Shown: positions 1-64,000 of the stretch, in pieces | Layout of the letters: every line of letters starts with the position of its first letter | Numbering within the stretch: position 1 is the first letter of the stretch | From: Caldimonas brevitalea | GTDB lineage: Bacteria; Pseudomonadota; Gammaproteobacteria; Burkholderiales; Burkholderiaceae_C | Length of the DNA stretch: 64,000 nucleotides | Reading direction: 5' to 3' | Assembly: GCF_001017435.1 (NCBI RefSeq) | Contig: NZ_CP011371.1 | Coordinates: 5,022,001-5,086,000 of the forward strand | Made by a program: the position numbers and the translations under genes | The notes under the pieces: generated by a model | Told to the model about the DNA's origin: nothing | Database searches by the model: none | The model's input: only the letters and a program-made list of their open reading frames with translations

Positions 1-297
1 CGCCGCGCCAGCCCGCGTGGCGCCTCAGTTCCGCCGCTGCCCGCCAAGCCGCCTGCAATCTCGCGGTGGGCCGCTGTGCAGCACGATAACGGCGCTCTCA
101 CTCCCATCGCTTTACCACGCCAATTTGGTGCAAAAGGGCTGTATACCCACACGCAAAATTCGATGACGAACAGATGAAAACAGTAGGACAGTTACTACGT
201 CTTACTTGTTGTCGCCTCCTGCAGTTTCAAACTTCGCAGGGTTGATGATCCGACTTGCCGGCATCGACAGTACAGATCCAGGTGTCCGGAGGTTGGT
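1..297. other. Leader upstream of the biosynthetic operon
   Basis: This stretch carries no convincing coding sequence and is visibly richer in A and T than the genes that follow, as expected for a control region. A small inverted repeat, GTAG at 183-186 and CTAC at 195-198, could be an operator, but this is weak. I could not find a properly spaced -35/-10 pair: TTGGTG at 125-130 and TATACC at 142-147 are only 11 nt apart. A Shine-Dalgarno GGAGG at 288-292 serves the TTG start at 298. The start of the operon promoter is therefore somewhere here but not pinned down. Confidence 0.5.
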
Positions 298-3200
298 TTG
301 CATTCTTCTGATTCTTTGTCACCTGAGGCTTTTGACAGGATTGCTGTCGTAGGCCTCCAGGGTGTTTTTCCTCAGGCAGAAGACGTCGAGGCGTTTTGGC
401 AGCACATCGTCGCCGGGCGCGATTGCAGCACGGAGTTTTCGGACGCCGAACTGAAAGCCGCCGGCGTGCCGGAAACGCTGCTGAAGCAACCCAATTTCAT
501 CAAGCGCCGCCCGCTGCTCAAGGCGTGCGACCGCTTCGATGCGAAGTTCTTCGGCTACACCGACATCGAGGCCGAAGCCCTCGATCCGCAGCTGCGTTTG
601 CTGCTGCAATGTGCCTGGCGGGCGCTCGAAGAGGCCGGCGCCGTGTCGACGACGCAGCGGCAGCGCGCGGGCCTGTTCGCCGGGTTGCGGCAAAGCCGCT
701 ATCTCGATGAACACCTGCTGGCCAGCCAGCGCCACTGCGACGCGCTGGGCGCCGACTACCTGCAGATGATCAACCGCAAGGACAGCGCCGCGACGCTGCT
801 GGCGTACAAGCTCGACCTCGGCGGTCCGGCGATCAGCGTCAACACCGCCTGCTCGACCTCCTTGCTCGCGGTGCACCTGGCCTGCAACAGCCTGCTGTCC
901 TTCGAATGTGACGTGGCACTGGCCGGCGGCGCCGCCATCCCGGCCTTCGGCCCCGACGGCCACCTCTACGTCCCCGGCGGCTTCTTGTCGGCGGACGGCC
1001 GCTGCCGCCCCTTCAGTGACGACGCCGGCGGCACCATCGATGGTGCCGGTGTCGGCCTGGTCGCGCTGAAGCGGCTGTCCGATGCACGCCGCGACGGCAA
1101 CCTCATCCATGCGGTGATCCTCGGCAGCGCGGTCAACAACGACGGCGCCGACAAGGTCGGCTACACGGCACCCAGCGTCAGCGGGCAGGCACGCGTGATC
1201 GCCGACGCGCTGGCGCTGGCCGATGTATCGCCCGAGACGATCGGCTATGTCGAGACGCACGGCACCGGCACGCGCCTGGGCGACCCGATCGAGATCCGCG
1301 CACTGACGCAGGCATGGCGTCAGCACACATCCCGCAGCGGCTATTGCCATCTCGGCTCGGCCAAGGCCAATGTGGGGCATCTCGGGGCCGCGGCCGGCGT
1401 CGTCGGCCTGATCAAGGCGACCTTGGCGGTGCGCGAAGGACACATCCCGCCGCTGGCCAACCACCGCCAGCCCAACCCGCAACTCGAGCTCGAAACCTCG
1501 CCGTTTCGCGTGCCGCTGAAGGCGATCGACTGGCCGGCCGCCGACGGGCCGCGACGTGCGGCGGTCAGCAGCTTCGGCATCGGTGGGACCAACGTGCACA
1601 TGATCGTCGAGCAAGCACCGGCGCCCCTGCCGCGTCCCGCTGCGCGGGCGACAACGACCGGCGAGCGGCTGTTCGTGCTGTCCGCCAAGAGCCCCGCGGC
1701 CTTGGCAGACACGGCCGCCGCCATCGCCGCTGCCGTGACCACGCTGCCGCCCGGGGCCCTCGACGACCTCGGGTTCACCTTGCGCCTCAGCCGGGCTCAT
1801 CTGCCATGGCGCACCTTCGTGGTGGCCGACCGTGCCACCACGCTGGCCTCGCGCTGGCAGGCGCTGCCGCTGCCCGCCGCAGCCTCGGTGAGCCGGCCGC
1901 GCACGGCTTTCCTGTTCCCGGGCCAAGGTTCGCAGCACCGGGGCATGACGCTCGCGTTGCGCGACCGCTTGCCCGCCTATCGTGACGCGCTCGATCGCGC
2001 CGCCGCGCTGGTGCGCCAGCATGCCGGCTTCGACCTGCTCGACCTGCTCCAGCATGCCGACGACGCAGCCCTGACCCGCACCGACCGTGCACAGCCCGCC
2101 CTGTTCGCGACCAGCTACGCGCTCGCGGCGGCCTGGCAGTCGCTGGGGGTGCAGCCCGAGGCATTGCTGGGCCACAGCGTGGGTGAACTCGTCGCCGCCT
2201 GTGTGGCCGGCGTGTTCTCGCTGGAGGACGGCGTGCGGCTGGTGTGCGAACGCGGCCGTTTGATGCAGGCCGCACCGCACGGTGCGATGCTGGCCGTGCT
2301 ACTGCCGGCGGCCGAGCTGGCACCGCTGCTGCCGGCGTCGGTCGAGCTGGCCGTCATCAACGGCAAGGCGGCCTGTGTGGTCGGCGCCGAGACCGGCGCG
2401 ATCGAATCGATGCAAGCCGCCCTCACCTCGCGCGGCATCGGCACGCGCCGGCTGCACACCTCGCACGCCTTCCACACCGCGGCGATGGAAGAGGCCGCGC
2501 AGCGGTTTGCCGACGTGGTCGGCTCGGTGCCACTGTCGGCGCCGCGGCTGCCGGTGATTTCCAACCTGACCGGCGAGCTGCTGCGCGACGACCAGGCCCG
2601 CTCGCCGCAATACTGGTCGCGCCAGCTGCGCTCCACGGTCCAGTTCGAACGTGGCCTGGCGTACCTGGCCTCGATGGGTGTCGACTGCCTGGTCGAGGTC
2701 GGCGCGGGCACCACGCTGACCGGGCTGGCGCGCACGGAACTGCCGAAGACCGTGGCCATCGCCTCGCAGCCGCATCCGACCCGTTTGCAAGAGAGCCCCT
2801 CGGCGGCCGTGTCGGCGTTTTTGCAGGCAGCCGGCGAGTTGTGGGCCCGCGGCGTCGAATTGGACCTTGCCGCCTGCAACCCGCCGCATCCCGACGCACG
2901 TCAGGTGCCGTTGCCGGGCTACCAGTTCGAACGGCAACGCCATTGGGTCGAGGCGAACCCGCGGCGCTCAGAGACGCCCTCGGGCCAGGCCCCCCTGGCC
3001 GCACCTGCGCTTCAGAAGGTGACGTTGCAGCCGCTGCTGCGCGACCCGGCCGCCAGTCAGGATGATGCTGCCACCCCCTTCGACGCGCACGCACTGCCGG
3101 CCGATCTCTTCCGCACCCTGGCCGCTCGAGGGCTGCCCCTGCTGGCAGCACCCGAGACCCCTGCGGCCGCGGTCTTGCAGCATGACCCGCATCCGGTCGA

Positions 3201-4188
3201 GGCGGCCTTGCTGGCGCTGGCCTGTGCGCCCTCTCCCGCTGCGGCCCCTGCCATCGTCGCCAACTTCGAACTGCGCGCCAATCAAGAGGCGCTGCCACGA
3301 CACGGCCAGGCAGCGAAGGCGGCCGTCCCCCTTTTGCTGCTCGAAGGCCAGGCGTTTCTGCTCGCGTTGCAGGAGGCCGGCGCGGTGCCCGGCGCCTCCG
3401 TCAGCAGGCTCGGCCATCTCGTGGGCTGGCCCGAGGCCTGGCAGCAAAGCCTGCACGCCGACTTCACCGACGCACAGGATGCCGACCTGCCGCGATTGCA
3501 TCTGGCGCGCCTCGCCGACGCCGCACCGCGCAGCTGGCCGGCGCCCTCGGACGCCGGTGTGTCGCGCGACGTCTGGCTGCTCGTCGACGAACCCGGCCCC
3601 GCCGCGCCCGAACGGCTGGACCGCCTGCGCGGTGCGCGGGACGCGCTGCAGGCGCTGGGTTGGCACCACGTCGTTTGGCTGGTGTTGCGACGGCCGCTCA
3701 CACCCGACGCACTGCCCGAACTTGCCCGCTCGCTGCCGGCCATCGCCGCGGACGGCAGCGTGCTCTACCTCGGTGCCGCGGGCGCACCGGACCAACCCTC
3801 TCTCGCAGGACCCCAAGGAGTAGCGAACGTGGATGCCGCAGCAACCCCCGACCCGACCAACGCGACCGATCCGAAAGACGTGCGGGGTGTGATCCGCGAC
3901 ATCTGGCGCCAGGTGTTGGGGGTCGACCAGGTGGGCCTGGACGACAACTTCTTCGACCTGGGCGGCAACTCGCTGTGGGCCTTGCAGATCGTCAGCCGTG
4001 TCAACAGCGCCTTCGGCTGCGAGCTTCATTTGTCTGAATTGCTGCACGCCGCCACCGTCAACGACCTGTCCGCGCTGGTCGAGAGCAAGCTGCTGAGCGA
4101 TGTCGACGACGGCGAGTTGAGCGCCTTGCTCGAAGAGCTTGGCGATCTGCCGGAAGAGGAAGCGCTGCGCCTGTTGCAGCAGTCCTGA
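298..4188 (+). CDS. Type I polyketide synthase module (KS-AT-ACP)
   Basis: This 1296-residue protein condenses a malonyl unit onto an acyl chain. Domains in order are a ketosynthase (about 10-440) with NTACSTSL (Cys185), His321 in ETHGTGT and His361 in KANVGHLG; an acyltransferase (about 535-830) with FPGQGSQ, GHSVGE (Ser627) and HAFH (723-726), which points to malonyl-CoA; and a C-terminal carrier domain with GGNSLWAL (Ser1225). There is no ketoreductase, dehydratase, methyltransferase or thioesterase. About 300 residues between the AT and the ACP (882-1190) are Ala/Pro/Leu-rich and not assigned; they may be a decayed reductive domain. The TTG start at 298 is chosen because GGAGG lies 5 nt upstream and the KS homology begins right after it. 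The carrier motif GGNS looks more PCP-like than the usual GxDS of an ACP, suggesting hand-off to or from an NRPS. Confidence 0.9.
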   Translation: MHSSDSLSPEAFDRIAVVGLQGVFPQAEDVEAFWQHIVAGRDCSTEFSDAELKAAGVPETLLKQPNFIKRRPLLKACDRFDAKFFGYTDIEAEALDPQLRLLLQCAWRALEEAGAVSTTQRQRAGLFAGLRQSRYLDEHLLASQRHCDALGADYLQMINRKDSAATLLAYKLDLGGPAISVNTACSTSLLAVHLACNSLLSFECDVALAGGAAIPAFGPDGHLYVPGGFLSADGRCRPFSDDAGGTIDGAGVGLVALKRLSDARRDGNLIHAVILGSAVNNDGADKVGYTAPSVSGQARVIADALALADVSPETIGYVETHGTGTRLGDPIEIRALTQAWRQHTSRSGYCHLGSAKANVGHLGAAAGVVGLIKATLAVREGHIPPLANHRQPNPQLELETSPFRVPLKAIDWPAADGPRRAAVSSFGIGGTNVHMIVEQAPAPLPRPAARATTTGERLFVLSAKSPAALADTAAAIAAAVTTLPPGALDDLGFTLRLSRAHLPWRTFVVADRATTLASRWQALPLPAAASVSRPRTAFLFPGQGSQHRGMTLALRDRLPAYRDALDRAAALVRQHAGFDLLDLLQHADDAALTRTDRAQPALFATSYALAAAWQSLGVQPEALLGHSVGELVAACVAGVFSLEDGVRLVCERGRLMQAAPHGAMLAVLLPAAELAPLLPASVELAVINGKAACVVGAETGAIESMQAALTSRGIGTRRLHTSHAFHTAAMEEAAQRFADVVGSVPLSAPRLPVISNLTGELLRDDQARSPQYWSRQLRSTVQFERGLAYLASMGVDCLVEVGAGTTLTGLARTELPKTVAIASQPHPTRLQESPSAAVSAFLQAAGELWARGVELDLAACNPPHPDARQVPLPGYQFERQRHWVEANPRRSETPSGQAPLAAPALQKVTLQPLLRDPAASQDDAATPFDAHALPADLFRTLAARGLPLLAAPETPAAAVLQHDPHPVEAALLALACAPSPAAAPAIVANFELRANQEALPRHGQAAKAAVPLLLLEGQAFLLALQEAGAVPGASVSRLGHLVGWPEAWQQSLHADFTDAQDADLPRLHLARLADAAPRSWPAPSDAGVSRDVWLLVDEPGPAAPERLDRLRGARDALQALGWHHVVWLVLRRPLTPDALPELARSLPAIAADGSVLYLGAAGAPDQPSLAGPQGVANVDAAATPDPTNATDPKDVRGVIRDIWRQVLGVDQVGLDDNFFDLGGNSLWALQIVSRVNSAFGCELHLSELLHAATVNDLSALVESKLLSDVDDGELSALLEELGDLPEEEALRLLQQS

Positions 4189-4280
4189 ACGACGCGCGCC
4201 CTCCACCGCCTTCCCACTCCCGGTCTTTGCCTGCCTGCCATGTGCGGTAGGCAGAGCCGACCTCACGCCCAGGAGTCGTC

Positions 4281-5468
4281 ATGAACGATCTGAAAGACAG
4301 GCTCGCATCGCTGACACCCGAGCAACTGGCGCGCCTGAAGAGCCAGCTGGCCTCGGCCAAGCCACGCACGCCGTCCAACGGCAAGCCGCTCGAGTTCACG
4401 CTGTTCTTCTTCTCGGCCGACGGCACCAGCGGCTCGGACCACAAATACGACCTGCTGTTGCGCTGCGCCGAGTTCGGCGATGCCCACGGCTTTCGCGCCA
4501 TCTGGACACCCGAGCGCCATTTCTCGCCCTTCGGCGGCCTCTACCCCAACCCGGCCGTGCTCGGCGCTGCGCTCGCGGCACGCACCAGCCGCATCGAGAT
4601 CCGCGCCGGCAGCGTGGTGCTGCCGTTGCACAACCCGATCCGCATCGCCGAGGAATGGAGCGTGGTCGACAACCTGTCCAACGGCCGGGTCGCGATGGCG
4701 TTCGCCAGCGGCTGGCACAAGACCGACTTTGCACTGCGGCCCGAGGCCTATGCCGCACGCCGTGACGCGATGGGCAGCGGCATCGAGACGGTGCGCCGCT
4801 TGTGGCGGGGCGAGCGGGTCGGCCTGCCGGGGGTCGACGGCGAGACCGTCGAGATCGTCACCTACCCGCGGCCGATCCAGCCCGAGCTGCGCTATTGGTT
4901 GACCTGCAGTTCCCCCACCGGCTGGGAGAAGGCCGGCGAGATCGGCGCCAACGTGCTGTGCATGCTGGGCCCGTCGGTCAGCAAGCTGGGTCAGAACATC
5001 GCGGCCTACCGCCAAGCCCGCGCGGCGGCCGGCCATGCAGCCGAAGGCGGCACCGTGTCGGTGATGCTGCACACCTATGTCGACAACGACCGCAAACGCG
5101 CCAAGGAGAAGGTACGCGGACCGCTCAAGGGCTACCTCGAGGACTACATCCGTCAATACGACGTGATGGTCGACGAGACCATCCAGAAGGACGTGCTGGC
5201 CAACAAGGACGCCTTCCTCGAGTTCGCGTTCGAACGCTATTTCGAGCAGGCCTCGCTGCTGGGGCCGCAAGACAAGTGCCAGCGGCTGCTCAACGAGCTG
5301 TCCGAGATCGGCGTCAACGAGATCGCCTGCCTGGTCGACTTCGGCGTCGAGACCGACGACGTGCTCGACAGCCTCTCGCTGCTCGAAGCCCTGCATTACC
5401 GCCACGCATCACCACAAGGCCTGGACACCGCCACGGCCGACACGACCGTCCAGAAGGAAACTACATGA
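4281..5468 (+). CDS. MupA/Atu3671-type FMN-dependent luciferase-like monooxygenase
   Basis: This 395-residue protein belongs to the bacterial-luciferase-like (TIM-barrel) flavin monooxygenases, in the subgroup named MupA/Atu3671 that is usually found in or beside PKS/NRPS enzymes. Visible family features are the entry strand FTLFFFSADG (about 34-43), IWTPERHFSPFGGLYPNP (about 74-91) and SGWHKTDF (about 139-146), followed by a C-terminal helical part with a conserved ERYFEQASLLG. Members use reduced FMN and oxygen to oxidise carrier-bound or released intermediates; the substrate here is unknown. The gene follows the PKS after 92 nt with AGGAG before its ATG, and its stop overlaps the next start (ATGA). 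The first 35 residues look like a short helical docking or linker tail, as if the domain had been cut out of a megasynthase. Confidence 0.85.
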   Translation: MNDLKDRLASLTPEQLARLKSQLASAKPRTPSNGKPLEFTLFFFSADGTSGSDHKYDLLLRCAEFGDAHGFRAIWTPERHFSPFGGLYPNPAVLGAALAARTSRIEIRAGSVVLPLHNPIRIAEEWSVVDNLSNGRVAMAFASGWHKTDFALRPEAYAARRDAMGSGIETVRRLWRGERVGLPGVDGETVEIVTYPRPIQPELRYWLTCSSPTGWEKAGEIGANVLCMLGPSVSKLGQNIAAYRQARAAAGHAAEGGTVSVMLHTYVDNDRKRAKEKVRGPLKGYLEDYIRQYDVMVDETIQKDVLANKDAFLEFAFERYFEQASLLGPQDKCQRLLNELSEIGVNEIACLVDFGVETDDVLDSLSLLEALHYRHASPQGLDTATADTTVQKETT

Positions 5469-6838
5469 CCCAGACCGCCGACCGCCAGCAGCAGATCGAC
5501 CAGCTCAGCCCCGAGGTGCGCAGCCGCTTGATCGCCAAGCTCGCCGAGCGTTCACGTTCCACCCAGCGTAAGGTCGAACTGCTGCAGACCCCGGCCGACT
5601 GGCTGACGCTCGACCGGCGTGCGCTGCTCAACCTGTTCGCTGCCGGCGAAGAGGCACCGGTCGACGCCGTCTCGATCACCTGTCTGAGCGACCGGGTGAT
5701 CGGCAACGGCTATGCCTTGAGCGACATCACGCACAAGTTCTGCGGCGACCTGCCGATGCTGACCAACGTGCGCGAGCTGTCGATCGGGCGCATCGCCACC
5801 CTCACCTTGCCGCGCACCTACGGGCAGATCTATGCCGAGAGCCAGGACATCGTCCGCCTGGTGCAGCAGAGCCTGCGCATCTCGGCGATGCTGGGCGCCA
5901 AGGCGGTGTCGCTGACCGGCTTGATCCCGTCGGCCACCGACTACGGCCGCGCCATCCGCAGCGAGCCGGGCCTGCCGGTGATGACGACAGGGCACGCCAC
6001 CACCACGTCGTCGGTGCTGCTGGCCCTGAAGCGGCTGCTCGACGAATCGGGCCGGCGCCTGGCCGAGGAAGATCTCTGCTTCATCGGCCTGGGGTCGGTC
6101 GGCACCTCCACCTTGCGTCTGATGCTGAGCGCGCTCGAACACCCGAAGCGCCTGACGCTGTGCGACGTCTACGGCAAGCGCGCGGACATCGAGGCGCTGA
6201 TGCGGGAGATCCGCGACGACCTCGGCTACCAGGGTGAGCTGCGCTTCGTCGCCTCGCAACGCGTCTGCCCGGACGAGGTGTATGCGGCCACCACCGTGGT
6301 GGGCGCCACCAATGCGCCCAACGTGCTCGACATCGACCGGGTGCGGCCGGGCACCTTGATCGTCGACGATTCCGACCCGCATTGTTTCGACGCCTCACGC
6401 GCCATCGCCCGCTTCGAAAGCGCCGGCGACATCCTGTTCACCGAAGGTGGCGCGCTGCGGGCGCCCGACGTGATCCGCCACCGCATCTATGTGCCCGAAC
6501 AGTTCGAATGGGCGCTGCAGTACCCGGTCGACGACGACAACGCGCACCACATCACCGGCTGCATCTTCTCGAGCCTGCTGTCGGCCAAGTACGGCTATCC
6601 GACCACGCTCGGCTACGTGAAGCCGGAGGACGCGCGCACCCATCTGGCGGGGTTGGTCAAGTACGGCTTCAGCGCTGCCAATCTGCACTGCGGCCCGTAC
6701 CGGCTCGCGCGCGAGCGCATCGACGCGTTCCGCCGTCACCACGGTGGCGGCGCCACCGAGCCGGCGGTCTTGCACGTCGACGACGTGCCGGGGCAAGGCC
6801 GCGTGCACGCCGCGCTGGCCGGCACGGCCGCAGGCTGA
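5465..6838 (+). CDS. Acyl-ACP-reductase-like NAD(P)-dependent enzyme
   Basis: This 457-residue protein resembles cyanobacterial acyl-ACP reductase (AAR), which reduces ACP thioesters to aldehydes with NADPH. The shared layout that I can see is a segment beginning TTGHATTTSS before the cofactor site (about 178-187), a Rossmann loop GLGSVG (208-213) followed by an acidic-ended strand TLCDVYGKRAD, a VVGATNAPN strand, and a candidate catalytic Cys366 in ITGCIFSS, aligned with the active Cys of AAR. The chosen ATG at 5465 overlaps the monooxygenase stop by 4 nt; a longer frame upstream lies inside that gene and is not used. In this cluster it could release the chain as an aldehyde, since no terminal TE or R domain exists. 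A simple dehydrogenase acting on a pathway intermediate is the alternative. The family link is by pattern reading only. Confidence 0.6.
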   Translation: MTQTADRQQQIDQLSPEVRSRLIAKLAERSRSTQRKVELLQTPADWLTLDRRALLNLFAAGEEAPVDAVSITCLSDRVIGNGYALSDITHKFCGDLPMLTNVRELSIGRIATLTLPRTYGQIYAESQDIVRLVQQSLRISAMLGAKAVSLTGLIPSATDYGRAIRSEPGLPVMTTGHATTTSSVLLALKRLLDESGRRLAEEDLCFIGLGSVGTSTLRLMLSALEHPKRLTLCDVYGKRADIEALMREIRDDLGYQGELRFVASQRVCPDEVYAATTVVGATNAPNVLDIDRVRPGTLIVDDSDPHCFDASRAIARFESAGDILFTEGGALRAPDVIRHRIYVPEQFEWALQYPVDDDNAHHITGCIFSSLLSAKYGYPTTLGYVKPEDARTHLAGLVKYGFSAANLHCGPYRLARERIDAFRRHHGGGATEPAVLHVDDVPGQGRVHAALAGTAAG

Positions 6839-6878
6839 CCCCTTTCCCGACGCCCAGGTATCCACAAAGGTTCCGACG

Positions 6879-9800
6879 ATGACGCAGCCGGTCGACTCCC
6901 TGCCCAACTTCTATTCGGTGATCCGCCACTGGGCGGCGCAAGCGCCCCAGCGGCTGGCCTTCAACTTCCTGGCAGACGGCGACACCACCGAGGCCACGCT
7001 CACCTACGGCGAACTCGACCGCCGGGCGCGAGCGGTCGCCAGCGTGTTGCAGGCCCGTGGCTGGGCCGACGCACCGGTGCTGTTGCAATACCGGCCGGGC
7101 CTGGACTTCATCGTCGCGTTCTTTGGTTGCTTGTACGCCGGCAGCATCGCGGTGCCGGCCTATCCGCCCACCGGCAACCGTTCCAAATCCGACCGTTTGC
7201 AAAAGCTGGTCGCCAGCTGCGGCGCCGTCGTCGTGTTGACCAACAACACCACGCGCGGTGACCTCGAACGCGACCTCGACGGGGCGGCCGCCACACTGCC
7301 GGTGGTCTGCACCGACGCGCTCGGCGACGCAGGCGCCGACGACTGGCGCGACCCTCAGGCCGACAGGCAACGCATCGCCTTCCTGCAGTACTCGTCCGGC
7401 TCCACCGGCGACCCGAAAGGTGTCGTCGTGACGCACGGCAACCTGATGCACAACCAGGCCACCATCCGCGCGGCGATGGGCAACGGCGACCACACCGTGT
7501 TCGCCAGCTGGCTGCCGCTGTTCCACGACATGGGCCTGATCGGCAACGTCATGCAGCCGCTGTATCTGGGCGTGCCTTGCCATTTGATGCCGCCGATGGC
7601 CTTCCTGCAGAAGCCGCTGCGCTGGCTGAAGCTGATTTCGGAGCAACGTGTCACTTGCACCGGCGGCCCCAACTTCGCCTACGACTTGTGCGTGGACAAG
7701 ATCAGCGACACCGAGCGCGCCTCGCTCGACCTGTCGAGCTGGCAGGTGGCGTACAACGGCTCCGAGCCGGTGCGCGCCGAGACGCTGCGTCGTTTTGCCG
7801 ACGCCTATGCGCCGCACGGCCTTGCGGCCGGCGCGCTCTACCCCTGCTACGGGCTGGCCGAGGGCACGCTGTTCGTCACCGGCCCCGAACCCGGGGCCGG
7901 TGCGCGGGTGCTCGACCTCGACGCCCGCGCGCTCGAATCCGGCCTGGTGCGGCCGGCGCACGGTGATGCTCGGTCGTCCCGGGCGCTGACAAGTTGCGGG
8001 CGGGTCTGGGGTGGTCAGTCGGTGCTGGTCGTCGATGCCGCCACGCGCACCCGTTGTGCCGACGGCCAGGTCGGCGAAATCTGGCTGCAGGGCGAGAGCA
8101 TCACCGGCGGCTACTGGCAGCGCCCGGACGCCAATGCCCAAAGCTTCGCGACGCTTGCCGATGCGGCCGACGCGGGCCGCTACTGCCGCACCGGCGATCT
8201 CGGCTTCTTCTCGAACGGCGAGCTGTATGTGACCGGCCGCCTGAAGGAGATGATGATCGTGCGCGGACGCAACCACTACCCGCAAGACATCGAGCACACC
8301 GTGCAGCAGGCCTGGCCGGGCTTCGTGCGCGGCGGCGGCGCCGCCTTCGTCGACGGTGAGCCGGGCCGCGAGCGGCTGGTGTTGGTGCAGGAGATCGCTC
8401 GCACCGCATTGCGCGGGTATCAGCACGCGCAGGCCGAGGAGTTGGCGCGCGAGGCGGTCGCGCTGCACCACGGGTTGACACTGTCGGAGTTGGTGCCGAT
8501 CAAACCCGCGACGCTGGCCAAGACCTCGAGCGGCAAGATCCGCCGCGACTTCATGCGAACGGCGTGGCGGCAGGGCGAGCTGACGCGGGTGGACCTGGGG
8601 CTGCCGGCCGGGCGCGGCGAGAGCGGCCCCGCGGCGGCGACGCTGCCGCCCCACTACGCCACGTTGCGCGACGCGCTGATCGAGCTCGACGTGCCGGCCA
8701 CGGCCATCGACGCCCGACACACCCTGCTGCAGCTCGGGCTCGACTCGCTGCAGCTGGTCGAGCTGCAGTCGCGACTGGCCCGGCGCCTCGGGGCCGCGCC
8801 CGCCATCGAAACGCTCTTTCGCGCCCAGTCGCTCGCGGCACTGGCCGCCGAGCTGGACCGCGTGCAGCCGGTGACACCGAGCGCCGACACCCAGCTGAGG
8901 ACGCCCGAGGTCGAGACCGACACCCTGACGCCGTATCAATGGGCCATCTGGCTGAAGCAGCAGCAAACGGAGGCGCCGATCTACAACCTGGCGGTCGCCT
9001 TCGAGTTCGAGCCGCACCTCGACACCGGCCGAATTGCGGCTGCGCATGCGCAACTGCTCGAACGCCATCGCCACTTGCGCAGCCACGTCGTCGAAGGCCC
9101 CGCCGGCGAACTGCGCTGGCAGCCGCTCGACACACCCGCCGCCGCCCGCCTCTGCGCGCTGCAATGCGAGCGCGTCGACGGCTGGAGCGAGACGCAGGTG
9201 GACGCCGCACTGGCGGCCTTCCGCCGCCGCCCCTTCCGCCTCGAGCAGGAGCCGCCCTTGCGCGCCTGGCTGCTCGAACGCGCCGGACGCGGCCCGCTGC
9301 TCGCGCTGTGCATGCACCACATCACGACCGACTTCCACGGCGCCGGCGCGCTCGTCGACGAGTTGCTGCGGTCGGTGGCGACCCCCGGTGACGTGCTGGC
9401 GCCGCCCGCGCCCGCACCGCACGCTTTGCTGGCTGAGGTGGCGACGTCCGCCCCCGCGGCTGACGAGGGCTGGCTGGACACATTGGCCGCGGCCGATGCC
9501 GATCTCGACCTCGGACTGCCCGCCCCCGCCGCCCCGGGCCTGCTGCCGCTGGCCAGTGTCGACCGCGCGCTGCCGGGCGATCTCGTCAAGGCGCTGCGCG
9601 ACACCGCCCGCGACACCGGCAGCACCCTCAACGTGCTGCTCGCCGCCGCCTTTGCGGCGCTGCTGCATCGCTACACCGGGCAGGACTCGCTGTGCCTGGG
9701 CATGCCGTTCTCGGTGCGGCCGGACACACTGCTCGACTGGCCCGGCAATGCCGTCAACATGGTGCCGCTGGCGCTGCGCTTCTCGGACGCCGACACACTG

Positions 9801-12095
9801 CAGACGCTGACCGACCAGACCACGCACGCGGTCGCCGCCGGGCTGCGCCACCGACACCTGCCGTTGATGCAGGTCGCCGAAGGTGTGCGGCGCCGGCAGC
9901 CGGGCCGCACGCAGTTGTTCGACGCCGTGTTCATCTGCCAGCCCGAGCGCGGTGGCGCCCGGCAGGCGGCGGCGGCGCTGCTGGCCGGCAGTGAGGCATG
10001 GCGCAGCAGCGGGCAATGGCCCGGGCTGCGGGTGCGCTCGCGTCAGGTGACGGCGAGCGCCGGCCAGGCGCTGCTGACGCTGCTGGTGTTCCCGCACGCC
10101 GATGGCGCCCGCCTCGCACTCGAATACGACCCGCAACGCCTGCCGGCCGACTTCGCCTCCCGTGTGCTGGATCACTACGCCGGCTTGCTGCGGACCTTCG
10201 TGCGCGACCCGCGGCAGCCCATTGCGCGAGCCGACTATTTGTCCGCGGACGAGTTGGCCTTGCAATGGCAGGCGTGGAACGCGGCCGGACACGCGACACC
10301 AGACACCGTACGGCGCACCACACTGGTCGAGCTGTTCCAGCAGCAAGTCGCAGCCCGGCCCGACGCGGTGGCGGTGCTCGATGCGAGCGGCAGCGCCTTG
10401 CGCTATGCCGAGCTGGCGACGCAGGCGCGGCAGTGGTGTGCACAGCTGCAGCGCCTGGGCGTCGGCCGTGGCGACTGTGTCGGCGTGGCCCTGCCCCGCG
10501 ACCGTCACCTGCCGGCCGCGCTGCTCGGGGTCCTGATGAGCGGTGCCGCCTATGTACCGCTCGACCTCGACTACCCGGCGGCCCGTTTGCATCACATCCT
10601 CGACAGCAGCGGCGCGCGTTGTGTGGTCACGGTGCCGGCGCAGGCGCAGCGGTTCACCGCCAGTGGCCGCCCCTGCCTGTTCCACGACAGCACGGCCGCC
10701 AGCGCCGAAGTGCGGCCCGTCCCGCTCAGTCCGGCGGACCCCGCCTATGTGCTCTACACCTCCGGCTCGACCGGCCAGCCCAAGGGCGTGCAGGTGACAC
10801 ACGGCAACGTGGTGGCGCTGCTCGCCTGGGCGTACCAGGCCCTCGACGAGTCGGAGCGCGCCCGGGTGCTCGCCTCCACCTCGGTGTGTTTCGACCTGTC
10901 CGTGTTCGAATTTTTCGTGCCGCTGTGTGGCGGCACCACCTGCGTGGTGGTCGAGCGCATCCTCGACCTGATCGAATCGGTGCCGGCGCCAGTGACCCTG
11001 ATCAACACCGTGCCCTCGGCGATCGACGCGCTGGTGGCCGCGCGTGCCGTGCCCGACAGCGTGCTGACCGCCCTGGTCGCGGGCGAACCGTTCCGCCAGG
11101 CGCTGGTCGAGCGGCTCTACGCCGGCAGCCGGGTGCGTCGGGTGCTCGACCTCTACGGGCCGACCGAAGACACCGTGTATTCCACCTGCGCCGAGCGCCG
11201 CCCCGGCGGGCGCGAGACCATCGGGCGGCCGCTGCCCGGCACCCGTGCCTACTTGCTCGACGCCCGTCAGCAACCAGTGCCGGCGGGCCTGCCCGGCGAG
11301 CTGTACCTGGCCGGCAGCGGCCTGAGCCTCGGCTACCGGGGTCGCGACGACCTGACCGCCGAGGCATTCGCCTTGCCGGCCGCGCTCGCCCACCTCGAGC
11401 AGCGCGTCTACCGCACCGGCGATATCGTGCGCTACACGGCCGGCGGCGAGATCGTCTACCTGGGGCGACGTGACCACCAGGTCAAGGTGCGTGGCTACCG
11501 CATCGAGCTGCAGGAGGTCGAAGCCTGCTTGCTGCGAGGTGATGCGGTCCAGGAGGCGGTGGCCCATGTCGTGCCGTCGGGGCAAGGGCATGCGACGTTG
11601 GTGGCCTATGTGGTGTGGCAAGGCGCGGGCGACGACACCGTGCGGCAACGCGAACTGAACGCTCACCTGGCGCGCCAGCTGCCGAGCTACATGCGGCCGT
11701 CGGTGATCGTGACCTTGGCGCAGCTGCCCCGCACGCTCAACGGCAAGGTCGATCGCAAAGCCTTGCCTACGGTCCAGCTGGCCGACAGCCGCGACGCCAC
11801 CCCGCTCCAGCCCGGCCTGGAAACCGAGCTCGCCGCCTTGTGGGGCGCCGTGCTCGGCACCACGCCGACGCAGCGTCGCGATCACTTCATCGAGCTGGGC
11901 GGCAACTCCTTGTCGGCCGTCCAACTGCGCACCGCACTGAAGCGCGAGTGGGCGCTGGATGTGCCGCTGGCGGCCCTGATCGCCGTGCCCGTGCTCGCCG
12001 ATCAGGCCGAGCTGCTGCGCGAAATGTCGGCCCGCCCGGCCGCTGCCGACGACACGTCTGGCGCCGCCACCGAACTCGAGGAAGTCGAACTGTGA
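6879..12095 (+). CDS. NRPS: FAAL-ACP-C-A-PCP
   Basis: This 1738-residue synthetase starts a lipopeptide chain. A fatty acyl-AMP ligase (about 1-570) has YSSGSTGDPKG and SWLPLFHDMGLIG; it activates a fatty acid and loads it on the ACP (LGLDSLQ, Ser623). A condensation domain follows (about 685-1120) whose active motif reads HHITTDF (His813-His814, Asp818), with Phe in place of the usual Gly. An adenylation domain (about 1150-1640) has LYTSGSTGQPKG (Tyr1293) and GKVDRK; its specificity pocket read by eye is D-L-F-N-L-A-L-V-Y-K, which is nearest to small-residue codes such as Ala but is not a firm match. A PCP ends the protein (GGNSLSAV, Ser1677). The ATG at 6879 has AAAGG 8 nt upstream and begins the FAAL homology. 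The gene stop overlaps the GTG of the next synthetase. Confidence 0.92.
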   Translation: MTQPVDSLPNFYSVIRHWAAQAPQRLAFNFLADGDTTEATLTYGELDRRARAVASVLQARGWADAPVLLQYRPGLDFIVAFFGCLYAGSIAVPAYPPTGNRSKSDRLQKLVASCGAVVVLTNNTTRGDLERDLDGAAATLPVVCTDALGDAGADDWRDPQADRQRIAFLQYSSGSTGDPKGVVVTHGNLMHNQATIRAAMGNGDHTVFASWLPLFHDMGLIGNVMQPLYLGVPCHLMPPMAFLQKPLRWLKLISEQRVTCTGGPNFAYDLCVDKISDTERASLDLSSWQVAYNGSEPVRAETLRRFADAYAPHGLAAGALYPCYGLAEGTLFVTGPEPGAGARVLDLDARALESGLVRPAHGDARSSRALTSCGRVWGGQSVLVVDAATRTRCADGQVGEIWLQGESITGGYWQRPDANAQSFATLADAADAGRYCRTGDLGFFSNGELYVTGRLKEMMIVRGRNHYPQDIEHTVQQAWPGFVRGGGAAFVDGEPGRERLVLVQEIARTALRGYQHAQAEELAREAVALHHGLTLSELVPIKPATLAKTSSGKIRRDFMRTAWRQGELTRVDLGLPAGRGESGPAAATLPPHYATLRDALIELDVPATAIDARHTLLQLGLDSLQLVELQSRLARRLGAAPAIETLFRAQSLAALAAELDRVQPVTPSADTQLRTPEVETDTLTPYQWAIWLKQQQTEAPIYNLAVAFEFEPHLDTGRIAAAHAQLLERHRHLRSHVVEGPAGELRWQPLDTPAAARLCALQCERVDGWSETQVDAALAAFRRRPFRLEQEPPLRAWLLERAGRGPLLALCMHHITTDFHGAGALVDELLRSVATPGDVLAPPAPAPHALLAEVATSAPAADEGWLDTLAAADADLDLGLPAPAAPGLLPLASVDRALPGDLVKALRDTARDTGSTLNVLLAAAFAALLHRYTGQDSLCLGMPFSVRPDTLLDWPGNAVNMVPLALRFSDADTLQTLTDQTTHAVAAGLRHRHLPLMQVAEGVRRRQPGRTQLFDAVFICQPERGGARQAAAALLAGSEAWRSSGQWPGLRVRSRQVTASAGQALLTLLVFPHADGARLALEYDPQRLPADFASRVLDHYAGLLRTFVRDPRQPIARADYLSADELALQWQAWNAAGHATPDTVRRTTLVELFQQQVAARPDAVAVLDASGSALRYAELATQARQWCAQLQRLGVGRGDCVGVALPRDRHLPAALLGVLMSGAAYVPLDLDYPAARLHHILDSSGARCVVTVPAQAQRFTASGRPCLFHDSTAASAEVRPVPLSPADPAYVLYTSGSTGQPKGVQVTHGNVVALLAWAYQALDESERARVLASTSVCFDLSVFEFFVPLCGGTTCVVVERILDLIESVPAPVTLINTVPSAIDALVAARAVPDSVLTALVAGEPFRQALVERLYAGSRVRRVLDLYGPTEDTVYSTCAERRPGGRETIGRPLPGTRAYLLDARQQPVPAGLPGELYLAGSGLSLGYRGRDDLTAEAFALPAALAHLEQRVYRTGDIVRYTAGGEIVYLGRRDHQVKVRGYRIELQEVEACLLRGDAVQEAVAHVVPSGQGHATLVAYVVWQGAGDDTVRQRELNAHLARQLPSYMRPSVIVTLAQLPRTLNGKVDRKALPTVQLADSRDATPLQPGLETELAALWGAVLGTTPTQRRDHFIELGGNSLSAVQLRTALKREWALDVPLAALIAVPVLADQAELLREMSARPAAADDTSGAATELEEVEL

Positions 12096-15000
12096 GCAAA
12101 GACGTTCTGCTGCTGATCGAGCGGCTGCGCGGGCGTGGCATCCAGCTGCGCGGCGAGCACGGCCAGTTGAAGATCACCGCGCCCAAGGGTGCACTCGATG
12201 CGGCCACCACGCAGCTGCTGCGCGACCACAAGGCCGAAGTGCTGACCTGGCTCACACAACTCGAGGCCGGTACGCCCGGCGGTATCCCCAAGGCCGACCT
12301 TTGCCCCGACACACCTGTGCCGGCGACCGTGGGCCAACAGCGCTTGTGGCTGCTGACCCAGCAAGGCATGGGCAGCGCCTATCACATCGCGGCTGGCCTG
12401 CGCCTGCAAGGCGAGCTCGACGAGGGCGCACTGCGCGCCGCGGTCGCGCACTGCCTGCAGCAGCATGCGGCCTTGCGCACCCGGCTGGTCGAGCGTGACG
12501 GCCGGCTGTGGCAGCAGGTGCAGCCCGAGGGGCCCGAGCTGGAGGTGGTGGACACCCCGGGGGCCGATGCCGTCGCGCTGCTGCACGACTACGCCGAGCC
12601 GCCCTTCGACCTCGCGCAACATGCCCCCGCCCGGCTGCGGTTGCTGCGCTGCGGCCCGCGCGAACAGGTGCTGCTGATCTGCGTGCACCACAGTGCCATC
12701 GACGGCTGGGGCCTGGGCCTGGTGCTCGAGCACCTCGGGCGCGCGTATGCAGCGCTGGCCCAGGGCCAAGAGCCCAGTTGGCCCACGGCCTCGCTGAGCA
12801 TGGCCGATGTCGCGCTGTGGCAGCAACGCCAGGACGAACAAGGCGCCCACGAGACCGCCCTCGCCTACTGGCAGGCCCAGTTGGCCGAGCGGCCCGAGCC
12901 GCTGCGCCTGAGCCCGCGCGAAGCGGCCCCCGACGACTGGCGCGGCGGCCAGCATCTGTTCGAGCTGCCCGCCACGCTGGCCCACGATCTGCAGCGCCTC
13001 GCCTCGGCCAGCCGCATCACGCTGTACCACTGGCTGTTGGCCAGCTACAAGCTGCTGCTGGGCAAGTACTGCGGCCAGCGCGAGGTCGCGCTGCTGGTGC
13101 CGGTGGCCAACCGGCAGGCCGCCGGCCTGCAGGACCTGGTCGGCCTGTTGACCAACACCGTGCCCAGCGTCAGCGTGATCGACAGCCGTTTGAGCCTGCG
13201 GCAATGGGCCCAGCAGGAGAGCGACACCACGCTGCAGGCCCTGGCGCACCACGGTGTGCCGTTCGAGCGCATCGTGCAGCACTGCCGAGCGCAAGGCCTG
13301 GAGGTGCCGGCCCACCTGATGTTCAGCCTGCAGACCGTCTCCGAGCTGGACCTGCAGCTGCCCGGGCTGCAGGGTGAGCTGCTGCGCTACCAGGCCAGCC
13401 AGGCCAAGTTCGACTTGAATTTGACCGTTGAGCAGCGCGGCGAGCGCCTGCTGGGGGTGCTCGAATACCGCCAGGCCGTGCTCGACGAAGACCAGGCGGC
13501 CACGCTGGCGCAGGCTTATGTGAGGCTGCTCGAACAGGTCGTGCAGGCGCCCGACCGGCCGCTCGGCGCCGTCGCGCTGGCGCCGGCGCGCGTGGAACCT
13601 TACGTGCCGGTGGCCGAGGGCCCCAGCGTGATCGAGCAGATCTACGCGCAAGTGGCCCGCACGCCGGACGCGCCGGCGGTTGTGCAAGGCACTCATGCCC
13701 TCAGTTATGCCCAGCTCTGGCAGCAGGTCAGCGGTGCGAGCCGCGCCTTGCGCGACGCCGGCATCGGCCGCGGCCAACAGGTCGGTGTGTTGTTGCCACC
13801 CGGCCCCTCGCTGGTCGTCGCGGCGCTGGCCGCGCATTGTGTCGGCGCCGCCTATGCGCCGCTGGACCTGCACCAGCCCACCGAACGCCTGGCACTGATG
13901 GTGCAGGACGCGCGGCTGGATGCGGTGTTCGCCTTGCCCGGCAGCACCCCGCTGGGAGAGGCGCTCTGGCTCGCGTTGAATCTTGAATCGGCAGTGGACC
14001 TCGAGCCGGTGATACCTGCGCCCGCCGATGCCCGCGACCCGGCCTATCTGATCTTCACCTCCGGCTCGACCGGCCGGCCCAAGGCGGCACGGGTCCACCA
14101 GCGTGGCCTGACCCAGCTGGTGCAGTGGTACCGCGAGACTTGCGTCGACGCGAACACCCGGGTGCTGGTCATCAGCAACCCCAGCTTCGACCTGACGCAG
14201 AAGAATTTGCTCGCGCCGCTGACCTGCGGTGCCGTGGTCGGCTTCCCCGCTGCCGAGCGCTTCGACCCGCAAGCGATCGCACAGGCCTTGCAGGCGCAGC
14301 GCAGCACCTTGGTCAACTGCACCCCCACGGCCTTCCAGACGCTGCTGCTGCAGGCCGAGGCCGACCCGCAAGGCGACACCGCGCTGCGCAGCCTGCGCCA
14401 CGTCGTGCTCGGCGGCGAGCCGATCGCGCTGCAGCCGCTGCGCCGCTGGCAGCAGCGCCACGGGCCGGTGCAGATCGTCAACAGCTATGGCCCCACCGAG
14501 TGCTCCGATGTGGTCGCCTATGAACTGCTGCCGCTGGACCTGGCGCAGGCCACCGCACCGATCGCCATCGGCGTAGCGGTGCCGGGTTGTCGGCTCGAGG
14601 TGGTCGACTTCGATGCCCAGCCGCTGCCGCCTGGCGCCGTCGGCGAGTTGCGCATCGACGGCGATTGTGTGGGCCTGGGGTACGTCGGCCGCGACGAGCT
14701 GACCGCCCAGCTGTTCCGCTCCGGCGGGTGCGGTGTCAACGGCTGGCGTTACCACAGCGGCGACCTGGTGCAGCAGCAAGCCGATGGGCGTTTGCAGTAC
14801 CTGGGCCGGCGCGACCAGCAGATCAAGCTCAACGGCTACCGCATCGAGCTGGGGGAGGTCGAGGCCGCACTGCTGGCGCTCGAGGGCATCGCCCAGGCCG
14901 CTGTCGCGGTGCGCCGCGATGCGCGTGGCAATGCCGTGCTGGCCGCCTTCTACGTGGGCCGTGAGGGCCACAACACGCACAGTGAAGACGGGCTGCGCCA

Positions 15001-18000
15001 GGCGCTGGCGGGCACACTCGCGAGCTACCAGGTGCCGGCCCGGTATGTGGCGCTCGAGGCCCTGCCGCTGACCCGCAGCGGCAAGGTCGACCGCAACGCG
15101 CTGCCACAGCAGTTGCCGGAGCGCGTGGCCACGACGGAGAGCGACGACGCGACACCGCTGAACCCGCGCGAGCACCACCTCGCCGCCGTCTGGGCCCAGC
15201 TGCTCGGCCTGGAGCGGCTACCGCGCCGTGACGACGACTTCTTCGCGCTCGGCGGCCACTCGATGCTCGCGCTTGAACTGGTGCGTGCCTTGCGTGAACA
15301 ACACCAGCTGCGCCTGAGCGTCGACCTCGTGTTCCGCCACCCCACCTTGCAAACCATGGCCGGCGTGCTCGAAGACACCCCGCCCGACGTGCAACACCCG
15401 CTGCTGCAGGTCGACGCCGCCACCCCGGTCGCGTTGACACCTTTGCAGCGCCGCCTGTGGTTCTTGTTCCGCCTCGAAGGACCGAACGCGAGCTACAACA
15501 TGTCCGCCGCCTATCGGCTGCGCGGCAGGCCCGATGTGCCCGCCTTGCTCGCCGCGCTGCGCGACGTCGTCACCTGCCACTGGATCTTGCGCAGCCGGTT
15601 GCAGCAAAGCGCCGACCAGCCGCTGCCGATGCTGGCCGTCGGCGACGTCGCCGACGTCCCGATCGTGCAAACATCGGCCCCGGCCGACCAAGTGCGCGAC
15701 CAGGTGGCGGCCTTCCTCGCCCGGCCGTTCGACCTCGCGCACGAAGCACTCGCGCGCTTCGAGCTGCTGCGGGTGTCCAACGACGAATGCCTGTTGCTCG
15801 CCAACCTGCACCACATCGTCTGCGACGGTCTGTCGCTGCGCACCCTGTTCGCCGACCTGGGGCGCGCCTACACGCTGCGGCGCCGCGGCGGCGCCACCCT
15901 GCTGGACGACAACCCGCCGCTGCAGTTCGCCCAACTTGCCGCGAGCCAGGCCCGCGACCGGGATGACGCCGCTTACCGGCGCCAGCGCGACGAACTGACG
16001 GCCGCCTTGCGCGACGCACCGCACGACTCGTCCTTGCCGACCGACTGGCCGCGTCAGCGGCAGCAGACCGATCGGGCCGCCGGCCGGATCGACCTGTCGC
16101 TGCCGCCGTCGCTGCGGGCGCAAATCCAGGCGCTGGCCGCCGCACACGCCACCTCCGGCTTCTGCGTCCTGCTCGCCAGCTGGTGCTGGTTGCTGTCGCG
16201 CTACCGGCGGCAGCACGACGTGGTGGTCGGCGTACCCATCGTCTGCCGCGACGAACCGGGCAGCGAAGACGTCATCGGCCCACTGCTCAACACGCTTGCG
16301 GTGCGGGTGGATGGCAGTGACACGCCCCACTTCTCGGCCTTGATCGACCGCACCGCGCGTGCACTCGAGTTCGCCCGCGAGCGCCGCCGCGTGTCGTTCG
16401 AAGACCTCGTCGACGCGCTGAACCCGCCCCGCATGCTCGACCTGTCGCCGGTGTTCCAGACCCAGTTCGTGATGGACCCGGTCGACGTCGGCGCGCTGGC
16501 CTTGGACCCGCTCGAGGTGCAAGCGCTCGGAGCGGCCGAGCTCGGCGCCGAGACCGGCGCGAAGTACGACCTGAACCTGCATTTGTTCGACAGCGGTCGC
16601 GACCTGAGCGGCTATCTCGACTACCGCCGTGCGCTGTACCACCGCAGCACCATCGAAGGTGTCGCCCAGGCCTGGTTGACACTGCTGCAGAGCCTCACGC
16701 AGCAACCCGAGCGTCCGCTCGCCGAGCACACGCTGCTGGACCCGCCAAGCTGGCGCGCCTTGCAGGCGGTGGTGCAACGTGTCGACCCGGACCTGCCCAC
16801 CGATCAGACCGTGCACCGGCTGTTCGAGCAGCAGGTGCGCCGCACGCCCGAGGCCGTCGCGCTGTCGAGCCGTGTCGAAGGCGAGTTGCACTACGCGGAA
16901 CTCGATGCCCGCGCCAACCAGTTGGCCCACCGGCTGCTCGCCGAAGGCCTGCGCGGCGGCGAGGTGGTGGCGGTGCTGCAAGGTCGCGGCCATGCGCGTA
17001 TCGTCACGCTGCTGGCGGTGCTCAAGGCCGGTGCGGCCTACCTGCCGGTGGACCCTGAATGGCCCAGCGAACGCCGCCGGCTGGTGCTCGATCAGGCGCG
17101 CTGCGGCTGGGCCATCGTCGACGAAGGGCAACGCCAGGCGCTGGCGGCGTCGGCCGCCACCGTGGCAGCACGTGTGCTGAGCCCATGGTCGCCGGCCGAC
17201 CGCGTGCACCCCTCGCAAGCCCCGGCGGTGACCGTCGGCGGCAACAGCCCCTGCTATCTGATGTTCACGTCCGGCTCGACCGGTGTGCCCAAGGGTGTGC
17301 TGATCCGCCACGGCGGTGTCGCACACGACCTGCTGTTTTTGATCCGCAAGCTGGGCCTGGGCCCCGGCGACCGGGTGCTGCAGCTGACCTCGTTCAGCTT
17401 CGACCCCTCGGTGCGCGACCTGTTCGCCACGCTCGGCAGCGGCGCGACGGCGGTGGTGGTCGACGACGAGACCGCCAAACACCCGGCCCGCATCGTCGCT
17501 GCCCTGCAATCGGCCCACGCGACCCATGTGCTGTCGATGGTGCCGACCCTGTTGCGTGCCTTGCTGGCAGAAGCCGACGCTGACACCACCCCGTGGCAAG
17601 GCGGCTTGCGTGTGCTGGGCCTCAACGGCGAGCGGCTGAGAGGCGACGATTGCGAGCGAGCGCGCCGCCGCTTCGGCACCGACCTGCACATCCTCAACCA
17701 GTACGGCCCCACCGAAGCGACGATGACGAGTGCGACGCATCTGGTGCAAGAGGCCGACACGCAAGCGCTCACCGTGCCGCTCGGCACGCCCAACCCCAAC
17801 ACGTCGCTTTATGTGATGGACGAACAGGGCCAGCCCCTGCCCGTGGGCGCCATCGGCGAAATCTGGATCAGCGGGCCGGGCCTGGCGGACGGCTACACGG
17901 GCCAGCCCGAGCAAAGCGCCGCCAGCTTTGTCAGCCGCTGCTTGCCGCACCAAGCGCAGCCGACGCGGTTCTACCGGACCGGCGACCTCGGCCGCTGGCG

Positions 18001-18736
18001 CGGCGACGGCGTGCTGGAGTTCCAGGGCCGGGTCGACTTCCAGATCAAGCTGCGCGGCCACCGGATCGAACTGGGCGAGATCGACGCCTGCCTCGGCCAG
18101 CAGCCGGGCATTGCGCACTGCGCCAGCACTTTGTACGAGGACGGCGCGGGGCGCCAGTGGTTGTGCGCTTTCTACACGCCGGCCGAGCCGGGCGTCGCGC
18201 TCGACGTGGGCCTGCTCAAGCAGGCGCTGGCGCGCCGGCTGCCGGCCGCGATGGTGCCGACACACTTCATCGAGCGCGCGACGCTGCCCCTGACCTCGAG
18301 CGGCAAGGTCGACCGCAAACGCCTGCCCGACCCGGCGCCGTTCGTGAACCTGCGCACCAGCGGTGGCAGCGCGCCGGCCGACGCGGTGGAGCGTCAGATC
18401 GCTGCGGTCTGGGCCGAACTGCTCGACCTGGCCGCCGCGCCCAACCGCGAGGCCAATTTCTTCGAGCTGGGCGCCAACTCGCTGTCGATGGTGCAGGCGC
18501 GCGACCGGCTGGCGCAGCAGTTCGGCGAGCAGCTGAGCGTGGTCGACCTGTTCCAGCACCCGAGCATTGCCGCGCTCGCCGCACACTTGCGTGGCAGTAC
18601 ATCGGGCGCGCCGGTCGTCCCCGGCGGTGTGGACGCCGACAAGCTCGACCGCCGCCGCGAGTTCCTGCAGCAGCGCGCGGGGCGTCAGCGTCCCGCCAGC
18701 CGCCCCCTGCAGGACCGTTTGCGCCACCAAGATTGA
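12092..18736 (+). CDS. NRPS: TubC-C-A-PCP-C-A-PCP, no release domain
   Basis: This 2214-residue synthetase adds two residues. It opens with a TubC-type N-terminal docking domain (1-50, SKDVLLLIERL), which should bind the C-terminal tail of the preceding NRPS. Module 1 has a C domain with intact HHSAIDG (His200), an A domain with FTSGSTGRPK (Phe655; pocket read as D-L-K-N-V-G-S-D-V-K) and a PCP (GGHSM, Ser1057). Module 2 has a C domain with HHIVCDG (His1241), an A domain with FTSGSTGVPKG (Phe1725; pocket roughly D-P-R-S-G-N-Q-M-T-K) and a PCP (GANSLSM, Ser2130). I cannot assign either pocket to an amino acid. Only about 50 basic, unstructured residues follow the last PCP, so no thioesterase, reductase or terminal C domain is present. 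The GTG start overlaps the upstream stop (GTGA) and sits exactly at the docking domain. Confidence 0.93.
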   Translation: MSKDVLLLIERLRGRGIQLRGEHGQLKITAPKGALDAATTQLLRDHKAEVLTWLTQLEAGTPGGIPKADLCPDTPVPATVGQQRLWLLTQQGMGSAYHIAAGLRLQGELDEGALRAAVAHCLQQHAALRTRLVERDGRLWQQVQPEGPELEVVDTPGADAVALLHDYAEPPFDLAQHAPARLRLLRCGPREQVLLICVHHSAIDGWGLGLVLEHLGRAYAALAQGQEPSWPTASLSMADVALWQQRQDEQGAHETALAYWQAQLAERPEPLRLSPREAAPDDWRGGQHLFELPATLAHDLQRLASASRITLYHWLLASYKLLLGKYCGQREVALLVPVANRQAAGLQDLVGLLTNTVPSVSVIDSRLSLRQWAQQESDTTLQALAHHGVPFERIVQHCRAQGLEVPAHLMFSLQTVSELDLQLPGLQGELLRYQASQAKFDLNLTVEQRGERLLGVLEYRQAVLDEDQAATLAQAYVRLLEQVVQAPDRPLGAVALAPARVEPYVPVAEGPSVIEQIYAQVARTPDAPAVVQGTHALSYAQLWQQVSGASRALRDAGIGRGQQVGVLLPPGPSLVVAALAAHCVGAAYAPLDLHQPTERLALMVQDARLDAVFALPGSTPLGEALWLALNLESAVDLEPVIPAPADARDPAYLIFTSGSTGRPKAARVHQRGLTQLVQWYRETCVDANTRVLVISNPSFDLTQKNLLAPLTCGAVVGFPAAERFDPQAIAQALQAQRSTLVNCTPTAFQTLLLQAEADPQGDTALRSLRHVVLGGEPIALQPLRRWQQRHGPVQIVNSYGPTECSDVVAYELLPLDLAQATAPIAIGVAVPGCRLEVVDFDAQPLPPGAVGELRIDGDCVGLGYVGRDELTAQLFRSGGCGVNGWRYHSGDLVQQQADGRLQYLGRRDQQIKLNGYRIELGEVEAALLALEGIAQAAVAVRRDARGNAVLAAFYVGREGHNTHSEDGLRQALAGTLASYQVPARYVALEALPLTRSGKVDRNALPQQLPERVATTESDDATPLNPREHHLAAVWAQLLGLERLPRRDDDFFALGGHSMLALELVRALREQHQLRLSVDLVFRHPTLQTMAGVLEDTPPDVQHPLLQVDAATPVALTPLQRRLWFLFRLEGPNASYNMSAAYRLRGRPDVPALLAALRDVVTCHWILRSRLQQSADQPLPMLAVGDVADVPIVQTSAPADQVRDQVAAFLARPFDLAHEALARFELLRVSNDECLLLANLHHIVCDGLSLRTLFADLGRAYTLRRRGGATLLDDNPPLQFAQLAASQARDRDDAAYRRQRDELTAALRDAPHDSSLPTDWPRQRQQTDRAAGRIDLSLPPSLRAQIQALAAAHATSGFCVLLASWCWLLSRYRRQHDVVVGVPIVCRDEPGSEDVIGPLLNTLAVRVDGSDTPHFSALIDRTARALEFARERRRVSFEDLVDALNPPRMLDLSPVFQTQFVMDPVDVGALALDPLEVQALGAAELGAETGAKYDLNLHLFDSGRDLSGYLDYRRALYHRSTIEGVAQAWLTLLQSLTQQPERPLAEHTLLDPPSWRALQAVVQRVDPDLPTDQTVHRLFEQQVRRTPEAVALSSRVEGELHYAELDARANQLAHRLLAEGLRGGEVVAVLQGRGHARIVTLLAVLKAGAAYLPVDPEWPSERRRLVLDQARCGWAIVDEGQRQALAASAATVAARVLSPWSPADRVHPSQAPAVTVGGNSPCYLMFTSGSTGVPKGVLIRHGGVAHDLLFLIRKLGLGPGDRVLQLTSFSFDPSVRDLFATLGSGATAVVVDDETAKHPARIVAALQSAHATHVLSMVPTLLRALLAEADADTTPWQGGLRVLGLNGERLRGDDCERARRRFGTDLHILNQYGPTEATMTSATHLVQEADTQALTVPLGTPNPNTSLYVMDEQGQPLPVGAIGEIWISGPGLADGYTGQPEQSAASFVSRCLPHQAQPTRFYRTGDLGRWRGDGVLEFQGRVDFQIKLRGHRIELGEIDACLGQQPGIAHCASTLYEDGAGRQWLCAFYTPAEPGVALDVGLLKQALARRLPAAMVPTHFIERATLPLTSSGKVDRKRLPDPAPFVNLRTSGGSAPADAVERQIAAVWAELLDLAAAPNREANFFELGANSLSMVQARDRLAQQFGEQLSVVDLFQHPSIAALAAHLRGSTSGAPVVPGGVDADKLDRRREFLQQRAGRQRPASRPLQDRLRHQD

Positions 18737-18758
18737 TCTTCAGGAAGAAGCCGTGCCC

Positions 18759-19166
18759 ATGAACACCCCCCAAGACGACACCCGCTTCGAGCGCGGGCTC
18801 GCCCTGCTGCGAGAGATCGAGCTCGACCTCGGCAACGAACACGGCCTGCTGCACGGCATGCGGGTCCATGCGCCGCGCTTCAAGCGCCGCACCATCGAGA
18901 TGTTCGGCGATTTCTATGCGGGCGAGCAGACCGTCGACCTGAAGACCAAGCTGCTGCTCGCGGTCGCGCATGCTTCACACCAGGCCAGCGACGAGGGCTT
19001 GCTGGAGTTCCACATCGGCGCCGCGCTGAAGGCGGGCTGGAGCCAGGTCCAGGTGGTCGAGGTGCTGGAACTGGCTGCCGCTTTCGCCGGATGGCAAACC
19101 GCCATTCGTGCGGTCCAGATCGCGGTGCGCACCTTCGAGAAATGCGCCAGCGCCGAAAAGAAATGA
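18759..19166 (+). CDS. Carboxymuconolactone decarboxylase-fold protein without CxxC
   Basis: This 135-residue protein has the all-helical AhpD/carboxymuconolactone-decarboxylase fold, recognised from the pattern KTKLLLAVAHASHQ...LLEFHIGAALKAGWSQVQVVEVLELAAAFAGW. Redox-active AhpD-type members carry a CxxC pair at the start of the second core helix; here that stretch reads ASHQASDEGLLEFH, with no cysteine, so peroxidase activity is unlikely. Some decarboxylase-type members work without the cysteines and use His instead. The gene starts 22 nt after the NRPS stop and its own stop overlaps the next ATG (ATGA), so it belongs to the operon. A GTG at 18753 is an equally good start, since AGGA at 18742 is better spaced for it. 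The role in the pathway is unknown. Confidence 0.75.
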   Translation: MNTPQDDTRFERGLALLREIELDLGNEHGLLHGMRVHAPRFKRRTIEMFGDFYAGEQTVDLKTKLLLAVAHASHQASDEGLLEFHIGAALKAGWSQVQVVEVLELAAAFAGWQTAIRAVQIAVRTFEKCASAEKK

Positions 19167-20011
19167 ACACCACCGCCCCCCGTTTGTCGCCGCGCCCGAT
19201 GGGTGCGTTCCTGCCCGTCGACGCCGAGGGCTACCTGGTCAACGACTGCCGCGCCGACCATGTGCCGCCGGCGTTGGCGGCGCTCGTGATCGAGCACTAC
19301 CGGCAAAGCTTCGGTGCGCACCTGCGTTCGGTCTATGTGCGCGGCTCGGTGGCCCGCGGCACCGCGGTGGACGGCGTGTCCGACCTCGACACCTTTGCGG
19401 TGGTCGACGACGCCGCGTCGCCGTCCTGCCCGCTGCTGCCGCCCGAGTTGCTCGAGCGGCTGCACGCGGCGGCGCCCGGGCTGGCCGACTTCGAGTTCCA
19501 CGCCTGCCGCCGCAGCGCGGTCACCGGCAGCTACTACAGCACCTGGGCCTTTCTGGTGAAGACGCAATCGGCCTGTTTGCACGGCGAAGACCTCGGGCCC
19601 GCGCTCGCCCCCTACCGCGTCGGCCCCGAATTGATGGCCGAAGCCCTTTACCTGCGACAACGGCTCGCGCTCTATGCGCAGCGCCTGGCGGCGGAGCAAC
19701 AGGCACCGCCGCCACAGCAGATCGCCACCTGTCAGTGGTTCATGAAAGCCCTGGTGCGCGCCGCGTTCGACCTCACGCTCGACCGCGCCCGGCGCTACAC
19801 ACGCGACCTCTATCCCTGCTATGCGACCTTCGCGGAGCTGTATCCCGAGCGCGGGCCCGACTGCTGGCGGGCGCTTGAATGGGCCATCTCGCCCACGCCG
19901 GACACCGAACCGCAGCGCCAGCTGGCCGAGGACTTCGGCCACTGGATCTGCGACGAGGCAGACGTGGTCGCGCGCCGCAACGGCATCGATCCGAGCCGCT
20001 ATGTGCTGTGA
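19163..20011 (+). CDS. Nucleotidyltransferase-fold protein
   Basis: This 282-residue protein has the signature of the DNA polymerase beta-type nucleotidyltransferase fold: VYVRGSVARGTAVDGVSDLDTF, where Gly61-Ser62 and the metal-binding pair Asp74/Asp76 are in place. Aminoglycoside adenylyltransferases and related enzymes share this arrangement, and the C-terminal half is helical, as in those enzymes (about 150-282). The likely chemistry is transfer of a nucleoside monophosphate from an NTP to a small molecule. Inside a biosynthetic operon it could be a self-protection enzyme that adenylylates the product, or a tailoring step. The start overlaps the previous stop by 4 nt. The substrate cannot be read from the sequence. 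Confidence 0.7.
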   Translation: MNTTAPRLSPRPMGAFLPVDAEGYLVNDCRADHVPPALAALVIEHYRQSFGAHLRSVYVRGSVARGTAVDGVSDLDTFAVVDDAASPSCPLLPPELLERLHAAAPGLADFEFHACRRSAVTGSYYSTWAFLVKTQSACLHGEDLGPALAPYRVGPELMAEALYLRQRLALYAQRLAAEQQAPPPQQIATCQWFMKALVRAAFDLTLDRARRYTRDLYPCYATFAELYPERGPDCWRALEWAISPTPDTEPQRQLAEDFGHWICDEADVVARRNGIDPSRYVL

Positions 20012-20044
20012 GCCGGCCGCGCCGCCTTTGAGGAACGGAACGTC

Positions 20045-21271
20045 ATGAAAGAACTGTTGCGCACCGGCAGCTTCACCAAGCTGTGGCTCGCGATCTTCGT
20101 CAGCACCGTCGGCAATTTCTTGCTGATGCTGTCGCTGTCGGTGTACATGTACCGCGAGACCGGGTTGAACTTCGCCGCCGCCTCGGTCTTCGGCACGCAG
20201 TGGATGGCGGCCTTGTTCTCGGCGCCCTTGGGCGGCTGGTTGACCGACCGCTTCCGCTCGGCGCGCCTGGCAGGTGTCTGCGAGGGCGCCGGCGGCGCGG
20301 TGTCGCTGCTGATCGGCGTGCTGATCGGCTGGACGCCGGTCGTGTTTGCATTGCTGTTCGTGCGGGGGCTGGCCGAAAGCGTGGGCAAGTCGGCGCGTGT
20401 CGTGGCCATGAAGGAGCACATCCCGGAGCCCTTGCTCGAGCGGGCCGCCTCACTGATCGGCACCGCCACCTTCCTCGGCATCTCGCTCGGCTCGCTGGCC
20501 GGCGCGGTGTTGATCGACCACCTGAGCCTGACCCAGGTGGCGCTGCTCGACGTGCTGAGCTTCGCGTTGGCCGCGGCCCTCTATCTCAGCTTGGGCCGCA
20601 CGGCGGCCTGGCAACCCCGGCCGGATGCCCCGCGCTTCCACCAGGTGCTGAGCGCTGCCGTTGCGAGCCTGCGCCGGCATCCGGACCTGATGCGCAACTT
20701 CGGTTATGTGATCCTGACCACGGCGTTCTTCCAGGGGTTTCACAACATCGCCCGCGCGCTGCTGCCGATCACCCATCTGCAGATGGGCGAACGGGGCGTG
20801 ATGCTGCTGCAGGCGCTGGCCAGTCTGTCGTTCTTTCTGGGGGCGGTGTTCGTCGCCCTCGTGATGCAGCGCCGCCAAGCGGCGGGCCATGCCGAACCCT
20901 GGTGGTTGTGCACCGGCACCGCGTTGCTGATGCTGTCGTCGGTGTTCATCAGCACGCCGTTCTGGAGCCTGCTCGCCTACGCGGTCTACCTGTTCTTGTT
21001 CGAAACCAGCTTCGTTTTCTGCCAGAAGAACATGATCACGCTCACGCCCAAGGAAGACCTCGGCCTGGTCTCGTCATTGGCGCTGTCGCTCGCGACCTTC
21101 GGCATGGTGCTGGTCATCTACCTGGGCGGCTGGCTGTCCGACCAGATCGGGCTGACCCCGACCGCCGTCACGCTGTTCGTCTTGCTGATGCTCGGGGTGC
21201 TGGGCATCGAACTCAAATCTTTGCAACTGCGCCGCTATGTCGTCGCAGCGGTCCGTAACGGGGAGGAATGA
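20045..21271 (+). CDS. Major facilitator superfamily exporter
   Basis: This 408-residue inner-membrane protein has about twelve hydrophobic segments in two halves joined by a basic central loop (near 180-205), the usual MFS layout and length. The segment order and the charged loop GGWLTDRFRSARLAG between helices 2 and 3 match the drug/siderophore exporter branch (DHA3/EntS-like). It probably pumps the cluster product across the inner membrane. GAGGAA lies about 10 nt before the ATG. The stop overlaps an ATG of the next gene, so the two are coupled. Nothing in the sequence fixes the substrate. Confidence 0.88.
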   Translation: MKELLRTGSFTKLWLAIFVSTVGNFLLMLSLSVYMYRETGLNFAAASVFGTQWMAALFSAPLGGWLTDRFRSARLAGVCEGAGGAVSLLIGVLIGWTPVVFALLFVRGLAESVGKSARVVAMKEHIPEPLLERAASLIGTATFLGISLGSLAGAVLIDHLSLTQVALLDVLSFALAAALYLSLGRTAAWQPRPDAPRFHQVLSAAVASLRRHPDLMRNFGYVILTTAFFQGFHNIARALLPITHLQMGERGVMLLQALASLSFFLGAVFVALVMQRRQAAGHAEPWWLCTGTALLMLSSVFISTPFWSLLAYAVYLFLFETSFVFCQKNMITLTPKEDLGLVSSLALSLATFGMVLVIYLGGWLSDQIGLTPTAVTLFVLLMLGVLGIELKSLQLRRYVVAAVRNGEE

Positions 21272-21273
21272 CC

Positions 21274-21825
21274 ATGGACAGACGATTGCGCCTCGATCTC
21301 ACCGACAAGCTCACCTTTTGGTTCAAGCCGACGGTCGGCGACGTCGCGGCCGACTTCGTGCAGACGCTGGCCGACGGCCACATCGCCGGGACGCAGCCGC
21401 CCTACATGCTGGGCGACACCGCCTGCGTCGCGTTCACCGAGATACCGTTGTCGGTCTCGGCGAAGCTGCTACAAGGCGGCCGCGACTTCGGCATCAACTA
21501 CGCGCCGGTGGGGTTCTTGTGCGACCGGCGCTGGCTGTTCGAGCAGGGCGCCCGCCCGGTGATCTATCAGAGCGAGGCGGAAGCGGAGCTGCTGCCCCCG
21601 TCGCAGCGCTACCGCCACGTGACGCTCGACTTCGAGCGCGGCATCGACTTCACCTGGAAGCGCGAGTGGCGCCTGCCGCAGCCCCATCTGAAGCTCGTGC
21701 CGCAACACTGCCACCCGGTGCTGCCGAGCGCTGCCTGGCTGGAGCGCGCCCGCACGCTGGCTGGCGCATCGGCAGCGGCCCAGGCGCTGTTGGCGCACGC
21801 CGTCGTGCTCGACACCTTTGTCTGA
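21274..21825 (+). CDS. Unassigned protein, possible ADP-ribosyltransferase-like fold
   Basis: I do not recognise this 183-residue protein with confidence. Its motif order is KLTFWFKPT near the start, a central VAFTEIPLS, then FGINYAPVGFLCDR, GARPVIYQS and a late WKREWRLP. A spaced series of that kind (entry strand, FTExPLS, an aromatic, and an EWR near the end) recalls small ADP-ribosyltransferase-like or AbiGi-like proteins, but I cannot align the active residues firmly. It has no signal peptide or membrane segment. The ATG at 21274 is preferred over the overlapping ATG at 21268 because GGGAGGA (21261-21267) then sits about 6 nt upstream. The location between an exporter and a ligase makes a tailoring or immunity role possible. 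Confidence 0.55.
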   Translation: MDRRLRLDLTDKLTFWFKPTVGDVAADFVQTLADGHIAGTQPPYMLGDTACVAFTEIPLSVSAKLLQGGRDFGINYAPVGFLCDRRWLFEQGARPVIYQSEAEAELLPPSQRYRHVTLDFERGIDFTWKREWRLPQPHLKLVPQHCHPVLPSAAWLERARTLAGASAAAQALLAHAVVLDTFV

Positions 21826-21844
21826 CCCGCTGATCGCACCGCCC

Positions 21845-23554
21845 ATGCCATCCGACACCGCCCCCTCCGGCACCGCCGACCGTCCCGCCCTGGTACACGG
21901 CGGCCCGCTCGACCATCCGATTGCCCGTCACGTCACCCTGGCCGACGCGCTGTCGCACGCTGCCGCCCACAGCGGCGAACGCGGCTTCGTGTTCGTCGAC
22001 GCCCAGGGACACGAAACACGCTGGACGTACCGCGAGCTTCACGAGGCAGCGCGTCGGGCGGCCGCCCTGCTGCAGGCCCAAGGCCATGCAAGCGGCAGCC
22101 GCATCGTGTTGCGGCTGGGCGACCCGCGCGGCTTTGCGCTCGCGCTGTGGACCTGCATCCTCGGCGGCTATGCCGCTGTGCCCACCGCCGACACGGGCCC
22201 ACTGCCCAGCGAACCCGAGGCGGTGCAAGCCCTCGGCGCCTCGCTGCAGGCGCTCGACCCGGCGGTGTTGATCGTGCCGGCAGCGCAAGCGGCACAAGCC
22301 GTGGCGCTGAAGGACCGGCACGGCTGGTCACGCCTGGCCGTGCTGACGCCCGAGCAGCTGCTCGAGGCACCGCCTGCCCCGCCAGACGCCGCGCCCCAAG
22401 GGGCACCAGGCGACACAGTGGCCCTGATCTTCCCGACCTCGGGCTCGACCGGCACGCCCAAGCCGGTGACGCAGACCGGCACCGCGATCTTGTCGATGTG
22501 CGCCGGCAGTGCACAGATGAACGGCTTCGATGCCGAGGACGTGTTCCTCAACTGGATGCCGCTCGAGCATGTCGGTGCGGTCGTGTTCCTCCACCTGCTG
22601 CCGGTGTGCGTGCAGGCCGAGCAGGTGCATGTGGAACATCGGCGGGTGCGCGAGCGCATGCTCGGCTGGCTCGATCTGCTCACCCGCCACAAGGCCAGCG
22701 TGACCTGGGTGCCCAGCCATGTGTTCAACATCGTCGCCAAGGCGGTCGAGCAAGGCGAGACCGGCGCCTGGGACTTGCGGGCTTTGCGCTTCCTCGTCAA
22801 TGCCGGCGAAAGCATCAGCAGCGACTTTGCGCACAAGTTCGCGTTGCAGCTGCAGCGCTACGGGCTGCGCGCCGACGCCATCCGCCCCGCCTTCGGCATG
22901 TCGGAAACCTGCTCGGGCATCACCTGGGCCAGCGCGCTGCAGGTGCACGACGAACGGTATGTCGATCTGGGCGCGCCCATCCCCGGCGCCGCCCTGCGCA
23001 TCGTGGGGGCCGACGGCCAGCTGCTGTGCGAACGGCAGGTCGGGCAGTTGCAGGTACAGGGGCCGTCGGTGACGCGAGGCTATTACCGGGCCGCCCGCGA
23101 CGAAAAATTTTTAAGCGACGGCTGGTTCGACACCGGCGACCGGGGCTTTCTGCACCAGGGCCGGCTCCACCTGACCGACCGCGAGGGCGACGCGATCGAG
23201 ATCGACGGCACGCAGCTGCACGGCTACGAACTCGAGGCGGCGATCGAAGCGCTGCCGGGCGTGCTGGCCGGCCATGTCGCGGTGTGCAGCGTGCTGCACG
23301 CCGGCCGTGCCACGCTGGCCGCCTTCTACTGCGGCGATCCGACACGGGCCGAGACGGCGGCACTGCAGGCACATGTCGAAGCCGTGTTGGCCGGGCTGGC
23401 GCCGCAGGTGCCGCGGATCGTGGTGGCCCTGGCACCGCATGAACTGCCGCGCACCTCCATCGGCAAGATACAGCGCAAGGTGCTTCGGCGCCGGCTGGAA
23501 CGGGCACCCCAAGCGGCCGGCACCGCCGTGCGCAGCACGGAGGTTTCCGGATGA
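21845..23554 (+). CDS. Stand-alone AMP-dependent acyl ligase
   Basis: This 569-residue member of the acyl-adenylating superfamily activates a carboxylic acid with ATP. The P-loop-like core A3 reads FPTSGSTGTPKPVTQTG, followed by NWMPLEHVG, NAGESIS, FGMSETCSG, a DTGDRG hinge strand and a C-terminal GKIQRK carrying the catalytic Lys. There is no attached carrier domain. The long insert around VNWMPLEHVGAVVFLHLLP-type sequence is like the acyl-ligase domains found in PKS loading modules, so it may prime a carrier with an unusual acid, or load the PKS, which has no starter domain of its own. The start is uncertain: TTG at 21818 overlaps the previous gene, and ATG at 21845 was chosen. The stop overlaps the thioesterase start (ATGA). 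Confidence 0.8.
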   Translation: MPSDTAPSGTADRPALVHGGPLDHPIARHVTLADALSHAAAHSGERGFVFVDAQGHETRWTYRELHEAARRAAALLQAQGHASGSRIVLRLGDPRGFALALWTCILGGYAAVPTADTGPLPSEPEAVQALGASLQALDPAVLIVPAAQAAQAVALKDRHGWSRLAVLTPEQLLEAPPAPPDAAPQGAPGDTVALIFPTSGSTGTPKPVTQTGTAILSMCAGSAQMNGFDAEDVFLNWMPLEHVGAVVFLHLLPVCVQAEQVHVEHRRVRERMLGWLDLLTRHKASVTWVPSHVFNIVAKAVEQGETGAWDLRALRFLVNAGESISSDFAHKFALQLQRYGLRADAIRPAFGMSETCSGITWASALQVHDERYVDLGAPIPGAALRIVGADGQLLCERQVGQLQVQGPSVTRGYYRAARDEKFLSDGWFDTGDRGFLHQGRLHLTDREGDAIEIDGTQLHGYELEAAIEALPGVLAGHVAVCSVLHAGRATLAAFYCGDPTRAETAALQAHVEAVLAGLAPQVPRIVVALAPHELPRTSIGKIQRKVLRRRLERAPQAAGTAVRSTEVSG

Positions 23555-24357
23555 CACGGCTGGCAGGTGGACTGGGCGGGAGTGTCGTCCCGGGCGCGCA
23601 CCACCTCAATTGGCACCGGCAGGGCGAGCAGCGCGTGCTCGGCTTTGGCTACGCAGGTGGGCACGGCGCGGTCTTCGGTGGGTTGGCGGCGCAGCTGCCG
23701 CCGGCCTTCGGCCTGGCCGAGTTCGTGATGCCCGGCCGCCAGCGACGGGCCCGCGAAGCGCCCGCGACGACGCTCGAGCGCGCTTGCGAAGAGGCGATGG
23801 CCGAGTTGCGCGGCTGGTCACAACCGCCGCTGCTGCTGGGCTACAGCATGGGGGCCTTGCTCGCCTATGAGACCGCCCGTCGGCTCCAGGCCGAGGGCCG
23901 ACCGCCCCACGCGTTGTTGGTGTGTGCGCTCAATGCACCCCACCGGCTGTTGCCGCCCGAAGGTGTCCACCGCTACCCGCTGCCTCGGCTGCAGCAACAC
24001 CTGGCGCGTCTGGGCGGCACGCCGGCCGAGGTGCTGAACGACCTCGACGTGCTGGCCTGCTTCGCGCCGGCCGTGCAGAGCGACTATGCGCTGGTGGAGA
24101 CCTATCGTTTTGTGCCCTCGCCGCCGCTCGGCTGTCCCATCGTCGTCCTGGCCGGCCGTCAGGACGACCGCACCACCGGCCCGGGCGTCGCGGCCTGGCA
24201 GGAGCTGACCACCGCCGCCTTCCGCGAACAATGGGTCGACGCGGGCCATTTCTTCCTGCACGCCCAGCCGCAACTGCTCGCGCAAGGGCTGGCGGAGGCG
24301 GCCCGCCTGGCCGAGGGCGCCGCCCCGACCCTGGATGCAAAGGACCTTCATGCCTGA
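23551..24357 (+). CDS. Type II thioesterase
   Basis: This 268-residue alpha/beta hydrolase is the editing thioesterase that removes stalled or wrong acyl groups from carrier domains of NRPS and PKS lines. The catalytic set is visible: Ser99 in GYSMGA, an acidic residue in the GRQDD loop (about 208-213), and a His in DAGHFFLH near residue 230. Length and order fit the RifR/GrsT family. It lies in the cytoplasm and starts inside the ligase stop codon (ATGA). As the only thioesterase in the cluster, it might also take part in final product release, although type II enzymes usually proofread. Confidence 0.92.
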   Translation: MTRLAGGLGGSVVPGAHHLNWHRQGEQRVLGFGYAGGHGAVFGGLAAQLPPAFGLAEFVMPGRQRRAREAPATTLERACEEAMAELRGWSQPPLLLGYSMGALLAYETARRLQAEGRPPHALLVCALNAPHRLLPPEGVHRYPLPRLQQHLARLGGTPAEVLNDLDVLACFAPAVQSDYALVETYRFVPSPPLGCPIVVLAGRQDDRTTGPGVAAWQELTTAAFREQWVDAGHFFLHAQPQLLAQGLAEAARLAEGAAPTLDAKDLHA

Positions 24358-25021
24358 TCTCGGCCTGCTCGCGACCTTCGCGATGACCAATTTCCTGCTC
24401 AACATCTCGCCCGGCCCGGCCGTCCTGCAGGTGCTGGGGCATGCCATCGCCAACGGCGCGCTGCGGGCGCAGGCCTCGGTGCTGGGCATCTTGGCCGGCA
24501 ACCTCGTGTACTGCACGCTGTCCGCACTCGGCCTGGGCGCGATCCTGATCGCGTCGCCGACCCTGTTCGGCGTGCTGCGCTACCTGGGCGTGGCCTATTT
24601 GCTGTACATCGGCGTGCGGCGCATGTTGGCCCGCTCGCAGCCCCTGGCCGTGAAGGCGGCCGGCGCCGGCTTCGGCCCGCTGACCTTGTTCCGCGACAGC
24701 CTGCTGCTGCAGCTGTCGAACCCGAAGTCGCTGCTGTTCTTCGGCGCCATGCTGCCGACCTTCGTCGACCCTGCCCGGCCTGCCGGCCCGCAGATCTTCA
24801 CGCTCGGGGTGCTGGCCATCCTGCTCGAACTGCCGGTGCTGGCCGCCTATGCCCTGCTGGGCGCGCGCATCGCCACCTCGGTCGAAAACCCGCGCTACCA
24901 CCGCTGGCTGGACCTGGCCTGCGGCGGCATGCTGGTGGTCGCCGCGCTGTTTGTCGCCACCACCCCCGTTCATCCGCCCTCGGCCCCGGTCGCGACTGCA
25001 GCGGGCGGCACGCCCTCGTGA
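24350..25021 (+). CDS. LysE/RhtB-family exporter
   Basis: This 223-residue inner-membrane protein has about six hydrophobic helices and the family signature NISPGPAVLQVLGHAIANG near the N-terminus, then NPKSLLFFGAMLPTFVD in the middle. LysE/RhtB proteins export amino acids and small derivatives by proton antiport. In this operon it may carry amino-acid-like intermediates or the product itself. The ATG at 24350 is chosen because AAAGGA lies 6 nt upstream; an ATG at 24335 is in frame but less well placed. It overlaps the end of the thioesterase gene by 8 nt, and its own stop overlaps the GTG of the porin gene. Confidence 0.9.
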   Translation: MPDLGLLATFAMTNFLLNISPGPAVLQVLGHAIANGALRAQASVLGILAGNLVYCTLSALGLGAILIASPTLFGVLRYLGVAYLLYIGVRRMLARSQPLAVKAAGAGFGPLTLFRDSLLLQLSNPKSLLFFGAMLPTFVDPARPAGPQIFTLGVLAILLELPVLAAYALLGARIATSVENPRYHRWLDLACGGMLVVAALFVATTPVHPPSAPVATAAGGTPS

Positions 25022-26166
25022 CCGGGGCCCGCTGGGCCCCGGTGGCTGCGCAACAGACGGCCGTGCGGGCCAGCTCATCCTTCAACACCCTGCCCCTGCT
25101 GCTGCTGGCGGCGCTGGCCACGGCCACGCCGGCGGTGGCCGAGTCGACGCTGCAAGTGGCGGGTGAACTGAACCTGTCGCTTGCGCACTACAGGGGCCAC
25201 CAGGAAGCGGGGGGGTTGCACACCCAGACGCGGCTCGACAGTTACGGTTCACGCCTGACGCTGCGGGGCACCGAAGCGCTCGGCGGCAGCCTGAAGGCCT
25301 CGTTCACCTTGGCCAGCAGCCTGGGCCCCGACGACGGCCGCGGCCGGTTTTGCAGCCGTGATTGCTGGGTGGCGTTGAGCGGCGATTTCGGCATGCTGAA
25401 ACTCGGACGTCTGCTGCCGATCTACGACGACGTGTCGGTGCCCTGGTATTTCATCGAAACCCCCGGCACCCACAATCCGCTGGCCCTTTGGGCCAATTGC
25501 GGCGGTGGCGCCGGACTCGAAAGCGGCTGCCTCGACAACTATTTGCCCGGCTCGCTGCGTTACGACACGCCGCGCGTTTCCGGATGGTCCGCAAGTGCGT
25601 CGGCCTCTCGAGTCGAAGACGTGCCGGAGCCGGGCCGCGCGGCCAAGGTCTATACCCTGGGCGGAGATTATCGGGACGCCGGTTGGTATATGGGCTACGC
25701 GGCCCAGATTCAGGACGACGCACGCGGCGCCGGGCTGCGCGATACCGGTTTCACGGTGTCGCTGTTGTACAAGGGGCCGCTGACGTTGGGCCTCGGCTAT
25801 GAACACTTGCGCTACAAAATGGCCGGCGGCGAGACCCTGCGGCGCGATTATCTCGGCCTGCTGCTGGCCCGCTACACCGGCCCGCATGCCACCTGGTTCA
25901 ACCTCGGTCGCGCCGGCAGCGGGCACGGCGATGCGGCGCGCGGCGCCACGGTGAATGCGGTGAGCCAGCTGCCGCGATCCGGCGCTTGGATGTGGAGCGT
26001 GGGGCAGCACTACAAGATCAGCCCGACGGTCAAGCTGTACGGGTTCTATACCGAGATCCGCAATGAACCCCACGGCGCGTACGCGCTCGACGCCGCCAGT
26101 GCCAAATGGCTGGGCCGGGGGCGGCGTCTGTCGACCTGGGCGCTGGGCTATATAGTGCGTTTCTGA
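25018..26166 (+). CDS. Outer-membrane porin (Gram-negative general type)
   Basis: This 382-residue protein reads as a trimeric general porin of the type common in Burkholderiales. A hydrophobic signal segment ends near AVAES (about 39-42), followed by STLQVAGELNLSLAHY, alternating amphipathic strands, a constriction-loop region FIETPGTHNPLALW, and a C-terminal strand finishing in Phe (GYIVRF), the BAM recognition signal. Four cysteines, in FCSRDC and in NCGGGAGLESGC, are unusual for this family and could form disulfides. It starts with GTG overlapping the LysE stop (GTGA), which ties an outer-membrane channel to the biosynthetic operon. A long N-terminal extension before the signal segment suggests that the true start may be slightly downstream. 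Confidence 0.85.
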   Translation: MTGARWAPVAAQQTAVRASSSFNTLPLLLLAALATATPAVAESTLQVAGELNLSLAHYRGHQEAGGLHTQTRLDSYGSRLTLRGTEALGGSLKASFTLASSLGPDDGRGRFCSRDCWVALSGDFGMLKLGRLLPIYDDVSVPWYFIETPGTHNPLALWANCGGGAGLESGCLDNYLPGSLRYDTPRVSGWSASASASRVEDVPEPGRAAKVYTLGGDYRDAGWYMGYAAQIQDDARGAGLRDTGFTVSLLYKGPLTLGLGYEHLRYKMAGGETLRRDYLGLLLARYTGPHATWFNLGRAGSGHGDAARGATVNAVSQLPRSGAWMWSVGQHYKISPTVKLYGFYTEIRNEPHGAYALDAASAKWLGRGRRLSTWALGYIVRF

Positions 26167-26221
26167 TGCTGCGAGCCCGCGACCTCCCGCCCGCAAACAT
26201 GCCTGCCCTCTCTCGTTGCAC

Positions 26222-26692
26222 ATGAAGATCGAACTCGTCGACAGCACCCCCCACCACCCCGACGCGCTTTCCTTGCTCGACGAATTGTCGGCCGAGCTGC
26301 GCGCCATCACCGGCAGCGACGGCACCGCCCGCTTCCGAACCGGCGACCTGGATCATCCGCGTTCGGTGTTTCTCCTGGCCAGGCAAGACGGCCGCGCGGT
26401 CGGGTGTGGTGCGTTGCGCCCCCTGGAAGCGGCTGGCGATCCGCACGTGGCCGAAATCAAACGCATGTATGCGCGTGAACGCGGCCGAGGCATCGGCGCG
26501 GCGGTGCTGGCAGCGCTGGAAGCACGGGCCCACAGCTTTGGATATCGCGAGATTTGGCTCGAAACCCGCAAGGTCAATCTGAAGGCGGTGGGGTTTTATC
26601 AAAGGCTGGGCTACCGGGTTCGCGAGAACTACGGCCCATACGTCGGACGCACCGAAGCGGTGTGTTTTGAAAAAGCCCTGCCAGGCGCTTGA
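26222..26692 (+). CDS. GNAT-family N-acetyltransferase
   Basis: This 156-residue protein carries the GNAT acetyl-CoA-binding core: VGCGALRPLE as the central strand, then IKRMYARERGRGIGAAVLAALEA with the R/Q-x-x-G-x-G/A pyrophosphate loop (RGRGIG, about 89-94), and FYQRLGYRVRENYG near the end. It transfers an acetyl group to an amine of a small molecule or protein; the substrate is not evident. It follows the porin gene by 55 nt on the same strand and could be the last gene of the long operon or an independent gene. ATG at 26222 is used; an upstream TTG at 26216 is a weaker option. Confidence 0.9.
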   Translation: MKIELVDSTPHHPDALSLLDELSAELRAITGSDGTARFRTGDLDHPRSVFLLARQDGRAVGCGALRPLEAAGDPHVAEIKRMYARERGRGIGAAVLAALEARAHSFGYREIWLETRKVNLKAVGFYQRLGYRVRENYGPYVGRTEAVCFEKALPGA

Positions 26693-26700
26693 CCCTAACC

Positions 26701-26716
26701 GGGGCAGCGCTGCCCC
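26701..26716. repeat. Perfect 16-bp palindrome
   Basis: GGGGCAGCGCTGCCCC reads the same on both strands and sits between the GNAT stop (26692) and tRNA-Ser (26747). There is no following T-run, so a standard intrinsic terminator is unlikely. It may act as a rho-assisted stop or as a binding site upstream of the tRNA promoter, whose possible -10 is TACACT at 26729-26734. Confidence 0.6.
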
Positions 26717-26746
26717 GCTCCGCTCCATTACACTAGCGCCTTCCAA

Positions 26747-26836
26747 GGAAGGCTGGCCGAGCGGTTTAAGGCACTGGTCTTGAAAACCAGCGAGGGTGCA
26801 AGCCCTCCGTGGGTTCGAATCCCACGCCTTCCACCA
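26747..26836 (+). tRNA. tRNA-Ser(UGA)
   Basis: The gene folds as a class II tRNA. The acceptor stem is GGAAGGC (26747-26753) with GCCTTCC (26826-26832), the D arm contains GGCCGAGCGG, the anticodon stem CTGGT/ACCAG encloses CTTGAAA with anticodon TGA, a long variable arm reads roughly GAGGGTGCAAGCCCTC, and the T arm contains GTGGGTTCGAATCCCAC. ACCA follows the acceptor stem directly, so CCA is encoded and the discriminator base is A rather than the G usual for serine tRNAs. The long variable arm fixes the serine identity together with the UGA anticodon, which reads UCN codons. Confidence 0.96.
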
Positions 26837-27192
26837 ACCGGCTGGGTCCATACACGGGCCAACCCGCACGCCGATTTCCCGGCGCCTCGCGCCCTGCCTT
26901 TGTCGGCTCCAGGTCGACAGCCCCCTCGGCCGGCGTGGTCGATTCATTTCCTCCCCTGCTTGGCGCATTTTCTGGCGACGGCGCGACCGCTGTCTGGCGA
27001 TGCGCTGCGCCCGCCGGCCTTGTAACAATTCCCCTCGCAAGAGCAGGCGATGTGCCGTCTCGCCCCCCACGGCCATGGGCTGCATGACCCTGAGAGCAGC
27101 AGGTACAACTTGCTGCGCCGTCTGACGTTCGTCCCCCCGAACCCGGGCGGCGCCATCACTCAACCCATCCCATCATCTCTCTGGGAGTTCTC
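26837..27192. other. Intergenic stretch between tRNA-Ser and PEP-CTERM gene
   Basis: These 356 bases contain only short frames that I do not believe. The end of the stretch holds GGGAG at 27181-27185 as ribosome binding site for the next gene. I looked for a sigma-54 -24/-12 element, which drives some PEP-CTERM genes, and found no correctly spaced match. A purely sequence-level promoter call is not possible here. Confidence 0.5.
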
Positions 27193-27708
27193 ATGAAAAA
27201 ACTGCTTCTGGCCGCTGCTCTCGGCCTCGGGCTCGCGTCGCAAGCCTTTGCGGCCGTCGATCTGGCCAACGGGCCCTTCCACTTCGAAGCGAAGAAGTTC
27301 AGCAACGCGTCGTTCTCCGACAGCTACGACTTCACCGCGGGCGACCTCGGCGGCCCGGTGTCGTTCAGCTTCGTGGAAGTGAAGCTGGCGAAAAACGTTG
27401 ACATCGACTGGGACGACAGCGCCGCCCTCACGATCCTGGGCAACGACGGCAGCGTCCTGTACCAGGCTGGCGAGAACGGCCCGATCCAGTTCACGCTGGA
27501 AGACAGCTTCTCGCTGCCGGCCTCGTTTTCGATCGTGCTGAAGGGCGCTGCGATCGGCGACGGCACCTCACCCTGGAACCCTGGCCTGAAGGGCTGGTAC
27601 AACCTGTCGGTGATCGCCAACCCGGTGCCCGAACCCGAGACCTACGCGCTGATGCTCGCCGGCCTCGGCGTTGTCGGCTACATGTCGCGCCGCCGCAAGG
27701 CCGTTTGA
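27193..27708 (+). CDS. Small PEP-CTERM sorted secreted protein
   Basis: This 171-residue protein has an N-terminal Sec signal peptide (KKLLLAAALGLGLASQAFA) and a classical PEP-CTERM tail: VPEPETYALMLAGLGVVGYMSRRRKAV, that is a PEP motif, a hydrophobic helix and a basic end. Exosortase removes such tails during export, and the proteins usually end up in exopolysaccharide matrix or at the surface. The middle is a beta-rich domain of about 115 residues with no enzyme motif, similar in style to the FxDxA-type PEP-CTERM proteins. GGGAG precedes the ATG, and a strong terminator follows immediately, so it is a single-gene unit. Confidence 0.9.
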   Translation: MKKLLLAAALGLGLASQAFAAVDLANGPFHFEAKKFSNASFSDSYDFTAGDLGGPVSFSFVEVKLAKNVDIDWDDSAALTILGNDGSVLYQAGENGPIQFTLEDSFSLPASFSIVLKGAAIGDGTSPWNPGLKGWYNLSVIANPVPEPETYALMLAGLGVVGYMSRRRKAV

Positions 27709-27731
27709 CCCGCGCCTGAGTTGACGTGAAA

Positions 27732-27758
27732 ACGAAGCGGGCTGCGGCCCGCTTTTTC
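27732..27758 (+). terminator. Intrinsic terminator after the PEP-CTERM gene
   Basis: A GC-rich stem AGCGGGC (27736-27742) pairs with GCCCGCT (27747-27753) across a TGCG loop and is followed by TTTT. A reversed T-rich run on the other strand is shorter, but the same hairpin could also stop the minus-strand kinase gene that ends at 27779. Confidence 0.85.
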
Positions 27759-27778
27759 CTTTGCTCCGGCAGCCGCAG

Positions 27779-28915
27779 TCAACGCGCTTGCTCGAGCGGC
27801 AGTTTGACGGTGAAGGCGCTGCCCTGTTTCGAGCCGCCGCTGCGCACTTCGACGGTGCCGTTGTGGAGTTGCACCAGGTCCTTCACCAGGGCCAGGCCCA
27901 CGCCCAGCCCGCCGTTCTCACTGTCTTGTGAGCGGCCGCCCTGCGTGAACAATTCGAAGATGCGGGGCAAGGTGTCCGCGTCGATCCCCACACCCGTGTC
28001 CTCGACGGTCAGCACCGCGTGGTGCGCCTCCACCGACCCCTTGACCCAGATCCGGCCGCCCGGCGGCGTGAACTTGATCGCGTTGTTGACCAGGTTGACG
28101 ACGATCTGGGTGTAGCGCAGCCGGTCGACCGTCAGCGTCACCGGGCCGGATGGCATCAAGCACTCCAAGTTCTGGCGGCGCGCGTCGGCGGCCGCCCGGC
28201 AGCTGTCCACCGCCGTCAACGTCACGGCCTGCAGTTCCACCGGCTCCAGCCGCAGTTCGATACGGTCGGCGTCGCGCCGCGTCATGTCCGTCATGTCGTC
28301 GATCAGGCGCTGCATCTGCATCAATTGCCGCTCGATGATCTGCACATAGGGCGGCGTCCCCGCGTCACCGCCCGTGAGGCGCAACAAATGAGCGACGTTG
28401 GCCAGCGGCGTGAGGGGATTGCGCAACTCGTGCGCCAGGCCACCGAGGAAGACGCGTGTCGCCTCTTGCTCCTGCAGCAGCGCCGTCACGCGCCGTTCGA
28501 GCGCTTCGATGGTGGTGCAGATGTCGGTGCGGTCGCGCAGCACCTTGACGAAGGCGACCAGCCGCCCTTGCTCGTCCCGCAGCGCCTGCACGGCGCCGCT
28601 GACCCAGATGCGACTGCCGTCGCGGCGCACGTGCCAGCGGTCGTCCTCGGTGTCCCCGGCACTGCGCGCGACGGCGGTCTCGTGCACATCGAGTCCGAGT
28701 TCGAGGTCTTCGGGCGTGAACAAGACCGAAATGGGTTGTCCGACGAGGTCGGAGGGCGCATAGCCCAGCACATGGCGCGACCCCTCCGAGGCGTATTCGA
28801 CGGTGCCCGCCGTGTCGATGACCAGGACGACGTATTCACGGCTCTGCTGCAGCCACATCGCCAACAGGTCAGGAACGCGGCCCGCGAGTGCGTGAACGGC
28901 CGGCTCGGTTTCCAT
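27779..28915 (-). CDS. PAS-domain sensor histidine kinase
   Basis: This 378-residue soluble kinase has a PAS sensor domain (about 20-135), a HisKA dimerisation domain with the phospho-acceptor His162 in AHELRNPLTP, and a HATPase domain with an N box NLVNNAIKF, G1 VEDTGVGID and G2 GLGVGLALVK. No membrane segment is present, so it senses a cytoplasmic signal through PAS. No response regulator is encoded in its own transcript, so it is an orphan kinase unless one of the other regulators nearby pairs with it. The gene converges on the PEP-CTERM gene and shares its terminator hairpin. Confidence 0.93.
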   Translation of the reverse strand: METEPAVHALAGRVPDLLAMWLQQSREYVVLVIDTAGTVEYASEGSRHVLGYAPSDLVGQPISVLFTPEDLELGLDVHETAVARSAGDTEDDRWHVRRDGSRIWVSGAVQALRDEQGRLVAFVKVLRDRTDICTTIEALERRVTALLQEQEATRVFLGGLAHELRNPLTPLANVAHLLRLTGGDAGTPPYVQIIERQLMQMQRLIDDMTDMTRRDADRIELRLEPVELQAVTLTAVDSCRAAADARRQNLECLMPSGPVTLTVDRLRYTQIVVNLVNNAIKFTPPGGRIWVKGSVEAHHAVLTVEDTGVGIDADTLPRIFELFTQGGRSQDSENGGLGVGLALVKDLVQLHNGTVEVRSGGSKQGSAFTVKLPLEQAR

Positions 28916-29001
28916 CGCGGTGCCCCGGCTTGCTCCGGGCCTCCTGGGCCAAGAGCAGCAATCGCGAGGCCCGTGGAAGGCCTTAGACCCTGTAAGAGGT
29001 G

Positions 29002-30828
29002 TCAGGCGACGCAGCTGCGGTTCTTGCCGGTGCGCTTGGCCTCGTAGAGTGCTTCGTCGGCCCGGTCCAGCGTCTCTTCGAGGCGCTCGCCGGGGCGGTA
29101 GAGGGTCACGCCGGCCGAGAAGGTGACGAACACCTGCCGGTCCTCGTGCATGAAGAAATTGGCCGTCAACGTGCGTTGCAAACGGGTCAACACGACACAG
29201 GCCTCCTCGGTGGTGGTCTCCGGCAGCAGCACGACGAACTCCTCGCCGCCATAGCGGGCCACGGTGTCCATCGGTCGCAAGGCCTGCTTGACCTTCTGCG
29301 CCAGAAATTTCAGGGCCTGGTCGCCGGTCTGGTGGCCCAGCGTGTCGTTGAGCTTCTTGAAGTTGTCGATGTCCAGCAGCCCCACCGACAGCTCACGGCC
29401 GCTGCGCTGCGTGCGCGCATGTTCGGTTTCGAAGGCCTGGATCAGGCCCCGGCGGTTGGCCACCTCGGTGAGCTGGTCGGTCGACACCTCGGTCGACAGG
29501 CGCTGCAGCTCGGCTTCGAGTTCGCGCACCCGCACCTGCAGCTGGTCGGCCTCGGCGTGCTCGGCCTGCAAGCGCTGCTGCGTCTGCCCCACCTGGCTCT
29601 GGACCGACTTGGTCTCCTCGACCAGGTCTTTGACGACGCCGGCCAGGCTCTCGAGCGTGTCGGCCTGCTCGATCACGTCGGCATACCGGCCGATGCTGTC
29701 GTGGAAGCGGCCGGTGCGCGCGCCCAGTTCGCCGATTTCCTGCAGCATGCTGTTGATCAGCCCCTTCAGCACCTCGCGCGCCTGGTTGCGCTGGGCGCGC
29801 ACGCCCTGCTGCTGGCTGCGGGTGGCGTGCAGCAAATGGCTGACCGAGCGCACGGTGCGGCTGGTGAGGCCTTCTTGCAGCTTGCTGCGCATCACCTCGC
29901 ACTGCCCCTGCACCCAGCTGCCGTCTTCGGCCAGGTCGGCGAGACCGCCGGTCAATTCGCCGCACAGGTCGTGCAGCTGCGAGACCAGGTGCTGGCGGTG
30001 GTCGAGCAGGCGCTGCGCGTCGCCGGCCCAACCCCGCCAGTCGTCGGCCAGCTCTTCGTCGGCGGCGTCAGCCTCGTCGTCGAGGGCGAGCAACAGCTCG
30101 TCCAGGCGCGAGCGCAGCCGCACGCAGCGCGGATCATCGACCGGCAAGGCCGGCGTCACCGCGTTCGACAGGTCCCGCACCACCGCCTGCCAGGGCGCCG
30201 GCAAGCGTTGGTCGTCCGCCGCGCCGGCCAGGACGGGCGCAGCAGCGCTGCCGCCAGCTGCCGGTGCTGTCTCCGCGAGCGGCGGCGCCACTTCGGAGGA
30301 CTCGGCCGGCGGCGCGTCGCTCTCCCAGCTGGCCGTCAGCTGCGACAAACGCTGCTGCAGCACGGCGGGGGCGCCGCGGCTGCCGGTCAGCACGCGCTGC
30401 AGGCTGTCCTTTTTGCGTCCGCTGGTCCATTGCCGGCCGCCGCGCTCGACACCCTTGACGATGCGGCCGATCAGCGTCGCCCATCCCTGCGCCTGCGCGG
30501 CCGGGTCCTGCTCTGACGCCGTCAGCAGCCGGTCGGCCTGCTCCCAGCGGCCCTGCTGCACGGCATCCAGCAACTCGGGGGCAGCACCGGCCTGCTGCGC
30601 GAGCCGGTCCACCACCCGCTGCGCGGTGCTCGGCAGGCCTGGCTCGGCCGGAGCCGATTCGCCGGCCTCGGCGCGGTAGGCGCGCTGGTAGTTTTCAGGC
30701 GTCGGTTCCAGCCTTTCCTGGGCCAGGCGCCGCAGTGCGGCCTTGGCGAGCTGGGCGGGAGTGGGCGCGGCGCCGGCCAAAGGGGCCGGCATCGTCGGGC
30801 GACCGCCGGCAGAAGAAGGGGCGTCCAT
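29002..30828 (-). CDS. Diguanylate cyclase (GGDEF) with long coiled-coil N-terminus
   Basis: This 608-residue protein makes cyclic di-GMP from two GTP. The C-terminal GGDEF domain (about 440-608) has the active motif GGEEF (527-531), preceded by the inhibitory RxxD site (RPMD, five residues upstream of GGEEF), so product inhibition is expected. The N-terminal 430 residues lack membrane helices or a known sensor. They contain a Ser/Ala/Pro-rich linker and long heptad-like helices ending at QTQQRLQAEHAEADQLQVRVRELEAEL-type sequence, which probably set the dimer state. It lies 3 nt downstream of the start-proximal edge of the GGDEF-EAL gene end (30832), so the two genes are likely co-transcribed. 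Confidence 0.93.
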   Translation of the reverse strand: MDAPSSAGGRPTMPAPLAGAAPTPAQLAKAALRRLAQERLEPTPENYQRAYRAEAGESAPAEPGLPSTAQRVVDRLAQQAGAAPELLDAVQQGRWEQADRLLTASEQDPAAQAQGWATLIGRIVKGVERGGRQWTSGRKKDSLQRVLTGSRGAPAVLQQRLSQLTASWESDAPPAESSEVAPPLAETAPAAGGSAAAPVLAGAADDQRLPAPWQAVVRDLSNAVTPALPVDDPRCVRLRSRLDELLLALDDEADAADEELADDWRGWAGDAQRLLDHRQHLVSQLHDLCGELTGGLADLAEDGSWVQGQCEVMRSKLQEGLTSRTVRSVSHLLHATRSQQQGVRAQRNQAREVLKGLINSMLQEIGELGARTGRFHDSIGRYADVIEQADTLESLAGVVKDLVEETKSVQSQVGQTQQRLQAEHAEADQLQVRVRELEAELQRLSTEVSTDQLTEVANRRGLIQAFETEHARTQRSGRELSVGLLDIDNFKKLNDTLGHQTGDQALKFLAQKVKQALRPMDTVARYGGEEFVVLLPETTTEEACVVLTRLQRTLTANFFMHEDRQVFVTFSAGVTLYRPGERLEETLDRADEALYEAKRTGKNRSCVA

Positions 30829-30831
30829 GGC

Positions 30832-33039
30832 TCAGGCTTTCACGGCGCGGTCCTGGCCGCTCGTGTCGTCGGTGGTGCCGCCGAGCGACGGCAGCCTGAG
30901 CTGTCGCCACCACGGCTCGAGGTCGGCCGCAGGCAGCGGCCGGCTGAACAGAAAACCCTGCATGATGGTGCAGCCCAAACGGCTCAGCACCTCCATCTGC
31001 AAGGGCGTTTCCACGCCCTCGGCGATCACGCGCAGGCCCAGCGAACGGGCCAGCGCGATGATGGCGGTGACCACGGCCGAGCTTTCCGGCCGGTTGCCGA
31101 GGTCGTGCACGAACGAGCGGTCGATCTTGAGCTCGCTGATCGGCAGCGTGGTCAGGTAGGCGAGCGAGGAGTAGCCGGTGCCGAAATCGTCGATCGAGAT
31201 CGGCACGCCGATGCCGTGCAGGCGTTGCAGCGACGGGATCACGTTCTGCAAATCCTTCATCAGCCCGGTCTCGGTGATCTCGAGTTCGAGGCAGCGCGGG
31301 CTGACATGCTGCTCCTGCAAGCCGGCCTGGATGCGTTCCACCAGGTCGCTGCGCTGGAACATCCGGCTGGGCAGGTTGACCGCCACCGCAACGTCGAAAC
31401 CGAAGGCCCGCTGCCACAGCTTGGCCTGGCGCATCGCCTCGCGGATCGCCCAATAGCTCATCGGGATGATCAGACCGGTCTCCTCCGCGAGCGGGATGAA
31501 TTCGCCCGGCGGCACCAATTGGTGCCCGCGCTTCCAGCGCATCAGCGCTTCCACTCCCACCAAGCGGCCGCTGTGCACATCGACCTTGGGCTGGTAGTGC
31601 AACACCAGTTCTTCGCGCTCGAGCGCCTTGTGCAGCGCGCTTTCCAGCTCCAGCTTCTCGCGGCCCTTGCCGGCCAGCTGGGGCGTGTAGATCGACGCGG
31701 CATTGCGGCCCTGCGCCTTCACCGAGTACATCGCGACGTCGGAGTTGCGCAGCAGGTCGGCCACGCTCTGCCCGTCACGCGGGAAGATCGCGATGCCGAC
31801 GCTGGCGGTGACGAAACACTCCTGTCCCCCCACCAGCACCGGCTCGCGCAACACCTCGAGGATGCGCATCGCCACCCGCTCGGCGTCGCGCTCGTCGCTC
31901 ACCTCGGACAGCAGGGCGACAAACTCGTCGCCACCCAGCCGGCCGACGGCCTCGAGCGTGCGGTGGGCCCGCGAGGTGACGCTGTCGAAGGTGACGTCGA
32001 TGACCTGCTCGGAATGCCGCACGCAGCCGCGCAGCCGGCGCGCCACCTCGACCAGCAACTCGTCGCCGGCGGCGTGGCCGAGGGTGTCGTTGATGATCTT
32101 GAAGCGGTCCAGGTCGATCAGCAGCAGGCCCACCTGGTGGCCCAGGTGGCGCGCATGGTCGATGGCCCGTTCGGCCCGCCAGATCAGCTGGCGCCGGTTC
32201 GGCAGGCCGGTCAGCGAATCGAAGTTCGCCAGGTGCTTGATCTTGTCCTCGGCGATGCGGCGGTCGGTGACGTCCTGGACGATGCCGTTGTAGGCCAGTA
32301 CACCGCCGTGTTCGTCGAACTCCGGCTCGGCCTCGAGGTGCAGCACCCGGTGTCGCCCGTCGATCAGGTGCACCGGCACATCGGTGCACAGCACGGTGCA
32401 GTGGCGCAGCACCTCGCGCAAGATGGCGAAGAAGGCGGCGCGCTCCTGCTTGGGAATCATGCGCAGCACCATGCGCACCGTCAGGTGGTCGCGGGGGCCC
32501 ATGCCGAACACCCGCAGCCCCTCGGGCGAGAACAGCAGCTCGTTGCGGCCCGGCCGCCAGTCGAAGCTGCCCATGCGGGCCAGGTCTTGTGCACGGGCCA
32601 GCTGGGCCTTGCTGCGCTCCAGCTCCTGGCGCGTGCGCGATGAGCGCAGCAGATACCGCAAACGACCGGCCAGCAGGCTCCACTGGGTCGACTTGACGAA
32701 GAAGTCGGTCGCGCCGACTTCATAGGCGCGGTTGATCGAGGCCTCGTCGTCCAGGCCGGTGAGCATCAGCACCGGGATCGAATAGTAGCCCGCCTGGTTG
32801 CGGATCTGGCGGCAGGTGGCGAAGCCGTCCAGCCCGGGCATGATGGCGTCGAGCACCACCATGTCGGGCGACCAGTTGGCCAGGATCTGCAGCGCCTTCT
32901 CGCCGCTGTTCGCCTCGGTGATCGCGAAGCCGCGCTCGCGCAGTGCGATCGACGTCAACAGCAGCGTCACCTCGTCGTCGTCCACCAGCAGCACGGTGGG
33001 CTGCTCGAGGTCACCGTCGCGCTTCACAGACACGTTCAT
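30832..33039 (-). CDS. REC-PAS-GGDEF-EAL response regulator
   Basis: This 735-residue protein links a phosphorelay to c-di-GMP turnover. A receiver domain (about 12-130) carries the phospho-acceptor Asp in MVVLDAIMPGLDG, a PAS-like domain follows (about 165-290), then a GGDEF domain with intact GGDEF (369-373) and an EAL domain beginning at Glu497 (EALMRW) with later DDFGTGYSSL and the catalytic loop residues. About 20 extra residues sit directly before the GGDEF motif, and the usual inhibitory RxxD is RTLE. The ATG overlaps the stop of the hybrid kinase gene by one base (TGATG), which argues that the two are made together and work as partners. A much longer frame upstream lies inside the kinase gene and is not used. 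Confidence 0.92.
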   Translation of the reverse strand: MNVSVKRDGDLEQPTVLLVDDDEVTLLLTSIALRERGFAITEANSGEKALQILANWSPDMVVLDAIMPGLDGFATCRQIRNQAGYYSIPVLMLTGLDDEASINRAYEVGATDFFVKSTQWSLLAGRLRYLLRSSRTRQELERSKAQLARAQDLARMGSFDWRPGRNELLFSPEGLRVFGMGPRDHLTVRMVLRMIPKQERAAFFAILREVLRHCTVLCTDVPVHLIDGRHRVLHLEAEPEFDEHGGVLAYNGIVQDVTDRRIAEDKIKHLANFDSLTGLPNRRQLIWRAERAIDHARHLGHQVGLLLIDLDRFKIINDTLGHAAGDELLVEVARRLRGCVRHSEQVIDVTFDSVTSRAHRTLEAVGRLGGDEFVALLSEVSDERDAERVAMRILEVLREPVLVGGQECFVTASVGIAIFPRDGQSVADLLRNSDVAMYSVKAQGRNAASIYTPQLAGKGREKLELESALHKALEREELVLHYQPKVDVHSGRLVGVEALMRWKRGHQLVPPGEFIPLAEETGLIIPMSYWAIREAMRQAKLWQRAFGFDVAVAVNLPSRMFQRSDLVERIQAGLQEQHVSPRCLELEITETGLMKDLQNVIPSLQRLHGIGVPISIDDFGTGYSSLAYLTTLPISELKIDRSFVHDLGNRPESSAVVTAIIALARSLGLRVIAEGVETPLQMEVLSRLGCTIMQGFLFSRPLPAADLEPWWRQLRLPSLGGTTDDTSGQDRAVKA

Positions 33040-36000
33040 CAAGCAGATTCCAACAAGTGTCCGAGACTGTCCAGCACGCGCTGGGCTTCGCGCTGGAGCA
33101 CGTCGACGCGGTCGCCGAACGGCCCGGCGTCGCCCCCACGGACGGCCGATTCGAGCTCGGCGCAGAGCGCCGAGAGCTGCAAGGCGCCAACGCTGGCGCT
33201 GGACGATTTCAGGGTGTGGGCGGTGAAGCGGACCGCGTTGCCGTCGTTCACCTGCGCCGCCTCGACCATCTGCGGCACCAGTTTCAGCAAGGAGGCCTGG
33301 AAGGTGCGGAACAGCCGCGGCAGCAGTTTGTTCTGGCCGTGTGGATCGAGTTCGCGCAGGCGCGCCACGGCTTCCGGGTCGAATACGTTGGGGTCCGGTG
33401 TGAACATGTTCGGCTCCGTGTTGACGGGCTCCGCGGCAAGACGGCGGGGTGCTTCCTGCGTGGCATTCGGCGCGCCTGCTGGCGCCGCCTGTAGCCAACG
33501 GGTCAGGACGGCGAGCAACTGGTTCTGCCGGAACGGCTTGGACAGGTAGTCGTCGAAGCCGTGGGCGAGGTAACGCGCTTCGTCGCCCCCCAGCGCGTTG
33601 GCCGTGACGGCGAGCACCGGCGTGTGGCTCGGGGTGACGAAATCGAAGCGCCCGCCCGAGCCCTGGCGGAACCAGCGCAGCGCTTCCACCCCGTCCATGC
33701 CCGGCATTTGAATGTCCATCAGCACCAAGTCGAACCGATGTTCGCACAACGCACGCAGCCCCTCCGGCCCCGAGTGGGCGATGCGGGTGCGGCAGCCCAG
33801 GCGGCGCAGCATCTGATGCATCACTTCCTGGTTGACGTGATTGTCCTCGATCACGAGCACCTCGCGATCCAGCGAAGGAAGTGCTTGCTCACGTTCCCGC
33901 ATGACACCGCCGAACAGGCCCATGATGGCCTGACGCAACTCGATTTTTCGGACCGGTTTGGCCACGAACCGGTCGAAGCCGGCGTCGTGAGCGACCCGCA
34001 CGTCGTCAGGGCTGGACACCGACGACAACAGCATCAGCTTGACCGGGGCCAGGTCGGGCTCGGCGCGCACGGCCTGGGCCAGTTGCACGCCGTCCATGCG
34101 CGGCATCGCCATGTCCACCAGGGCCAGGTCGAAGCGCCCGCCGGCGGCACGGTCACGCCGCAGCAGGTCGAGCGCCTCGGCGCCGTCGACCGCCAGCGTG
34201 ACGCGCATGCCCCAGGCGCCCAGGATGTTTTCGAGCACGGTGCGATTGGTGTCGTGGTCCTCGACCACTAGCACGCGCAGTGCCGGCATGTCGGGCCCGT
34301 CGAGCGGGCCGGCGGCGCTGTCGTCGGCCACCTCGCCGAGCGGCAGCCGGACCCGGAACTGCGACCCCAGCCCCGGCACGCTCTGCACGCTGATGCTACC
34401 CCCCATCAGCTCGGCCAGCTGCCGCGAAATGGCAAGACCGAGACCGGTGCCGCCGTAGCGCCGCGCCATGCCGCCATGGGCCTGGGTGAAGGCGTTGAAC
34501 AGCCGCGGCAGCACCTCGGGTTCGATCCCGATGCCGGTGTCCTTGATCGCGAACTCGACCCACAGCTGGCCGTCGACCGCCTCGCCTTCGACCTGCTGCA
34601 CGTCCACCACCACCTCGCCGCGCTCGGTGAACTTGATGGCGTTGGCGACCAGGTTGGTCAGCACCTGGCGCAGCCGCAGCGGATCGCCGTGCACCGTCGA
34701 CGGCAGGCCCGGCTGCTCGCGGAAGTTGAGCTCGAGCGACTTCTCGTGCGCCCGCGGTGCCATCAGTTCCAAGGTGTCCTCGACCACCGCGCGCAGCACG
34801 AAGTCAGTGGGCGCAAGCTCCAGCTTGCCCGCTTCGATCTTCGAGAAGTCCAGAATGTCGTTGATGATTTCAAGCAAGCTTTCCCCGGAACGGTAGACCG
34901 CATGGGCAAAGCGCCGCTGCTTCTCGGTCAGCGTCGTTCCCAACAGCAGTTCCGTCATGCCGAGGATACCGTTCATCGGCGTGCGGATCTCATGGCTCAT
35001 GTTGGCCATGAACTGGCTCTTGGCCTGGCTGGCCGCCTCCGCCGCATCGCGGGCCCGCTGCAGCTCCTGCTCGCGCTCGTGCTCGACGGTGATGTCGGTG
35101 CACAGCCCGTAGACCCGGATCTCGCCACTCGGCAGCCGGTGCGCCCGGGTGCGGGTGCGCAACCAGCGTGTGCCGCGCGTCGGATGCTCGAGCCGGTGTA
35201 CGTAGTCCACCGGCAACAGCTGCCGTTCGCGCTCCCGCGCCTGCTCGTGATCGTCGCTCGGGCTCAGGCGCAGATAGCGCTGCGGGTCCTCGGCGTGCTC
35301 TTCGGCCGTGACACCCCAGAAGGCTTGCAGCCGCGGGCTGACGTAGACGAAGTGGCTGCGCTCGGGGTTGGTGATGAACAGGTGGTCGTCGATCGCATCG
35401 GCGAACTCCTTGAAGCGCGCCTCGGACTCGACCAGCGCGCCCTCTGCCCGGCGCCGCTCGGTCAAGTCGCGCGCCAGCACCAGCAGCGCGCTCGGTGTGC
35501 CGTCATCGTCGCGCAGCGCCAGATAGCGCATGTTCAGATAGCGTTCGCCGCGGCGCGCATTGCGCCAGGTGAACTCGTCCTCGATCGACTCGACCCCGGC
35601 CAGCGCCCGCGCCACCGACGGCCCGATCAAGGCCTGCACCTGGCGGCCGTAGGCCTCCAGCGGCGGCTTGCCGATCATCTCCTCGCGCTTGAGCGCGAAC
35701 TCCATCTCGGCGTGCCGGTTGACCGCCACCACTTTCATTTCCTGCGGCTCGACGACGAACAGGCTGACCGGCAGGTGCTCGATCAGATCGTTCAGCCTTG
35801 CGCGTTCGTTCTCGACCTGTTCGGCACGCTGCTGCCGCTCGGTGATGTCGCTCAACACACCGAGGAACACAAAACGTTCGCCCTGCTCGTCGAGCACGTA
35901 GGCCGCGTCGATCTCGGCCCAGAACGGTTCGGTCTGGCCGTCCGGCGTGCGGCGCCGGGCGCTGAATTCGAAGCGGAAGTTCTGGCGCGCCTCGACGGCC

Positions 36001-36911
36001 CGACGCAAGGTGTCGGCCGCGGTGTCCGAGGTGCCGCTCATCAGGCTCCAGCACTCACGGCCCAGCGCCGCTTGCGCGGGCCATCCGGTGATGCCGCTGA
36101 AGGCGTCGTTGACCCATTCGATGCGGCCGCGCCCGTCGGCGATCACCACGCCGCTGGCGACCCGGTCGGCCACCATCGCCAGGCGCCGCGAACGCTCGAC
36201 GCTGCGCAACATGCTTTTGTGGGCCGTTTCACGGCCGGCGAGCAGCGACAACTGGCCCATCGCGATCGACAGCAGCGTGAGGGCGTCGTCGTCCGGCTCC
36301 TGTTGCACGTCGTACCACTCGATCAGCGCCAACGGCGCGTCGTCGCCCCACACCGGCACCGCCAGGCCCTGCCGCGCCTTGCGGGGACGCAAGCGATGGC
36401 CGGACGCTCGCAGCTCGCGGCACAGCACCGGGCGATGCCGGGCCAGCGCGCGGCCGGACAATTCGTCTTCGCTGTGCACGGTGTCGAGCAGGCCCAGGTC
36501 GATGCGGTCCTCACGGCCATCGTCGCGCTCGTCCCACGGCAACACCAGGCCGGTGGTGCCGTTCCAGTCTTCGACCCGCAGCACCGCCCATGCATCGGCC
36601 CGCAGATGGTCGGCCACCAGACGACCCACCGCTTCCAGCGCCGGGCCGAGGCCGCGCGCCTGCGCCACCGCCGCGATCACCCCCTCGGTGGCCGCCAACC
36701 GCCGCCGCAGCGCGTCAGCGTCGGCCGGGGGCGAGGGCGGCAACACGGCATCCGCTGCGCGCCTGCCGTCACGCCACGCAAAGGCGAGCGCCACCACCAG
36801 CGCGAGTGACGCGGTGGCGGCCAGCGGGACAGGTCCGAGCAGCGCGGTGAGCCAGCCTGCCGCACCCAGCAGGCCGACCGCGGCCAACCTCTTGGTGGTC
36901 GAGCGGTTCAT
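33039..36911 (-). CDS. Membrane hybrid histidine kinase with two receivers and Hpt
   Basis: This 1290-residue inner-membrane sensor begins with two hydrophobic helices (about 8-42) and no large periplasmic loop. A GAF-like segment, three PAS domains (about 280-620), a HisKA domain with His640 in [11 protein letters not shown] and a HATPase domain follow. Two receiver domains carry Asp in [12 protein letters not shown] and [13 protein letters not shown], and a C-terminal Hpt domain has His1232 in [10 protein letters not shown]. All steps of a His-Asp-His-Asp relay are thus in one protein, and the coupled REC-PAS-GGDEF-EAL gene just downstream is the natural final acceptor. The ATG at 36911 begins the membrane segment; the open frame continues upstream only into the promoter region of the divergent kinase. 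Confidence 0.93.
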
Positions 36912-37076
36912 CGATGTGTCGTTCCCGCAGCGTCCTGCCGGCCGTGCAGCTGCGGCCGGGCGCTCGCGCGCGGGGGTCCTCTCCGAGGGTTTTCGACCGC
37001 CGCCGCCGCGACTTGAGCCGATGGAAATCCGGCCCAGGCGTGCGAAGCGCACGCAGGCGAGCGCTGCCCCCGTCCT

Positions 37077-37082
37077 TACAAT
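37077..37082 (+). promoter_or_regulatory. Possible -10 element (TACAAT) for a leaderless kinase mRNA
   Basis: TACAAT is close to the TATAAT consensus, and a transcript started 7-8 nt downstream would begin at or next to the ATG at 37090, giving a leaderless message. No TTGACA-like -35 lies 17 nt upstream. No Shine-Dalgarno sequence precedes either candidate ATG (37081 or 37090). Confidence 0.35.
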
Positions 37083-37089
37083 GGTTGCG

Positions 37090-38802
37090 ATGGACCGTTC
37101 CCCTGCCCACGAGGAGATGCCGCGCGGCAAACGCCTGCTCCTTGCCGCCGGCACCGGGGCCGGGTTGACGCTCGCCTGGGTGCTGTTCAGCCTGGCCGCC
37201 GCCAGCTGGATCACGCCCGCACTGCCCGGCGCCGACGCGCCGGCGCAGGCACGCCTGCTGGTCTGGGTGTTCGTCGTCGGGCTGGGCCTGATGATGGCGC
37301 TGGCCTGGTGGTTCGGTCGCCGACTCGATGCACTGTCGGTCGAACGCCGCCAGGCACAGAGCCACCGACAGGCCTTGCAGCAGTTGTTGTCCGAGTGGTA
37401 CTGGGAAACTGACGCCGCACACCGGCTGACGGTCCTGCGGCCACCGCAAGGCGCCGCGGTGCGCGACTGGCACTTCGAGGGACGACTGGGCCGCACCCTG
37501 TGGGACGACTTCGGCAGTGAACCCGAGCTGTGGAGTGCCCACCGGCAGATGCTCGACGCGCACGAACCCTTTCTCGGCTTGCCGGCGCACCGCCGCGAGC
37601 CCGACGGCCGCAGCAGCCTGTGGCTGCTGCGCGGTGTGCCCCGCTACGATGCCGAGGGCCGCTTCACCGGCTATCTGGGCTGCGCACGCAACGTGTCGGC
37701 CCGCGCCGAACTGCAGTTCGACCGCCAGATTGGCATGCAGTTGCTCGACACGGTGCCGAGCGCGGTGCTGTTGGCCGAGTCACTGCCCACCGACGGCGCC
37801 GCGCCCCGCTACCTGATCCGGCACTGCAACGAGCTGGCGGCGCGCCGCATCGGCGACAGCCGCGAGAAGCTGATCGGGCGCGACGTGTTGACCTCGGTGG
37901 GGCGGGTGGCGGAATGGCCGCTCGCGCCGGTGCACCAGCGCCTCGGCCTGCCGGCCCCGGACGCCGCCGCCTCGGCGCCGCCCTCGCGCGCCTGGGAGGC
38001 ACAGATCGACATGTTCACCTTCGAACACGGTGGCACGCGGCGCCAGGCCCTGCTGCTGGTGTTCACGCCGCCGACGGCGAGCGCCGACGAAGCGGCGCAG
38101 CTGGAGCGGCAGGCCGCGGAGCGCGAGCTCGAGTCGTTCAGCTACACCGTCTCGCACGACCTGCGGGCGCCGATCCGGGTGGTGGAAGGCTTCACCAAGA
38201 TCCTGAAGGAAGACTACGGCCGCTCGCTCGACCGCATCGGCAACGACCACCTCGACCGGGTGTTGGGCGCGGCGGCGCGCATGAACGGCATGATCGACGC
38301 CTTGCTGGCGCTGTCGCAGTTGTCGGCCAAGCCGGTGCAGCAGCAGCCGGTCAACCTGACGCAGCTGGCCACCTACATCCTCGACGACCTGAAACGGCAA
38401 TCGCCCGAACGGGCCGTGGAGGTGCACATCCGCCCCGGCATGACGGCCCAGGGTGACCCGACCCTGCTGCGGGTCGTGCTCGACAACCTGCTGGGCAACG
38501 CCTGGAAGTACAGCGCCAAGCGCGACAAGGCGGTGATCGAATTCGGCTGCACCCAGCAGGACGGCCGCACGGTCTACCACGTGCGCGACAACGGCGCGGG
38601 CTTCGACATGCGCTTCGCCGATCGCCTGTTCGGTGTGTTCCAGCGACTGCACAGTGCCAGCGACTTCCAGGGCACCGGCGTCGGTCTGGCGTCGGTGCAG
38701 CGTATCGTGCGGCGCCACGGCGGCCAGATCTGGGCCGAATCGGAAGTCGGCCAGGGCGCCACCTTCTACTTCACGCTGGGCGAAGCGAAGCGGGGTAACT
38801 GA
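37090..38802 (+). CDS. Membrane sensor histidine kinase (bacteriophytochrome-type HisKA)
   Basis: This 570-residue kinase has two membrane helices (about 15-42 and 57-76) around a short periplasmic loop, two PAS-like domains, then a HisKA domain with His356 in SYTVSHDLRAPIRVVEGF and a HATPase domain ending in FQGTGVGLASVQRIVRRHGG. The SHDLRAPLR-type H box is typical of phytochrome-related kinases whose regulators are single-domain receivers. It is divergent from the hybrid kinase gene, with only about 180 bp between them. ATG 37090 is chosen because the possible -10 box overlaps ATG 37081. Confidence 0.9.
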   Translation: MDRSPAHEEMPRGKRLLLAAGTGAGLTLAWVLFSLAAASWITPALPGADAPAQARLLVWVFVVGLGLMMALAWWFGRRLDALSVERRQAQSHRQALQQLLSEWYWETDAAHRLTVLRPPQGAAVRDWHFEGRLGRTLWDDFGSEPELWSAHRQMLDAHEPFLGLPAHRREPDGRSSLWLLRGVPRYDAEGRFTGYLGCARNVSARAELQFDRQIGMQLLDTVPSAVLLAESLPTDGAAPRYLIRHCNELAARRIGDSREKLIGRDVLTSVGRVAEWPLAPVHQRLGLPAPDAAASAPPSRAWEAQIDMFTFEHGGTRRQALLLVFTPPTASADEAAQLERQAAERELESFSYTVSHDLRAPIRVVEGFTKILKEDYGRSLDRIGNDHLDRVLGAAARMNGMIDALLALSQLSAKPVQQQPVNLTQLATYILDDLKRQSPERAVEVHIRPGMTAQGDPTLLRVVLDNLLGNAWKYSAKRDKAVIEFGCTQQDGRTVYHVRDNGAGFDMRFADRLFGVFQRLHSASDFQGTGVGLASVQRIVRRHGGQIWAESEVGQGATFYFTLGEAKRGN

Positions 38803-38841
38803 CGCGCCTTGCGTCGGTTCGGTGCAGCGCCTTGCGTCGGC

Positions 38842-39453
38842 TCAGCCGAGCCCGCCCGGGGCGCTCAACATCTCGAGCGCCTCGACAAACCGCCGGCTTT
38901 GCTCCTCCAGCGTCAGGCCACCTTGCTGCGCCAGCTTCTGCAAGCGCTGCAAGGCCTCGCGCCGGTTGACCGAGAAGCGGTGCATCGCAATGCCGACCGC
39001 GATCGCGACCCAGGCATTCAGCGCCGCGTCGCCAGCGGCTGCTGCGGGCGCCGGCGAGACCGGGGCCGGCGACGGCCGGGCGGTGAACGCGGCCTCGACG
39101 GCGGGCACGATCTGCCGGATGTCGACCGGCTTCACCAGATAGGCCACCGCGCCGAGTTCCTTGACCTTGCGGACCGTCTCGTCGTCCGAGAACGCCGACA
39201 GGAACATGAAGGGAATCTGCAGATGGTCGCGCAGGTAGGCGGCGACGTCGAAGCCGCTCTTGCCTTCCATGCGGATGTCGAGCAGGGCGAGCGCGGGGCG
39301 GTGTTCGCGCGCCAGCAAGATGGCGTCGTCGCCGTTGTCGGCATCCACCACCTCGTAGCCGGCCTGCGACAGCCCGTGGGTCAGCGTCGCCAGCACCAGC
39401 CGGTCGTCGTCCACCACCAGGATCTTGCCTCTGTCAGGCTGCACAGCGCTCAT
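38842..39453 (-). CDS. REC-ANTAR response regulator
   Basis: This 203-residue regulator joins a receiver domain (about 10-125; phospho-acceptor Asp59 in LLDIRMEG, conserved Lys in YLVKPVD) to an ANTAR domain (about 145-195, AVGIAMHRFSVNRREALQRLQKLA). ANTAR domains bind paired RNA hairpins and prevent transcription termination, so phosphorylation should switch an RNA-level response in target leaders. An Ala/Pro linker joins the two parts. The multi-PAS kinase encoded 92 nt upstream on the same strand is the probable partner. I did not find a matching twin hairpin in this window. Confidence 0.9.
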   Translation of the reverse strand: MSAVQPDRGKILVVDDDRLVLATLTHGLSQAGYEVVDADNGDDAILLAREHRPALALLDIRMEGKSGFDVAAYLRDHLQIPFMFLSAFSDDETVRKVKELGAVAYLVKPVDIRQIVPAVEAAFTARPSPAPVSPAPAAAAGDAALNAWVAIAVGIAMHRFSVNRREALQRLQKLAQQGGLTLEEQSRRFVEALEMLSAPGGLG

Positions 39454-39544
39454 GTCGTTGCATCGACTTTCTCAATCCGAACGGCGATTGTCGCGTAAAT
39501 CCCGTTGACACCGCCGCCAACCGACGAGCGCGCTCCCCGGAGGT

Positions 39545-42500
39545 TCAAACGGTGTCCTGGCGCACCACACCGGGCGGCGTGAGATGCACCCGCGAGAGCA
39601 CCCCGCCGTCGCTGTTCTCCAGCGTCAACCGGGCGCTGCGGCGGGGCAGCAGCGCCCGGATCAGGCCCAGGCCCGAGACGCCGCCCGGAAAGCGGGCCAG
39701 GCTGAAGTCGGCCGGCAGCTGCCCGGGGTTGGCCACCTCGATCTGCACCCATTCGGCGTCGCAGCGCAGCCGGCAGACCACGGTGCCCGCCTCGCTGTGC
39801 TTGATCGCGTTGGTCAGCAGTTCGTTGAGCGTCAGCGCGATCGGGATCGACTCGGCTTCGGGCAGAGCCCATTCGTCGACGTGCACACCTTCGATGCTCA
39901 GCGTGATCGGGCGGTCGAAGCTCTTTTGCACCGAGCCGGTGATGGCCTCGACCACCCGCCGCAGCCTCAGCATGCCGGCCGCGCCCACCTGCAAGCCGTA
40001 GACATGGGCGATGGCCTGCACCTGCCCCGCCACTTCGCCGATCGCCTCGGCCATCTCCGGCTTGCGCGCCGCGATCTGCTGCAGCAGGCCGGCCACACCC
40101 TGCAGGTTGTTCTTGATACGGTGGTGCACTTCCTTGACCAGCAGCTCGCGCTGCGCGATCACCGCTTCGAGCCGCGCCTCGTGGGCGGCGCGCTGCTCGG
40201 TCACGTTGGCCGCCACCAGCAGCAGCTGGTCCGGTGGCTCCCCGGGCTTGGCCAGCGGCAGATAGCGTGCATCCCAGACGGTCTCGGCGTCGTCCAGCAC
40301 CACCGTGTAGTCGCGTTGCGTGACGCCCTGCGCCGCCAGCGCCGTCTGCATGTCCTCGCGCATCGCCCGCGCGCGCCCGGGCGGGTAGACCTCTTCGGGG
40401 ATGGTGCCGATGAGGGCTTCGACCGGGCGCCCGATCAGGCCCGCCGCAATCGGATTGGCTTGCAGGATGCGCAGCGTGCGCGCGTCGCGCAGCGTGATCG
40501 CCAGCGGCGCCAGGTCGATCAGCCGCGTCAGCGACGCCTGCGCCTCCGCGATGCGCTGCTCGGCCTGGCGCCGGCTGTCGATGTCGAGCAAGGCATAGGT
40601 GATTTCGCGGCCGTGGGCGCTGCTGCCGGTCAGCACCGCATTGCCCACCACCCAGAAGTGGCGGCCGTCGCGCGCCAGCACCTCACATTCGAAGGTGTTC
40701 GACTCGCCTTCCTCGATCTGATCGGTGGACCGGCGGAAGGGGTGATCGGGGTCGTCCGACGCCACCAGGCTGATCGGCTGGCCGTGAAAGTCGGCCAGGT
40801 CGCCGCCGAACATGCGGCGGGCCGAGCGGTTCATCCACTCGATGCCGCCCGGGCCGACGGTGACGATGCCCACCAGCACCGAGTCCAGGATGGCGCGGGT
40901 GCGCTCCACCTGGTGGGCCAGCGCATGCTCGGCGGTGCGCCGGGCGTCGATGTTGACATAGGAGCCGATCACGCCGAGGCCGGGCGCGCCGTCCTGCACC
41001 CGCCGTTTGTGCACCTGCACCCAGCACAAGGAGCCGTCCTTGCGTCGCAGCCGGCGCTCGCCCGTCCAGCGCCCGTCGCGCTGCAAGGCGCCCTCGCACT
41101 CGGCCTGCCAGCGCCCGTATTCGGCGTCGTCCGAGAACAGCACCCGTTCGTCGAGCCCGATGACCTCTTCGGCGCTGTAGCCGGTCAATAGCGTGAAGCC
41201 GGCACTGGCACGCTGCACACATCGGTCGCGGACGAACACGATGCCCACGTCCGACAGGCTGAACATCAGCTCGCGGTCGCGTGCCAGTGCGGCCAGCTCG
41301 GCCTGCTGCGCCTTGAGCCGGCTGACGTCGGTCAGCACGGCAATCGCTTCGAGTTCGGGGCCGCCACTGTCCATGCGGCGCACCGACAGCACACACCAGC
41401 GGGCGCCGGCCTCGGCCGGCATCTCGAGTTCGGTCTCGTACAGGCCGTCGTCGGCCAGCACCTGCATCGCGTCGCGCAAGGCCTGCTGGGTGGCGGCGTC
41501 GCGCGGCAACAGCGTCGCCAGCGGCCGCTCGTGGGCGGCGTGCGGCTCGAGCCCGAGCATCCGCTCGAACTGGCGGTTGCAACGTTGCACCATGCCGCCG
41601 CGCAGGTAGGCGATCCCCGTGGTGGTGCTTTCGAGGATGGTGGTCAGCTCGCGCAGCAAGCGCTCGCCGCGCTGCTGTGCCACGTGCTGCTCGGTCACGT
41701 CGAGCGTGACCACCGACGTGCTGCGCCGCCCCGAACTCAGCGTGCGTGGCTCGACGCGGGTCTGCAGCCAGCGTTCGCCCAGCTCGGGATGCCCGATGGC
41801 ATAGCGCGCATCGGCGCGCACCCCCTGCCGCACCGCGCGCTGCACGCGGTCGAACTCGGGCAGGGTGTCAGGGCGCACCAGGTCGCGGCTGATCGCCTTC
41901 AGCTCGCTCGACATCAGGCCGACCCCGCTCGGCACACGGCCGCCGAACTGGAAGCGGCCCGTGCCCGCATCGAAGGTGGCGAGCCCGGCTTGTGCGGTCT
42001 CGGCCAGCGCCCCGAGCTGGGACTCCGCCATGTCGCGCTCATCCTCGGCAGTGCGGTCTTCGATCACCACCATGTAGCGCCGTTGGCCCTGACGTTCTTC
42101 CAGGCACCGGACCACCGCCCGCAAGGCCAGTTCTTCGTCGCCGTTGACCAGGCTGCCATGGCGGTGCAAAGGCGGGCCGCCGGGAGGCTGGGCCGCCAGC
42201 GGCCCGCCGGCGTACCAGCCGAGCAGGTCTTGCAGACTCGGGTCGGCCTGCGCCAGCGACGCCGGCACCGAGCCGATCAACTGTCGCAAGGCCGGGTTGG
42301 ACCGCACCACCTGCCCGTCTTCGTCGAACAGCATCATGCCCACCGGCGTCAGCTCGAACCATTGATCCAACTCGTGCACCGAGCGGTCGGCGCGCTCACG
42401 CGCCTGGTGCTCGGCGGTGCTGTCGTGCAGCACGGCCAAGGCCAGCACGCGGCCGTCGGCGTCGCGCACACGGCGGTGGGCGGCGCGATACCAGCGCGTC

Positions 42501-43186
42501 TGCCCGGCCGCGTCGATGAAACGGCGCTCGGTCAGCTCCGCGCTGTGGGCATCGTCGCGAGCGAGTTGTTGCCGCAGCTGCTGGTGGTAAACACGGTCGT
42601 CGGCGTGGAACAAGGCCATCGGGTCCAGCCCGATCAGCTCGTCGCGGCTGTAGCCGCTGTAGTCGATAAACGCCTGGTTGATGTCGACGATGCGGTACTG
42701 AGCATCTTGCAGCACGACCGGAAACGGCGAGTGCCAGAACATGCGGCGCAGTTCGCGCAGGGCCTGGTCGTCGCCCTCATCGGACGGCGGCGGGGTGCCG
42801 GGTGCGGCAACAGGCCTGCTGCGTGGAGCGCCCAGCGCCTCCAGCCGGAGCTGCCAGTGCCCGCCGCCATCGCCGCCGAACACCAGTCGCGCCGGCTGCT
42901 GGGGGACGGCCGTCACGCGAGGTCCGGTGACCGGCCAGAACGGCCGTTCAGGGTGACGAGCCGCCTGACGCAGTTGCGCCAGCACCCATTGCAGCGCAGA
43001 CAGGCCGAGCACCCCGACCAGGGACGACACGGCGCCGCCCTCCTCCACCCGCAGCTGGGCGCGCGCTGCCGCATTCGCCTGCACGATGCGCCCGCCGGCA
43101 TCGAGCACCAGAACGGGCGCTGCGGCAGAGTCGGCGGCTGCGTCCTCCGGAGTGCCTGTGCCGTGTTCGCCTGACTGCGCGCTCAT
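39545..43186 (-). CDS. Multi-PAS HisKA_2-type histidine kinase
   Basis: This 1213-residue soluble protein has about seven PAS/PAC repeats in tandem, then a HisKA_2 dimerisation domain with the phospho-acceptor His1021 in VKEVHHRIKNNLQGV and a HATPase domain of the matching short type. Kinases of this class typically pair with receiver proteins of the ANTAR or single-domain kind, and the REC-ANTAR gene lies directly downstream. The many PAS domains suggest integration of several ligands or redox cues. No membrane helix is seen. The stop is TGA at 39545-39547, and the 92-nt gap to the regulator carries no clear terminator. Confidence 0.92.
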   Translation of the reverse strand: MSAQSGEHGTGTPEDAAADSAAAPVLVLDAGGRIVQANAAARAQLRVEEGGAVSSLVGVLGLSALQWVLAQLRQAARHPERPFWPVTGPRVTAVPQQPARLVFGGDGGGHWQLRLEALGAPRSRPVAAPGTPPPSDEGDDQALRELRRMFWHSPFPVVLQDAQYRIVDINQAFIDYSGYSRDELIGLDPMALFHADDRVYHQQLRQQLARDDAHSAELTERRFIDAAGQTRWYRAAHRRVRDADGRVLALAVLHDSTAEHQARERADRSVHELDQWFELTPVGMMLFDEDGQVVRSNPALRQLIGSVPASLAQADPSLQDLLGWYAGGPLAAQPPGGPPLHRHGSLVNGDEELALRAVVRCLEERQGQRRYMVVIEDRTAEDERDMAESQLGALAETAQAGLATFDAGTGRFQFGGRVPSGVGLMSSELKAISRDLVRPDTLPEFDRVQRAVRQGVRADARYAIGHPELGERWLQTRVEPRTLSSGRRSTSVVTLDVTEQHVAQQRGERLLRELTTILESTTTGIAYLRGGMVQRCNRQFERMLGLEPHAAHERPLATLLPRDAATQQALRDAMQVLADDGLYETELEMPAEAGARWCVLSVRRMDSGGPELEAIAVLTDVSRLKAQQAELAALARDRELMFSLSDVGIVFVRDRCVQRASAGFTLLTGYSAEEVIGLDERVLFSDDAEYGRWQAECEGALQRDGRWTGERRLRRKDGSLCWVQVHKRRVQDGAPGLGVIGSYVNIDARRTAEHALAHQVERTRAILDSVLVGIVTVGPGGIEWMNRSARRMFGGDLADFHGQPISLVASDDPDHPFRRSTDQIEEGESNTFECEVLARDGRHFWVVGNAVLTGSSAHGREITYALLDIDSRRQAEQRIAEAQASLTRLIDLAPLAITLRDARTLRILQANPIAAGLIGRPVEALIGTIPEEVYPPGRARAMREDMQTALAAQGVTQRDYTVVLDDAETVWDARYLPLAKPGEPPDQLLLVAANVTEQRAAHEARLEAVIAQRELLVKEVHHRIKNNLQGVAGLLQQIAARKPEMAEAIGEVAGQVQAIAHVYGLQVGAAGMLRLRRVVEAITGSVQKSFDRPITLSIEGVHVDEWALPEAESIPIALTLNELLTNAIKHSEAGTVVCRLRCDAEWVQIEVANPGQLPADFSLARFPGGVSGLGLIRALLPRRSARLTLENSDGGVLSRVHLTPPGVVRQDTV

Positions 43187-43270
43187 GGTCCTGCCTGTCT
43201 GCTGTTCGGTGCGATCAGCAAGTGTAGAGGCAGCGTGCGCCCGCGGTGGCGCTGGGGGTCGTGGTCCGGC

Positions 43271-44467
43271 TTATTCCAGCTGGCCTGCCGAGGTCAGCGT
43301 CGCCAACACCGCACGGTTGGTCTCGGCGAGGCTCATCAGCAGGTGCTCTGCATGTTCATTGATCACCGGCGCCGTCTCGGTTTCCACCGCGCGTGCCAGC
43401 TCCAAATACGGCTGGTAGGGGCCGCTGGCGTCGACCAGTGCCTGGTACACCGCTTCGGGCACCGGGATGGTCTTGAGCAGCTCGTCGAACGGTTTGTGGA
43501 ACAAGCGGTCGAGCAACGAGAACACGCCGCAGATGAACACCTCGCCGCGCATCTCTTCGCTGCCGGAGGGGCCCACCAGCTGCTCCATGAAGATGCCGCG
43601 GCGCACCGACGCGAACATCACCGGGCGCATGTTGGCGTCCTTGCTCGCCGTCGCGAGCAGCAGCGCGAGCCAGCGCTTCAGCCGTTTGTAGCCCAGCAGC
43701 ATGATGGCGTGCCGGAACGAGCTGATCTCGACCGACAGGCCGAAGGCCGGCGAGTTGATGTAGCGCATCAGCTGGAAGGCCAGCGTCGGGTCGCGCTTGA
43801 GCACCGCATCGAGCTTGTCCACGTCTTCGCCGGCATCGACGCGGCGGATCAACTCGACCAGCACGCCCATGTCGGGCTGGCCGGCCTTCACGCCCGCGGT
43901 CGAGATCACGTCTTCGATCGGCCAGCCGAGGATGGCCAGGGCGCCGCGGCCGAAGCTGGCTTCCATCTCGGCGATCGTGCGCACGCCACTCTGGATGAAG
44001 CCGATGCTGCGCGTGACGCCCGGCTCGCTATGGCCGGGCGCCTCGTTCTTGCGACGGTCGTCGTGCAGGTCGATGATGGAGTACTTGAAGCAAGGCAGCA
44101 CCTCGCGCGGCAGGCTCGAGGCGGGCCGGCCGTGCAGCAACAAGGTATTGCCGTTGGCGCGCAGCTGCTCCATCACGGGGATGTTGGCCGGGTCGCTGGC
44201 GATGAACGAGGGCACCTCGATCATCACGTTGGGCAAGGGCTTGGCCCGCATCAGGTCGTTCAGCAAGGTTTCGCTCATGATGTTGAGCGACACCCGCGCA
44301 CCTCCCTCGGGCCACACCTGGGCGATGGCCTGCAGCAGTTCGTCGGCCTGCAAGGCGCTGCCCGGCTTCAGGGCCGAGACGGTGAGGCGCGTCGCCACGA
44401 CCGCGCGGTTGCGGTCCACCATCGGCGAGTAGCTCAGCGCGATGTGGCGAAGGACGTCGATTTCCAT
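43271..44467 (-). CDS. HDOD protein with degenerate EAL domain (YuxH type)
   Basis: This 398-residue protein has an N-terminal region with EAL-domain layout but without the catalytic EAL and metal-binding residues, followed by an HDOD domain (about 200-390; DPTLAFQLMRYINSPAF, ISSFRHAIMLLGYKRLKRW). Proteins of this build are signalling adaptors that bind partners rather than hydrolyse c-di-GMP, and several act in motility control. It is the last minus-strand gene before the flagellar operon. ATG 44467 (MEIDVL) is preferred over ATG 44488, which has only a GGGG run next to it. Confidence 0.85.
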   Translation of the reverse strand: MEIDVLRHIALSYSPMVDRNRAVVATRLTVSALKPGSALQADELLQAIAQVWPEGGARVSLNIMSETLLNDLMRAKPLPNVMIEVPSFIASDPANIPVMEQLRANGNTLLLHGRPASSLPREVLPCFKYSIIDLHDDRRKNEAPGHSEPGVTRSIGFIQSGVRTIAEMEASFGRGALAILGWPIEDVISTAGVKAGQPDMGVLVELIRRVDAGEDVDKLDAVLKRDPTLAFQLMRYINSPAFGLSVEISSFRHAIMLLGYKRLKRWLALLLATASKDANMRPVMFASVRRGIFMEQLVGPSGSEEMRGEVFICGVFSLLDRLFHKPFDELLKTIPVPEAVYQALVDASGPYQPYLELARAVETETAPVINEHAEHLLMSLAETNRAVLATLTSAGQLE

Positions 44468-44533
44468 GACAGTGATTCCGGGTGCCATCCCCCGGCGGCG
44501 GCGGTGACGCCTGCGCTGGCTCGAGCCGGTGGA

Positions 44534-45718
44534 CTAGCGGATGTAATCGAACAGCGACATGCGCTGCACTTGGGCATAGGTCTGCAATGCGGCATCGTAG
44601 CCGCTTTGCTTCTCCTGAAATTTGGAAATTGCCTCTACCAGGTCCAAATCTTCCGCACTTGCGCGATCTGTTTGCGCGTGCAGCTTGGACGAGGCCAGCC
44701 GGTCCTCGACGTTCTCGACCCGGTTCAGCGTGTCGCCAACCGCGCTGCGCACGCCCTGCAGGCGTCCGAGCACCGAATCCAGGTCGCGCAGGCCGTCGCT
44801 GACAGACTGCTGAACATTGCTCGAACTCTTGAGCCCGGCGATGGCCTTGTCCAGCGCGTCGAAGACGGTCAAGTTGGGTTCGCTGGGGCGCAGCTCGAAG
44901 CTGTCGCCGTTGGCGGCCGGGCCGGTGATCGTGAACGACATGCCGTCGATCTCGATCGCCTCGCCGGTCTCGTAGGGCACGCCCGTCAAGGCGGTGGCGG
45001 CACCGTCGCGCAGCACGGAGTAGCTGGTGACGCCGCCCGCCACGGTCATGTTGACGGTGTAGGTCGAGCCGGTCAACGCCGCCGGGTCCTTGATGGCGCC
45101 CGCGTCGATCCAGCTCTTGCCGGTGTTGCCCGCGCCCGCACGCGTCTCGAACACGCCGTTGCCGGTCATCGCCGTCATCCAGGCCGAGTTGCCGTCCACC
45201 GTGATGGGCAGCGTCTCGCCCGAGGCCACCGCGATCTCGCCGCTGGTGCCGGTGAACACCACCTGCCCTGCGCTCTCCAGGAAGGGCTGCGAGGGCGACC
45301 CCTGCCCGGCGAACAGGTAGCCACCGGCGCCGTCGCTGCGGTTGGCCACTTTGAGCAGTTGGTCACGGTATTGCTGCAGCTGCGCGGCCAGGGTCTTCTG
45401 TTCGGCCGGCGTGTAGCTGCCGTTGCCGGCCGCCACCAGCCCTTCGCGGGCGGACTGCAGCAGGCCGATGCTGTCGCCCAGCGCATCCTCGGTCAGCGTC
45501 ATCGCGTTGCGGCTCGACTCGACCGCACGCTGGGCCACCACGGCGCGTTCTTCCTGCGCACGCGCGCGCTCGGCCCGCGCCGCGGCCGTGGGGTCGTCGC
45601 TGCCGCGCATGACACGCTTGCCGCTGGTCAGCCGGTCCTGCGCTTCCGACAGATCGCTCTGGCGATGCTGCAGGTTGTTGACGGCGACTTCGTAGGTGTG
45701 GACGGTGGCGATTCTCAT
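44534..45718 (-). CDS. flgL: Flagellar hook-filament junction protein FlgL
   Basis: This 394-residue protein is HAP3, the second junction protein between hook and filament. The N-terminus MRIATVHTYEVAVNNLQHRQSDLSEAQDRLTSGK has the coiled-coil flagellin-like pattern, and the C-terminus ends with a second coil finishing QTYAQVQRMSLFDYIR. The beta-rich middle forms the exposed domain. It is secreted by the flagellar type III system and lies last in the flgB-L operon, 37 nt after flgK, as in other betaproteobacteria. Confidence 0.95.
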   Translation of the reverse strand: MRIATVHTYEVAVNNLQHRQSDLSEAQDRLTSGKRVMRGSDDPTAAARAERARAQEERAVVAQRAVESSRNAMTLTEDALGDSIGLLQSAREGLVAAGNGSYTPAEQKTLAAQLQQYRDQLLKVANRSDGAGGYLFAGQGSPSQPFLESAGQVVFTGTSGEIAVASGETLPITVDGNSAWMTAMTGNGVFETRAGAGNTGKSWIDAGAIKDPAALTGSTYTVNMTVAGGVTSYSVLRDGAATALTGVPYETGEAIEIDGMSFTITGPAANGDSFELRPSEPNLTVFDALDKAIAGLKSSSNVQQSVSDGLRDLDSVLGRLQGVRSAVGDTLNRVENVEDRLASSKLHAQTDRASAEDLDLVEAISKFQEKQSGYDAALQTYAQVQRMSLFDYIR

Positions 45719-45755
45719 CGGGAACTCCCTCTTCTAGACGCTCGGCCGCGCGGCA

Positions 45756-47621
45756 TCAGCCGGCCGCCGTTTGCAGCAGTGTGTCGAACACCGACTGGGC
45801 GATCTGCAGCACCTTGGCTGCCGCCTGGTAGCTTTGCTGGAACTGGATCAACCGGGCGGCCTCCTCGTCGAGGTTGACCCCCGAGAGGTTGTTGCGCGCT
45901 CCCAGTGCGTCCTTCGCAATGGTTTCGGACATCTTGGTCGCGGCCTCGGCGCCCTGCACCCGCACGCCGACGTCGCCAATCGCACTTGCATAGGCGTCGG
46001 TGATGCTGGCGCCGTTGACCATCTTTTCCTCGCGCAGGGCCAGCATGGCCAGCGCGTTGCCGTTGTTGGTCGCCGGCGGCACGACCGGGCGGATGTTGAT
46101 GACATCGCCTGCCGCGGGTGTCCCGGTCAGGCTCAACTCCCAGCCGTTCAGGCTGATGGGTTGGCCGGGCACGATGGCGAAGGTGGTCGCGCCGCCGTCC
46201 GGGCTGTAGGTGGTGGGCGACATGAAGGTCAGCGTGAGTGCCGAGCCGAGCGCCGGGTCGGCCTGCTTGGGCAGCAGGCTGCCCACGCCGACCGTGCCCC
46301 GGTTGGTGCTCGCGACCTCGCCGATCACCGGCGAGGCGGCCGCGATGTCACGCGGGTCCTTGGTGGCCACGCGCACATCCGTCGAGGCCAAGCGCGTCGG
46401 CTGCAGCAGGAAGCGGTCGCCCGCCGCGGCCCCGGCGCCAGGCAGCAGCGTCAGGCCGTCGCGCTCGGTGCCGGGCGTGTAAGGCCAGCTGCTGCCGTCG
46501 TTCAACCGGGTCAGCTGCCAGGCCGCGCCGTCGAAACGCAGCTCGTAGTCGCTGGCCTGCAGTTGCGTCGCGTCGCTGATGGTCAGCGCTGGCGACGCGC
46601 TGCCGGTGTTGTTGGTGTTGGGCAGCACACGGGCGCTGCCGAATTCGAGCAGCGGGCCGCCGGTGGCACCCAGCTGGTTCACACCCAGCGCCTGCTGTTC
46701 GTTGATGCGGGTCGACAACACCACCGCCATGCGGCCGATCTCGTTGAAGGCGGCCGCGAGGTCGGTGGCCTGGAAGCGCAGCAGCCCGGCGATGGAGCCG
46801 CCGCTCAGCGAGTTCTCGGGCACCGGGCGCACCACGCCTGCCTCCTTGATGCCCAGCGTGACCTGGTTGGCATCGTAGGCATTGGGCGCGGCGACCAGTT
46901 CCAGCGCGCTGTTGCCCAGCACCAGCCGCTGGCCGCCGCCGATGAACAGGCCCATCGTGCCGTCGTCGGCCGGGATCTGCGTGACCGCGACGTATTGGCC
47001 GAGCTCGTTGATCAGCTGTTCACGCTGGTCCAGCAGGTCGTTGGGCGCGTGGCCCAGGCCCTTGACGCGGGCGATCTGCTGGTTGAGGTCGGCGATGCGC
47101 TTGCTCAGTTCATTGGCCGCCGTGACCTGCGTCTTCAGGTCCTGCGTCACACCGGCCTGCAGGCTGGTCAGCTCGCCAGCGGTGTTGCGAAAGCGCGAGG
47201 CCAACTCTTCGGTGTTGGACAGCACCACCTGGCGCGCCGAGGCATCGCGCGGCGCACTGGCCACGTCGGTGAAGGAGTTGAGCAGCTTGCCGGCGGAGAA
47301 GCCGAGGCCGTTCTCGCCGAGCTTGAAGACGTTCTCCATCCGCTGCAGCTGGTCGAGCCGCGCCGCGTCGGCCGACGCCACCGCGCCGGTGGTGGCCACC
47401 TCGGTGCTCAGGTGGTCGTTGTGGGCCCGACTGACCGTCGTGATGTTGACGCCCTTGCCGAAGAAGCCGGCGCCGCTGTACTGGCCGCCGGCGGTCTCCA
47501 GCTGCACGGTCTGGCGCGAATAGCCGGCCGTGTTGGCGTTGGAAATGTTGGCAGCGGTGGTATTGAGTTGGGCTTGCGACGCGAACATCGCGCGCGTTCC
47601 CAGGCTGAGCAGTCCGGCCAT
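45756..47621 (-). CDS. flgK: Flagellar hook-associated protein FlgK
   Basis: This 621-residue protein is HAP1, which sits on the hook tip. The N-terminal helix carries LGTRAMFASQAQLNTTAANISNANTAGYSRQ, the signature shared by rod, hook and junction proteins, and the C-terminus closes with GVNLDEEAARLIQFQQSYQAAAKVLQIAQSVFDTLL. The middle domain is variable, as in other species. FlgK leaves the cell through the flagellar export gate with chaperone FlgN, which may be the product of the gene at 56458. It follows flgJ by 10 nt and is probably translated from the same transcript. Confidence 0.96.
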   Translation of the reverse strand: MAGLLSLGTRAMFASQAQLNTTAANISNANTAGYSRQTVQLETAGGQYSGAGFFGKGVNITTVSRAHNDHLSTEVATTGAVASADAARLDQLQRMENVFKLGENGLGFSAGKLLNSFTDVASAPRDASARQVVLSNTEELASRFRNTAGELTSLQAGVTQDLKTQVTAANELSKRIADLNQQIARVKGLGHAPNDLLDQREQLINELGQYVAVTQIPADDGTMGLFIGGGQRLVLGNSALELVAAPNAYDANQVTLGIKEAGVVRPVPENSLSGGSIAGLLRFQATDLAAAFNEIGRMAVVLSTRINEQQALGVNQLGATGGPLLEFGSARVLPNTNNTGSASPALTISDATQLQASDYELRFDGAAWQLTRLNDGSSWPYTPGTERDGLTLLPGAGAAAGDRFLLQPTRLASTDVRVATKDPRDIAAASPVIGEVASTNRGTVGVGSLLPKQADPALGSALTLTFMSPTTYSPDGGATTFAIVPGQPISLNGWELSLTGTPAAGDVINIRPVVPPATNNGNALAMLALREEKMVNGASITDAYASAIGDVGVRVQGAEAATKMSETIAKDALGARNNLSGVNLDEEAARLIQFQQSYQAAAKVLQIAQSVFDTLLQTAAG

Positions 47622-47631
47622 GCGCGCCTCC

Positions 47632-48510
47632 TCAGGTCACGGTGCGCTGCAGGCGCAGCGTGGTGTTGATGATGCGGGTCAGCTTGTCGGCATAGGCCGG
47701 GTCGGTGGCGTAGCCGGCCTTCTGCAGACCCTGCGCGAAGGCCTGGGCATTGCCGCCCTGGCGCACCACGTCGGCATAACGGTCGTTGTGCTTCAACAGC
47801 CGGGCGTAGTCGCGGAAGGCGTCTTCCGCCGACTCGTAGGCGCGGAACTTCGCCACCACCTTGCGCGGCTGGCCGTTGATGTACTCGGTGGTCGTGACCT
47901 CGGCGACCTTGCCCTTCCAGCTGCTGCCGGCCTTGATGCCGAACAGGTTGTGCGACGGGCTGCCGTCGGGCATGCGGATGTCGCGCTTGCCCCAGCCCGA
48001 TTCGTGCGCGGCCTGGGCCAGCACGAACTCGGCCGGGATGCCGGTTTCCCGCGACGCCACCTCGGCCGCGGCGCGGTGGGTGCGCAGGAACTCGCCCTGC
48101 TTGCCGCCCACGCGCGACGGGGCGGCCGACGATTGCAGGTCTTGCAAGGGCTGGGCCGCGGGGCGCACCGGCGCCGCGGCGCCTGCCGCGGCCGGCACGC
48201 CGCCCATGCTGCGCGCCAGCTGCTTGGCGATGACGTCGGCCAGCCCGCCGGGCAGGCCGCTCATCTTGTTGGCGTACTGCGTGTCCAGCATCTCGCTGCC
48301 CATCTCGGAGCCTTCGTTGTCCAGCATGCCCGACTTCATCGAAGCCGAGCGCATGCTTTTCATGATCTCCTGCATGAACACCGTCTCGAACTGCTTGGCC
48401 GCCTCCTGGATGGCGGCCTTCGGGTCTTTGGCGGACTTGGCGCGCAGCGCGTCGAGCGAACGGCTGTCGTTGCCCAGACCTTGTGTCGGCAGGCGTGAGG
48501 AGTCGATCAT
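47632..48510 (-). CDS. flgJ: Peptidoglycan hydrolase and rod cap FlgJ
   Basis: This 292-residue periplasmic protein has two parts. The N-terminal rod-binding domain (about 30-110; DPKAAIQEAAKQFETVFMQ, MLDTQYANKMSGLPGGLAD) caps the growing rod. The C-terminal glucosaminidase (about 145-292; FVLAQAAHESGWGKRDIR, HNLFGIKAG, FRAYESAEDAFRDYARLL) cuts peptidoglycan to let it through; the catalytic Glu in AHESGWG is present. The dual-domain form is standard in beta- and gammaproteobacteria. It lies between flgI and flgK with short gaps. Confidence 0.95.
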   Translation of the reverse strand: MIDSSRLPTQGLGNDSRSLDALRAKSAKDPKAAIQEAAKQFETVFMQEIMKSMRSASMKSGMLDNEGSEMGSEMLDTQYANKMSGLPGGLADVIAKQLARSMGGVPAAAGAAAPVRPAAQPLQDLQSSAAPSRVGGKQGEFLRTHRAAAEVASRETGIPAEFVLAQAAHESGWGKRDIRMPDGSPSHNLFGIKAGSSWKGKVAEVTTTEYINGQPRKVVAKFRAYESAEDAFRDYARLLKHNDRYADVVRQGGNAQAFAQGLQKAGYATDPAYADKLTRIINTTLRLQRTVT

Positions 48511-48541
48511 GGGCGGGCTCCGTGGGGCAGCAGCAGGGTCA

Positions 48542-49654
48542 TCAGATCACTTCCAGCTCGGCCTGCAGCGCGCCGGCGGCCTTGATGGCCTGCAGGATGG
48601 CGAGCAGGTCTTGCGGGGTGGCGCCGAGGGCATTCAGCGCCTTGACGACGTCGGTCAGCTTGGTGCCGGCCGGCATCTCGAGCATCGCGCCGTCGTCTTG
48701 CTTGACCTGGATGTCGGCCTTCTCGCCGGCCACGGTCTGGCCACCGCTCAAAGGGCCGGGCTGGCTGACCACCGGCGTCGAGCTGATGCTGACCGACAGG
48801 TTGCCGTGCGCCACGGCACAAGCGCCCAGCGTCACCGCCTGGTTCATCACGATGGAGCCGGTGCGGGCGTTCAGCACCACCTTGGCGGACGGCGCCGCCA
48901 CGTCGATCGGCAGGTTTTCGATGTCAGCCAGGAAGGCGACGCGCTCGCCCGCCGCCTGCGGCGCGCGCACGCGCACGACACGGCCGTCGAGTGCTTCGGC
49001 GCTGCCCTCGCCCTTGGCACGGTTGATGGCCTGGGCGACCTGGCGGGCGGTGTTGAAATCGGCCGCGTTCAAGTCGAGTTGCAGGAACTCGCCGGACTGC
49101 AACGAGGTGGGGACGCTGCGCTCGACGCTGGCGCCAGCCGGGATGCGGCCGGCGCTCAGGTGGTTGATCTGCACCTTGGAGCCGCCAGCCGAGGCGCCGG
49201 CGCCGCCGACCACCAGGTTGCCCTGGGCCAGCGCGTAGATCTGGCCGTCGGCGCCCTTCAGCGGCGTGGCTATCAGCGTGCCGCCGCGCAAGGACTTGGC
49301 GTTGCCCATCGACGAGACGTTGACGTCGATGGCCTGGCCGGGCTGGGCGAAGGCGGGGAGCTGTGCGGTCACCATCACGGCGGCCACGTTGCGCAGCTGC
49401 ATGTTGGTGCCGGGCGGCACGGTGACGCCCATCTGCTGGAGCATCGCCATCGTGCTTTGGGTGGTGAACGGCGTTTGGGTGGTCTGGTCGCCGGTGCCGT
49501 CGAGGCCCACGACCAGGCCGTAGCCGACCAACTGGTTGGTGCGCACGCCGGCGACGCCGGCGACTTCCTTGATGCGCAGCGCCTGCGCCGACATCGGCAG
49601 CGCCAGGATGCATGCGCCCGCGGCGCCAACCAAAAACTTGAGGATCGTGTTCAT
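48542..49654 (-). CDS. flgI: Flagellar P-ring protein FlgI
   Basis: This 370-residue protein forms the periplasmic ring around the rod. A Sec signal peptide ends near ALPMSAQA (about 25), and the mature part starts [33 protein letters not shown], the family hallmark. It ends with [28 protein letters not shown], also typical. ATG 49654 is used since the signal peptide begins there; an in-frame ATG at 49669 adds five residues. It lies between flgH and flgJ and is assembled after export by the Sec system, not by the flagellar type III gate. Confidence 0.95.
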
Positions 49655-49695
49655 CGGCCAACTTCCCACTTACTTAAGGGAAGTATTGGCCGGGA

Positions 49696-50370
49696 TCACA
49701 TCGGCAGAACGTTCAAAAAGAACCGTGCCAACCAGCCTATTCCCTGCGCTTCGGCCTGCTGGCCCTGGCCTTTGTACTGGATGCGCGCGTCGGCGATCTG
49801 CGCCGACGACACCGAATTGCCCGGCTGGATGGAGCGCGGGTCGACGCGCCCGGAAAAGCGCATCACCTCGACGTTCTTGTTCAAACCGATCTGTTTTTCG
49901 CCGGCAATCACCAAATGCCCGTTCGGCAGCACGTCGATCACGGTCGCGGTGATGGTGCCCGTGAAATTGTTGCTGCTTTCGGTGTTGCCCTTGCCGGCGA
50001 AGGTGTTGGCCGAATTCCCCGTCGCGCTCGCGCGGTTGAAGGAATTGGGGCTCAGGAACGGCAGCGCGGTGACGCCCGCCTCGACCGAGCCCTGCTTGTC
50101 GACCGTGGTCGACGACTTCTGGCTGGCCTGCACCCGCTCGTTGATGTTGACGGTGATCGTGTCGCCGGGCACGCGGGCCCGGTGGTCCTCGAACATCGGC
50201 CGGTAGGCCGCAGCCTGGAAGATGGAACCGGTGGCGACCGGCGCGGGGGCAGCGACCGCGGGTTGCGGGCGTATCGTGGTCGGCTCGACCACGTCGACCT
50301 TGGGGTCCATCGTGGCGCAGCCGGTCATCAGGGCAGCGGCGGCGAGTGCCAGGGCACGCAGGGTGTTCAT
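49696..50370 (-). CDS. flgH: Flagellar L-ring lipoprotein FlgH
   Basis: This 224-residue lipoprotein forms the ring in the outer membrane. The signal peptide ends in the lipobox LMTG with acylated Cys18. Family motifs follow: FEDHRARVPGDTITVNINE, a Ser/Thr-rich stretch, then GTITATVIDVLPNGHLVIAGEKQIGLNKNVEVMRFSGRVDP, and a C-terminus ending LARFFLNVLPM. It sits 41 nt upstream of flgI and 15 nt downstream of flgG in the operon. Length and layout are ordinary. Confidence 0.95.
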   Translation of the reverse strand: MNTLRALALAAAALMTGCATMDPKVDVVEPTTIRPQPAVAAPAPVATGSIFQAAAYRPMFEDHRARVPGDTITVNINERVQASQKSSTTVDKQGSVEAGVTALPFLSPNSFNRASATGNSANTFAGKGNTESSNNFTGTITATVIDVLPNGHLVIAGEKQIGLNKNVEVMRFSGRVDPRSIQPGNSVSSAQIADARIQYKGQGQQAEAQGIGWLARFFLNVLPM

Positions 50371-50385
50371 CGTGTCAGGTCCTCA

Positions 50386-51168
50386 TCACAGCTGGGTCAG
50401 CCGCTGCAGCATCTGGTCGGAGGTCTGGATGGCCTTGGAGTTCAGCTCGTAGGCGCGCTGGGTCTGGATCATGCCGACCAGCTCCTCGACCACGTTGACG
50501 TTGGACGTCTCCAGAAAACCCTGCTGCAGCGTGCCCATGCCGTCGGCGCCGGGGGCGCCGGCTTGCGGCGTGCCGGAGGCGGCGGTTTCGACGTACAGGT
50601 TCTGCCCGCGCGGCTCGAGACCGCCCGGGTTCACGAAGGTGGCCAGCTGCAGATTGCCCAGCACGACTGGTTGGGCCGAACCCTGCACGGTGGCGCTGAC
50701 CGTGCCGTCCGGTGCGACCGTGATGCTCTGGGTGTTGGGCGGCACGGTGATGCCGGGGGCAACCCCATAGCCGTTGTTGGTCACCAGCTGGCCGTTGGCG
50801 TCGGTCTTGAACGAACCGTCACGGCTGTAGCCGATGGTGCCGTCGGGCATCTGGATCTGGAAAAAGCCGTTGCCGTTGATCGCGACGTCGAGCGGATTGC
50901 CCGACTGCTGCAGATTGCCCTGCGTGAAGCTGCGGGCGGTGGCCACCGCGCGGGTGCCCAGGCCGACCTGCAGGCCGGTCGGCAGCGTGGTCTGCTCGCT
51001 CGAATTGGCGCCGCTTTGCCGCAGGTTTTGGTACATCAGGTCCTCGAACTGGGCCGAGGCACGCTTGTAGCCGGTGGTGGCGACGTTGGCGAGGTTGTGC
51101 GAGACATGGTCCAGCTGCACCTGCTGGGCCTCCATGCCGGTCTTCGAGATCCACAGGGAACGCATCAT
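50386..51168 (-). CDS. flgG: Flagellar distal rod protein FlgG
   Basis: This 260-residue protein builds the distal rod. It begins [36 protein letters not shown], the axial-protein signature, and ends [33 protein letters not shown], matching FlgG in length and in both conserved ends. It passes through the flagellar export gate and polymerises beyond FlgF. It is preceded by flgF and followed after 15 nt by flgH. Confidence 0.96.
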
Positions 51169-51223
51169 GTCGGGTGCCTCTTTCGGTCCAGATCGTCAGT
51201 TCAATTCTTCAGGTCGCGACGCG

Positions 51224-51958
51224 TCAGGCGCCACTTTGCGACAGCAGCTTGGTCGCGCTCTGCTCGTTGCGTTCGGCGGTCTGCAGCATCTTCATCTGCG
51301 CCTCGAACTGGCGGGCGGCGGCGATCATCGAAACCATGGTCTCGACGGCGCTGACGTTCGAGCCTTCCAGCGCGCCGTCTTGCAAACGGGCGTTCGGGTC
51401 AGCCGGCAACTCGTTGCCGTCGGCCGCACGGAACAAGGCGTCGGCGCCGCGCTGCAAAGGCGCTTCGGGCGTCACCATCTTGAGCCGGCCGATCGGCGTG
51501 ATCGGGCCGTTGCCGGTCTTGGCGCCCAAGGTGCCGTCCGGGGCGATCGACACCTGCGCGTTCGGCGGCACCTGGATCGGCCCGCCGTCGCCTAGCACGG
51601 TCAGGCCGTTGTGGGTCATCAGCGTGCCGTCGGCCGCCACCGTGAGGGCGCCGTTGCGGGTGTAGGCCTCGGTGCCGTCCATGCCCTGCACCGCCAGCCA
51701 GGCGTTGCCCTGCATCGCCACGTCGAGCGGTCGGCCGGTGTTTTGCAAGGTGCCGGTGCTGTCGTCATAGCCGGTGGTGGTTTCCAGCGCGTAGACGCGC
51801 GTGCTGGCGCCGTCGCCGCGCACCGGCACGGCCCGGAACGCCTGCAGCTCGGCACGGAAGCCGACGGTGGAGACGTTGGCGAGGTTGTTCGCCAGCGTCT
51901 CCTGTCGCTGCATCGTCGCCTTGGCGCCGGTCATCGACAGATAGATCATGCGGTCCAT
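51224..51958 (-). CDS. flgF: Flagellar proximal rod protein FlgF
   Basis: This 244-residue rod protein starts MDRMIYLSMTGAKATMQRQETLANNLANVSTVGFRAE and ends with AVETMVSMIAAARQFEAQMKMLQTAERNEQSATKLL. The D-R-M-I-Y-x-S-M start distinguishes FlgF from FlgG. It is exported by the flagellar type III gate and joins FlgB and FlgC in the proximal rod. Spacing to flgG is 55 nt and to flgE 49 nt, all in one direction. Confidence 0.95.
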   Translation of the reverse strand: MDRMIYLSMTGAKATMQRQETLANNLANVSTVGFRAELQAFRAVPVRGDGASTRVYALETTTGYDDSTGTLQNTGRPLDVAMQGNAWLAVQGMDGTEAYTRNGALTVAADGTLMTHNGLTVLGDGGPIQVPPNAQVSIAPDGTLGAKTGNGPITPIGRLKMVTPEAPLQRGADALFRAADGNELPADPNARLQDGALEGSNVSAVETMVSMIAAARQFEAQMKMLQTAERNEQSATKLLSQSGA

Positions 51959-52007
51959 AACGGCGGCTCCTCGTCAGCGTGGGGTCACGGCGCTTGCAGC
52001 GGCGATA

Positions 52008-53360
52008 TCAACGCAGGCTGACCAGCGTCTGCAAGACCTGGTCCTGCGTGCGGATGGTCTGCGCGTTGGCCTGGTAGGCGCGCTGCGCGGTGATCATGTT
52101 GACCAGCTCGGCGGTCAGGTCGACGTTCGACTCTTCCAGCGCGCCCGACTGCAGCACACCCATGCTGCCGGAGCCCGGCACGCTCAGCGTCGGGTCGCCC
52201 GAGGCATAGGTCGCCGCCCAGGCGTTGCCGCCCAGGGGCTGCAGGCCTTGCGGATTGCGGAAGGTGGCGAGTTCGAGCTGGGCCGCAGGCTTGGACTGGC
52301 CGTTCGAGAAACGCGCCATCACGATGCCGCTGTCGTCGATCGTCACGCCCACCAGCTGGCCGGCGGCGTAGCCGTTCTGCGTCAGGTTGGTGACGCCGAA
52401 GGTGGTGCCGTACTGGGTGGCGCCGTTCATGTCCAGCGTCAGCCCGGTGATCGCCAGCGTGGTGCTGCCGTCGGCCTTGGTGGTGGCCGGCACTTCCAGC
52501 GGGATGCGGCCGTCGGTCGAGGTGCCGCCGCCGGCCAGGTAGTACTGGACCGAGCCGTCCGGGGCCACCGGGTTGCCGCCGGTGTTGGGCGGGTAGCTGA
52601 TGGTGGCGATCGGCGCCGGGTTGCCGCCGCCGTCAGCCAGCAAGGTGTCGCCGTTGGCCGTGGCGAAGACGTCCCAGGTGTCGGCGTTGGTCTTCTGGAA
52701 GTAGTAGGTCAGCGCAACGTCCTGGCCCTTGGCGTCGTACACCGTCACCGAGGTGGCGTTGTTGTAGGTCAGCGGGTCGGTGAAGTTGATGCTGCCGGCG
52801 GCCGGCTGCGTCACGCCGGCGCGCGAGTCGAGGTTGAACTCGAGGTTGATCGCGTTGGTGGCCTGCGGGTTGATGCCGGCGGTCGGCAGCTGCAGCGGGC
52901 GGGCCTGCTGCGGCGCGATCAAGCCGTTGGTGTCGGCCATGTAGCCGAGCAGCGCCTGGTTCTGGTTGTTGACGATGTAGCCGCTGCGGTCCAGCTTGAA
53001 CTGGCCATTGCGGGAGTACATCGGCGGGCTGGCGACCTGCGGCGGCGCGGTCGGCGCGGCGTTGGGGTCGCGGTAGATGTCAGCCACCTGGAAGAAGCCG
53101 CTGCCGTTGACCGCCAGGTCGAGCGAGTTCTCGGTGGTGGTGATGTTGCCCTGCGTGAACTGCTGCGCCACCGACGCGAGCTGGACACCGATGCCGATGC
53201 TGTTGGCGCCGGCGCCGTTCATCGCACTGGCGTACATGTCGGCAAATTCGGCGCGCGCCGATTTGGCACCGAAGGTGCCGGCGTTCGCGACGTTGTTGCC
53301 GATGACATCGAGGTTCTTGCTCGATGCGTTCAGGCCGGAGAGTCCTTGCTGAAAACCCAT
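52008..53360 (-). CDS. flgE: Flagellar hook protein FlgE
   Basis: This 450-residue protein polymerises into the hook. It begins MGFQQGLSGLNASSKNLDVIGNNVANAGTFGAKSARAE and ends DLTAELVNMITAQRAYQANAQTIRTQDQVLQTLVSLR. Position two onward is typical, although the family more often has STSGFKxS at residues 34-40, where this one reads FGAKSAR. The centre carries the variable hook domains with YYFQKTNADTWDVF. It follows flgD by 40 nt. Confidence 0.95.
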   Translation of the reverse strand: MGFQQGLSGLNASSKNLDVIGNNVANAGTFGAKSARAEFADMYASAMNGAGANSIGIGVQLASVAQQFTQGNITTTENSLDLAVNGSGFFQVADIYRDPNAAPTAPPQVASPPMYSRNGQFKLDRSGYIVNNQNQALLGYMADTNGLIAPQQARPLQLPTAGINPQATNAINLEFNLDSRAGVTQPAAGSINFTDPLTYNNATSVTVYDAKGQDVALTYYFQKTNADTWDVFATANGDTLLADGGGNPAPIATISYPPNTGGNPVAPDGSVQYYLAGGGTSTDGRIPLEVPATTKADGSTTLAITGLTLDMNGATQYGTTFGVTNLTQNGYAAGQLVGVTIDDSGIVMARFSNGQSKPAAQLELATFRNPQGLQPLGGNAWAATYASGDPTLSVPGSGSMGVLQSGALEESNVDLTAELVNMITAQRAYQANAQTIRTQDQVLQTLVSLR

Positions 53361-53400
53361 GGTGGTGTTCCTTGGTCTGGGGTTCGGGTGCGGTGGCGGA

Positions 53401-54072
53401 TCAGGGGTTCAGGACGCCGGCGACCTTGCCGTACGACACCGTGGTGCCGTTGGCGAGGTCCAGCTCCAGGCCGTTGGCCGTCGTGCTGACGGCGCCGACG
53501 GTCTCGCGGCTGTAGGTGGTGGCGGCCACGGCGCTCGCGCCGGACGACGCGGTAACGCGGAAGTTCACCGATTCGGGCGGCGTGCCGTCCTCGGTCTTCC
53601 AGGCGAAGTGGTGCCGGCCGGCTTCCAGGCCACCCAGCGAAATCGTGTCGAGCACCTGGCCGGCGGCACCGGTGATCTCGACCGTGACCTTGTCGGCCTT
53701 GCCGTCGAGTTCGAACGCCGCACGGCCCTGGCCTTCGTTGATCGCCATGCTCGAACCCGCCACCAGCACGTCGCGGCCGATCAGCGACGCGCCCTGCATG
53801 GCCTGGCCCTGCAGGAAAGACGTGCTCATCGTGCCCAGGCTGGTGTTCAGCTTCTCGATGCCGCTGACGGTCTGGATCTGCGCCATCTGGCTGGTCACCT
53901 GGGCGTTGTCCATCGGGTTGAGCGGGTCCTGGTTCTGCATCTGCGTCACCAGCAGCTTCAGGAAGCGGTCCTGGGCGGAGGGGTCCTTGCTGCTGTCGAC
54001 GGCGCTGCCGGCGTACAGCTCGTTCAGCTTGCTGGAGGTCGTCGCGGAGTTGCTGACGGAGGTGGTGGTCAT
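53401..54072 (-). CDS. flgD: Flagellar hook-capping protein FlgD
   Basis: This 223-residue scaffold sits on the hook tip while FlgE subunits are added and is then discarded. The signature FLKLLVTQMQNQDPLNPMDNAQVTSQMAQIQTVSGIEKLN (about 32-72) is complete, and the C-terminal half holds the Tudor/FN3-like beta domain (LGGLEAGRHHFAWKTEDG). It lies between flgC and flgE. Length is normal for the family. Confidence 0.96.
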   Translation of the reverse strand: MTTTSVSNSATTSSKLNELYAGSAVDSSKDPSAQDRFLKLLVTQMQNQDPLNPMDNAQVTSQMAQIQTVSGIEKLNTSLGTMSTSFLQGQAMQGASLIGRDVLVAGSSMAINEGQGRAAFELDGKADKVTVEITGAAGQVLDTISLGGLEAGRHHFAWKTEDGTPPESVNFRVTASSGASAVAATTYSRETVGAVSTTANGLELDLANGTTVSYGKVAGVLNP

Positions 54073-54106
54073 CGTGGCCTTTCAGTCGCGGCGGGGGTGG
54101 GTGGCG

Positions 54107-54511
54107 TCACTGGCCCATCTGCAGCGTCTTCTGCAGCAGCGACTTGGCCGTGTTCATCACTTCGACGTTGTTCTGGTACGAGCGCGAGGCCGAGATCATG
54201 TTGACCATCTCCTCGACCGCATTGACGTTGCTGAAGGTCACATAACCTTGCGCGTCGGCCTGCGGATGCGCAGGGTCGTGCACGCGCCGGCCGGGGGTCT
54301 GGTCTTCGGTGACCTGGTTGACCTTGACGCCGGCCGCGCCGGCCTCGCCCATCAGCACGGTCTGGAACACCACCTGGCGCGCCTTGTAGGCCTGGCCGTC
54401 GGGGCCAGCGACCGTGTCCGCGTTGGCCAGGTTGCTGGCCACGACATTGAGCCGCTGCGACTGCGAGCTGACGGCGCTGCCGGAGATATTGAAAATCTTG
54501 AACATCGACAT
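54107..54511 (-). CDS. flgC: Flagellar proximal rod protein FlgC
   Basis: This 134-residue rod protein starts MSMFKIFNISGSAVSSQSQRLNVVASNLANADTV and ends YVTFSNVNAVEEMVNMISASRSYQNNVEVMNTAKSLLQKTLQMGQ, matching FlgC in length and at both conserved ends. A longer in-frame start lies inside flgB and is not used. It is 22 nt downstream of flgB and 34 nt upstream of flgD. Confidence 0.96.
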   Translation of the reverse strand: MSMFKIFNISGSAVSSQSQRLNVVASNLANADTVAGPDGQAYKARQVVFQTVLMGEAGAAGVKVNQVTEDQTPGRRVHDPAHPQADAQGYVTFSNVNAVEEMVNMISASRSYQNNVEVMNTAKSLLQKTLQMGQ

Positions 54512-54533
54512 GGTGTATCTCCAGACCCGCGCG

Positions 54534-54950
54534 TTACTGGCCGGTGATGGCCGACAGCATCGTGCGCACGCTGCCGTTGATAAAGCGCAGCGTCGCTTCG
54601 TAGCGCACCGAGTTGTCGGCGAAGTTGGCACGCTCGCGGTCCATGTCGACGCTGTTGCTGTCGAGATTGGTCTGCGAGGCTTGCGCGTAGGTCAGCTCGA
54701 CGGGTGCCCGGCCGTTGACGCTGTTCGTGATGTGCCCGGGCGCGCTGGTCGACAGAACACGCGCGCCGGTGCCGCCGGAGCCCGGGCCCTCGGTCGCCTG
54801 TTTCAGCTGCTGCGCGAAGTTCATGTCACGCGCCACGTAGCCGGGCGTGTCGGCGTTGGCGATGTTGCTGGCGATCAGGCGTTGCCGCTCAGAACGCAGC
54901 ACCAGCGCTTCCGCCTGGAAATTCAGCGAGCTCGCGATCCGGTCGAACAT
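54534..54950 (-). CDS. flgB: Flagellar proximal rod protein FlgB
   Basis: This 138-residue protein is the first gene of the axial operon. It begins MFDRIASSLNFQAEALVLRSERQRLIASNIANADTPGYVARDMNFAQQL, which is the FlgB start, and ends in a helical segment with NFADNSVRYEATLRFINGSVRTMLSAITGQ. GGGG lies about 6 nt before the ATG. The 200-bp gap to flgA on the other strand must contain both promoters; I see no clear sigma-28 site there, so a class II (FlhDC or sigma-70/54 dependent) promoter is more likely. Confidence 0.95.
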   Translation of the reverse strand: MFDRIASSLNFQAEALVLRSERQRLIASNIANADTPGYVARDMNFAQQLKQATEGPGSGGTGARVLSTSAPGHITNSVNGRAPVELTYAQASQTNLDSNSVDMDRERANFADNSVRYEATLRFINGSVRTMLSAITGQ

Positions 54951-55150
54951 GGCAAACCCCTAGTAAGTGCCTGCCTGCGCCTGTCCTCATCTGCTCGGGT
55001 CAGGTCGCAGGACTCGATGGAAGGCATTGTCTGGATCCGCCGCCGGAACATGAGCCCGAATAGCAGGGCAAAACGGACGCAATTCCCTGCCTACGGCCAG
55101 CGCCGTCTCTCTACAGTCACGTTCCGTCAAACGTTGTCGCACCGAACCGA

Positions 55151-55894
55151 ATGAAGCCTGCTCCGCGTCCCCTGCTGCACATCGCCGGCCTGTCGCTGGC
55201 GCTGTGGGGCGGGGTCGCGGGCAGCGCGACGGCCGGAGAAGTGACGGCAAACATCGAGACCACGCTGCGCGAAGCCGCGCAAGCTCATGCTCGACAGAAG
55301 ACTGCAGCCGCAGCGGGATCTCCCGCGCCGCGCTTCACCCGCATCGAGGTGAGCGTGGGCGAGCTGGACAGCCGGCTCAAGCTGGCTCCGTGCGTCCGCA
55401 TGGAGCCCTACATGCCGGCTGGCCTCAGGCCCTGGGGGCGCACGCGGATCGGCGTGCGCTGCGTGGAAGGGCCGACGCGCTGGAACGTGTTCCTGCCGGT
55501 GACGGTGCGCGTCTTCGCCGAGGCCTGGGTGGCCCGCGGCCCGCTGTCGGCGGGCACGGTCCTCAGCCTGGACCACCTGCAGCGCGGCGAGACCGATCTC
55601 GCCGCCGCTGTTTCTCCTGCCGTCACCGATGCCGGTGTCGTGGCGGGCCGGACACTGGCGCGCCCCCTGGTTGAGGGGGAGGTGCTCAAGCTCAGCGATT
55701 TGCGGCCGAAACAATGGTTCGGCATTGGAGATACTGTCAAAGTCATCGCGGTCGGCCAGGGCTTCACGGTCCATGGCGAAGGCCGCGCGATGGCGCCAGG
55801 TCTCGAAGGCCAAGCCGTTCGCATCCGCACTGACAGCGGCCGTATCATCACGGGCTTTGCGAGCGCCGAGCGCACCGTCGAGGTCCCGTTATGA
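55151..55894 (+). CDS. flgA: P-ring assembly chaperone FlgA
   Basis: This 247-residue periplasmic protein helps FlgI polymerise. A signal peptide (about 1-28) is followed by a FlgA N-domain with ELDSRLKLAPCVRMEPYMPAG and a SAF domain (about 120-180; AWVARGPLSAGTVLSLDHLQRGETDL). The C-terminus has GFTVHGEGRAMAPGLEGQAVRIRTDSGRIITGFA, the most conserved part of the family. It is divergent from flgB and upstream of flgM, the common betaproteobacterial arrangement. Confidence 0.95.
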   Translation: MKPAPRPLLHIAGLSLALWGGVAGSATAGEVTANIETTLREAAQAHARQKTAAAAGSPAPRFTRIEVSVGELDSRLKLAPCVRMEPYMPAGLRPWGRTRIGVRCVEGPTRWNVFLPVTVRVFAEAWVARGPLSAGTVLSLDHLQRGETDLAAAVSPAVTDAGVVAGRTLARPLVEGEVLKLSDLRPKQWFGIGDTVKVIAVGQGFTVHGEGRAMAPGLEGQAVRIRTDSGRIITGFASAERTVEVPL

Positions 55895-55999
55895 GGACGG
55901 ACGGCTCTGGAGGGCAGATGGGCGGTCTGAGGATCGGCAAGGTGGGCAGGCGTCATCCGCAGCCCGCACGGTCGGTCGAATTTTTTTCAGGCCCAACCC

Positions 56000-56026
56000 T
56001 AAAGTCCGGCGCGTGTCTGACGAAAT
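56000..56026 (+). promoter_or_regulatory. Sigma-28 (FliA) promoter of flgM
   Basis: TAAAGTCC (56000-56007), an 11-nt spacer and GACGAAAT (56019-56026) fit the FliA consensus TAAAGTTT-N11-GCCGATAA, with the spacing exact and 6 of 8 bases matching in the -35 half. It lies about 50 nt before the flgM ATG and downstream of flgA. Late expression of flgM from sigma-28 is the known regulatory logic of this operon, and fliA is in this window at 58920-59633. Confidence 0.75.
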
Positions 56027-56077
56027 ACCGTCCATGGCGGACGCGACATCGTCTTCCAACCGGTCAAGGAGAAGGTC

Positions 56078-56401
56078 ATGAAAATCGGCAACCACATTGA
56101 GACCCCCTCGCTCACGGCGACCCCCTCTGCAACGCAGCGGACGGCGTCGGGCGACGCGGCGGCAAATGCTGCCGCCCCCAAGCCTGCAGCAGCACCTGCC
56201 GCGGGCAGCACCGAGAGCGCGACCGTGAAACTGTCGAGCACTGCGGCCAGCCTGATGTCGGGCAACGCCGAATTCGACGTCGACAAGGTCAACGCGATGA
56301 AGCAGGCGATTGCCAACGGCACCTTCCGGGTCAATCCGGAGGTGATCGCCGACAAGCTGATCGCCAATGCGCGCGAGTTGCTCGACCGCACCGCACACTG
56401 A
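56078..56401 (+). CDS. flgM: Anti-sigma-28 factor FlgM
   Basis: This 107-residue protein holds FliA inactive until the hook is finished and FlgM is then exported. The N-terminal 50 residues are Ala/Pro/Thr-rich and disordered, as in other FlgM proteins, and the C-terminal part carries the sigma-binding helices (VKLSSTAASLMSG, FDVDKVNAMKQAIANGTFRVNPEVIADKLIANARELL). An AAGGAG-like ribosome site precedes the ATG, and a sigma-28 promoter lies upstream. flgN follows, so the pair is probably one unit. Confidence 0.95.
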   Translation: MKIGNHIETPSLTATPSATQRTASGDAAANAAAPKPAAAPAAGSTESATVKLSSTAASLMSGNAEFDVDKVNAMKQAIANGTFRVNPEVIADKLIANARELLDRTAH

Positions 56402-56457
56402 TCACACCGGCCGATTCGGCCGGCTCCGCCCGACCCTTGACCTTAGCGACCCGCGTC

Positions 56458-56859
56458 ATGTTGTCCCCCCAAGCGACGTCCGGCCCTGGTGACCGTGAGC
56501 TCGAACCCGTGGTTCAGGCCGTGGAGGCCCGCCTCCAGGCCCTCGGACAGGCGCTGCTGGCACGAGACAGCAGCGCCGTCGAGCAGTCTGCTTCCGATTT
56601 GCATCGCGCCCTGACCCAGGCCGTCGATGCGTTCAGCCAGGCCGCGCGCCGCGGGCGAGTGCCTCCGGCCTTGCGCCAGCGCCTGGTGAGCGCCACCGGG
56701 CAGGTGGCCGCACAACGGGAAAGTCTGGCGCGCGCCACCGCCGCGCTGGACCGCGCGATGGATGTGCTGATGCCGCGAACCCAAGACGTCGTATATTCCG
56801 GTCAGCCCGGCAGCGCCACTTACGGCAACGGCCCGCGCGGTGGTTTGATCCGCGCCTGA
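56458..56859 (+). CDS. flgN: Flagellar export chaperone FlgN-like
   Basis: This 133-residue, almost wholly helical protein lies in the flgN position after flgM and has the FlgN pattern of long amphipathic helices with conserved Leu spacing (VQAVEARLQALGQALLARDSSAVEQSASDLHRAL, LRQRLVSATGQVAAQRESLARATAALDRAMDVLM). It should bind the C-termini of FlgK and FlgL and deliver them to the export gate. Identity rests more on position and helical pattern than on strong motifs. ATG 56458 is chosen over an upstream TTG at 56437; neither has a clear Shine-Dalgarno site. The tail after residue 105 is Gly-rich. Confidence 0.8.
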   Translation: MLSPQATSGPGDRELEPVVQAVEARLQALGQALLARDSSAVEQSASDLHRALTQAVDAFSQAARRGRVPPALRQRLVSATGQVAAQRESLARATAALDRAMDVLMPRTQDVVYSGQPGSATYGNGPRGGLIRA

Positions 56860-56892
56860 CCCGCTGACGCCACGCTGCTTCCAGTTTTCGTC

Positions 56893-56946
56893 AAAAAGAA
56901 AACAAGAAGACAGAACAAAAAGAAGATAGAACAAACAAAAGACAAA
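56893..56946 (+). other. AT-rich purine tract beside a hairpin
   Basis: About 54 bases made almost only of A, G and C with A in the majority and nearly no T on the plus strand. Short units such as AGAACAAA and AAGAAGA recur. The composition is in strong contrast to the GC-rich surroundings. On the minus strand it is a T/C-rich run just beyond the hairpin at 56944-56969. Confidence 0.6.
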
Positions 56947-56969
56947 ACGGCCGCAGATGCGGCCGTTTT
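56944..56969. terminator. Bidirectional intrinsic terminator between flgN and the PEP-CTERM gene
   Basis: An 11-bp perfect stem AAAACGGCCGC (56944-56954) and GCGGCCGTTTT (56959-56969) with loop AGAT. For plus-strand transcripts from flgN it ends in TTTT, and for the minus-strand PEP-CTERM transcript the same hairpin is followed by a long U/C-rich stretch. It separates two convergent genes. Confidence 0.88.
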
Positions 56970-56991
56970 GCATGGCGAGCGGCGAGCCGGA

Positions 56992-58128
56992 TCAGGCTTG
57001 TGCCGCGCGCAACTGGCGCCGGCGTGCACGCCAGGCCAGTGCACCCAGGCCCACGACGAACAACGCGATGGTCTCGGGTTCCGGTGCCGGCGACAGCAGC
57101 ACCGTGCGGCCGTCCTGCGAGAAGGCGAGGATCTGCCCCTGGTTGTTGATGGCGCGCGGGTCGGTCACGACATAACCGTCCTCGATCAGCACGCTGTTCA
57201 AGAACGTCTTTTTGCCACTTTGCCAGACGAAGGCGCCCTCACCGATCGTCAGGCCGACGACCTGGCCTTTGTCGTTGATCGCCGAGCCGAAGCTGTCGAC
57301 CCCCTTCTTGCCCGCGTCGAGGTCGATGAAACCCGTTTCGGCGTTCCAGACGAAGGCATGCCGGTTCTCTTCGATCCAGCAGGAGCCCCATTCGTCGCAG
57401 ATCTCCTCGCCACCGGCGATCGCGCCGGTGCCGACCACCCAGCCATTGCCGTTGATACCGGCCGGGCCGGCCCAGGTACCGCCCGGGGTGCCGAAGTCGG
57501 TCTTGCGGCCCTGGCCCGACACGACGAAGGGGTTGGGCGGTGTGGTGCTGCCGTTGTAGCCGGTGACGGCGCCGTTGTTGTTGATCGCCGTCGGGAAGAA
57601 GCCGACGCCGTCGGGCGCCCCTTGCAGCAAGGGCTTCAGGCCGCTGCCGGCGCTCCAGGTGTAGATGCTGTCGGCGTTGGAGAAGCGCACCTTCAACAAG
57701 ACGGTGCCGTGGTCGTTGATGCTGACCGCTTCGCCATAGAGGGCCGACGCCGGCAGGTTGATCTTCTGCAGACCCTTCTGTCGGTTCCAGACGAAGGGCG
57801 AGGCGCTCTGGCCATTGCCGTAGGAGTGGCCGACCACCGTGCCGTTCGACGAGATGTCGGTGGCGACGACCGACAGACCGGTGCTGGAGCCGATGTCGAG
57901 GAAACCGGCCTTCGCGTCCCAGACGAAGCTGGTGACGCCGCCGCCGGCGCGCTCTCGGGTGCCCACCACCTGCCCGGCATCGTTCAGGCTGGCGCCCGAG
58001 ACATTGCCGAGATCGGTCACGTGGTAATGGTGCTGGACCGCCGCCCAGGTGGCCGGGGCCACCGTGATCGCCGCCGCTGCGACGACGAGCGTGCGAGCCA
58101 AGCGTGACGGGGTGAAAGTTGCCTTCAT
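56992..58128 (-). CDS. HAF-repeat PEP-CTERM protein
   Basis: This 378-residue exported protein starts with a signal peptide (KATFTPSRLARTLVVAAAAITVAPATWA) and ends with a PEP-CTERM tail (PAPEPETIALFVVGLGALAWRARRRQLRAAQA). Between them are about seven HAF-type repeats with cores such as SLNDAGQVVG, DISSNGTVVG, AINNNGAVTG, GINGNGWVVG and AINDKGQVVG, each followed by an FVW-type strand. These repeats form an extracellular beta structure. Exosortase should cut the tail and release the protein to the matrix. No exosortase gene is in the window. The upstream region contains palindromic elements at 58289-58340. Confidence 0.9.
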   Translation of the reverse strand: MKATFTPSRLARTLVVAAAAITVAPATWAAVQHHYHVTDLGNVSGASLNDAGQVVGTRERAGGGVTSFVWDAKAGFLDIGSSTGLSVVATDISSNGTVVGHSYGNGQSASPFVWNRQKGLQKINLPASALYGEAVSINDHGTVLLKVRFSNADSIYTWSAGSGLKPLLQGAPDGVGFFPTAINNNGAVTGYNGSTTPPNPFVVSGQGRKTDFGTPGGTWAGPAGINGNGWVVGTGAIAGGEEICDEWGSCWIEENRHAFVWNAETGFIDLDAGKKGVDSFGSAINDKGQVVGLTIGEGAFVWQSGKKTFLNSVLIEDGYVVTDPRAINNQGQILAFSQDGRTVLLSPAPEPETIALFVVGLGALAWRARRRQLRAAQA

Positions 58129-58288
58129 GAAGAGATGCCTCCCGATGTCCGGTGAGCGATGGAAACGTGGCTCCCTGGGGATTCCGTTCGGGCTTCCGTT
58201 GTTACCAAATGCGCCACACGTCCTGTTGCAAATTGGTCTCGCGGCTAAGCGAGCGCACACAACGAATGATCGGCGATCGTTCCCCGGT

Positions 58289-58340
58289 TAGGGGGACTTT
58301 TCATTCTGATGGTGTGGGGAACACAACGCGGGTCCCCCTA
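58289..58340. promoter_or_regulatory. Paired inverted 9-mers, possible operator
   Basis: TAGGGGGAC (58289-58297) and its reverse complement GTCCCCCTA (58332-58340) are separated by 34 bp. A further GTGT-GGGGA-ACAC half-palindrome lies between them. The pair sits about 160-210 bp upstream of the HAF-repeat PEP-CTERM start and would suit a dimeric or LuxR-type regulator. Confidence 0.45.
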
Positions 58341-58766
58341 CATTGGGGGCGGGTTGCAGCTTGACGGAATTGCGGGAACGCCGTTTGCTTGACGGCCCGC
58401 CTCCGGGTTGCAAAATTTCACCCATACCCTGCGCCGGGGGCTTGCACGGCGCGCCGTACTGCCCCATGGCAGACACGCCCTGCACGCCCGCAAGCGCCCA
58501 CACACTTCAGTTTCGTTGCGGGGGCGACCCTAACGGGGACGATCTGCGACAGGCTCCCACGTCGACCCAGCGGCCATCAACGCGCGACCAACGGACAGAT
58601 TTGGCAGGAGGACTGGCGGGAGGGCCTGCGGGCGTCAGCAGCGGTGTCAGCAGCCGGCCAAGGCCCTGCAGAGAGGGCACGCAGGGGTGGAGGGAGACGC
58701 CGCGAGGGGCTGCCGACACCTGAAGGTCGGCCGGCAATGGCACCGTGGCCGACGCCGCGGGTCGGC

Positions 58767-58790
58767 CTCTTGCAGCCGCGGCCGCAAGAG
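58767..58790. repeat. 24-nt near-perfect palindrome
   Basis: CTCTTGC (58767-58773) pairs with GCAAGAG (58784-58790), and the inner GCCGCGGC (58775-58782) is itself palindromic; only the A/C pair at 58774 and 58783 does not match. No T-run follows on either strand. It lies about 130 bp past the fliA stop. Confidence 0.6.
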
Positions 58791-58919
58791 ACGAGAGGAC
58801 TTGGTGGGGATGAGAACAACCGCCGAGCAGAAGACGGCGGGCGCCAGGATGGCATCGGCCCCCGGCTCATCTGCCGGGGAGAGGCTGGCGGGTCGCCCTC
58901 GCGACCGCGCCGCCCGGGT

Positions 58920-59633
58920 TCACCACTCGCGGAGTTTGACGCGCAAGCGGGCGATCGACTGGCTGTGCAGCTGGCACACGCGCGACTCGGTGACGCCGAG
59001 CACGGCGGCGATTTCCTTCAGGTTCATGTCCTGCTCGTAGTACATGCTCATCACGTACTGCTCCCGCTCGGGCAGGGTTTTGATCGCGTCCACCAGGGCG
59101 CTGCGCAAGCGGTGGTCGTTGAGCTGGCTGAGCGGGTCGGCGTCCTTGTCGCTGACATGGCGATCGAGGTAATCGTCGTCGCCGTTGTCGCTGCTCATGT
59201 CCTCCAGGTACACCAGCTGCGTGCCGCGCACCTTGTTCAACATGTCCTGGTAGTCGCTGAGCGTCACGCCCAGTTCCTTGGCGATTTCGCTTTCATGCGG
59301 CGGGCGCCCGAGCTTCTGCTCGAGACGGTGCACCGCCGCCTCGATGGTGCGCTGCTGTTTGCGGGTGCCGCGGCTCATCCAGTCGGCGCCGCGCAGCTCG
59401 TCGAGCATGGCGCCGCGGATGCGCTGGGTGGCGAAGGTTTCGAACTGCACGCCCTGTGCTGCGTCGAAGCGGCTCAAGGCGTCGTTCAGGCCGATCATGC
59501 CGACCTGGATCAGGTCGTCGATCTCCACATTGGCCGGCAGCTTCGCAATCATCTGGTGGGCAAGACGCCGCACCAGCGGGCTGTACTGCTGCAGCATCGA
59601 GTTCTGGTCGAGGCGGCCCTTGGCGGTGTACAT
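58920..59633 (-). CDS. fliA: Flagellar sigma factor FliA (sigma-28)
   Basis: This 237-residue sigma factor transcribes late flagellar genes. Region 2 has VEIDDLIQVGMIGLNDALSRFD and FETFATQRIRGAMLDELRGADWMSRGTR; region 3 has KLGRPPHESEIAKELGV; region 4 has LPEREQYVMSMYYEQDMNLKEIAAVLGVTESRVCQLHSQSIARLRVKL, the helix-turn-helix for the -35. Its inhibitor FlgM and a matching promoter are in the same window. It is 18 nt downstream of the flhG-like gene and is probably co-transcribed with flhA-flhF. Confidence 0.97.
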   Translation of the reverse strand: MYTAKGRLDQNSMLQQYSPLVRRLAHQMIAKLPANVEIDDLIQVGMIGLNDALSRFDAAQGVQFETFATQRIRGAMLDELRGADWMSRGTRKQQRTIEAAVHRLEQKLGRPPHESEIAKELGVTLSDYQDMLNKVRGTQLVYLEDMSSDNGDDDYLDRHVSDKDADPLSQLNDHRLRSALVDAIKTLPEREQYVMSMYYEQDMNLKEIAAVLGVTESRVCQLHSQSIARLRVKLREW

Positions 59634-59651
59634 GAAGTGGCGCTCCGGAGA

Positions 59652-60512
59652 TCAGTTGAACGCGTGGGTGACGGAGGTCGCGGCCGCCGAGGCGCCGCGA
59701 TGGTGGTGGTGCTGCTGCTGGTGTGCGCGGGCGTCGGAGGACGGCATCGCCCCCCACGTCCCGTTCTCGCCGTCCTGCAACGAGAACGGCAGCGCATAGT
59801 GCAAAAGATTCATCGAGAGCTGGTGCAGCGCCTGCGCGAGCACATGTTCGTTGTCGTTGGCCGTGCTGGTCAGCGCCACCAGGTGCGCCTCACCGCCGAG
59901 AAAGTCGCTGACGCAGCGCACCAGTCGCAGTGCCGCGGGCGGCACGCCGATGGCCTGCTCGGTGGCGTCCATCACCACCGCGTGGTCGAGCAGCCCGCCG
60001 TATTGGGCGAGGATCTTGATCGACGCGTAGGCATGCTTCAGGCTCTGCGCGTCGTCGCCGGTGAACACCAGCGGCCGCACCCGGCGGTGGCCGAACAGCG
60101 CGCTCAACACCGCGGCGTCGGCATGGAAGACGATCACGTCGGCCGACGGCGCCGCTTCCCGCAGGGCCTCGAACAGCAAGGCAGAGCGACCTTCGCTCAC
60201 CTCGGTGAAACGGGCCAGCGAACCGCCGGCCGCCAGCACCGAGGTATGGGTGTCGAATTCGTCGATCCACTGGCCGAGGTCGAGGTCGCGTGCGATCGCC
60301 GCGGCCACGTCCACGCCGGTGGTGTAGCGGCTGGCAACGCCGTCCACCACCAGGGTGTGCAGCCCTTGGGCCGCCAGGCCCTGGCACAGGCCTTCCAGCA
60401 GCACGTGGCTGCTGGTCGCGTAGGGGTTGGCGACCACCGGCAGCAAATGCACCGTGTGATGGGCGAACAAGCGGCGCAGGCCGTGGGCTTGGTCGAAACC
60501 GCGCTCAAGCAT
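59652..60512 (-). CDS. flhG: FlhG-like MinD-family protein lacking Walker A
   Basis: This 286-residue protein occupies the flhG (fleN) position between flhF and fliA and starts like FlhG (AHGLRRLF...). The MinD-type deviant Walker A (KGGxGKT) is missing: the equivalent strand reads LLPVVANPYATSSHVLLEGL, with no Lys. Later motifs are also eroded, although the length and order (a DxxL-type middle part with VVDGVASRYT, SADVIVFHADA) remain. It ends in a Gln/His-rich tail with HHHH. It may still bind FlhF or FliA-related partners but is unlikely to hydrolyse ATP like MinD. It overlaps flhF by 8 nt. Confidence 0.75.
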   Translation of the reverse strand: MLERGFDQAHGLRRLFAHHTVHLLPVVANPYATSSHVLLEGLCQGLAAQGLHTLVVDGVASRYTTGVDVAAAIARDLDLGQWIDEFDTHTSVLAAGGSLARFTEVSEGRSALLFEALREAAPSADVIVFHADAAVLSALFGHRRVRPLVFTGDDAQSLKHAYASIKILAQYGGLLDHAVVMDATEQAIGVPPAALRLVRCVSDFLGGEAHLVALTSTANDNEHVLAQALHQLSMNLLHYALPFSLQDGENGTWGAMPSSDARAHQQQHHHHRGASAAATSVTHAFN

Positions 60513-62151
60513 GGGCGCCCCCGCCGATGTTGTGTTGCTGCACCGCGGCGCTGCGCTGCGGCGGTGCGGTAAACACCAAATTCACGTCGTCGCTGTCGAG
60601 CCGGTAGGCCGAGCTGCCGCCGCCGCGCAAGGCGCGGTGCACCAGCGCGTGGGACGACATGCGGTGCCAGTCTTCGGGCACACGCTGGCCGTTGGCCACG
60701 CCGAGCACCTTGAGCTTGTGGCGGATCATCGCGTCGAGTGCCGGGCCCAGCTTGACGGCCTCGTCGAGCTTGGACAGCACCACACCCTTGCACTGGTTGG
60801 CACGGTAGGCCAGCAGCACGTCTTCGATGGTCTCGCCTTGCGACGCGGCGTTCACCACCAGCAGGCGCTGGATGCTGCGATGGCCGACCATCTCGAGCAA
60901 CTCTTGGGTGCGGCTGTCGCGCTGGGCGATGCCGGCGGTGTCGATCAACACCATCTTCTTGGCCGAGAGCAGGTCGAGCAGGTCTTCCAGCGCCGGGCGG
61001 TCGTGGGCGGTGTGCACCGCACAGCCGATGATGCGGCCATAGGCCCGCAGCTGCTCGTGCGCACCGACACGGTAGGCGTCGAGCGTGATCAGGCCGAGGT
61101 TGGACGCGCCGTACTTGGCCGCGAAGGCCGCCGCCAGCTTGGCGGTGGTGGTGGTCTTGCCGACGCCGGTGGAGCCCACCATCGCGTAGACGCCGCCTTG
61201 ATCTTCCAGCGCCGGTTCGGCTTCGCCGGTCAGCAGGTTGCGTTGCAGCACGCTGGCGACCCAGGCGTCCAGGTCGGCCACGTCGGCCGGCGTGCCGGCA
61301 GCGAGCTTGCGGATCAGGGCCGGCGAGAAGCTGCAATCGAGCAGCTTCTGCGTCAGCTTGGCCTGATGCGGGTTGCGTTGCAGCTTTTCCATGAAGGCCA
61401 GCGCACCGAAGCGCTCTTCGATCAGGCCTTTCATCTGGCGCAGCTCGTTGAGCATGGTGCGCTGTTCGTGGTCGGCCTGGCTGGCGAGCGCCGGCATCAC
61501 GGGGGCAGCGGCCTGCACGGCGGCCGGGGCATGCCAGGCGGCGTCGTCGTGCAGCGACAAGGCACCAGCGCCGTAGTGGCTGTCATCGGCCAGCAGCGCG
61601 CGCTGCGTTTGCTTCGGCTGATGCTGCTGTGCGGATTCGGCGGCGATGCGCTCGGCCTGACGCAATGCGGCGCGCTCGGCCAGGCGCTGTTCGAGCGGCA
61701 GCGGTGCGGCGCTGGCCGCGGGGGCTGCGGCGCGCGGCAGGGCTGCCGGCGTCGGAGCGGCTTGCTGCTGCGGCTGCTGCGCGGCCTGGCGGCGCTTGAG
61801 CATGCGCTCGCGCACATAGTCCTGGAACGACAGCGTGCTCATCGCCAGCTGTTCGACGTCGCCATCCACCGGCGCACGCGGCGCAGCGGCGGCTTGCGGC
61901 TCGGCCGGCATCGCGGCGGCGCGGCGCGCAGGCGCTGCTGCAGCCGGCAGACGCGGCGTCGCGGCGGGGGCGGCAGCTGCGGTCGACTGGAACTTCTCGA
62001 TCGCCGCCACGCTGTCCGGCGCCATCGCCAGCACTTCGACCCCTTCGGCGCAGGGCCGGGTCGACAGGATCACGGCCTCGTCGCCGAAGGCCTGGCGCAC
62101 TTGCACGAGTGCGTCGCGCGAGGTGCGCGCGACAAAGCGCTTGACGTTCAT
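60505..62151 (-). CDS. flhF: Flagellar SRP-like GTPase FlhF
   Basis: This 548-residue GTPase sets the site of flagellum assembly, usually the cell pole. An N-terminal basic segment (NVKRFVARTSRDALVQVRQAFGDEAVILSTR), a long Ala/Gln/Pro-rich linker (about 60-250), an N domain and a G domain follow. The P-loop GSTGVGKT (326-333), the TLDAYRVGAHEQL switch and LIDTAGIAQRD, then LSKLDEAVKLGPAL with the base-binding part, are all present. The ATG overlaps the flhA stop (ATGA) and the stop overlaps the flhG-like start, so all three are coupled. Confidence 0.95.
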   Translation of the reverse strand: MNVKRFVARTSRDALVQVRQAFGDEAVILSTRPCAEGVEVLAMAPDSVAAIEKFQSTAAAAPAATPRLPAAAAPARRAAAMPAEPQAAAAPRAPVDGDVEQLAMSTLSFQDYVRERMLKRRQAAQQPQQQAAPTPAALPRAAAPAASAAPLPLEQRLAERAALRQAERIAAESAQQHQPKQTQRALLADDSHYGAGALSLHDDAAWHAPAAVQAAAPVMPALASQADHEQRTMLNELRQMKGLIEERFGALAFMEKLQRNPHQAKLTQKLLDCSFSPALIRKLAAGTPADVADLDAWVASVLQRNLLTGEAEPALEDQGGVYAMVGSTGVGKTTTTAKLAAAFAAKYGASNLGLITLDAYRVGAHEQLRAYGRIIGCAVHTAHDRPALEDLLDLLSAKKMVLIDTAGIAQRDSRTQELLEMVGHRSIQRLLVVNAASQGETIEDVLLAYRANQCKGVVLSKLDEAVKLGPALDAMIRHKLKVLGVANGQRVPEDWHRMSSHALVHRALRGGGSSAYRLDSDDVNLVFTAPPQRSAAVQQHNIGGGAHA

Positions 62152-64000
62152 GCGTGGGCTCCGATGATCGAACCGATGCGGATCGTGTGGGTTTCAGGAA
62201 TTTCGCTGTGGCCGAGCACGCTCAGGCGGGGCGCGGCGCGCTTCAGCAGCCGGGCCATCGGGGCGCGGATCATGTCGGGTACCAGCAAACAGGCGGGCAC
62301 GCCCAGGTCTTCCTGCTTCTTCGAGGCCTGCGCGGCCGACTTGGTCAGCGTTTCGGCCACGCCCGGGTCGAGCGCCGCGCCGTGCGGCGACAACAGGGCC
62401 TGGGTGATCAGGCGCTCCAGCTCGGGCTCGATCGCAATCACGTCGAGCTCCTTGGCCGGGCCGTAGATTTGCTGGACGATCGCCGGGGCCAGGCTGATGC
62501 GCACGCGCTTGGCCAGTTCACCCGGGTCGGTGATCGTGGCGCCATGTTCGGCAAGCGATTCGACGATGGTGCGCATGTCGCGGATATGGACCGATTCTTC
62601 GAGCAGCAGCTGCAGCACGCGCTGGAGCGTCGCGACGCCGACCATCTTCGGCACCACGTCTTCCATCAGTTGCGGGGCAAGCTTCGTCACGTGTTCCACC
62701 AGTTGCTGTGTTTCGCTGCGGCCGAGCAACTTGGCCGCTTGAACTTGCATCAAGTGTGAAAGATGGGTGGCCACCACGGTCGAGGAATCAACAACCGTAA
62801 ATCCGGCCATTTGCGCGCTTTCTTTCTGGCGCTCCTCAATCCACACGGCGGGCAGCCCGAAGGCCGGATCGGTGGTCTGCGTGCCGATCAGCGGCGTGTT
62901 GGCGTGGCCCGGGTTGATCGCCAGGAACATGCCGGGGAAGCACTCACCTTCGCCGATCACCGCGCCGCGCAAGGTGATGCGGTACACGCTCGGCTTGAGT
63001 TCGAGGTTGTCGCGGATGTGCACCGCCGGCGGCAAGAAGCCGACGTCCTGGGCGAACTTGCGCCGCACGCCCTTGATGCGCGCCAGCAGATCGCCCTGGC
63101 GCTCCTTGTCGACCAGCTGGATCAGCCGGTAGCCCACCTCCAGGCCCAGCGTGTCCACGGGCTGCAGGTCGTCCCAGCTCGCCTCGGCGTTCGGGTTGGC
63201 GGCGGGCGCGGGCGGTGCCAGCTCGGCTTGGTGTTTGGCCTTTTCGTTGCGCCGGTGCATCCACCACGCGCCGTAGCCGAAAGCGCCGGCAATCCCCAGA
63301 AACGTGAAATGCGGCATGCCCGGGATCACGCCAAGGAAGCCGATGATGGCGCCGGTCAGCCCCAGCACGCGCGGCGTGTTGAACAGCTGCCGCATGATCT
63401 GGCTGCCGACGTCCTGGTCCTTGCCGACGCGCGACACCACCATGGCCGACGCGATCGAGATCAGCAGGGCCGGAATCTGCGCCACCAGCGCATCACCGAC
63501 GGCCAGCAGGATGTAGCTGTCGGCCGCCTGGCCGATGCCCAGCCCGTGCTGCACCATGCCGACGATCAAGCCGCCGATGATGTTGATCACCAGGATCAGG
63601 ATGCCGGCCACCGCGTCGCCGCGCACGAATTTCGACGCACCGTCCATCGAGCCGAAAAATTCCGCCTCGTCGCCCACTTCGGCACGGCGTCGCTTGGCTT
63701 CCTTCTCGTCGATCAGGCCGGCGTTCAAATCGGCGTCGATCGCCATCTGCTTGCCGGGCATCGCGTCCAACGTGAAGCGCGCGCTCACCTCGGCGATCCG
63801 CTCCGCGCCCTTGGTCACGACGATGAAGTTGATCACCACCAGGATCGCGAACACGATCAAGCCGACCGCGAAATTTCCGCCGATCAGGAAGTGGCCGAAC
63901 GACTCGATCACCTGCCCCGCCGCGCCGGTGCCGGTGTGGCCTTCGAGCAGCACGACCCGGGTCGACGCGACGTTGAGCGACAGCCGCAGCATCGTGGTCA
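62148..64000 (-). CDS. flhA: Flagellar export gate protein FlhA, N-terminus beyond window
   Basis: The gene runs off the right edge, so the first residues (about 75 of a typical 695) are missing. The visible part starts in the membrane domain (TTMLRLSLNVASTRVVLLEGHTGTGAAG), carries the FHIPEP-type loop region with GKQMAIDADLNAGLIDEKEAKRRR and GSMDGASKFVRGDAVAGILILVINIIGG, and continues with the cytoplasmic domain (about 280 onward: LEVGYRLIQLVDKERQGDLLARIKGVRRKFAQDVGFLPP, HLSHLMQVQAAKLLGR). FlhA energises and selects export substrates with FlhB and FliHIJ. The M at 63992 is internal, not the start. Its stop overlaps flhF. Confidence 0.95.
   Translation of the reverse strand, partial: TTMLRLSLNVASTRVVLLEGHTGTGAAGQVIESFGHFLIGGNFAVGLIVFAILVVINFIVVTKGAERIAEVSARFTLDAMPGKQMAIDADLNAGLIDEKEAKRRRAEVGDEAEFFGSMDGASKFVRGDAVAGILILVINIIGGLIVGMVQHGLGIGQAADSYILLAVGDALVAQIPALLISIASAMVVSRVGKDQDVGSQIMRQLFNTPRVLGLTGAIIGFLGVIPGMPHFTFLGIAGAFGYGAWWMHRRNEKAKHQAELAPPAPAANPNAEASWDDLQPVDTLGLEVGYRLIQLVDKERQGDLLARIKGVRRKFAQDVGFLPPAVHIRDNLELKPSVYRITLRGAVIGEGECFPGMFLAINPGHANTPLIGTQTTDPAFGLPAVWIEERQKESAQMAGFTVVDSSTVVATHLSHLMQVQAAKLLGRSETQQLVEHVTKLAPQLMEDVVPKMVGVATLQRVLQLLLEESVHIRDMRTIVESLAEHGATITDPGELAKRVRISLAPAIVQQIYGPAKELDVIAIEPELERLITQALLSPHGAALDPGVAETLTKSAAQASKKQEDLGVPACLLVPDMIRAPMARLLKRAAPRLSVLGHSEIPETHTIRIGSIIGAHA

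Follow-up and report, generated by a model that had tools for sequence, protein, structure and literature searches.

A conserved MupA-type monooxygenase and free-standing carmabin TAD relative in an NRPS/PKS cluster of Caldimonas brevitalea

In a 64,000-nucleotide stretch of Caldimonas brevitalea DNA (contig NZ_CP011371.1; hereafter the window), the gene for a luciferase-like monooxygenase (395 aa) runs into that of a second enzyme (457 aa), here called TAD-like, and the locus raises the question of what such a pair does beside a polyketide synthase (PKS) and nonribosomal peptide synthetases (NRPS). Both genes start at ATG according to the ORF list and its translations, where the second sits inside a longer frame starting at an upstream GTG. 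They share the ATGA of positions 5465-5468, the four-nucleotide overlap of the original prediction, and lie, as it also stated, inside an NRPS/PKS operon, flanked by a KS-AT-ACP PKS and two NRPS genes (Table 1), with 92 bases between the PKS and monooxygenase genes and 40 between the TAD-like and NRPS1 genes. An accessory gene run downstream of NRPS2 reaches position 25021; at its end stands a porin gene (25018-26166) in a 4-base overlap with the LysE gene. That prediction, partly supported overall, had read the pair as an AAR-like reductase turning a thioester into an aldehyde for the monooxygenase to oxidise with FMNH2 and O2.

Table 1. Features of the locus and of related clusters (window positions unless a locus handle is given)
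Feature	Position	Strand	Basis
PKS, KS-AT-ACP, 1296 aa	298..4188	+	Pfam; AT motifs GHSVG, HAFH
PKS C-terminal tail, residues ~1272-1296, ELSALLEELGDLPEEE..., putative docking tail	4111..4185	+	by eye
MupA/Atu3671-type FMN-dependent luciferase-like monooxygenase, predicted alpha-hydroxylase	4281..5468	+	TIGR04020; PuwE (6ket)
Monooxygenase N-terminal helix motif LTPEQLARL, residues 11-19, putative docking element	4281..4361	+	pattern search
Free-standing carmabin TAD relative, AAR fold; Cys366, GLGSVG 208-213, Asp234	5465..6838	+	sequence, structure comparison
TAD-like N-terminal helix motif LSPEVRSRL, residues 14-22, putative docking element	5465..5554	+	pattern search
NRPS1: AMP-binding (FAAL-like), ACP, C, A, PCP	6879..12095	+	Pfam, motifs
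NRPS2: TubC_N docking, C-A-PCP-C-A-PCP	12092..18736	+	Pfam, motifs
Carboxymuconolactone-decarboxylase-family protein (CMD), conserved in cluster	18759..19166	+	homologues
Nucleotidyltransferase-like protein, conserved in cluster	19163..20011	+	weak: PF01909 E 0.0014, below cut-off; Pantoea homologue annotation
MFS transporter	20045..21271	+	homologues in clusters
Conserved protein, no known family	21268..21825	+	cluster homologues; no Pfam or NCBIfam match
AMP-binding (FAAL-like) ligase	21818..23554	+	profile match, homologues
Stand-alone thioesterase-like alpha/beta hydrolase	23551..24357	+	homologues; conserved in 6 clusters
LysE-type exporter	24335..25021	+	homologues
Cluster NAD synthetase genes	L002 37915-39612; L095 8070-9725; L097 11597-13273; L106 31-1776; L103 10537-11403; L102 5462-7504		

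The monooxygenase belongs, as originally proposed, to the MupA/Atu3671 family of FMN-dependent enzymes, since its TIGR04020 score of 434.9 bits lies above the curated cut-off of 244.45, and among solved structures PuwE is nearest to it in sequence (6ket, E 9.1e-95); MupA, OocM, CalD and PuwE are members of the same family. By its published account, MupA is a trans-acting, ACP-dependent alpha-hydroxylase that requires an ACP-bound beta-keto thioester, free pantetheine and beta-hydroxy forms being left unconverted, and is described as resembling CalD (PMC10953402). Pfam detects no KR, DH or ER in the PKS of the window, and the 310 residues scanned between AT and ACP match no Pfam family at E ≤ 1, the cryptic KR sought there included, although there is a small chance of a very degenerate KR in this protein. 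As MupA needs such a thioester and the PKS shows no KR, this module should present a substrate of that kind, and a KS-AT-ACP architecture without detectable KR fits the alpha-hydroxylation of a beta-ketoacyl-ACP predicted by analogy with MupA. The combination of GHSVG and HAFH marks malonyl-type AT domains, and by this motif rule the AT is read as malonyl-type. The stretch of the PKS without a known domain comprises about 285 residues (2983-3837); the Chitinivorax PKS (1295 aa) matches that of the window in length, those of Pantoea, Erwinia, Hahella and Robbsia being shorter. In mupirocin synthesis ketoreduction and transfer to the next module follow the step of MupA, whereas the partner of the monooxygenase would here be a release enzyme. 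A flavin reductase-like gene of the Chitinivorax cluster (L106 1780-2334) is a candidate FMN reductase for the monooxygenase; in the genome of the window, this family is located outside the cluster.

No Pfam family was found for the TAD-like protein, so that its family assignment rests on solved structures. In sequence and fold it resembles the carmabin TAD over ~390 residues, with 297 bits in the sequence search versus 28 bits for the N-terminal region of PigE (4ppm), and its Cys366 and Rossmann motif correspond to Cys2238 and the Rossmann motif of that domain. The GLGSVG loop at residues 208-213 and the Cys at position 366 were correctly identified at the outset, G208, G210, G213 and C366 being invariant in an alignment of 42 sequences. 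On the other hand, the label of AAR-like enzyme stood for the fold and failed for sequence kinship: the structure comparison does place the protein in the AAR fold, but its structure alignment with cyanobacterial AAR (PDB 6jzu, 6jzy, 6jzq, 6jzz) has 13-14% identity, no AAR chain appeared at E ≤ 1 in a phmmer search of solved-structure sequences, and the carmabin TAD is far closer. The description that suits the enzyme best is that of a free-standing carmabin TAD relative, not that of an AAR. Among its closest known counterparts, the carmabin domain (PDB 9e4s, 9e4u, 9e4x, 9e50, 9e56) and the VatR and HcaD end domains are C-terminal parts of NRPS proteins (after a PCP in HcaD and VatR), whereas the enzyme of the window stands alone next to a PKS and is paired with a monooxygenase. 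Because it occupies its own ORF and not an in-cis position at a megasynthase end, we file it as a free-standing relative and not as a TAD of the described architecture. An Asp at the end of such a Rossmann strand goes with a preference for NAD(H), and Asp234, invariant in the alignment and located at a strand end in the structure model, suggests NAD(H) use by this enzyme. Rankin, Smith and colleagues reportedly described in 2025 a putative terminal amidation domain, which we take to be the meaning of TAD from that study and from the amide context of the 2024 paper cited next. In that paper, how terminal amidation proceeds in such assembly lines was called unstudied (PMC10949194), and in the literature searched no demonstration of TAD chemistry was found, the case for amidation being a correlation with products.

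The two genes are direct neighbours in six further clusters, hence not by chance, and no described pathway with such a pair was found in the open-licence PubMed Central literature, in line with the novelty claimed for it. A scan of genome contigs gave 159 relatives, the best 80 of which, with two of three plasmid matches and the window, form a set of 83 loci. In the DNA examined around these loci the monooxygenase was found in six, each time directly before the TAD-like gene: the window, Pantoea stewartii plasmid pCN101, Erwinia sp. ErVv1, Hahella sp. CCB-MM4, Erwinia piriflorinigrans and Robbsia andropogonis. The seventh pair cluster is that of Chitinivorax sp. B (P0003, P0123), a genome of the order of the window, and six further pairs are presumed because both proteins come from contigs of equal length (P0004/P0131, P0005/P0125, P0008/P0129, P0009/P0138, P0020/P0169, P0022/P0171). 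Because no flank exceeds 10 kb and part of the loci are short, an absent neighbour there counts for little. The four-nucleotide overlap itself is not conserved across clusters, the distance from monooxygenase stop to TAD-like start measuring 1 base (Pantoea, Erwinia ErVv1), 6 bases (E. piriflorinigrans) or 19 bases (Hahella), and more than that in Robbsia.

Fusion to a longer upstream frame was called in 71 of the 83 loci (70 once the window, L001, is removed as an artefact), with a carrier-protein-like motif within 260 residues in 57 of those 71; eight were called free, namely five pairs, two Rickettsia loci and L020, where the frame ends abruptly, and four are truncated by the contig end. 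When L001, L002, L004-L007, L020, L081 and L082 are excluded, the nearest in-frame upstream domain in the remaining 74 loci is A in 62, KS in 3 (more than 3 kb off), C in 1 and none in 8. Free-standing TAD-like genes also occur in two Rickettsia records (L081 464-1609, L082 10001-11134), where the DNA examined around them contained no monooxygenase. Near the window TAD relatives are rare, with one in 60 relatives (E ≤ 1e-3) and, at E ≤ 1e-20, one among 369 genomes of its class and two among 399 of its order, its own genome being counted each time; no DNA match came from E. coli genomes. In a tree of 92 rows, the 12 labelled as pair, five of them presumed (P0004, P0008, P0009, P0020, P0022), share one side of a branch of 100/100 support with six free-standing proteins of unknown context, and no row labelled as fused falls on that side. 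The pair label requires five changes on this tree, because context-unknown proteins sit among the pairs; one such protein, P0018, is identical to the Robbsia row. The free-standing P0094 falls elsewhere, and the tree program issued a long-branch warning among fused rows.

Conservation extends to the cluster as a whole. The order PKS, monooxygenase, TAD, NRPS1, NRPS2, CMD, nucleotidyltransferase, MFS, unknown protein, AMP-binding ligase and hydrolase holds in the window, Pantoea, both Erwinia, Hahella and Chitinivorax, with LysE matched in all of these except Hahella; in Robbsia only NRPS2, PKS, monooxygenase and TAD, in that order, together with an acylase and an NAD synthetase were seen. Compared by eye, the A-domain signatures that were seen agree between the window, Pantoea, both Erwinia and Hahella, but in Chitinivorax NRPS1 has an A domain of the NRPS2 type. 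There (L100, about 5615 and 8708) it equals the first A domain of NRPS2 in the stretch compared, as though by copying of one module onto the other. Each of the seven clusters comes with a penicillin acylase gene, which in the genome of the window occupies the same strand from about 3.0 to 0.3 kb ahead of window base 1 (L141 14004-16685); extra copies exist elsewhere in three of the seven genomes or records searched (two in G000, the genome of the window, four in G434, one in G798), and the family occurs in 4 of 14 control genomes. Acyl removal by an acylase after synthesis is known in other prodrug pathways, and by analogy the gene suggests that the FAAL-loaded acyl group is removed in this manner.

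In this setting the conserved pair makes sense as a trans alpha-hydroxylase and a trans release enzyme. We tentatively propose, at slightly less than an even chance, that it serves the last, polyketide module, with alpha-hydroxylation followed by release, likeliest as a primary carboxamide. NRPS1, from its FAAL start, and NRPS2, in which Pfam and motifs revealed no release domain, would build an N-acyl peptide that the KS-AT-ACP module would extend by one malonyl unit, and since the PKS has no ketoreductase a beta-ketoacyl-ACP would be left. The monooxygenase would then hydroxylate the alpha carbon, and the alpha-hydroxy-beta-ketoacyl chain would move from the ACP onto Cys366 of the TAD-like enzyme, beside bound NAD(H), to be released most likely as the primary carboxamide; the neighbouring acylase would later trim the N-acyl chain. 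Described TADs act in cis on NRPS modules, whereas the presumed partner is here a PKS in trans. An ammonia donor was looked for in the cluster of the window and not found. The stand-alone thioesterase-like protein could be an alternative chain releaser.

Inspected by eye, the PKS finishes in a leucine-rich acidic tail in all seven clusters; a pattern for this tail is found in the window and Pantoea PKS, is missed in that of Chitinivorax and is absent from NRPS1 and NRPS2 of the window and Pantoea. Both members of the pair carry a similar N-terminal helix motif (Table 1), and the structure model of the TAD-like protein has a helix at residues 16-32. Within the first 45 residues, a pattern designed after viewing both motifs is present in 94 of the 120 monooxygenase homologues listed, versus 2.4% of N-termini after shuffling, and among TAD-like proteins of 400-470 aa it is present in 16 of 42; among the closest 22 (P0001-P0022) it is found in 14 and missed in 8, mostly by one letter (e.g., LPPELRAKL, LAPNVRELL). 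The presumed partner monooxygenases P0169 and P0171 are without the helix stretch. From these motifs, picked after inspection, we infer that the pair may dock to the PKS, and the N-terminal TubC docking domain borne by the TAD relatives P0023 and P0046 provides a sequence precedent for trans docking of a TAD-type enzyme.

The proposed amide product competes with another mode of release, which we regard as rather unlikely: the TAD-like enzyme would be an NADH-dependent thioester reductase, and the ACP-bound hydroxylated chain would leave as an alpha-hydroxy-beta-keto aldehyde that then cyclises or reacts. Its model is TamH, whose AAR-like reductase domain, also with a Cys and in a natural product cluster, is NADH-specific and yields a C12 aldehyde (PMC9594044), so that NADH use is compatible with aldehyde formation. 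The AAR fold and Cys of the TAD-like protein and its weak PigE match (E 5e-10) agree with such a reductase, but the carmabin TAD is far closer in sequence than PigE, TamH and PigE carry aminotransferase domains of which none was found with the TAD-like enzyme, and neither an aminotransferase nor an alcohol dehydrogenase appeared among the cluster genes scanned. The family, together with this lack of aldehyde-using genes among those scanned, makes an amide a likelier product of release than an aldehyde.

Other readings concern the monooxygenase. Chain shortening in calyculin and mandelalide is credited to its relatives CalD and MndB (PMC8739492), by a Baeyer-Villiger-type step after alpha-hydroxylation; together with the resemblance of MupA to CalD noted above (PMC10953402), this gives some room to a variant in which the TAD-like enzyme releases a shortened unit, but no feature of the cluster requires a shortened chain and we hold it very improbable. 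Even less probable is the lux logic initially proposed, in which the aldehyde is made first and then oxidised with FMNH2 and O2: both folds are of that general kind, but MupA acts on a beta-keto thioester bound to ACP, the free pantetheine form being no substrate (PMC10953402). Moreover, the docking-like helix at the N-terminus of most listed monooxygenase homologues disfavours it, and re-oxidising a fresh aldehyde to an acid would be futile. Least probable of all is that the monooxygenase itself releases the amide, as does the Mox domain of MtaG, of the same broad kind, which in myxothiazol synthesis alpha-hydroxylates a glycine-extended chain that collapses to the amide, and that the TAD-like enzyme has another role, since the adjoining module is a PKS with an apparently malonyl-type AT and no glycine module, and the TAD-like gene adjoins the monooxygenase in 7 of 7 clusters.

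NAD synthetase genes are found in six of the seven clusters and are absent from that of the window. They are of three types: one of ~565 aa in Pantoea, both Erwinia and Chitinivorax (55-75% alike, with a CN-hydrolase domain shown in Pantoea and Chitinivorax), one of 288 aa in Hahella and a divergent one of 680 aa in Robbsia. A separate NAD synthetase lies elsewhere in all four genomes searched (both Erwinia, Hahella and Robbsia), this copy being of another length class in both Erwinia and Hahella; the genome of the window has two full-length copies, both outside the cluster. The idea that the second of these confers immunity was dropped, as three of eight congeners (G002, G003, G004) have two to three strong matches. 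The cluster gene might, speculatively, serve NAD supply, ammonia supply or as an immunity copy. A long shot along the last line is that the trans pair makes an N-acyl prodrug with an alpha-hydroxy-beta-keto carboxamide, that the compound freed by the acylase inhibits NAD synthetase, and that the varied extra copy of six clusters provides immunity.

That NAD synthetase recurs may point to a target or to a connection through the cofactor. The pair itself would place alpha-hydroxylation at the chain-ending step, and predicts a terminal alpha-hydroxy-beta-keto amide traceable by mass spectrometry. With a free-standing TAD relative and its presumed ACP partner, the reaction would become directly testable without a megasynthase.
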